Virus record (IMG/VR): IMGVR_UViG_3300032053_000494
Coordinates: 1-24,538 of that record
DNA: 24,538 nt
Origin: a virus
Reading direction: 5' to 3' (one strand)
The position numbers were made by a program, and so were the translations under genes. Numbering within the stretch: position 1 is the first letter of the stretch; each line of letters begins with the position of its first letter. Positions 1-24,538 of the stretch are shown here, piece by piece. The notes under the pieces were generated by a model. The model was given only the letters and a program-made list of their open reading frames with translations. It was not told where the DNA came from and did not search any database.

Positions 1-327
1 TTTGCTGAAGGAGGCAGCGTAGACAGCGATGAGATAAAAGAACTCCGACGGCAGCTTGGAGCCAACTTCACCGAGCTTGAAGCCAAGCGCCTTCTGTCTG
101 AGCGACGAAAAGGGGGCAGTCTGGGCATCAAACCAATCAATAAGCGCGTGGGTGGACCCGTCGCCGCGAAGAAGGGAGGTTTGACTCAGGCTCAGGACAT
201 GAAGCAGGATGTTAAAACTGCCAAGCGTGTGGCTGACCAAGAAATCGGTAAGCATGTTCGGTCTCCCGCACCTAAGGGTCATGGAATCAAAGTACATAGC
301 GGAAAGCCGATGTTCGGGAAGGACTAA
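1..327 (+). CDS. C-terminal part of a small KGG/EGG-motif phage protein
   Basis: The frame is open from the first base and ends at TAA 325-327, so about 108 C-terminal residues are visible and the start lies outside the window. The visible part begins with FAEGG and continues with a charged helical stretch (roughly residues 8-35), then RKGG and AAKKGG, then a Lys-rich tail ending in MFGKD. The FAEGG and KKGG sequences are of the same type as the inter-module linkers of the giant protein at 17088, which suggests it belongs to the same class of virion-associated proteins. I recognise no enzyme signature. The next gene starts 3 bases downstream. Its function is unknown; that it is a real coding end is well supported by frame, composition and spacing. 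Confidence 0.75.
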   Translation, partial: FAEGGSVDSDEIKELRRQLGANFTELEAKRLLSERRKGGSLGIKPINKRVGGPVAAKKGGLTQAQDMKQDVKTAKRVADQEIGKHVRSPAPKGHGIKVHSGKPMFGKD

Positions 328-330
328 GTT

Positions 331-1386
331 ATGGCGACCAGTGGGACAGTCTCGACAACGGTCTTTACGACTCAGAAGGTCATTGACCATGCCTTTCGGC
401 GTTGTCGGCTAACGCCTCAGCAAGTGACGTCTGAGCATATTCAGACGGCCCTTGACTTGCTGTTTCTTCTTCTCTCTACCTTGGTAAGTAAAGGGATTAA
501 GCTGTGGAATATCGAGAAGATTATCCTACCTCTATATGAGGAAGAGTACTCGGTAGTCACACCTTTAGGTGTTGTTGATATGTTCAACTGTAACCTGAGG
601 GTGTCACAGCGAGTTACGGGAACTGCCACCTCTACTGAAGGATTGGCCGATAACGCCTTTGATGGTGATGTGTTCACAACTTGTACTCAGACCCTGGCTG
701 CCGGATCCATTACGATGCAGCTGCCCTCAGCCATAGCTGTTCCTCAATTTGGTATCCTGCCGAATGTCTCGGGGTCTTGGGATTTCTCTTTCCAATACTC
801 CGAGGACAGTATCACTTGGGTTAATATCTTTACAAGGACCGCTGTCGCCGCGGTGGCCGGTAACTGGCTCTGGTATGATGCCGAGGGAGTCACCTCGCAC
901 CTTTACTACAGACTACAGGCCAATGGCACGACTATTCTCGATGTCGCCGAGCTCGTTTACCAGAACCTACCTTCCGAGGTACCTTTGGCTAAGCTCAATC
1001 GGGATGACTACGCAAATCTCCCCAACAAAACCTTTACTGGTCGGCCCACTCAGTTCTGGTGGGATAAACAACGATCCCAGTCAGTTATTACCCTGTGGCC
1101 CTCAGTTTCGTACCAGTTCACTTTCGCTCAATTGGTCTGTTTCGTACAGACCTACATTGAAGATGTTGGCACGATGAGTCAAGAGATCGAAGTGCCCCAA
1201 AGGTGGTACCTGGCCATTGTGACTGGTCTTGCGGCCCAATTAGCTCGTGAGATTAAGGAAGTTGATCCCTCCATGATCCCTATTGTAGCTGTTGATGCAG
1301 CCTCCGAGCTCAGCATCGCCTGGGACGGTGAGAGTGATGGTTCGGTGGCGAAATTGATGCCTAATATCTCTCCTTACACGAGGTAG
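331..1386 (+). CDS. Head-tail adaptor-like neck protein with discoidin-like insertion
   Basis: This 351-residue protein starts at ATG 331 after AAGGA. Residues 10-70 are helical and open with a motif resembling the first helices of P22 gp4/SU10-type adaptors (VIDHAFRRCRL). Residues about 215-351 carry the other family features: LNRDDYANLP, a GRPTQFWWD strand, LWP, VPQRWYLAIV, a helical LA-rich segment and a PNISPYTR end. Between them, residues about 90-208 form a beta-rich domain with NAFDGD near residue 108, a YSEDSITW segment and YYRL followed by VAELVY, which looks like an F5/8 type C (discoidin) sandwich. Adaptors of this family sit under the portal and extend the DNA channel; the insertion would project outwards. 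The family call rests on motif memory. A second, shorter adaptor lies at 6306. Confidence 0.68.
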   Translation: MATSGTVSTTVFTTQKVIDHAFRRCRLTPQQVTSEHIQTALDLLFLLLSTLVSKGIKLWNIEKIILPLYEEEYSVVTPLGVVDMFNCNLRVSQRVTGTATSTEGLADNAFDGDVFTTCTQTLAAGSITMQLPSAIAVPQFGILPNVSGSWDFSFQYSEDSITWVNIFTRTAVAAVAGNWLWYDAEGVTSHLYYRLQANGTTILDVAELVYQNLPSEVPLAKLNRDDYANLPNKTFTGRPTQFWWDKQRSQSVITLWPSVSYQFTFAQLVCFVQTYIEDVGTMSQEIEVPQRWYLAIVTGLAAQLAREIKEVDPSMIPIVAVDAASELSIAWDGESDGSVAKLMPNISPYTR

Positions 1387-1725
1387 GTGATGGCAATTTT
1401 CATAGATCCGACGGGGCGTGGCACTTACGGCATTGGGCTTTGTGCTAGGTGCAGTCGGAAATTTTCCATCGAGGATCTTTACTCAGACCCTAACTCCCCG
1501 GGTTTGAAGGTTTGTCGTGCTGACTTAGATGACTATGATCCCTATCGACTTCCAGCTCGACAAACTGAGGATATCACCCTCAGGTTTACGCGACCTGATG
1601 TGGCTCTCGACTCTGGTGGCCCGATCCCCAACATTATTGGACTTTTTGGGATTCGAGTTACTGAGAATGGGAACTTACGAACTACCATCAATGGCTCATT
1701 GAGAGTTATCTCACCGGCTCCTTGA
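1387..1725 (+). CDS. Small Cys-containing phage structural-type protein
   Basis: The start is GTG 1387 or, more likely, ATG 1390 directly after the previous stop, giving 111 residues. Near the N terminus it has C18-x2-C21 and then C42 in a KVCRADLDDYDPYRLP segment. The spacing resembles a zinc ribbon whose fourth ligand would be D45 or absent. Small phage proteins with a similar CxxC, a conserved VC-x2-D and a DP-x-(R/H)P stretch occur beside neck genes and are usually annotated as virion structural proteins. The C-terminal half (RVTENGNLRTTINGSLRV) is beta-strand-like. It sits between an adaptor and a fibre gene, which suggests a minor structural or assembly role. I cannot assign a function. 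Confidence 0.65.
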   Translation: MMAIFIDPTGRGTYGIGLCARCSRKFSIEDLYSDPNSPGLKVCRADLDDYDPYRLPARQTEDITLRFTRPDVALDSGGPIPNIIGLFGIRVTENGNLRTTINGSLRVISPAP

Positions 1726-1734
1726 GGATATAGC

Positions 1735-4700
1735 ATGACCAATGTCACGATTCCCCAGCTTCCTCCAGCGGTAACGCCTTTGGCGCCGGCTGATCTGTTT
1801 GAGGTAGTTCAAACTATCTCTGGAGTACTAACCAGCAGAAAGGTTTCTGCAGCCGATCTCACCGGGGGAGGCGGAACTCAAGCCACTTTGATTTTGACCG
1901 ACACTAACCCCGTTGACCTAGTTGATGTTAGTAATGCTCTTAATTTGGGAGGTCTGGTTCCTACAACCGACCCTCACTTGGCTTTCTCGGCGGCTATTGT
2001 TCAAGCCAAGGCGAATATCAACACGGCTGCTCCTTTAAGTATTAACCCTTTCGGTGGTCAGGTTCAGATGGGCGATCAGCTCGTAGTAACCGCCGCTGGT
2101 ACGGTTTTTCAGCAACCGTTTTGGACGGCCAATACTGTCCTCACTATTCAAGCGGCTCAGGCCTCGATGTTCCAATCAGTGGAGCATTGGAATATCACTG
2201 CTACCGGGCCTGTCTACATTACCAATAAGAGCCGGGGAGCCACTCTTGGCGCTCAAGCTTTGGTTCAGTTAAACGACAGTCTCTACACTGAACAGTATCG
2301 GGGTAGCGATGGAGTTCAATTTCTTCAATTTGCTAACTTCGAAGCACTGGTCGATGGGGCGGCGGCACTCAACAATACTCCGGGACGTTTGGTCTTTCGA
2401 ACGACTCCAGTTGGAGGGATTAGCCCGCTTGAGCGTTTGAGGATGAGTTCTACAGGTCAGCTTGTTGTAACGGCCAATGGCGCGGCCTATGTCAGCACGC
2501 CTAAACAAGTAATAGGTGTGACACCTGTGACGGTTTGGCAAGGCGCGGCTAACCAAACGATCCTTACCATTGATCATTTTACGGCCGATCCTAACCCCGG
2601 GCAGTTCATCTTTCGTAAGTCGCGTGGAGCGACGCTCAGTGTCTATACGATCGTGCAATCGGGTGATCAGTTAGGTTCTCTCCAGTTTCATGGGTCGACT
2701 GGCACTGACTACACTCCCGCTGCTGAGATCCGTGGCGAAGTCGATGGTACTCCCGGTGCTGGTACGGATATGCCTGGCCGACTCGTGTTCCTTACCTCAC
2801 CCGATGGTTCGGCGACTCCAGCTGAGGGGTATCGCGTTACTAACCTGGGTAATTTAGTCTCAACGGGAAGAACTGCTGCTTATGGCACGCCTGTCACGTT
2901 CAGTGCAGTTGTCCCCCAGCTGACGGTTCAGGCACAGACAGCTGCTGGCATCGCAAGTGTTAGACACTCTGCCGACGCTGGTGGTGCGTTCATGTTCTTG
3001 GGAAAAAGTCGCAATGCGACCTATGGAGGCCAAACCATAGTGCAAAACGCCGATGGCATCGGCACGATTGATTTTCGTGGCTCTGACGGCGTTGCTATGA
3101 TTCAGCTCGCCACCATCACGGCGTTCAGTGATGGGGTTCCGGGTGTCAACGATATGCCTGGTCGATTAAGCATTCACACAACCCCAGACGGTGCGGTTTC
3201 AGCACTTGAGCGGTTGCGTATCAATAACGCGGGTAAGGTCTTCCTCACGGGTGACGGTGCGACCTTTGCCCCACCCATCACGAGTCTCGATTATGGCCTA
3301 GCTATTCAAGCTACGCTCAGTGCTTCGCTGCTTCAAACCCTGTACACCTCGGGCTCTAGCGGTCCTCAGCACATGTTGGCTCATAGCGGGTCGAACACCT
3401 TAGGTGCTAACGCAATCCTTACCGATGGCGACACTCTGGGTCAACTCGCGTTCGGTGGCTACGACGGTACGACTGCCAACATCCTGACAGGGGCGCGCAT
3501 TAACTCGGAGGTTGTTGGTGCCGTCGCAGTAGGCCAATTGCCGACAGCCTTGATAATTCACACCCGTGCGATTGGAGATGCTGCAACTTTCGAGAGAGCG
3601 CGATTCAACCCTGCTGGTCGATTCTTGCTGACCAACGACAACACCAGCACAGCACCACCCCCCACGTTGGCGACTGTGGTGCCGTTTGTAGCTGCTCAAG
3701 CTGTGAACTCAGTCGTGCCCATTATTGCAGTTTACAAGCACTCAGCCGATGCACTTTCTGGCGCGTTGGCTATGGTCAAGACACGGGGTACTGTAGCCGG
3801 TGCTACAACAGTCGTTCAGCTTAATGACTCTCTGGGCAGTGTGCAGTGGTGGGCTCCCATCGGGGGCACAATGGATCTGGGGGGCTACATCGAGGGGATT
3901 GTCGATGTTGCTCCTGCCACTACGATCTCAGCACGAATCTCAACTTGGACGGCACCTTCGGGGGGCGATCCTCTGGAACGACTGAGAATTCAGGCTAATG
4001 GTCAGAACGTCATTATGGGAGGTGGGACGGCGTATGGTGTCCCGCCCACTTTCGGAGGCTTGCTCCCCGCCTCTGTTGTAATGGCGCAAGGCGGAAGTGG
4101 TATAGCCAATGTCGGTTATAACGCCACCCCGACTGGTGCCACGCTGTACATGGCGAAGTCCAGATCTACGATCTATGGCAACAACGCCACAGTCAATACT
4201 GACGACACCGTAGGGGCTATCGAATTTTTCGGCAATGATGGCGCTGCGATGATTCAGCTCGCGACCATCAAGGGAGTGGTTGAGGCAACCCCCGGCGCGA
4301 ATGACATGCCTGGTCGATTGGTGTTCAGCACCACACCTGATGGGACGACTGCCTCTGTTGAGCGTATGCGCATTCTCCAAAACGGAATGGTCTCAATCCT
4401 AATCTCGGGTTTCGCTTACGGCAACGCTCCGAACCCTGTAGAGAGTGCCATCGCCGGAATCGTGATCCAGGGTGTTGGCCCCTCTGTCGCTCTTGATCAT
4501 TACACCAACAGTGCGACGGGTCCCGTGTACGCATTGCGTAAGTCACGTGGCACAACGGCGAGTTCATACACGATCGTTCAGCTCAACGACATTCTTGGTT
4601 CGATTAACTGGTACGGGGCCAACGGCTCTGACATCACTAACATAGCGGCACAGATTCAGGCAGCCAGTGATGCCACCCCTGGTGCCGCCGATATGCCTGG

Positions 4701-5253
4701 CCGACTGATGTTCTTGACCACGCCTAACGGTACGGTCACACCTGTTGAGCGCATGCGAATCTCTGAGGATGGTTTCATAACCTTCCCCAGCGCAGGAACG
4801 GGGATCATTGGCAAGATCACCTCGGCTGATGTAACACGAACTAATACGACTACTCTGGCTGACGATGCCACATTGACCTTTACCGTCTTAGCCGCAGCCA
4901 GTGCTACTGTCAGGTATTCTTTCGAGTGTTTGCTTGACTTCACTAACGCGGCAGCGACCGCCGATGTGAAGTTGGACTTCACCGTCCCTGGTGATACGTA
5001 CATGTACTATGCCGAGTGGATTGGGTCGGCCGGTTCAACAGGCTCGGCTCGACTCATCGGGGGAGCCTCTTCGACTCTTACAACCATCGCCATTGCCGCG
5101 GGGGAGTCTGTTGCTGTCCATATCTCGGGAACCGCCAACCTAGGGGCAAGCACTGGTGCCTTTGCGTTACAATGGGCTCAGAACACCCTTGACGCGGTAA
5201 ACGGTACTACCCTGTCAAACGGTTCTTGGATGCGCTGGAAACGACTGGCTTAA
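1735..5253 (+). CDS. Long repetitive tail-fibre-like protein
   Basis: This 1172-residue protein starts at ATG 1735 with GAGG about 8 bases upstream. The N terminus (TIPQLPPAVTPLAPADLFEVVQ) is of the type that begins many phage fibre proteins and attaches them to the virion. Residues about 120-1017 form seven tandem units. Each has an SR-x2-T-x-G/TIVQ segment, a D-x-LG strand, a PGRL-x-F-x-TTP strand and an ER-x-R...G turn. The last ~150 residues are a separate beta domain that resembles a C1q-like jelly-roll tip: ATLTFTVLAAASATVRYSFE, then FALQWAQNTLDAVN and an SWMRWKRLA end. No C-terminal chaperone peptidase motif is visible. The likely role is host recognition as a trimeric fibre. It is one of two fibre-like genes here; the other is at 6947. 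Confidence 0.8.
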   Translation: MTNVTIPQLPPAVTPLAPADLFEVVQTISGVLTSRKVSAADLTGGGGTQATLILTDTNPVDLVDVSNALNLGGLVPTTDPHLAFSAAIVQAKANINTAAPLSINPFGGQVQMGDQLVVTAAGTVFQQPFWTANTVLTIQAAQASMFQSVEHWNITATGPVYITNKSRGATLGAQALVQLNDSLYTEQYRGSDGVQFLQFANFEALVDGAAALNNTPGRLVFRTTPVGGISPLERLRMSSTGQLVVTANGAAYVSTPKQVIGVTPVTVWQGAANQTILTIDHFTADPNPGQFIFRKSRGATLSVYTIVQSGDQLGSLQFHGSTGTDYTPAAEIRGEVDGTPGAGTDMPGRLVFLTSPDGSATPAEGYRVTNLGNLVSTGRTAAYGTPVTFSAVVPQLTVQAQTAAGIASVRHSADAGGAFMFLGKSRNATYGGQTIVQNADGIGTIDFRGSDGVAMIQLATITAFSDGVPGVNDMPGRLSIHTTPDGAVSALERLRINNAGKVFLTGDGATFAPPITSLDYGLAIQATLSASLLQTLYTSGSSGPQHMLAHSGSNTLGANAILTDGDTLGQLAFGGYDGTTANILTGARINSEVVGAVAVGQLPTALIIHTRAIGDAATFERARFNPAGRFLLTNDNTSTAPPPTLATVVPFVAAQAVNSVVPIIAVYKHSADALSGALAMVKTRGTVAGATTVVQLNDSLGSVQWWAPIGGTMDLGGYIEGIVDVAPATTISARISTWTAPSGGDPLERLRIQANGQNVIMGGGTAYGVPPTFGGLLPASVVMAQGGSGIANVGYNATPTGATLYMAKSRSTIYGNNATVNTDDTVGAIEFFGNDGAAMIQLATIKGVVEATPGANDMPGRLVFSTTPDGTTASVERMRILQNGMVSILISGFAYGNAPNPVESAIAGIVIQGVGPSVALDHYTNSATGPVYALRKSRGTTASSYTIVQLNDILGSINWYGANGSDITNIAAQIQAASDATPGAADMPGRLMFLTTPNGTVTPVERMRISEDGFITFPSAGTGIIGKITSADVTRTNTTTLADDATLTFTVLAAASATVRYSFECLLDFTNAAATADVKLDFTVPGDTYMYYAEWIGSAGSTGSARLIGGASSTLTTIAIAAGESVAVHISGTANLGASTGAFALQWAQNTLDAVNGTTLSNGSWMRWKRLA
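2095..4785 (+). repeat. Seven tandem ~384-bp coding repeats in the fibre gene
   Basis: The fibre protein contains seven divergent copies of one unit. Anchored on the PGRL strand, the M (or equivalent) codons lie at about 2377, 2770, 3154, then two degenerate copies, then 4306 and 4693. The spacing is 384 bp between copies 2 and 3, 1152 bp (three times 384) between 3 and 6, and 387 bp between 6 and 7, so the period is 128 residues. Copies 4 and 5 have lost the MPGRL core but keep the ERxR turn. The DNA of the copies is only moderately similar, so the duplication is old. Array edges are approximate. Confidence 0.8.
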
Positions 5254-5292
5254 CCACAGATTAATTTTCACCAACGAGCCTAGGAGGCTAAG
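5254..5292 (+). promoter_or_regulatory. Longest intergenic gap, with Shine-Dalgarno in a small hairpin
   Basis: This 39-bp gap is the only real non-coding stretch in the window. AGCCT (5277-5281) can pair with AGGCT (5285-5289) over a 3-base loop, and the ribosome-binding site AGGAGG (5282-5287) lies in the loop and right arm, five bases before ATG 5293. The hairpin could dampen translation of the poly-Q gene, but five base pairs is short and it may be chance. I see no convincing -35/-10 pair and no U-tract terminator. Confidence 0.35.
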
Positions 5293-5532
5293 ATGCAACA
5301 GCAACAGCAACAGCAAGTCAATCTCTCCCAACAGCAGGTCCAGCAGGCGGCCGCGGCCGGAGCTGAGCTCCTGGAGGATCCAACGCTTCGGGTACCTATG
5401 CCCTTGGCTTTGGGTCAGCTGGGGACTCTCAAGACTCTTCTTTTGGCCATCGCTACGGGAAAATTAATCCTCGCAGTCCCGCCTGAGGAGAAGCCCCAGT
5501 TGAAGATGGTCGAGGGAGATGCTAGTGCCTGA
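5293..5532 (+). CDS. Small poly-Q protein of unknown function
   Basis: This 79-residue protein starts at ATG 5293 behind a strong AGGAGG. It begins with seven glutamines from a CAA/CAG repeat and continues with an NLSQQQVQQAAAAGAELL helix. A hydrophobic segment follows (residues about 36-61, PLALGQLGTLKTLLLAIATG into LILAV), then a charged tail. The hydrophobic stretch could insert in or lie on a membrane, but it contains Gln, Lys and Gly and is not a clean transmembrane helix. The gene heads a three-gene block with the membrane/coiled-coil gene and the DUF5675-type gene and overlaps the former by 14 bases, so a role in the same process (possibly lysis) is possible. I do not recognise the family. 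Confidence 0.7.
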   Translation: MQQQQQQQVNLSQQQVQQAAAAGAELLEDPTLRVPMPLALGQLGTLKTLLLAIATGKLILAVPPEEKPQLKMVEGDASA

Positions 5533-5821
5533 TGAGCTCTGGAAACTCCTGATTCAACTGCCCATTGTTGCAGTTGTAGTCTGGGTAGTGCTCAGATTGC
5601 TTCATCAAGCCACGGCCGAGCGAGCGGTATTTATGACGGCCATGTCTGAGCAATCTCGGCTTTTCACCGCCGAGCTCAAGGCGGAGCGAGAGAGTCGAGA
5701 AGCCACAGTGAGACAAACCATGGCTAGTCTTACCGAGCTTTCAACAGCCATCACTGAGCTGAGAAGTGAGGTAAGACTTAGTCATGCAACTCAACAACGA
5801 GTGGGAACTTCTCCAAAATGA
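5519..5821 (+). CDS. Membrane-anchored coiled-coil protein, candidate holin or spanin-like
   Basis: This protein has about 100 residues. Residues 10-28 (LLIQLPIVAVVVWVVLRLL) form one clear transmembrane helix, and residues about 35-88 are a charged heptad-like coiled coil (ERAVFMTAMSEQSRLFTAEL onwards). A single N-terminal membrane helix followed by a coiled coil fits an Rz-like inner spanin, some holins or a small membrane tether. It overlaps the preceding gene by 14 bases and the next by ATGA. The start is uncertain: ATG 5519 lies only 3 bases after GAGGGAG, while in-frame GTG 5525 (98 residues) has better spacing. There is no lipoprotein partner gene, which weakens the spanin reading. The lysis role is inferred from topology and from the neighbouring DUF5675-type gene. 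Confidence 0.65.
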   Translation: MLVPDELWKLLIQLPIVAVVVWVVLRLLHQATAERAVFMTAMSEQSRLFTAELKAERESREATVRQTMASLTELSTAITELRSEVRLSHATQQRVGTSPK

Positions 5822-6306
5822 ATGTTACCCTCCTCAGACACAGCTACTCCAAGTTCGAGACTGAGGGGTCTTTGAGTGTGGCTAGTCTAAAGCTTTTCAC
5901 CATGGAACGTCCTTGGATCCCGGGGGTTGAGCTGGGGGGTAGCCCATTTCTTTCCTGTGTCCCCGACGGGGAGTATACTCTCTCTCCTTGGGTTCGTCCG
6001 GGCGGGGCTGAGGTTTATATTCTCGAGAATCCCGAGTTAGGCGTTTGGAAACAAGAAGAGGACCGACCCGACGGTCATGGAAGATACCTTATTCTGATCC
6101 ACACTGGCAATTTTGTTTCCGATGTAGTTGGTTGTATAGCCCCAGGGATCAGTCATGGGATGTTGCTAAGTAACAAGACGGGTCGAATGGAACGAGCGGT
6201 AACAGGGAGTGCTGGAGCTATGCAGAGACTCAAGATTGAGCTCGGTAGACAAGAGATCCACCATCTGACAATTACCCCTTCAACAGGGGCGAGGGGAGTT
6301 CGATAA
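5818..6306 (+). CDS. DUF5675-type protein, possible lysis-associated
   Basis: This 162-residue protein starts at ATG 5818, overlapping the previous stop as ATGA. It shows the landmarks of the DUF5675 family: a FTMERPW strand (residues 27-33), SC-x-PDGEY (46-53), a GRYLILIHTGN strand (88-98) and D102-x2-GCI (105-107). H95-x-GN followed by G105-C106 is reminiscent of the His and Cys motifs of L,D-transpeptidase (YkuD) folds. A peptidoglycan-directed activity is therefore conceivable, but I cannot show it, and the R that follows YkuD's GC is absent. Family members occur in phage genomes, often close to lysis genes. Here it follows a membrane/coiled-coil gene and no classical endolysin is present in the window. 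The family call is fairly sure; the function is inferred. Confidence 0.75.
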   Translation: MNVTLLRHSYSKFETEGSLSVASLKLFTMERPWIPGVELGGSPFLSCVPDGEYTLSPWVRPGGAEVYILENPELGVWKQEEDRPDGHGRYLILIHTGNFVSDVVGCIAPGISHGMLLSNKTGRMERAVTGSAGAMQRLKIELGRQEIHHLTITPSTGARGVR

Positions 6307-6950
6307 TGGCCACCGCGATGACCTACACCTCTCTTGTCCAAGACTTGCAGCAGTACTTGGAACGGGGGACTCCTGATGACCCCACAGTATTTGACCAATT
6401 GCCCAGACTCATTAACCTGGCTGAGCGAAGTATCGCCACTGAGTTGAAAATTCTGGGCTTCATCAATGTGGTGACTTCAACCCTGACTGCTGGGGTCTCA
6501 GTATACGCCAAACCTACACGTTGGCGCGAAACTGTGAGCATCAATTTTGGCTTGGGGGCTAGTCAGGTGCGAACACCTCTTTTCCCCCGGAGCTATGAGT
6601 ATTGTCGTTCTTATTGGCCTGATGAGGACATTCAGGGACAGCCGTTGTTCTATTCTGACTATGACTACAACAACTGGTTGATTGCCCCCACCCCGAATGC
6701 GAACATGCCATTTGAGGCGATCTACTACCAGCTGCTACCTTTACTGGACGCTGTGAATCAGACCAACTGGCTGACCGATTTCGCACCTAATCTACTACTG
6801 CATGGGACTCTCCTGAAGTGTACTCCATTCCTGAAGAACGATGAAAGGATCCCAACTTGGCAGACTCTTTACGCGACCGATTTGCAAGCCTTTAACACCC
6901 AGGACTTAGGCAGGATTATTGATCGCACTACTTCGAGGCAAGAAGCATGA
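6306..6950 (+). CDS. Phage adaptor protein, SU10/P22-gp4-like
   Basis: This 214-residue protein starts at ATG 6306 (TAATG overlap) behind GAGGGGAG. The features of the adaptor family are in order: LPRLINLAERSIATELK (residues about 29-45), a KPTRWRETVSI strand, LFPRSYEYCRSYWPDED, FYSDYDYNNWLIAPTPN, a YYQLLPLLDAVNQTNWLTDF strand, and a C-terminal APNLLLHGTLL helix with PFLKNDERI and a DRTTSRQ end. Its length is typical. Such proteins bind the portal as a dodecamer and connect it to the nozzle or fibres. It lies between the candidate lysis block and the second fibre gene. With the longer adaptor at 331 it gives this phage two related neck rings. Confidence 0.82.
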   Translation: MATAMTYTSLVQDLQQYLERGTPDDPTVFDQLPRLINLAERSIATELKILGFINVVTSTLTAGVSVYAKPTRWRETVSINFGLGASQVRTPLFPRSYEYCRSYWPDEDIQGQPLFYSDYDYNNWLIAPTPNANMPFEAIYYQLLPLLDAVNQTNWLTDFAPNLLLHGTLLKCTPFLKNDERIPTWQTLYATDLQAFNTQDLGRIIDRTTSRQEA

Positions 6951-8659
6951 GCTATACAGATGTCTTTGGGGGAGCTACTCTCTACCCAGTCGGTCAGAGC
7001 TACCTTAGTCTGGTCTTCGCCACTGACCAGACGCTTGAATGGCCTCTGGAGCAACAGAGCAGCAACATTGTCGCCAGCATCATGGACCTCAGCGCCACAG
7101 TCCCTGGGCTGAATGTGATTCTAACCGACGCCAGGCAGGTTTCTACGGGGATTCAAGCAGTATTCAACAATGTCGGTGCGAACACGTACACCGTCAAAGA
7201 CTCAGTAGGAGGAACGATCATAGCCCCGGCTCCTGGGACTGCCTGGGTCGCTTATCTCACGGATAACTCTACCGCGGCCGGATCTTGGAGAACCTTTCAA
7301 TTAGGGGCAACAGTTTCAGTAGCCTCAGCTGCAGCTTTGGCAGGTGCTGGAATCAAGGCGATCTCAACTACTCTAAATCAGAAAATTGAGCCCTCGTCTA
7401 AAGCCTCAACTCCCTTTACGATCGTGGATGCCGATCGAGCCAAAGGGCTGATCTATACCGCTGGTGTAGGCGTAGCGAATCTGACGGCCGCAGCCACGTT
7501 GGGGTCAGACTGGTTCGTCCTACTGAGGAATAGTGGGTCAGGCGATTTAGTGGTCACTCCTCCGGCCGGATTGATTGATGGCTCAGCCACCAAGACCGTT
7601 TCTCCCGGTGAGTCATGTATCATCTTCACTGACGGGGCCAATTTCTATACAGTTGGATTCGGTCAGTCAAGCACTAGTGTCTTCGACTACATTTCCATTG
7701 CCGTGCCTGGCTCGGGAGACTACACACTCTCGGGGGTTGAGTTAAATCGAATCTCTTACAACTTCACCGGAATCTTAACGGGGAATCGGAACATTGTCGT
7801 TCCTGCCTCAGTTCAGCAGTACTGGGTAAGCAATCAGACCACAGGGGCTTTTACTTTGTCGGTCAAGGTCGCTGCTCAAGTAGGGCCTCCAAGTATCCTC
7901 CAAACCGATCGAGCGATTCTTTATTGTGACGGGGCTCAAGTAGTGAATGCGAGTTCATCTACCGTGGTATTCCCCATCTCAATCAGCCAGGGGGGGACGG
8001 GGGCTATCACGGCAGCTGCTGCTGTCACGGCCTTGGGGGCTGTGCCAACTACTCGAGCCATTACTGCTGGATCTGGCATGGCTGGCGGGGGGGATTTGTC
8101 TGCTAATCGTACCCTGACTTTGGATATCAATAGTCTGACGACTGACACCACTCCTGATTTCGCGGCTGACTTCGTTCCCACTTTTGACGTTAGTGCCGCG
8201 GCCAATAAGAAGGTGTTGCTGGAGACGATCCAACCCACCACTCTGAAAACCTTGCAGGATACTGATTTCAGTTTCAGCAACCAAGGAACAGATCAAACGA
8301 TCACGGGACTTACTCAGGCCTTGTTAGCAGCAAAGAACTACTTGATCGAGTTCGCGGTTCGAATTGTTACTGCCTCCAGTGGTTACTCATTCTCGTGGGA
8401 TCCTCCTGCCGGGTCAGGTCTGACAGGGTTTGGTTCTCGAGCGGGGTCGGCCAATCCCCTGCAATTGGCCTCAACCGGGGCTTCAGATGTGATTGACTCC
8501 CAGACAGCAGCAGCGAGAGACGCCTGGATTACGGGCTGTGTCTACTACAATCCCTCGTCTGATGGAAATTTGATCTTTACTGTGAAGCAATCCACGGTTG
8601 ATGTCAATTCAGCCGTAGTAGCCGGGTCCAGTTGGTCACGAGCGACGATTGTAGCATAA
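6947..8659 (+). CDS. Second tail-fibre-like virion protein
   Basis: This 570-residue protein starts at ATG 6947 (ATGA overlap with the adaptor). The N-terminal ~120 residues are a beta-rich domain (YPVGQSYLSLVF, LEWPLE, NTYTVKDSVGG, WVAYLTDNS, SWRTFQLGA) of the kind that anchors fibres. Residues about 120-400 are strand repeats (VTPPAGLIDGSATKTVSPGE). They include ISQGGTGAITAAAAVTALG and the GSGMAGGGDLSANRTLTLDI motif common in phage fibres. The last ~150 residues form a terminal beta domain (FSFSNQGTDQTITGL, YLIEFAVRI, GNLIFTVKQS) that is probably jelly-roll-like and the likely receptor-binding tip. Placement between adaptor and nozzle genes fits a fibre attached to the neck. The stop overlaps the next ATG by one base. 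Confidence 0.78.
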   Translation: MSYTDVFGGATLYPVGQSYLSLVFATDQTLEWPLEQQSSNIVASIMDLSATVPGLNVILTDARQVSTGIQAVFNNVGANTYTVKDSVGGTIIAPAPGTAWVAYLTDNSTAAGSWRTFQLGATVSVASAAALAGAGIKAISTTLNQKIEPSSKASTPFTIVDADRAKGLIYTAGVGVANLTAAATLGSDWFVLLRNSGSGDLVVTPPAGLIDGSATKTVSPGESCIIFTDGANFYTVGFGQSSTSVFDYISIAVPGSGDYTLSGVELNRISYNFTGILTGNRNIVVPASVQQYWVSNQTTGAFTLSVKVAAQVGPPSILQTDRAILYCDGAQVVNASSSTVVFPISISQGGTGAITAAAAVTALGAVPTTRAITAGSGMAGGGDLSANRTLTLDINSLTTDTTPDFAADFVPTFDVSAAANKKVLLETIQPTTLKTLQDTDFSFSNQGTDQTITGLTQALLAAKNYLIEFAVRIVTASSGYSFSWDPPAGSGLTGFGSRAGSANPLQLASTGASDVIDSQTAAARDAWITGCVYYNPSSDGNLIFTVKQSTVDVNSAVVAGSSWSRATIVA

Positions 8660-10170
8660 TGGCACTCAAACCTGTCAGAATCCAATCCCGTCCTGGCATC
8701 AAGCGAGATGGGACAGTTCTTGAGGGCGATGTCTATATTGATGGTCAATGGGTCCGATTCAATAGAGGTCTTCCTCGGAAAATGGCCGGTTACCAAGCGG
8801 TTACGGCTACTCTACCTGAGCTAGTTCGAGGAATGACTAGTTTCTCGGCCAATTCTCTCCAGTATTTGCATCTTGGGAGTGCGACGAAGCTGGGTCAATA
8901 CATCACTAACTCAGCAGGGAATTTGTCAGCTTTCAATAATCGAACTCCAGCAGCGTTGGTCAACAGCAGTGACAACTTGTGGCAATTCGATCACTTCTAT
9001 GACTCAGTGGCCGCAGTAACTCGATTGATCGCACATGCCGCCCCTAATTTGTCAGCGATTGATTCCACGCTCAATCGAGCCATCTGGTTCGGGACTGATA
9101 CTGCGGCTGCCGTATTAACTGACACCACGTTGGCTCAAGTGAGCGGAGGCATTGTTGTTCTTGGCCCCTACCTGTTCTCTTTCGGGAATGATGGGAATAT
9201 CAACTATAGCGCTGTGAACAACCCTACTGCGGCTGGAGCTTCAGCGTTCATTACTCAGCAGAAGATTGTCAAGGGGATGGTTCTGAGAGGTAATGGCTCG
9301 GGTCCAGCAGGGTTGTTCTGGTCCCTAGACTCCCTAATTCGAGCCTCTTTCGTGGGGGGAGTTACTGTTTGGAACTTTGACACGATCACCTCAGAGTCGT
9401 CCATCCTGTCAAGTCAGGGAGTCATTGAGTACGATGGCATCTACTTCTGGGCTGGGGTTGATCGGTTTCTGATGTTCAACGGCGTTGTTCGTGAGATCCC
9501 GAACACCTACAATAACAACTGGTTCTTCGATGGTTTGAACATTAACTATCGCCAGAAAGTGTTCGCTTTCAAAGTTCCTCGCTGGGGTGAGATCTGGTGG
9601 TGTTACCCACGGGGTAATGCCACTGAGTGTACTCATGCGGTCATTTATAACGTCCGGGAGGGGTCTTGGTACGATACTGAGCTTCCCGATGGGGGGAGGA
9701 CCTGCGGGATTTATGCCAAGGTCTTTGAGCACCCGTTCATGACAGGACTGGTAGCCAACGCTACTCCGGCGTATACTCTATGGCTACATGAGAGTGGTAC
9801 TGATCGGATTGAGGCCTCAAGTGTTAACCCCATCCAGTCGTTCTTTAGCACGAATGAGATCTCAATGATTACTCAAGAGGAGTCAATAGACAAGTCTCTC
9901 CGGGTGGCTCGAATTGAACCAGACTTTGTTCAAGTTGGCGATATGACTGTCACGGTGGTCGGGCGCCAAAATTCTCGTGCCCCTTTTGTTGATGGACCGA
10001 CGTTTACTTTCGGTGATACTGCTCCTCTGCCTGAGGATCAAACCATTAAGCTGAAAGAGATCGCACGTCTCATGACTTTCAAATTCGAATCCAATACAGT
10101 GGGGGGAAACTACGAGATGGGAGAATCCCTAGCCCATATCGAACCAGCAGATGGAAGGATTCAGTCATGA
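8659..10170 (+). CDS. Tail nozzle-like protein (P22 gp10/SU10-type)
   Basis: The start is ATG 8659, overlapping the previous TAA, giving 503 residues; an upstream TTG at 8632 lies inside the previous gene and is unlikely. The N terminus (RIQSRPGIKRDGT, then GQWVRFNRGLPRKMAGYQ) matches the opening of nozzle proteins of podovirus-like tails. The body is strand-rich with repeated aromatic turns (LWQFDHFYD, LFSFGNDGNINYS, GIYFWAGVDRFLMFNG, WGEIWWCYPRGN, GSWYDTELPDGGR) consistent with a beta-propeller. The C-terminal part is a beta-sandwich-like region ending in EMGESLAHIEP. Nozzle hexamers close the lower end of the portal-adaptor channel. The Shine-Dalgarno is weak, so translation probably couples to the upstream gene. 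The assignment is by motif resemblance, not by search. Confidence 0.75.
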   Translation: MALKPVRIQSRPGIKRDGTVLEGDVYIDGQWVRFNRGLPRKMAGYQAVTATLPELVRGMTSFSANSLQYLHLGSATKLGQYITNSAGNLSAFNNRTPAALVNSSDNLWQFDHFYDSVAAVTRLIAHAAPNLSAIDSTLNRAIWFGTDTAAAVLTDTTLAQVSGGIVVLGPYLFSFGNDGNINYSAVNNPTAAGASAFITQQKIVKGMVLRGNGSGPAGLFWSLDSLIRASFVGGVTVWNFDTITSESSILSSQGVIEYDGIYFWAGVDRFLMFNGVVREIPNTYNNNWFFDGLNINYRQKVFAFKVPRWGEIWWCYPRGNATECTHAVIYNVREGSWYDTELPDGGRTCGIYAKVFEHPFMTGLVANATPAYTLWLHESGTDRIEASSVNPIQSFFSTNEISMITQEESIDKSLRVARIEPDFVQVGDMTVTVVGRQNSRAPFVDGPTFTFGDTAPLPEDQTIKLKEIARLMTFKFESNTVGGNYEMGESLAHIEPADGRIQS

Positions 10171-10391
10171 CCATTAACCCCCAGGGGATGACCGTTATCG
10201 AATGGACTGACGCGATGGCCTTCTTGCTTAATGGCTCTCCTCCCACGCAGAAGCTGTTGGATCCGACCGATTGGAAGACTTGGGGCAGGAGTCTTTTGCA
10301 GACTCTTCCTGACGGTCCGAACGTCGATGAATTTGAGGACTGGAGGGAATGGGCCATGAGACTTAACAGTACTGAAGAATTTGGGGGTTGA
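10167..10391 (+). CDS. Small conserved-looking phage protein after the nozzle gene
   Basis: This 74-residue protein starts at ATG 10167 (ATGA overlap) with GGAAGGA upstream. It is acidic and Trp-rich: VIEWTDAMAFLLN, then DPTDWKTWGRSLLQ and FEDWREWAMRLN. No membrane segment or catalytic motif is visible. Its tight position between the nozzle and the internal-protein genes suggests a virion assembly role, for example as a tail or plug component. I do not recognise a named family. Confidence 0.75.
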   Translation: MTINPQGMTVIEWTDAMAFLLNGSPPTQKLLDPTDWKTWGRSLLQTLPDGPNVDEFEDWREWAMRLNSTEEFGG

Positions 10392-10393
10392 TT

Positions 10394-13117
10394 ATGGCAA
10401 GAACTTACACTCCACCCGCAGGTGACTTACTTCGATACGGTCAAGGAGCTGAGCAACAAATGTTCTCTGATTCGAGCGAGGCTCGAACACCTGTAACTCC
10501 TGGAGGCTTCGATCTTGGTGAGATTCCTGTTACCGGGGTTTCCGGACTAGGGCCGTTAGGAAGCATGGGGGATTTTAGTCCTCCGGGCGGAATTAATGCT
10601 CCCATTACTTTCGGGGGGGATGGTCCCAGTCCAGGAGGCGGGGGAAGTCTTCTGGGAAACACTGATTTGTCTGGCGCTTGGGGAGCTGTCAAAAATGGGG
10701 CTGAGAATGTCAGTAACTTTGTTGTAGACCATCCAGGTTGGGCCGGGCTCATAGGGAGTGCTTTAGGAGTTCCTGCTGCTGGCCCGCTAGCCGGATTGTA
10801 TTCTTTAACTGGTGGCATTGGGGGAGGTCTTGACACAAATTCCGGCTCTGGATTTGGGATGGAGGGAGGTTGGGGTGGAGGCAATTTTGGTGGGGGCGAT
10901 TGGGGAGGGTCTAGCTTCGGGGGTTGGAGTAATCCGGGCAATTGGGCTGGTAGTGATTTCTCTCCCCAAGGCGTGACAGCAATGGCGGCGAAAGGAGGAG
11001 CGGTGAGAAGAAATTTCCAAACGGGCGGTCTCGCCCAGTTAGCTCAACAAACCGGTCAAGCGATGGGGGCTAGTCCTGAAGAGACTCAGGAAGCAGCCCA
11101 AGGACTTGAGCAGATCTTCCAAACCCCTGGTGGACCTCAGGAGCTCTTTACCTCAGCTGCTCGTGCGGGGATGAATCACGCTCGAGGAGGTCGGATCGAA
11201 TCGGGGCGTACTGTTTGCATGAGGAAGGGCGGTCCTGTTAACTATGCCACGGGGGGACTAGCCTCTGCCGCTCATCGTGTGGCAGGTAGTGGAACTGGCG
11301 ATGATTCGATTTTGGTTCACATGACCGAGGGCGAGTTCAATAACTTGAGGTCGGCCTGGGGAGAGCCTGACATTAACCCTCGAACGGGAATGCCAGAGTA
11401 CAGCTGGCTTGGTGACAAAGTAAAGAGTGGTTGGCACAGTCTGAAAGGCGGGGTTAAGAAGGTCTTCCAGAACCCCATTTTTCAAACTGTGGCTCCTATA
11501 GCTTTGGACTATTTCTTCCCCGGAGCAGGTAGGGCTCTAGGAACTTGGCTGGGGGCTTCAGCCGGTACTGCTAATGTCGTAGGGAATGCAGCCATTGGTG
11601 CCGGCATGGGAGCCCTGGCCGATGGGAAGAAAGGAGCTTTGTCAGGGGCTATCTCGGGGGGGATTAGAGGAGGTGGTGGGGCGATGGCCGGTAAAGCCCT
11701 TGGAGTCTCGGGGAAAATGGGGAACGCCCTGGGGACAGCGCTTCTTCAGGGAGCCAACTCGAGTCTACAAGGAGGTAGCTTTGCTCCTGCCGCTGTGATG
11801 GGAGGGTTGCAAGGTTATTTCCAAGCTCCCGAGGTAGCCTCCCTAACTGATTCTGCCGAGGCAGCTGCGGTTCCTCAGATCGATCCGGCTACGGGGATGG
11901 CAGTAGAGCCCATGGGTATCCAAGGGGATGCCCCCCTTAATGATCTCGATGCCAAGATTCGAGCGGGTAATCCTCGGGCTACGATGGCTAAGCCCCAACC
12001 TGGAGCGAGTTGGGGAGTGACCGCTCGAAAATATGCTTTGCCCATCATGGGAGGTTTGGCTTTGGCTAGCGCCCTGAGCGGCAGGCATCAGTCGACTGTG
12101 GGGAAACCTATTCCGAACCAACCGGGATTTGATTCGCCTCTCACTAAGCTGCCCTTTAATCGAAACTCTGAGACCCCGGCGATTGATTACTTCACCTATG
12201 GGCAAACAGCAAACCCCAACCCGGGCGAACAACAATTCTTCGGGGATAACGCCGTACCTCAACCGGGGTTGGCTCAAGGGGGGTTGCTCCAAAGCGAGCA
12301 CATGCCAGCAGTTAAGGGTCCTGGATCGGGGAGAGATGATCATATCCCCGCCAACCTGTCCGATGGTGAGTACGTGATGGATGCCGAGACAGTGGCCCTG
12401 CTGGGTGACGGATCAGGCGATGAGGGTGCTCGTAGACTGGACGAGATGCGAAAAAATCTGCGAAAACACAAGGCTCAGGGTTTATCGAAGGGGACTCACT
12501 CACCTGATGCAAAACGTCCTGAGGAATATGCCGGGATGAGGGATTACGCGAAAGGTGGGAAAGTTCGGAATGTTACGGCTCTCTTTAATAAAGAAGGCCG
12601 GATCGTGCACCCAGGCGAGAAGGTCACCGATTTCCGAGGCACGGAATGGATTGTCACTGGGCATGCACCCCCCAGGCATGAAGGCTCTACTGGTCGAGTT
12701 TGGGTTCGTCATGTTGACGACCAAGAAGGTCCAGGGAGTACGCGAGAATTCTTCCCCGGTGTCATGGATTTGGAAATCCGAAAGCCTGAGCTCAAAAAGA
12801 ATGGGGGTCGAGTGGATCTGGCGAAGGGGGGTATGATCCTCAGGGGGCCTCGCAAGAGATCGCCAGGTAGTGGCGGGGGATTTCAAGTGAGACGAATTCG
12901 AGTTGATGGGCAACCGAGTCATATTATCTCACCCGACTATACCGGGCGAAAGGAATTCCCTCGAGAAGAGGCTGAGGCTCATGCCGAGAATATGATTCGG
13001 CTAAATGACGGTGTGGACTACAAGGTCTATGGCATCGGGGGCGAACTGGCCGATACGGCCGAAGATGAACTGTTGCAAGAAATGCTGAAGCACATTACGA
13101 AAGGAGATGCAGAATGA
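10394..13117 (+). CDS. Gly-rich internal virion (ejection-type) protein with KGG motifs
   Basis: The start is taken as ATG 10394 (907 residues); TTG 10388 is an in-frame alternative. In order: a Pro/Gly-rich head; a hydrophobic glycine segment near 120-145; a Gly/Trp/Phe low-complexity stretch (153-190); AAKGGAV at 198; HARGGRI at 262 and MRKGG shortly after; a GSGTGDDSI...TEGEF motif (298-315); a glycine-zipper region (about 399-440); a second, better GPGSGRDDHIPANLSDGEYV motif (642-661); DYAKGGKV at 717; a compact beta module (GEKVTDFRGTEWIVTGH, STREFFPGVMDLEI, about 735-795); and DLAKGGMI at 808. GDD-x-IPA-x-LSDGEY motifs and glycine-zipper segments occur in phage internal and tail proteins that pass through the cell envelope. 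Ejection is inferred. Confidence 0.72.
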   Translation: MARTYTPPAGDLLRYGQGAEQQMFSDSSEARTPVTPGGFDLGEIPVTGVSGLGPLGSMGDFSPPGGINAPITFGGDGPSPGGGGSLLGNTDLSGAWGAVKNGAENVSNFVVDHPGWAGLIGSALGVPAAGPLAGLYSLTGGIGGGLDTNSGSGFGMEGGWGGGNFGGGDWGGSSFGGWSNPGNWAGSDFSPQGVTAMAAKGGAVRRNFQTGGLAQLAQQTGQAMGASPEETQEAAQGLEQIFQTPGGPQELFTSAARAGMNHARGGRIESGRTVCMRKGGPVNYATGGLASAAHRVAGSGTGDDSILVHMTEGEFNNLRSAWGEPDINPRTGMPEYSWLGDKVKSGWHSLKGGVKKVFQNPIFQTVAPIALDYFFPGAGRALGTWLGASAGTANVVGNAAIGAGMGALADGKKGALSGAISGGIRGGGGAMAGKALGVSGKMGNALGTALLQGANSSLQGGSFAPAAVMGGLQGYFQAPEVASLTDSAEAAAVPQIDPATGMAVEPMGIQGDAPLNDLDAKIRAGNPRATMAKPQPGASWGVTARKYALPIMGGLALASALSGRHQSTVGKPIPNQPGFDSPLTKLPFNRNSETPAIDYFTYGQTANPNPGEQQFFGDNAVPQPGLAQGGLLQSEHMPAVKGPGSGRDDHIPANLSDGEYVMDAETVALLGDGSGDEGARRLDEMRKNLRKHKAQGLSKGTHSPDAKRPEEYAGMRDYAKGGKVRNVTALFNKEGRIVHPGEKVTDFRGTEWIVTGHAPPRHEGSTGRVWVRHVDDQEGPGSTREFFPGVMDLEIRKPELKKNGGRVDLAKGGMILRGPRKRSPGSGGGFQVRRIRVDGQPSHIISPDYTGRKEFPREEAEAHAENMIRLNDGVDYKVYGIGGELADTAEDELLQEMLKHITKGDAE

Positions 13118-14145
13118 GCGTCCTTGATTTCTTATTCGAGGGCAAGCCACCGCAATCAGTTACCACTTATGGGACTAAGACCGACACCATTCCTCAATGG
13201 ATGTCGGACTACACTCAGGGGGTAATTGGAAAGGCCAATGCCGTAGCTGCTGAGCCCTACCAGGCCTATGGTGGGCCTCGGGTGGCTAGTTTTACTCCCG
13301 ATCAGCAAGCGGCGTTTGAGGCTACTCGGAACAATCAAGGGATAGCTAATCCTTTCATCAATGAGGCTGCTGCTGGCAATCGGCAAGCATCAGCCGTCAA
13401 CCCTTTGGCCGCTGCTTCTCCATATCTCAGTAAAGCGGGTGGTAGTTGGACAGACCCGGGTGTAGCTGACAGCTATATGAATCCCTACATCCAGAATGTT
13501 CTCAACCGGAATCAGACGCTGGCTCAACGAAATCTGACTGAGAATTTCATCCCGGGTTTGCAAGACGCCTTTACCTCAGGTGGTTCGTTCGGTGGTACGC
13601 GAATGGAGGAGATGGGTCTTCGTGGAACCCGAGATATCGCCGAAAACCTGAACGAGCAGAACTTGGCCTCATTAGCCGGAGCTTACGGGCAAGGCGCAAA
13701 TATCTACGGAGCTGACGCCTCGCGGGCGGGGAATGTCGGAACCGCAGTGGCCAATGCCTCGGGGATGGGCGCTGACATCGGGTTTAAGGGTGCGCAACAA
13801 AGTGGAGCTCTGGGAGAGTTAGCTCAGAGCACTGGTCTGAAAGACACAGCCGCACTCGAGACCATCGGGGGGGAACAGCAAGGTTTAGGTCAGAAGAGCC
13901 TAGACACAGCTTATAAAGATTTTACTCAGCAACGGGACTATCCCCGCGATACCATCGGGTGGATGAATTCCGTGGTGAAAGGGATGCCGTACTCCAAGAT
14001 CAGCAATGTCTCTGAGACGGGGCCCTCACAGACCTACCAGCCATCCCCCTTGTCGCAATTGGCCTCAGCCGGATCGGCGATCTACGGGATTAATCAGATG
14101 AGACAGAAACGGGGTGGTTTGATTCGAGGGGGGTACGCACGATGA
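13114..14145 (+). CDS. Internal virion-type protein, 343 residues
   Basis: This protein starts at ATG 13114 (ATGA overlap) behind AAGGAG. The N-terminal part has PQWMSDYTQGVIGKA, then PYQAYGGPRVASFTPDQQAA (residues about 48-67), a sequence type I associate with a phage protein family found next to ejection or tail genes. The middle is Gly/Ala-rich helical sequence: NPYIQNVLNRNQTLAQR, GSFGGTRMEEMGLRGTRDIA, and AGAYGQGANIYGADASRAGN. Near the C terminus are SPLSQLASAGSAIYGINQMR and the basic end KRGGLIRGGYAR, again a double-Gly motif of the locus type. No enzyme motif is present. By context between two large KGG proteins it is probably packaged with them. Confidence 0.72.
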   Translation: MSVLDFLFEGKPPQSVTTYGTKTDTIPQWMSDYTQGVIGKANAVAAEPYQAYGGPRVASFTPDQQAAFEATRNNQGIANPFINEAAAGNRQASAVNPLAAASPYLSKAGGSWTDPGVADSYMNPYIQNVLNRNQTLAQRNLTENFIPGLQDAFTSGGSFGGTRMEEMGLRGTRDIAENLNEQNLASLAGAYGQGANIYGADASRAGNVGTAVANASGMGADIGFKGAQQSGALGELAQSTGLKDTAALETIGGEQQGLGQKSLDTAYKDFTQQRDYPRDTIGWMNSVVKGMPYSKISNVSETGPSQTYQPSPLSQLASAGSAIYGINQMRQKRGGLIRGGYAR

Positions 14146-17084
14146 AACGAAAGAAGCAGTACCGCTTCAAGAAAGGCGGCTTGGCCATGGCCGAAGGCGG
14201 CGAGTTCGATGACCCGTCCCTTTACGATGACGAGCTGGACTCGGAGGACGAGGGGGGCTCGACTAATAACCAGCTCCTGACTCTACTGACTCAGAACATG
14301 GGGACTACTACTGAGGCAAAAACCCAGGCTCAAAAGATTCTCGATAATTACCAATCGGGGGCGACAAGCGACGAGGAAGACGAGCTTGTTAATCGGATGG
14401 AAGAATCAGCTGACACCACCAGAGCAACTCTGAAGGCCGCTCGTGAGAAGCTGATGAGTGAGAAGTACAACGATGCGGGTATGTGGTTCAAAATGGCCGG
14501 AGCCTTGGCAGCTCCCACCAAGACGGGATCCTTCTTTGAATCAGCCGGTCGAGCAGCTGACGTAGCTGGTGAGGAAGTCGGCAAGAAAGATATTTTTGAA
14601 AGAGCCCGGGATAAAGAAGTCCTGGGGTATGACACCGCTGCTGATGCCATCGACCAAGGGACCATTTCTAACCGTCTGAAGTTACTCCAAGCCCGTCAGT
14701 TGAGCGAAGCAGCTCTAGCTCGGTCAGCCTTGGGTGTTTTAGGTAAGCCGACCGCAAATGCCAGCTTGGCGAGAACAGATCCTCGATTCCATGGGGCCCA
14801 AGCCCTTGATGCGATCTATCTCAAGGACTATCTCCCCTTTATTAGTGGCGGATCTGCCAAGGCAACTAAGGCCCTATACGAGCTGGGTTTGGCTGAGCGC
14901 GAACTCCAATCAGGCAATGATAAAATTACCGGTCCCATAGTCGGGACAATTCGATCGGTCTCGGTACCTTACATGGGCGAGGTTGGCGATGCCGTGGCTG
15001 ATGTTCTCTGGCCCACTGGAGGAAACGTCAAAGCTATGGTGGAGGGTAACATCCTCGAATCATTGCGTCAAGTTTTAGGTAGCCAGTTTACCGAGAACGA
15101 GGGCAAGCGGATCTTGGCCAACACTTACAACCCACGTCTGGATGAGAAAATTGTGGCTAAACGAGTTACAGCCCTAAGGCTCTCACTCGAAGAAGCCCTG
15201 AAAGACAAAAATCGAATGGCCACCTATTACCAGACCCATGGTACTCTGGCGGGTTATCCAATCAAGCAGCATCACATCGAGGATTTCGGCCATTATGATG
15301 ATGGCCAGCCCAATGATGCCAAGGGAGAGGATTATAAACTTGATCCTCAGGTTGAGTTTGACACCTATATAATGCCTAGTGGCGATAGGTTTCAGGCTCC
15401 TAAGGGGGCTACCAAAACCAAAATTCTCGAGTACTATCGCCAGTTGCATCCCGAGAAGAATATGGGAAAGGATGGGAGAGAGATTCCCCAGGGTCATTTC
15501 AAAGGGGGTCGAATTAGGTCTACTCGTCAAGGTATCGCTAATTTTGCCGAAGGGGGTCCAGTTTATTTCTCAGAGGCTCCTGACGAGGAACCTGAAGGTC
15601 CTTCTATGCTCGAACAATTTAAACAACAATTAGATCCGGGGGATATCGTTACTGCTCCTTTCGGGGCTGGAGCTGGTTCTCTGATCGGATTAGGGGCTGT
15701 GGGGTTGGGCACTCGCCTTGAAGAAATGCTCCACCCCGAGCGGAAAATAAGCCCCGGTGAGAAAACTTACCTCAAGGCTCTTCGAGTTGGGAATGAGGAT
15801 CTCTCTGAGACTGGACTAAAAATTAAAAGAGCCCGAAAACAGGGAGTGCCTGCCACTTTAATGGACGCCGGAAGTCCAGCAACTCGAGCCCTGGCTGAGC
15901 GTGCTTTAATTCAAGGCGGTGCACGAGCAGAGCAGGCTATTGATGAGATCGAAAGTACTCGCAACAATTCGCGTGATCGTGTAGCTGCACGAGTAGATGC
16001 TTCTTTGAAGCCTCTGCCCTACTTTGACAGTCAAAGAAAGCTAACGGATGCCCTCTACAGCAACTCCAAACCTCTCTATGCCGCAGCCTACAGCAAGTAT
16101 CCCGGAATTGCTGAATCGGCAGTACCGGCTTTCAAAAAGATTTTTGATTCACCCGATGGCCGGAGAGCCGTTAAAGTCGGACTGAGACTTTTGCGAAATC
16201 AAGGCAAGACGATAGGGAAGGTTGACGCAGTGGGGATGGTCAATAAACCATCGCTTGAATTCCTTGACTATGTCAAACGCGGGTTCGATCAGATTATCTC
16301 GAAAGAGGAAAAGAATGGACCGACGGCTCTGGGTCGATCCCAGCGGCAATTGCGTAATCAACTGAGGGATCAGCTGGACCTTGTGTCTCCCGAATACACT
16401 CAAGCTCGGGCACAATACGCAGGTGATCTTGAGGTGCTTGACGCTCTAAAAAGTGGGCGAGAGGAATTCCACACTCTACAACCTGATGAAATTTCCACTC
16501 AATTGGCTGGAATGTCTACGGCTGAGAAACAAGCCCACCGGACAGGCGTGGCTCAGCATCTCTTCGAGTTAATTCACGGCCCCTATACTGACATGAATGC
16601 CGCTCGGAGAATTATAGGATCTCCGGCGATGGTGCAACGACTCAATCTTCTTTTCCCGAAACCGGCTGACGCTCGGATCTTTAATGAGGCCCTTAATCGA
16701 GAGATGAGCCTATTCGATCGACAACGCCAAATGCACCGACGGGCAGAACAAGGAAGACAGACGCGGATGGGTAGGGAGCTAGCTACTGAGGCTTCCCCCC
16801 TGAAGGAGTTCGGTGATTCAACTTTAGGCCGAGTGGTGGGAGTCTGGAACCAGCCCTCTCTAACGATGACTCCTGATCAAGCCGACGAGGTTGTTGATAT
16901 TCTCCGACGAGGAACCCCTCGAGAGGTTAATCGAACTTTGGCCCGATTCCTGCCTCTACAAGCTAGACAAATACGCCTGAGGACTCGTAGGGCTCGAGGG
17001 GCCAAGCTAGGGGCTGCCATTGGCGCTTTGGTTTCGCCCTTCATTAATGAGCCTTCTCCTACCGAAGAAGAACCTGAGGAGTAG
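14142..17084 (+). CDS. Large internal virion-type protein with two halves joined by KGG/EGG motifs
   Basis: This 980-residue protein starts at ATG 14142 (ATGA overlap). It opens with RFKKGG and AMAEGG (residues 8-20) and an acidic stretch. Residues about 50-450 are mostly helical and include GPIVGTIRSVSVPYMGEVGD (from 264), DVLWPTGGNVKAMVEG and a small YIMPSGDRFQAPKGATKTK unit. HFKGGRI (453) and NFAEGGPV (467) mark a joint. The second half has a glycine-rich hydrophobic segment (APFGAGAGSLIGLGAVGLG, about 502-520), then a long helical region (KKQGVPATLMDAGS-type sequence, DASLKPLPYFDSQRKLTDAL, SPEYTQARAQYAGDLEVLDAL) that resembles large phage and polyvalent proteins. It ends in a glycine-zipper helix (GAKLGAAIGALVSPF) and an acidic tail. 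The membrane-active segments fit ejection into the envelope; this is inference. Confidence 0.72.
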   Translation: MKRKKQYRFKKGGLAMAEGGEFDDPSLYDDELDSEDEGGSTNNQLLTLLTQNMGTTTEAKTQAQKILDNYQSGATSDEEDELVNRMEESADTTRATLKAAREKLMSEKYNDAGMWFKMAGALAAPTKTGSFFESAGRAADVAGEEVGKKDIFERARDKEVLGYDTAADAIDQGTISNRLKLLQARQLSEAALARSALGVLGKPTANASLARTDPRFHGAQALDAIYLKDYLPFISGGSAKATKALYELGLAERELQSGNDKITGPIVGTIRSVSVPYMGEVGDAVADVLWPTGGNVKAMVEGNILESLRQVLGSQFTENEGKRILANTYNPRLDEKIVAKRVTALRLSLEEALKDKNRMATYYQTHGTLAGYPIKQHHIEDFGHYDDGQPNDAKGEDYKLDPQVEFDTYIMPSGDRFQAPKGATKTKILEYYRQLHPEKNMGKDGREIPQGHFKGGRIRSTRQGIANFAEGGPVYFSEAPDEEPEGPSMLEQFKQQLDPGDIVTAPFGAGAGSLIGLGAVGLGTRLEEMLHPERKISPGEKTYLKALRVGNEDLSETGLKIKRARKQGVPATLMDAGSPATRALAERALIQGGARAEQAIDEIESTRNNSRDRVAARVDASLKPLPYFDSQRKLTDALYSNSKPLYAAAYSKYPGIAESAVPAFKKIFDSPDGRRAVKVGLRLLRNQGKTIGKVDAVGMVNKPSLEFLDYVKRGFDQIISKEEKNGPTALGRSQRQLRNQLRDQLDLVSPEYTQARAQYAGDLEVLDALKSGREEFHTLQPDEISTQLAGMSTAEKQAHRTGVAQHLFELIHGPYTDMNAARRIIGSPAMVQRLNLLFPKPADARIFNEALNREMSLFDRQRQMHRRAEQGRQTRMGRELATEASPLKEFGDSTLGRVVGVWNQPSLTMTPDQADEVVDILRRGTPREVNRTLARFLPLQARQIRLRTRRARGAKLGAAIGALVSPFINEPSPTEEEPEE

Positions 17085-17087
17085 ACC

Positions 17088-18971
17088 GTGGCTAAAGGAA
17101 AACCATTCAACCGGCTTGCCCAGTACCTACAGGCGAAAGCTCCCCAAATGGGGATGTTCTCAACTCTTGACGAGCTCGTTCAGTCAGCTCCGTTCGAACA
17201 AGCTCCTTTAGAGGAATGGAAACGCTACCTTTCCCCTGGAAAGATCTTCGAGCGAGAGGGAGTTCAGTTTCCTCTCAAGCAAGAAGAATTGGACTACTCC
17301 AATCTCGGTAAGTTGGAGCCTACTGGCGCTCTGCTCGATAAAGAGTGGTTAAGACGATATATCCATGAACAACGCCCTGAATTTCGACTCACCATAGGCT
17401 CCGCTGATACGTCACCCACGGGACAAGAAGAGAGGAAGGCGATTGATTCGATCTTGCGAGGAGAGACGTCGATGGAGTCTCTCCCTGGAACTACTCTTGA
17501 TGCTAACGGCCTTTATGAGGCGGCTAGGGATAAACTCTACTTTGAATCTCCCAAATATGGTGATTATTCTTTGGCTCCTGGTAAGGATTCCGATCCCGGT
17601 TACGAGGAGAGTATTACGCGATTACGAGACCTTGAAGGCCGCAGTCATTTCAGTCCTGATGTTATGTCATGGTCTCGCTCCTCCCGTCACAATCTATATC
17701 TACCTCCTCGGAAGGCTCGTCTTGTTGATGAGATTCAATCAGATCTCCACTCCCAAGCCGGTGAGAAAGGTTTTGAAGACCCAGAAACTGGATTGTGGTC
17801 TTCTACTGAGGACACCAGGCGCCGTGCAGGATTTTTCCACGCTAGGGATCTGGATGAAGCTAGCCGTGAATTGGCCTTTGGTCATTTGATCCCTCGACGT
17901 CTGGGCTATAAAGATCCGGAGAAAGTAGCTCAACTAGCCAAGGATCGAGCTTTGGCTACTGTCGAAAGTAATGACCGGCTGGCCGAGCGCGATCATCCAC
18001 CCTTCCCGCGTGACCCTCTTACTGGTTCTAATATGGACGAGTTTGGAGCGGAAAGGAAGCGAGCTTTAGCCTACGAGGAGGCTCAAGGTAGGTTGGAAGA
18101 TATCAGCGCACGTCTCAGTCAGGAGGAGCAAAAACCTCAAGATGCACCATTCAAAAACCCGGCCGATTACGCTAGACTTGAGCTTCGAAAACAACTGCTT
18201 AATGCAGTTAATGCTGATGAGGATTCTCTGGCTTTGGTCCGAGGTCAAGACCAGATCGACCGGTATGAAGGCGGTATGGATGACCGTCGGGCCGCAGGTA
18301 TGAGGTATATGTATGACGAGGTGTACCCCTCAGTCCTGAAAAAATTGGCCAAACAGTACGGAGCTGAAATGGAGGATGTGCCTCTCTTAGTTCGATCAGG
18401 TGAGGACCTTCGACTCACGACGATGCAAGACCATGGGTGGGAAACTGCAGACGATGTTCTCGACTCATTGGATGATTTCAACCACTCCGGCGGTCCGGAA
18501 TTCTGGCCTGAAGCGGCAGATACCTATGGGAATCTTGCCTCAGAGCTCGAGGCCAAGCTGCTTGCCTTGTTTCCTACACGAGAGCATAGGTCAAGTTATC
18601 AGCAGGGGATGTTAGAAGATCTCACAGAACTACAACGTAAGATCGATAATCATTACGTTGAAACCAGAGATGCAGCTGAGTTATATAAGGCAGATCGAGC
18701 CGAGGGTCTGCCTGAAGGAGATGCCTTGGCACAAGCTCACCAGGGGCTCACGCATGGTCTTTTGGCCGAAATTCAAAAAAGCTTCCACGCCTTATGGGAA
18801 GACTACACCACTCGCAATGCACAGGGTTGGAGAGACGATGCGGGAGAGGTTCAATTCCCGGCTATGAAACTCACTCCTGAGGTTAAAGAACGAGTTAAGA
18901 AAGCGGGAGTTCCACTTTTTAGCGTAGGTGCGGGGGCCATACTCCAACCAGACGATGATGAACCCCAAGGG
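17088..18971 (+). other. N-terminal polyvalent-protein-type EIQSD domain region of the giant protein
   Basis: Residues 1-628 before the first linker. The start (MFSTLDELVQSAP, LEEWKRYLSPGK, GVQFPLKQEELDYSNLGKL) matches the opening seen in phage polyvalent proteins: a Trp-containing helix followed by a gvk-x-EEL-like strand. HFSPDVMSWSRSS leads to DEIQSDLHSQ (E215-I-Q-S-D219), then PFKNPADYARLELRKQLLNA (from 354), GQDQ (386-389), and GMRYMYDEVYPSVLKKLAKQYG (from 404). That order of motifs is characteristic of the domain. The biochemical activity is not known to me. The linker between EIQSD and PFKN (about 225-350) is charged and helical. Confidence 0.7.
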
Positions 18972-21900
18972 CATGCGAAGGGAGGTTTGATTAGTGACCT
19001 CCTGTATGAGATCGTAGATCGACACACGGGTGAAGTAGTCAGTCAGCCCTATCGGAATAAAAAGCGAGCACGAACTCGTGCCGATAAACTCGACAACGAC
19101 TATGGCGCTTATCGGTACCAAGTTCGCGAGAAGAAACCAGTTGTAACCCCTGACGCTAGTCAAGATACTGGCCTCGAGGAGCTGCGTCAGGACTACGCGA
19201 AAGGTGGACGTGTCTACAATAGCGATGCTCGGAATGAAAGGGCCCGACTATTCGGTCGGCCAAAAGCCCCAAGCCCCGATGAGGCAGTCCAACGCTTAGT
19301 AGATCTAGGTGATTCACAACGAGGCAGTCCTGAGCAGGCGATGCTAGATGTCCAAAAGATATACGGGGGAGGAGTTCTCAGTCCGGTGGTGGAGCATACT
19401 GGAGATCTCATCCACCGAATGTCGCATCATGCGAATTATGGGAGTGCCTACCCCGGATTAGTTCGAGACAAAGTCGAGAAAGTTTTGGATGCTCTGAACT
19501 ACCCCTACGGCTTTCAGCGTGAGATGGGGGAGAACATTGAGCGTAATGCTCGCTACTTTGGCGATAACGAGCCCGGGTCTCGGAAGGAAGCAGTTGACCA
19601 ATCTCTGACTAACTACGCCGATGAGCATCGAAAACTGCCAGCCTACAATCGGCCTCAGTACTTCGCTCGAGAGGCAGCCGTGGCTGTGGGCGAACAACGC
19701 TGGAATGACGCAACCCGACACTTGCAATCCCTGCAGAAGTTACTTGACCTGGGTGATGATGAATTCGAACGGCTGGCTCTCAAAATTGTCCAAGTCCCCA
19801 AAGGCTACGCTAAGGGCGGCAAGATCAAAAGTCTGGGGCATGAAATCGAGAGGGGACTTAATGTTGAGCATCCCGAAGTCGCTCGGTCCTTGTACAGATA
19901 TACTCATCATGGGGATGAGCGAGGACTTCAGAGAGCTTTTAGCTCTGATCAATATGGCGAGTACCAAGATAACCTACACCGACTGCTCCGAATTAACTTT
20001 CCTTCTGGAAAAATACCTGTCACTCATGTGTTCGATTATGCTGGATATCCAACTGGCGGTCCCTACATGTCAGTCTCGACCCACCCTCATTTCGGGGACT
20101 CCTCTGAAGCTCGGGGAAGTGAGGTCAGACGATTTGAGGTTCCGATCGAGGATGTTCTTGCGGCCGGAAATAGAGAGGAGGGGGAATTGATCATTCCCAT
20201 GCCTGAGGATCTGAAAGACGAGGGATATGCGAAGGGAGGGCGCATAAAGGGAGGTCCCCCGGCGAAACCAGCACCGTTGGGGAAGTGCTTCGAGAATAGT
20301 GTTCGTTATATTTGGGCACACCCCGACGAGGACTTGGTCTTGGTTCATGGAACGGTTCAGGGTACCGGTGGCAACGCTGAGGGAAAGCGATATGGCCATG
20401 CCTGGGTTGAGCGCCGAGGCGACTCCCAAGTTCATTTCGAGCATGAACTTCCGCCGGAGCAAAAGGAACGCTTCTCTCGAACGGCGATTGACGTAACAAC
20501 TGATGAGCGATTAAAGAATCCACTAGAGGTTCCTTCAGTCCTGTATCGTGGCGTAGGTCAAGCGAGAGACGTTATGGAATACGACAAAAAGAAAATGAAC
20601 AAACTTTTGAAGTACTCCAAGCATTTCGGGCCTTGGGAATTGCCAGACATGCCCGATGAGTCAGGATATGCTGAAGGCGGTTTAGTCGAACCTGATGAAG
20701 GCCACCGCCTGATCGACCGAGCCAACTTAGGCTTCCAAGAACAATGGAAAACTCTTAACCCTGAGACTGACGAGGCTGAGTGGGGCACCAGGCCGGGGAT
20801 CATAGATGAGACTCTTTCATTGCCTGCCTTTTTAGGTGAGCTGGGAGTTCCGGCCATCCAAAGGCATATATTGCCACCTTTACTTGGTGAGCAACAACCT
20901 CGCCCTGGTGAAGAATGGAAAGCTCCTAACTGGTCACACAAGGCACTCGATCGAGCGATGTCGTTGGAGGAGGCTCTTCGAAAGGAACACAATCTTGCTC
21001 CGCCTCGTGGATTTCTCGAGAATGCGGCTGAAGCAGCAGGAACTATGCTAGGTCAATTGCCAACACCGTGGTCTCGACTAAAATCAGTCGGGCCTTTGGC
21101 CAAGGCCATGAAGAAGATCGCTGGATCTCCCCTCGAGTGGTTCTCACCCACGATCGATCCGAAATTGGCCAACTATGCTGTGGGAACTGGTTTTGGCGGT
21201 GGCTTAGGAACCTTACTTCAGGGACCTGAGGAATCAGACCAGGAGGAGGACGGGCCGAGCGATGCCGAAATAGAACAACTCCTGAACAGGATGTTACTCG
21301 AGCACATGACGAAAGAGGCCATCCATCCCCGAAGACACATACGATCGCCTTTACTTGATGAGCGTGATTATGCCAAAGGAGGGAAGGTAAGTAATATCGG
21401 GGACGCTCTGTACAAGAAGCTTCAAGATCTAGGTGTTTTTGAGGATACCGACCCCGCTGATTGGGAAGATCTGAAGAACGACGATGGCAGTTGGAATCTT
21501 GCTGAGCTTCGAAGCGAACTAGACAATGCTCTCGAGATGCGAGAGGAGATGGACGATTACCTTGACACTGTTGGAATCGATGACTCCATGTCAGGGGATG
21601 AGATAGCTGATAAAGTCAGGGACAAAGTCGTTGACCCTCTTCAGGGTGGTACTCCTACCGATTTACAACGACTGCTGGATGGGCTGAGGGCTGATACTGC
21701 TGATCTGGCCCGTATGCGAACTGAGCAAGATGCCTCAGCTCCGGACTGGCATAAACCAGAACCTCCCGCGAAACTACCCTTACCGTCTGATGTAGAACAA
21801 CTCAAGAGAATGTGGAATCAATCGCATACAGATTGGTGGAACAAAAAACAAACCTGGGAGGAGCACAAAGAGCGTGCCGATCCCATCATGGAGAAAATGG

Positions 21901-24119
21901 TTCGAACTAAACAACAGATTCGGAGAGAGGCAGGGAGGGGAGTTAACAAGCCCATTTTCAAGAAGATGATGGAGATTCCTCATGGCACCAAGGTTACCGC
22001 TGTTCACGGATTGAAATACCCCAAGCCGACTATCGGAACAGTAACTGGGACTAAGACTATCCAGTTAGATGACGGGATTTTCAACTTACCTCGCGTTGAT
22101 TTTGGTGATGGTAAGCCTAGAACGGTATTCCCAGGTGACATTCATGAAGTGTACCTACCTCACGATTTTGCGAAGGGAGGCAAGGTGTCAGGTATAGCAG
22201 ATAAATTAGTTCAAGAACTTCGAGACATGGGGGTCCATCTCGAGCGTGAGATTTATCATGACCTCAAGAACTCTGATGGTTCATGGAATCTTCAAGCTCT
22301 TCGGAAAGAGCTTAAAGAACAGAAAGAAGCGGACGATGAAATGTACGCTGAGGATGAAGAGTTAGGGCTAAATGACTTAGACCCCGATGCAGCCCACGAA
22401 GAACTTCTTAGGCTTTTGAAAGACCAAGGCGGGCGTGGGACAGGGGCATTTCACAACTGGATTTCTCATGGAGAACCGCTAACCCATGATGATCTGTACG
22501 AGGGTTTGGTAGTTGATGCTGATGATGAGCCTATCAAACGACTGATCCAAATGGATCCGAATAGCCCGCACTCAAAAGCGCTACAGGAATATATTGATCA
22601 GGGATACCCCGAGGAAGCCGATCTTTCTTCGATCCAGGACCATGTCTTTAATCTGTACGGTCAGGTGATGAAAAAATTCGACGAGGGGTATGACCCGACA
22701 CCGTTGCAGTCACAAGATCAAAGCGGGCATAGGACTGTAGTGGAACAGATTCTCGGAGGAACGCCAACTGATCTGTCGAAGTTCGATACAGACCGCCCGT
22801 TCCAGCGCCCACCTCTGACGGAGGTGCCGAACAATGAACCGATTGATCTCAACTCTCGGCTCAGGCAGCTTCAGAAAAAATTCGAGAAACACCAAGCTGA
22901 TGAAGTTCAGGATCCCGAAGCGATGGATGACGAACGCTGGGATCAACAACATCGTGGGGACGATGACCTTGATAGTCCGGCGGGCATCTCTCCCGAGGAT
23001 GAGGCAGGTCAGATGGCTTTGTATCAAGAATACGAAGATCTCACTGAGGAATTTCTCGAGGACGCGGGTTCGATGGACCCCGATCGACTTAGTCAATATA
23101 AAGAACTCCTTGATGACATGCATAGTCAGATTACTGAGGGTGGATTGATCGCTCCTGGAGACGATCACACGGCTGAGTACATGCGTCAGATGCGAAAGCA
23201 TGGAAGGCCTGATCCATTCGAGCCCCCACAGATGGCTCCAAAAGAACCTCCAGACGATTTTGCGAAGGGAGGCAAGATCGTGAAACGATCTTCCATCAAC
23301 TTTGTAACTGATGACCTCCAGGCGAAGGGGATGACCCCGAACCAATATGACGCCATCCATAACCCGGCCTATCGGCAAAGTAAAAACGTAGACGCTGAAG
23401 TCGTCCACATGTCTCCCCGGGAGTACATCGAGAAAGCGGCTGAGGTTCTGTCGAAAGCTGAGGGACGGTCGGTAACGTCTCAAGATCTGGTCGAGGAGAG
23501 AATGGCTAACCAGGAGTACCTTCAAAAGATGATTGATGAGATGGAAAAAGGGACTCCATTTGCCACTCCCTATCTCAACTACCAGACCGAATCGCAAGAG
23601 GGGATCCATCGGTCTTTGGCTGCTGAGGCTCTCGGTGCTAAAACTGTCCCTGTAGTCGTGATCAAACCTAATGCCCGAAGCGTACGGGACCGTCAAGCCA
23701 AAGACTTCCATGAATGGGCCAAGACGCAAGAACTTCCTCCGGGATTCGATCGCGAGACGTTAGAGATGTACAGTTTGAATAACGCCTCAGACGTTAGTCC
23801 TGAGCAAGTTAACGAGGTAGCTCAGTCAACCTGGCGGATGTACCTAGACGATCTCGATTTCGCTCGAGAGTCTGGGATACTTTCCGAAGACTACGCGAAA
23901 GGTGGGAAAATCACCTCAGCAGCGAAGACTCTCTCTGAGCTCAGTTATGGCGAGTTGTGGAAGGAACTTGAGAGAGCTGTGGGAGCGAAAGAAGGTCAAG
24001 GCCTGATTGAGGCCGAACTGAAGGATCGTGAAACAGGAGAGAGTTACCGTGAGCAAATTCGTCGGATGAAGGCAGCCGAGGGAATGGCGCTTGATCGATC
24101 TGTTCAAGGAGAAGAGTAA
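17088..24119 (+). CDS. Giant modular polyvalent-type protein with repeated AKGG linkers
   Basis: GTG 17088 behind GAGGAG gives 2343 residues. An N-terminal ~630-residue region carries the EIQSD-type domain. After it, nine copies of [YFH]A[KE]GG[KRL][IV] at A630, A704, A908, A1048, A1195, A1429, A1695, A2059 and A2270 divide the rest into modules of about 74, 204, 140, 147, 234, 266, 364, 211 and 74 residues. The modules are a small YGAYRY unit, a helical unit, an S-T/E-x-E unit, a papain-like unit, a membrane-active helical unit, two paralogous acidic units, a ParB-like unit and a short helical tail. Polyvalent proteins of this build are thought to be carried in the virion and injected to act early in infection; here that is inferred from composition and from position beside the ejection-type genes. 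The reading frame has no break. Confidence 0.85.
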   Translation: MAKGKPFNRLAQYLQAKAPQMGMFSTLDELVQSAPFEQAPLEEWKRYLSPGKIFEREGVQFPLKQEELDYSNLGKLEPTGALLDKEWLRRYIHEQRPEFRLTIGSADTSPTGQEERKAIDSILRGETSMESLPGTTLDANGLYEAARDKLYFESPKYGDYSLAPGKDSDPGYEESITRLRDLEGRSHFSPDVMSWSRSSRHNLYLPPRKARLVDEIQSDLHSQAGEKGFEDPETGLWSSTEDTRRRAGFFHARDLDEASRELAFGHLIPRRLGYKDPEKVAQLAKDRALATVESNDRLAERDHPPFPRDPLTGSNMDEFGAERKRALAYEEAQGRLEDISARLSQEEQKPQDAPFKNPADYARLELRKQLLNAVNADEDSLALVRGQDQIDRYEGGMDDRRAAGMRYMYDEVYPSVLKKLAKQYGAEMEDVPLLVRSGEDLRLTTMQDHGWETADDVLDSLDDFNHSGGPEFWPEAADTYGNLASELEAKLLALFPTREHRSSYQQGMLEDLTELQRKIDNHYVETRDAAELYKADRAEGLPEGDALAQAHQGLTHGLLAEIQKSFHALWEDYTTRNAQGWRDDAGEVQFPAMKLTPEVKERVKKAGVPLFSVGAGAILQPDDDEPQGHAKGGLISDLLYEIVDRHTGEVVSQPYRNKKRARTRADKLDNDYGAYRYQVREKKPVVTPDASQDTGLEELRQDYAKGGRVYNSDARNERARLFGRPKAPSPDEAVQRLVDLGDSQRGSPEQAMLDVQKIYGGGVLSPVVEHTGDLIHRMSHHANYGSAYPGLVRDKVEKVLDALNYPYGFQREMGENIERNARYFGDNEPGSRKEAVDQSLTNYADEHRKLPAYNRPQYFAREAAVAVGEQRWNDATRHLQSLQKLLDLGDDEFERLALKIVQVPKGYAKGGKIKSLGHEIERGLNVEHPEVARSLYRYTHHGDERGLQRAFSSDQYGEYQDNLHRLLRINFPSGKIPVTHVFDYAGYPTGGPYMSVSTHPHFGDSSEARGSEVRRFEVPIEDVLAAGNREEGELIIPMPEDLKDEGYAKGGRIKGGPPAKPAPLGKCFENSVRYIWAHPDEDLVLVHGTVQGTGGNAEGKRYGHAWVERRGDSQVHFEHELPPEQKERFSRTAIDVTTDERLKNPLEVPSVLYRGVGQARDVMEYDKKKMNKLLKYSKHFGPWELPDMPDESGYAEGGLVEPDEGHRLIDRANLGFQEQWKTLNPETDEAEWGTRPGIIDETLSLPAFLGELGVPAIQRHILPPLLGEQQPRPGEEWKAPNWSHKALDRAMSLEEALRKEHNLAPPRGFLENAAEAAGTMLGQLPTPWSRLKSVGPLAKAMKKIAGSPLEWFSPTIDPKLANYAVGTGFGGGLGTLLQGPEESDQEEDGPSDAEIEQLLNRMLLEHMTKEAIHPRRHIRSPLLDERDYAKGGKVSNIGDALYKKLQDLGVFEDTDPADWEDLKNDDGSWNLAELRSELDNALEMREEMDDYLDTVGIDDSMSGDEIADKVRDKVVDPLQGGTPTDLQRLLDGLRADTADLARMRTEQDASAPDWHKPEPPAKLPLPSDVEQLKRMWNQSHTDWWNKKQTWEEHKERADPIMEKMVRTKQQIRREAGRGVNKPIFKKMMEIPHGTKVTAVHGLKYPKPTIGTVTGTKTIQLDDGIFNLPRVDFGDGKPRTVFPGDIHEVYLPHDFAKGGKVSGIADKLVQELRDMGVHLEREIYHDLKNSDGSWNLQALRKELKEQKEADDEMYAEDEELGLNDLDPDAAHEELLRLLKDQGGRGTGAFHNWISHGEPLTHDDLYEGLVVDADDEPIKRLIQMDPNSPHSKALQEYIDQGYPEEADLSSIQDHVFNLYGQVMKKFDEGYDPTPLQSQDQSGHRTVVEQILGGTPTDLSKFDTDRPFQRPPLTEVPNNEPIDLNSRLRQLQKKFEKHQADEVQDPEAMDDERWDQQHRGDDDLDSPAGISPEDEAGQMALYQEYEDLTEEFLEDAGSMDPDRLSQYKELLDDMHSQITEGGLIAPGDDHTAEYMRQMRKHGRPDPFEPPQMAPKEPPDDFAKGGKIVKRSSINFVTDDLQAKGMTPNQYDAIHNPAYRQSKNVDAEVVHMSPREYIEKAAEVLSKAEGRSVTSQDLVEERMANQEYLQKMIDEMEKGTPFATPYLNYQTESQEGIHRSLAAEALGAKTVPVVVIKPNARSVRDRQAKDFHEWAKTQELPPGFDRETLEMYSLNNASDVSPEQVNEVAQSTWRMYLDDLDFARESGILSEDYAKGGKITSAAKTLSELSYGELWKELERAVGAKEGQGLIEAELKDRETGESYREQIRRMKAAEGMALDRSVQGEE
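18975..19196 (+). other. Small YGAYRY module between linkers 1 and 2
   Basis: Residues 630-703. After AKGGLI comes one short unit: YEIVDRHTGEVVSQPYRNKK followed by a basic helix (RARTRADKLDNDY) and GAYRYQVREK, then a flexible acidic tail up to the next linker. The pattern is a beta hairpin plus a helix, and it recalls small repeated modules in other phage proteins. The function is unknown. Confidence 0.5.
19809..20228 (+). other. Module with S-T-S/E-x-E pattern, possible ADP-ribosyltransferase-like fold
   Basis: Residues 908-1047. PYMSVSTHPHFG (from P992, with S995, S997, T998) is followed by FEVPIEDVLAAGNREEGELIIP with E1031-x-E1033. This spacing and the terminal E-x-E before a hydrophobic strand resemble the second and third motifs of Arg-Ser-Glu-type ADP-ribosyltransferases. 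The first motif is not clear: where a YRG-like Arg strand would be expected I read PVTHVFDYAG. The module may be a degenerate transferase or an unrelated fold. The E-x-E loop alone is weak evidence. Confidence 0.3.
20229..20669 (+). other. Papain/NlpC-like cysteine-peptidase-type module of the giant protein
   Basis: Residues 1048-1194. After the linker, GKCFENSVRYIW places C1067 at the start of a helix, followed by LVLVHGTVQGTGG (H1087). KRYGHAWVE gives H1104 in a strand, and RTAIDVT gives D1135. A Cys at a helix N terminus, then a His strand, then an Asp/Asn strand is the order of papain-like and NlpC/P60-like enzymes. The HAWVE plus D arrangement also resembles transglutaminase-like domains. 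The C-terminal part has VLYRGVGQARDVMEYDKKKM. Activity and substrate (peptidoglycan, a host protein or the phage protein itself) are unknown. Confidence 0.5.
20670..21371 (+). other. Helical, potentially membrane-active module
   Basis: Residues 1195-1428. A charged start (AEGGLVEPDEGHRLIDRANL) leads to LSLPAFLGELGVPAIQRHIL and then FLENAAEAAGTMLGQLPTPW. The latter is an amphipathic, small-residue-rich helix of the kind seen in ejection proteins. A glycine-rich stretch follows (YAVGTGFGGGLGTLLQG) and then an acidic helix. Membrane contact is possible. No catalytic motif is visible. Confidence 0.4.
21372..23261 (+). repeat. Two adjacent paralogous acidic modules
   Basis: Residues 1429-1694 and 1695-2058 both start with the linker and the same sequence type. 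KVSNIGDALYKKLQDLGV with DLKNDDGSWNLAELRSEL in the first matches KVSGIADKLVQELRDMGV with DLKNSDGSWNLQALRKEL in the second. Both later contain GGTPTDL. The first adds a long helix and a small beta unit (GTKVTAVHGLKYPK, RVDFGDGKPRTVFPGDIHEV). The second adds a longer acidic helical region. They are best explained by internal duplication followed by divergent growth. The function is unknown. Confidence 0.7.
22162..22184 (+). repeat. 23-bp direct repeat at a module joint, copy 1
   Basis: This stretch encodes (D)DFAKGGK at the start of residue block 1695-2058. It is identical, base for base, to positions 23254-23276 at the end of that block, and the flanking bases differ. The two copies lie in the same frame 1092 bp apart. 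Confidence 0.85.
23254..23276 (+). repeat. 23-bp direct repeat at a module joint, copy 2
   Basis: This is an exact match to 22162-22184, starting the ParB-like module. Together the copies bracket one module of 364 residues, which is the arrangement expected if recombination at the joints can gain or lose a module in frame. Confidence 0.85.
23262..23894 (+). other. ParB-like module of the giant protein
   Basis: Residues 2059-2269. VDAEVVHMSPREYIEKAAEV is followed by ATPYLNY and then QEGIHRSLAAEALGAKTVPV (E2171-G-x-H2174-R2175). This is the E-G-x-H-R-x3-A core and the following strand of ParB/sulfiredoxin-like domains, as found in phage ParB-like proteins. Such domains in injected proteins are proposed to act on DNA or as nucleotide-dependent switches. 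The Q before EG differs from the usual G/H, and I see no HTH domain with it. The rest of the module is helical. Confidence 0.6.
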
Positions 24120-24538
24120 TGCCGAGTAAGAGTGACAAGCAAAAACGGTTCATGGCTGCCGCTGCACATAACCCTAAGTTCGCCAAGAAGGTGGGGATCA
24201 AACAGTCAGTGGCTAAAGAGTTTAACCAGGCGGATAAGGGCAGGAAGAAGTTTGCCCTCGGGGGATTAGCACAGGCTAACCAATTACCCATGAGTGGTGG
24301 TCCAATGATGCCTCAGATCCAGCCTGGCGTTCAACCTGTGGGAGGGTCTAGTCCCTTTATGCCGACTCAGGCTCGACCCTCATTGATGCATACGCGACGA
24401 CCGCCTCCTTCACCTCCAGGGATGATGTTCCCGCAGCCAAAACCCCAGGGTTTGCCGCTTCCGGGTCGAGTCGGGGCTCTAGGATCGTTCGCTGGAGGCG
24501 CTAGGATCGGTCCAGGGGCGTCCCCGGGCGCTTCTGGT
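24119..24538 (+). CDS. Start of a small phage protein with FALGG motif (truncated at window end)
   Basis: ATG 24119 overlaps the giant gene's stop by one base and has AAGGAG upstream; 140 codons are visible and the frame is open at the window edge. The N terminus (SKSDKQKRFMAAAAHNPKFA, KKVGIKQSVAKEFNQADKGR) is a basic helical unit of a kind common in short phage proteins. FALGGLAQANQ then follows, a variant of the locus linker. The rest is Pro/Gly/Met-rich low complexity. The role is unknown. Overlap and Shine-Dalgarno make translation very likely. Confidence 0.8.
   Translation, partial: MPSKSDKQKRFMAAAAHNPKFAKKVGIKQSVAKEFNQADKGRKKFALGGLAQANQLPMSGGPMMPQIQPGVQPVGGSSPFMPTQARPSLMHTRRPPPSPPGMMFPQPKPQGLPLPGRVGALGSFAGGARIGPGASPGASG

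Follow-up and report, generated by a model that had tools for sequence, protein, structure and literature searches.

The window, i.e. the whole stretch of DNA analysed, comprises the 24,538 bases of a linear virus record, and its open reading frames resemble tail genes. The ORF at positions 331–1386 matches the "tail adaptor" of ctpbd312 as well as proteins of the Caulobacter phages RW, GB2A, RLK and KcrB. ORFs 6306–6950 and 8632–10170 match PHROG virion structural families. ORF 1735–5253 encodes a tail-fibre-like protein of 1172 aa; several internal repeats of about 150–200 residues were noticed by eye in its translation (signature KSRGAT..IVQLNDSLG..DMPGRLVF..TTPDG). The last gene of the tail cluster, termed P0001, is an intact open reading frame with a GTG start. 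P0001 and the features discussed with it are listed below.

10388–13117 (+): tape-measure-like ORF; matches tape-measure PHROG families; five linker-type motifs (HARGGRI, LAQGGLL, YAKGGKV, KKNGGRV, LAKGGMI)
12545–12565 (+): the YAKGGKV linker of ORF 10388–13117, where the RW homologue terminates
12569–12793 (+): module after this YAKGGKV; found on its own in L184–L187, as an ORF of about 75 aa
14142–17084 (+): ORF of 980 aa; phrog_5880, a function-unknown family; motifs FKKGGLA, MAEGGEF and FAEGGPV
17088–24119 (+): P0001, linker-joined multi-module protein of 2343 aa
17088–18971 (+): block 1, aa 1–628; EIQSD-type domain, matched by the VDEIQSDLH pattern and by eye
18972–18992 (+): linker 1, HAKGGLI (A630); in the model outside the folded core, pLDDT <50
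18993–19193 (+): block 2, aa 636–702; folded core at about aa 636–684
19194–19214 (+): linker 2, YAKGGRV (A704); in the model outside the block 2 folded core, pLDDT <50
19215–19805 (+): block 3; aa 740–884 match part of the linker-free gp47 of Salicola phage SCTP-2
19806–19826 (+): linker 3, YAKGGKI (A908), from the motif scan
20226–20246 (+): linker 4, YAKGGRI (A1048), from the motif scan
20667–20687 (+): linker 5, YAEGGLV (A1195), from the motif scan
21369–21389 (+): linker 6, YAKGGKV (A1429); starts block 7, a paralogue of block 8
22167–22187 (+): linker 7, FAKGGKV (A1695); inside a 23-nt exact DNA repeat (22162–22184) in common with linker 8
23259–23279 (+): linker 8, FAKGGKI (A2059); inside the other copy of this repeat (23254–23276)
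23892–23912 (+): linker 9, YAKGGKI (A2270); DNA matching the YAKGGKV linker of ORF 10388–13117 at 20 of 21 positions

The nine copies of [YFH]A[KE]GG[KRL][IV] that an earlier note had reported in P0001 (at A630, A704, A908, A1048, A1195, A1429, A1695, A2059 and A2270) are all present, and 2,000 residue shuffles of P0001 yielded no match to the motif. Phage proteins with at least three copies of [YFH]A[KED]GGx[VIL] per polypeptide are here grouped as GG-linker-joined proteins, a group defined in the present analysis; P0001 belongs to it with its nine copies. The same note described ten dissimilar blocks. Blocks 1, 2 and 3 do have separate and mutually unrelated relatives, but the description is overstated because blocks 7 and 8 are related from the linker onward: block 7 (from 1429) and block 8 (from 1695) are paralogous, with 36% identity over 121 aa beginning at the linker. 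Among the blocks, only these two are akin.

Pfam and PHROG searches gave no significant match for any P0001 block, a comparison with the catalogued polyvalent domains gave none either, and a PDB sequence search with P0001 yielded no match. Peptide patterns found no direct P0001 homologue in IMG/VR. None was seen in 20 related records, a comparison of low information value, and no close relative with another module set was found. Three assignments of single blocks were considered and rejected. Block 4 as an ART domain gave a probability of 0.1 in hhalign against three ART-PolyVal domains. Block 9 as ParB has a PHROG E-value of 0.099 only and an unconvincing pairwise match, and is retained as a lead. 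For block 5 as a papain-like domain (a Cys and an HAW motif seen by eye), searches gave no support. Regions similar to block 1 are found in large linker-free phage proteins (L305–L309), which end shortly past the equivalent of GVPLFS. In one of these, a 2762-aa ORF of L309 without GG linkers, the EIQSD domain is joined to a region that appears by eye to be radical-SAM-like, and to other parts.

Related copies of the motif are present in three neighboring open reading frames: ORFs 10388–13117 and 14142–17084 (motifs listed above), and ORF 13114–14145, whose C-terminus, KRGGLIRGGYAR, is linker-related. The motif thus belongs to the gene cluster and not to one protein. A broader linker pattern was used on window ORFs and control ORFs; it has no match in five other ORFs of the window, four of them of tail or virion type, and none in 24 long ORFs (23,590 aa) from control phage loci. 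The complete genomes nearest to the tail cluster of the window are those of the Caulobacter phages RW/GB2A and ctpbd312. They show no match to P0001 at E ≤ 1e-3, and the motif is almost absent from RW. Between its capsid and adaptor genes, ctpbd312 encodes a protein of 452 aa in which seven linker-type motifs are found. RW gp66, the homologue of ORF 10388–13117, stops at RYMDGGRV; the window ORF has YAKGGKV at this position and then continues with a further module. It may be added that two tail-cluster proteins of ctpbd312 (L158, MW202545; positions 10833–12071 and 12075–13994) are extremely cysteine-rich, with runs such as CCSCCCSCCCSCCC; their counterparts in RW and the window have no such cysteine runs.

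The nucleotide sequences of the linkers are more alike than expected. The A-K-G-G codons of P0001 are identical in 7 of 28 pairs, where 1.06 are expected from the codon usage of the gene (p = 0.001), and eight other giants together show 15 identical linker-codon pairs, about 2.2 being expected. Direct repeats of at least 16 nt within positions 10388–24119 are found at linkers only. The exact 23-nt copy begins the unrelated blocks 8 and 9, and the 20/21 copy is common to two different genes. From the excess of codon identity and the linker-only repeats it follows that linker DNA is copied between joints, and therefore that the linker also acts as a short homology seam. Between phages the codons vary widely while the linker peptide is the same. 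This suggests selection on the peptide as well, an argument weakened in that the loci were found with a peptide pattern.

In IMG/VR the GG linker is found in hundreds of phage proteins, among them giants that have 7 to 18 copies each. At least 120 stretches match a DNA pattern for YAKGGK[IVM], and among the matches listed the motif lies inside an open reading frame in 118 of 120 viral loci. A residue-permuted DNA control (YGGAKK, same bases) is found in 27 stretches in the whole of IMG/VR. Across 84,980 species of bacteria and archaea, the pattern D[YF]AKGGK gave 98 genomic matches, 49 of them in open reading frames and none multi-copy. Among the matches listed, homologues of the window tail genes are present in 66 of the 120 viral loci, and the motif ORF is on the same strand as the tail-gene homologues in 70 of 70 cases, typically within about 3 kb.

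Most of the motif ORFs beside tail genes encode small proteins, in which the motif is located near the C- or N-terminus or is repeated in tandem at intervals of about 10 residues. There is a moderate enrichment at the C-terminus (33 motif copies within 25 aa of it, 20.5 expected); with both termini pooled there is no terminal bias (40 copies, 39.8 expected). It should be noted that the loci were chosen by the motif, hence tag-like use may be over-represented. Proteins such as those of L046, L023 and L110, of about 70–125 aa and encoded 5′ of the tail adaptor gene, consist almost entirely of KKGYAKGGKVAKMAGGGM-type repeats, and the copy number differs among phages. In 26 otherwise dissimilar small proteins (e.g. 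L012, L079, L114, L122) a common C-terminal tail is found, YAKGGKV-x-RADG(I/C)A-x-(K/R)GKT(R/K)G-x-MV, in which RADG(I/C)A-x-(K/R)GKT(R/K)G-x-MV forms a second conserved peptide after the GG motif.

Modules found after linkers exist as stand-alone proteins of 48–75 aa in other phages. Block 2 of P0001 represents an entire 51-aa protein of Pseudomonas phage phiPto-bp6g and one of 48 aa in Boevelstad; many IMG/VR phages encode it by itself as a small ORF. A protein of L176 opens with a block-2-like domain and ends in KARGGKVSTSSRGDGIAQRGKTRGRMV. A conserved arm, SRGMGxIxPSKMP..RRDDTDFTxYAKGGKV, is present in 40 proteins (36 unique). Directly behind the YAKGGKV that ends it, at least seven unrelated modules are found: M1 (AGNYTKP), M2 (IQxAIKKPG), M3 (GLYANIHAK), M4 (CYxKVKxRYKV), M6 (KLLxKPGSL), M7 (RIRDIMDRPRPKA) and others. 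The modules are also permuted in pairs (M3-GG-M2, M6-GG-M1, M6-GG-M3, M7-GG-M1 and M7-GG-M2). M1–M4 are also found as single linker-free proteins (gp22 of pelagiphage HTVC034P is an instance of M1), and M3 and M2 have counterparts in PHROG families, of 50 and 59 positions respectively, whose matches start at the residue after the linker. The unfused forms of post-linker modules thus include phrog_16028, phrog_20603, HTVC034P gp22 and the phiPto-bp6g and Boevelstad proteins. Unlike the linker-joined proteins, such stand-alone small phage genes encode single modules, mostly without a linker. Where the joint of fused modules falls outside the search pattern, GG is directly upstream in 43 of 43; the figure for random 22-residue stretches is about 16%. 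M3 and M2 provide an example of a fusion. They are neighboring genes in L225, L124 and L057, and form a single protein via MAKGGKF in L249 and L218, a joint that retains the ATG-GCT of the downstream gene.

Giants with 7 to 18 linkers are found in L466 (two proteins), L472, L525, L261, L275, L470, L422 and L453. Several Pfam domains (LPD11, ArdA, InPase, ART-PolyVal, DUF6496) begin or end 0–9 residues from a linker. In several large linker-bearing proteins, domains of the polyvalent type are thus placed between linkers. LPD11 has its two linkers at distances of 2 and 3 residues, InPase begins 1 residue and DUF6496 0 residues after a linker, ArdA begins 5 residues after one, and ART-PolyVal lies 8 and 9 residues before one. 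Across 13 proteins only 1 of 96 linkers lies within a Pfam domain, where 9.1 are expected (P = 0.0006), and this one belongs to a minor-tail-type protein.

Between the proteins of L275 and L453 the difference is a single 78-aa module, whose gain or loss coincides exactly with linkers: L275 has ...SGV|YEDGGSV-module-YADGGFMNNV|YAKGGKI... where L453 has ...SGV|YAKGGKV.... At the L453 joint the DNA switches from left to right flank at the first linker codons. In ten giants, 57 of 141 local-homology ends are at most 12 aa from a linker, as against 28 expected, a number never reached in 5,000 simulations; the 57 is an upper estimate because linker-to-linker matches can stretch alignments to a linker. 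The residue pattern aromatic-A-K/D/N-G-G-x-aliphatic is kept in the ten giants, with the third residue varying.

Three other observations were made on these proteins. In L275 the decapeptide YADGGFMNNV or a near-copy stands before a second linker three times (aa 313–330, 635–651, 725–741), giving double linkers. In L247 (positions 5508–11189, minus strand) a 1894-aa protein has ART-PolyVal at its start and a glycosyl hydrolase 108 region at its end, where the glycosyl hydrolase 108 domain and a peptidoglycan-binding segment lie between two GG linkers (aa 1692–1881). In L422, the gene at positions 1–5610, directly upstream of the linker-rich giant, encodes a DarB-like protein of 1870 aa that includes SNF2 helicase and zeta-toxin-type kinase domains.

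AlphaFold2 with an alignment of block 2 homologues predicts a fold at about aa 636–684, with pLDDT mostly 85–95. Both flanking linkers have pLDDT below 50 and lie outside the folded core in this model of block 2 alone; the model marks the end of the fold and not linker disorder, because its alignment covers block 2 only. Both linkers in an L249 model also lie in segments below pLDDT 50, the overall confidence being low. Low pLDDT at the linkers in part reflects the missing alignment there. A Foldseek search of the PDB with the block 2 model gave no significant match (best E = 1.7).

The earlier note held that the motif marks module boundaries, and offered a joint for module swapping and a packaging or ejection tag among its possible meanings. 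The boundary claim is supported by the block 2 model, by the avoidance of Pfam domains and by the module changes at linkers in other phages; as regards the modules of the window, the evidence covers blocks 1, 2 and 3 and one module of the neighboring ORF. The swapping joint has direct sequence evidence, also at the DNA level, from other phages that share the linker rather than from close relatives of P0001. In those phages whole modules are gained, lost and exchanged at the linker, and module number and content vary while the linkers stay, a check that note had proposed for homologues. The tag has drawn circumstantial support, i.e. terminal use and tandem repeats beside virion genes. A processing site, another meaning put forward in that note, gained no support.

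P0001 is probably a polyvalent-type chain of cassettes, with [YF]A[KED]GGx[VI] as a portable joint between domains that would serve as flexible spacer and recombination seam, may once have been a tag, and would belong to a protein delivered by the virion. Modules that evolve independently, several of them encoded elsewhere by small genes of their own, would have been assembled into P0001 as cassettes. A whole module with its linker would be inserted or removed at the joint, and unrelated modules exchanged behind the same arm, while linker DNA copied from joint to joint would provide the short homology. The peptide itself is probably a flexible joint. More tentatively, it may have begun as a terminal tag of virion-module proteins (at the N-terminus, at the C-terminus or as tandem repeats), a tag that would probably have served in docking or packaging, and stayed as an internal linker once tagged genes fused. 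A docking, packaging or processing signal is plausible from sequence; a docking or packaging role is suggested by small proteins, encoded next to virion genes, in which the peptide forms the terminus or is repeated. Like other polyvalent proteins for which this is known or predicted, the finished protein presumably travels in the virion and enters the cell together with the DNA; in the case of P0001 the one indication is the location of its gene in the tail cluster.

A bolder proposal would make the GG peptide a general address of early-delivered phage proteins, both terminal tag and internal linker. In unrelated phages a virion component or protease would recognise it, and it would double as the seam at which recombination adds cargo modules to a delivery chain. 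The proposal is a speculative possibility that we consider doubtful. P0001 could also be a polyprotein, in which a phage protease or one acting in cis cuts each GG linker in the head or after entry and frees the modules, much as the prohead protease processes virion proteins. A processing site would be expected to appear as just such a short, constant peptide separating unrelated domains, metallopeptidase processing of polyvalent proteins was proposed by Iyer et al. (PMC5512222), and DarA of P1 loses its N-terminal part to the prohead protease (PMC12810830). Cutting would, however, reduce the small tandem-motif proteins to decapeptides, many motif copies are just 1–25 residues from a C-terminus, and searches of P0001 and the window revealed no protease; this explanation is unlikely.

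Alternatively, the peptide may be without function and the DNA repeat kept solely because modules recombine there. The excess DNA identity among linkers, the exact repeats between unrelated blocks and the breakpoints at linkers all agree with this. Yet the same peptide is found across phages despite widely differing codons, the ten giants keep the residue pattern although its third position varies, and the peptide is present as well in positions with nothing to join (protein termini, tandem repeats), so that a seam alone is quite improbable. A fossil ribosome-binding site, in which the AAGGAGG of a downstream gene came to be read as K-G-G on gene fusion, would fit the GGAGG found in 5 of the 9 P0001 linkers. 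This origin is rejected as highly improbable on codon usage in relatives, where the first Gly codon is GGA in 2 of 130 motif copies, and on the L225/L249 comparison, where the motif comes after the retained ATG-GCT and the linker is not derived from the ribosome-binding site. Chance or low-complexity likeness of GG turns has in its favor the similar-looking GG motifs in tape-measure-like proteins, including the neighboring ORF. It is scarcely credible in view of the shuffles, the linker-free control ORFs, the rarity of the permuted pattern, and the distribution in bacterial genomes (half of the matches in ORFs, no multi-copy protein) and in viral loci (nearly all in ORFs among the matches listed).

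Among the closest parallels of the cassette chain joined by a portable GG peptide, favored here, are the polyvalent proteins (Iyer et al. 2017, PMC5512222), phage proteins of very large size with several unrelated domains per polypeptide, a feature also of P0001. The word "linker" does not occur in that paper. Linker-joined giants of other phages hold the polyvalent repertoire (LPD11, ArdA, InPase, ART-PolyVal, RelA_SpoT), and one of them (L422) adjoins a DarB-like protein. The DarB-like protein and the EIQSD-type large proteins that were tested have no such linkers; the joint is therefore a feature of only some polyvalent-type proteins. The Dar proteins of P1 (DarA, Hdf, DarB) are internal head proteins co-ejected with DNA (PMC12810830). 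They resemble the proposed role of P0001 in mode of working, including the cleaved N-terminal part of DarA, but no sequence link to P0001 was found and a repeated linker has not been reported for them (PMC12810830). The open-access literature searched yielded no paper dealing with a YAKGG or FAKGG motif of phages, nor one that combines polyvalent protein, linker, phage and virion.

One short joint, used by many phages to add, drop or swap modules, suggests a general way of building multi-purpose proteins. Many of the anti-defence activities thought to be delivered by phages on entry reside in polyvalent proteins, and how the architectures of these proteins are built is an open question. A recognisable joint shows module borders from sequence alone, even for domains that belong to no known family, so that unannotated giants can be divided into testable modules; it also allows small cargo genes to be predicted. 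If the motif is a tag as well, it would represent a general delivery or processing signal of phages.

What the first reader, a model, noticed from the sequence alone, without database searches (positions are those of the whole stretch)
20229..20669. Papain-like Cys-His-Asp module inside a protein full of Gly-Gly linkers: possible self-processing
C1067, H1104 and D1135 occur in the order and setting of papain/NlpC-like enzymes. Several papain-fold proteases (double-glycine leader peptidases, viral papain-like proteases) cut after Gly-Gly. The same polypeptide carries nine x-A-K-G-G sites. A phage cargo protein that is cut into modules at delivery by its own embedded protease would be a new arrangement. 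An alternative is that the domain acts on peptidoglycan or a host target and the Gly-Gly coincidence means nothing.
Basis: inference. Interest (0 to 1): 0.7.

Follow-up and report, generated by a model that had tools for sequence, protein, structure and literature searches.

The report
Phage-delivered papain/transglutaminase-fold enzyme module
A giant phage protein, probably injected into the host with the DNA, carries one module of a previously unnamed enzyme family with a cysteine-histidine-aspartate active site; it is probably a tool used on the host, and nothing found ties it to cutting the protein's own Gly-Gly linkers.

Summary
C1067, H1104 and D1135 are where stated, and the 2343-aa protein has nine linkers (eight AKGG, one AEGG). 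C1067 is its only cysteine.

The module belongs to a real virus-borne family that lacks a Pfam or NCBIfam entry: 58 distinct domains, all with a Cys, HAW and a downstream Asp. A model built on 28 sequences (pLDDT 84) shows a papain/transglutaminase-like arrangement. Its nearest solved structures are glutamine amidohydrolases and deamidases (NTAQ1 Z 6.9). C39 double-glycine peptidases come lower (Z 3.9).

The self-processing idea is not supported. Of the 58 family proteins only the window's has [YFH]A[KE]GG linkers. None of 43 other phage loci with DYAKGGK encodes the domain. Other giants carrying the domain have separate zincin motifs, one of them MPTase-PolyVal with ArdC-N.

Relatives in T4-type phages often start with a leader resembling the capsid-targeting sequence. 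The window's gene lies in an ejection-protein-like cassette syntenic with Caulobacter phage RW. Best reading: a virion-delivered module that modifies (deamidates, transamidates or cleaves) a host target. The substrate is unknown, and the third catalytic residue may be D1139 rather than D1135.

The parts
17088..24119 (+). giant multi-module ORF, 2343 aa, GTG start, one cysteine in all
20271..20648 (+). papain/transglutaminase-fold module (about residues 1062-1187)
   Evidence: profile match; model m7ae2cfec7fc7; fold comparison
20286..20288 (+). C1067, predicted nucleophile, N-terminus of the first helix; only Cys of the protein
20397..20399 (+). H1104 of HAWVE, in the second strand
20490..20492 (+). 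D1135, candidate third residue (end of predicted strand 77-80 of the model)
20502..20504 (+). D1139, rival candidate third residue (invariant Asp column of most alignments)
20223..20246 (+). GYAKGGRI linker just upstream of the module
20664..20687 (+). GYAEGGLV linker just downstream of the module (the one linker with Glu)
18969..18992 (+). GHAKGGLI linker
19191..19214 (+). DYAKGGRV linker
19803..19826 (+). GYAKGGKI linker
21366..21389 (+). DYAKGGKV linker
22164..22187 (+). DFAKGGKV linker
23256..23279 (+). DFAKGGKI linker
23889..23912 (+). DYAKGGKI linker
10388..17084 (+). upstream ejection-protein-like cassette (ORFs 10388-13117, 13114-14145, 14142-17084), syntenic with Caulobacter phage RW gp066c, gp065c, gp064c; Cys-poor (1, 0, 0 Cys); ORFs 10388-13117 and 14142-17084 carry similar Gly-Gly motifs

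Best explanation
Residues of about 1062-1187 are a module of an undescribed, virus-borne family of papain/transglutaminase-fold enzymes with a Cys-His-Asp active site. The module sits in a giant polyvalent-type protein that is probably packaged and injected with the phage DNA (inferred). After delivery it most likely modifies a host protein through thioester chemistry: Gln/Asn deamidation or transamidation, or else peptide cleavage (inferred; the substrate is unknown). The AKGG stretches are flexible joints between independently acquired modules and are not its substrate (inferred). Shown here by computation: the family, the conserved residues, the fold model, the independence of enzyme and linker, and the synteny. 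Not shown: activity, target, and presence in virions.
For: Family and residues: 58 distinct domains with Cys, HAW and a downstream Asp; a profile of the other 27 rows scores the window at 81 bits. Fold: pLDDT 84.1, pTM 0.76, Cys at a helix N-terminus, His in a strand. VIA-align rows 1-12 are NTAQ1 (Z 6.9-5.6, about 105 of 135 residues), then protein-glutaminases (5.4, 5.3), with deamidase effectors, TglA, pseudomurein endoisopeptidases and staphopain at Z 4.1-4.7. The range starts put model Cys12 on NTAQ1 residue 28, the residue replaced in entries titled C28S, if the first residues align without gaps. Sole Cys: the predicted nucleophile is the only Cys of the window protein and of four more of the 11 ORFs of 500 aa or more: 2859, 2118, 1320 and 561 aa. 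Delivery: a capsid-targeting-like leader in 14 of 29 family ORFs against 31 of 381 other ORFs of the same loci (Fisher p 1e-7); T4-type prohead protease (PF03420) in the two largest leader-bearing contigs; a relative fused to MPTase-PolyVal and ArdC-N; synteny with Caulobacter phage RW gp068c-gp064c. Linker independence.
Against: Foldseek finds no significant PDB match (best E 0.37), and VIA Z stays under 8, where the tool warns of chance similarity. The chemistry is not settled: peptidases with the same fold also score (staphopain 4.3, C39 PCAT1 3.9). The window protein itself has no capsid-targeting-like leader, no recognised companion domain and no zincin, and the record is a 24.5-kb fragment, so its delivery rests on gene order alone. 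The third catalytic residue is ambiguous. The leader motif was written after seeing the family's N-termini, so the Fisher value is optimistic; neighbouring genes in one array are not independent either.
Confidence: 0.6

Rival explanations
1. One reading: the module is a protease that cuts the giant protein after its own AKGG linkers, in the head or in the host.
For: Nine linkers, two of them flanking the module. The fold family includes Gly-Gly cutters; C39 PCAT1 appears at Z 3.9. No HExxH protease motif in the giant. One other carrier, L183, also has Gly-rich repeats around the domain.
Against: Only the window's protein among 58 family proteins has these linkers. None of 43 other DYAKGGK loci has the enzyme, and L092 has four YAKGG linkers without it. 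Similar linkers lie in neighbouring window proteins. No profile relation to C39. Nearest folds are amidohydrolases.
Confidence: 0.08
2. The module acts on the cell wall at entry, as NlpC/P60 or endoisopeptidase domains do.
For: Pseudomurein endoisopeptidases PeiW and PeiP are among the fold matches (Z 4.4, 4.3). The neighbouring Caulobacter phage RW gp063c looks as if it ends in a lytic-transglycosylase-like stretch (my reading, not searched).
Against: NlpC/P60 profile scores below its reversed control (12.2 against 15.8). T4-type relatives look like internal head proteins meant for the cytoplasm. The relatives scanned with Pfam show no wall-binding domain beside it, apart from weak sub-cut-off LysM hits in L185.
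Confidence: 0.12
3. The module is a protease that cuts host proteins rather than a deamidase or transamidase.
For: The fold family is mixed; staphopain and papain-like toxin rows at Z 4.1-4.5.
Against: Amidohydrolases and deamidases fill the top 14 VIA rows. The HAW-x-E...D register matches transglutaminase core best of the three profiles tried (21.6 against reversed 9.2).
Confidence: 0.17

Closest known systems
NTAQ1, protein N-terminal glutamine amidohydrolase (PDB 4w79, 6kgj)
   Same: best fold match, Z 6.9 over 105 residues; Cys position coincides by range offset
   Different: 11-12% identity; NTAQ1 is a human protein and acts on N-terminal Gln; substrate here unknown
Transglutaminase-like superfamily (Pfam PF01841, PF13471)
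   Same: Cys ... HAW-x-E ... D register; weak PF13471 match of the outlier L008 (E 0.049)
   Different: no Pfam match for the window; hhalign probability only about 5%
Polyvalent proteins of Iyer et al. 2017 (PMC5512222)
   Same: large multi-module phage protein; a relative, L193, joins this domain to MPTase-PolyVal and ArdC-N
   Different: their four peptidase superfamilies are zincin, assemblin-like, DD and LonC; 'papain' and 'transglutaminase' do not occur in the main text
T4 internal head proteins with a capsid targeting sequence (PMC3012670 and PMC9391042, passages seen)
   Same: similar N-terminal leader on 14 of 29 family ORFs (likeness recalled); prohead protease in the same contigs for L011 and L012
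   Different: the window protein has no such leader; T4 internal proteins of known function are not enzymes of this fold (recalled)
C39 double-glycine peptidases (PF03412)
   Same: distant common fold (PCAT1 Z 3.9)
   Different: no sequence relation; not joined to an ABC transporter

Membership tests
Papain-like / transglutaminase-like cysteine enzymes | conserved Cys, His and Asp in that order | tested here: met
   58 of 58 distinct domains have Cys before HAW and an Asp within about 60 residues after it
Papain-like / transglutaminase-like cysteine enzymes | core topology, Cys at helix N-terminus, His and Asp on strands | tested here: met
   model pLDDT 84.1; top VIA rows are of this fold, Z 6.9. 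Foldseek E only 0.37 and Z under 8, so support is moderate
Transglutaminase core (PF01841/PF13471) | sequence-profile match | tested here: inconclusive
   no Pfam hit; hhalign score 21.6 against 9.2 reversed, in register, probability about 5%
C39 double-glycine peptidase (PF03412) | sequence-profile match | tested here: not met
   no Pfam hit; hhalign 12.9-14.3 against 10.3-10.4 reversed
C39 double-glycine peptidase (PF03412) | cuts after Gly-Gly | not testable with these tools
   needs an experiment; association test negative
NlpC/P60 (PF00877) | sequence-profile match | tested here: not met
   no Pfam hit; hhalign 12.2 against 15.8 reversed
Polyvalent protein | large polypeptide of several unrelated modules | tested here: met
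   nine linkers divide 2343 aa; separate modules have relatives elsewhere, residues 740-884 in Salicola phage SCTP-2 gp47 and 640-681 as a small Pseudomonas phage protein
Polyvalent protein | known companion domains (ArdC-N, MPTase and others) | tested here: not met
   none in the window protein; met in the relative L193
Polyvalent protein | delivered with the DNA | not testable with these tools
   inferred from gene order only
T4-type internal head protein | N-terminal capsid targeting sequence | tested here: not met
   not in the window protein; a similar leader is present in T4-type relatives

The most novel reading that the evidence does not exclude
A new family of virion-delivered glutamine deamidases or transamidases that act on host proteins at entry. 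Unrelated phages carry it by two routes: as a small T4-type internal head protein with a targeting leader, and as one module of giant ejected proteins, in several of which the catalytic cysteine is the only cysteine.
Probability: 0.35. Interest if true: 0.72.

Novelty: new variant of a known kind. Interest (0 to 1): 0.5.

Why it matters
If right, phages inject a class of protein-modifying enzyme whose fold relatives include bacterial deamidase effectors, and it is not among the peptidases named in the polyvalent-protein paper passages read here. The single-cysteine pattern in several giants offers a simple handle: one residue can be removed to test the whole function. The finding also warns that Gly-Gly linkers in phage mosaics should not be read as protease sites without more evidence.

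Tried and rejected
Direct searches with the window module alone found nothing in Pfam, NCBIfam, PHROGs, named phages or viral contigs. Weak hits to crAss-like phage cr85_1 and a Manatee Spring phage were set aside as chance. A structure prediction without an alignment was poor (pLDDT 47.5) and was not used. tblastn of six relatives against named phages gave no match. In bacterial and archaeal genomes the pattern gave three matches: two are short chance frames and the third is the same 13,588-base contig as a viral record. A search for close relatives of the upstream ORF to find sister giants gave none. A PADLOC scan gave one weak hit in 28 (E 0.0027), not pursued. I first took D1135 as the aligned Asp and now leave D1135 or D1139 open. 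Paper searches for transglutaminase or deamidase in phage internal or ejection proteins, for a 'KGG motif' and for capsid-targeting cargo surveys listed nothing on this family or linker. These searches cover only the open-licence library.

Limits: viral records are mostly fragments and loci hold only part of them, so '0 of 43' means the stretches held. Of the 43 loci, 42 gave an ORF of 40 aa or more with the motif. In the profile tests I kept 25 of 30 transglutaminase, 15 of 24 C39 and 14 of 15 NlpC rows, by a motif filter, because the strand was ambiguous in some. The leader figure excludes nothing (14 of 29); without the two MPSFLRPLHE rows it is 12 of 29, and 14 of the 58 domains of the larger set, for which no background was counted. 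L004 and L008, brought in by the first pattern, are outliers (E 0.44 and 0.0028) and were left out of the family counts.

Full report
The observation. The window is a whole IMG/VR virus record of 24,538 bases. ORF 17088-24119 (+) encodes 2343 aa. There are nine [YFH]A[KE]GG linkers, eight with Lys and one with Glu, against at most two in 2000 shuffles. C1067 is the only cysteine of the protein. The two ORFs just upstream have none, and ORF 10388-13117 has one.

Finding the family. The module alone matches nothing in Pfam, NCBIfam, PHROGs or named phages. A DNA pattern for C-F-x-N ... HAW gave five stretches, of which L006 and L005/L007 are clear relatives. An alignment of these led to ten loci. 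A second pattern around HAW gave 40 viral stretches, and all 40 encode the family by profile search. The same pattern in the bacterial and archaeal genome collection gave three, of which two are chance frames and one is a contig also held as viral. A last scan gave 53 loci. Altogether 98 ORFs with 58 distinct domains, the window's among them, match at E below 1e-6. All 58 have a Cys before HAW and an Asp after it, and 56 of 58 have G-x-C near the start. HAW and nearby residues were selected by the patterns; the Cys and Asp were not in the patterns. The family is therefore real and essentially viral. One of 28 members matches phrog_6596, weakly.

Fold. A model on 28 aligned sequences has mean pLDDT 84.1 and pTM 0.76, with the Cys at the start of the first helix, the His in a strand, and D1135 at the end of the next strand. 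Foldseek alone is not significant (best PDB E 0.37); one unnamed viral protein matches at E 3.8e-5. VIA-align ranks NTAQ1 first (Z 6.9, 3.3 A, 105 residues), then protein-glutaminases (5.4, 5.3). Lower come deamidase effectors, TglA, pseudomurein endoisopeptidases, staphopain and, at 3.9, the C39 domain of PCAT1. The aligned starts imply that model Cys12 falls on NTAQ1 residue 28, the residue named in entries titled C28S; this assumes no gap in the first residues. Profile comparison favours transglutaminase core (21.6, reversed control 9.2) over C39 (12.9-14.3, reversed 10.3-10.4) and NlpC/P60 (12.2, reversed 15.8), but none is strong enough for membership. The third catalytic residue is unsettled. 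Alignment A1 pairs D1135 with the invariant Asp. A3 and three other MAFFT modes, and two profiles of the other 27 rows, place D1139 there.

Enzyme and linker are independent. Of 58 family proteins only the window's has [YFH]A[KE]GG. L176 has one LAKGG and L196 one MAEGG. In the other direction, DYAKGGK[IVM] occurs in 43 viral stretches and none holds the domain (best E 0.93). Most are short proteins with one such site, often near the C-terminus; L092 has four YAKGG between modules. In the window itself similar motifs lie in ORFs 10388-13117 and 14142-17084. Against my reading: the domain of L183 also lies between Gly-rich repeats, of a different kind, and the window giant has no HExxH motif.

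Context. Eleven domain-bearing ORFs are 500 aa or longer, and in five of them (window, L043, L193, L182, L190) the predicted nucleophile is the only Cys. L193 has MPTase-PolyVal (PF18818, E 4.9e-35) and ArdC-N (PF08401, E 2.4e-23); L183 has a topoisomerase IB domain; L043 has an RNase_T exonuclease and two HExxH motifs. L193 in particular is a polyvalent protein in the sense of Iyer et al. 2017 (PMC5512222; passages and section 8 read). That paper already proposes self-processing by zincins and names four peptidase superfamilies, none papain-like. Many small relatives begin with a leader of the form M-x-x-[FLY]-x-x-x-[ILVF]-x-E: 14 of 29 family ORFs against 31 of 381 other ORFs of the same loci, and many of the 31 lie in gene arrays next to the family member (Fisher test). 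The leader resembles the capsid targeting sequence of T4 internal proteins. That likeness is recalled; the papers seen in passages (PMC3012670, PMC9391042) describe the sequence and its role in packaging and injection but not its letters. T4-type prohead protease is present in the two largest leader-bearing contigs (L011, L012) and in L031's, 3 of 29 records searched; most of the others are fragments.

The window's own cassette. Caulobacter phage RW gp068c, gp066c, gp065c and gp064c match window ORFs 8632-10170 (51%), 10388-13117 (55% over 101 aa), 13114-14145 (36%) and 14142-17084 (30%) in the same order. RW gp063c-gp066c have no cysteine, no AKGG and no such domain. The giant thus sits at the end of an ejection-protein-like cassette. 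That these proteins are ejected is inferred.

Verdict. The best explanation is a virion-delivered papain/transglutaminase-fold enzyme that modifies a host target; deamidation or transamidation is favoured over cleavage by the fold ranking and the profile register only. Self-processing at AKGG is possible but has no support beyond coincidence of position. The family is new as far as the libraries searched show; the principle (multi-module injected phage proteins) is known.

Noticed in passing
L011:6897-10514, L012:2754-4947, L014:4918-7832, L021:175-2013, L038:476-2125: Runs of adjacent genes that each begin with nearly the same decapeptide leader (M-[IK]-x-L-x-x-[IL]-[IL]-x-E), as if a whole array of head-packaged cargo genes.
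   Followed up: partly
window 19821-20234: The module just upstream (residues 912-1049) shows an R ... STS-like ... E-x-E order that recalls ADP-ribosyltransferases; motif recalled, no library hit.
   Followed up: no
window 23274-23900: Module near the C-terminus with a weak ParB-like hit (phrog_26754, E 0.099).
   Followed up: no
window 19305-19739: Residues 740-884 are 39% identical to the C-terminal part of Salicola phage SCTP-2 gp47, whose N-terminal part has an HEMVH zincin motif.
   Followed up: partly
window 19005-19130: Residues 640-681 occur as a free-standing 51-aa protein in Pseudomonas phage phiPto-bp6g (64%).
   Followed up: partly
window 13114-17084; L175:15946-22175: Ejection-like proteins of the window and of Caulobacter phage RW (gp063c-gp066c) contain no cysteine at all.
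   Followed up: partly
L061-L103: Many short phage ORFs end in a DYAKGGKVSSAS[KR]RADG...KGKT[KR]G tail, a shared C-terminal tag of unknown role.
   Followed up: no
L183:4999-8691: Giant phage protein with repeated GGPGSGNFGHSG linkers, two HExxH motifs, this domain and a topoisomerase IB domain.
   Followed up: no
L026:2008-3795, L033:2858-3850: The domain is followed by an AAA_33 / zeta-toxin-like kinase domain (PF13671 E 1.5e-7 in L026).
   Followed up: no
L020, L024, L030, L036: The domain is followed by a conserved FTKHFWERINGSRG-type C-terminal region without Pfam match in the two scanned, L024 and L030.
   Followed up: no
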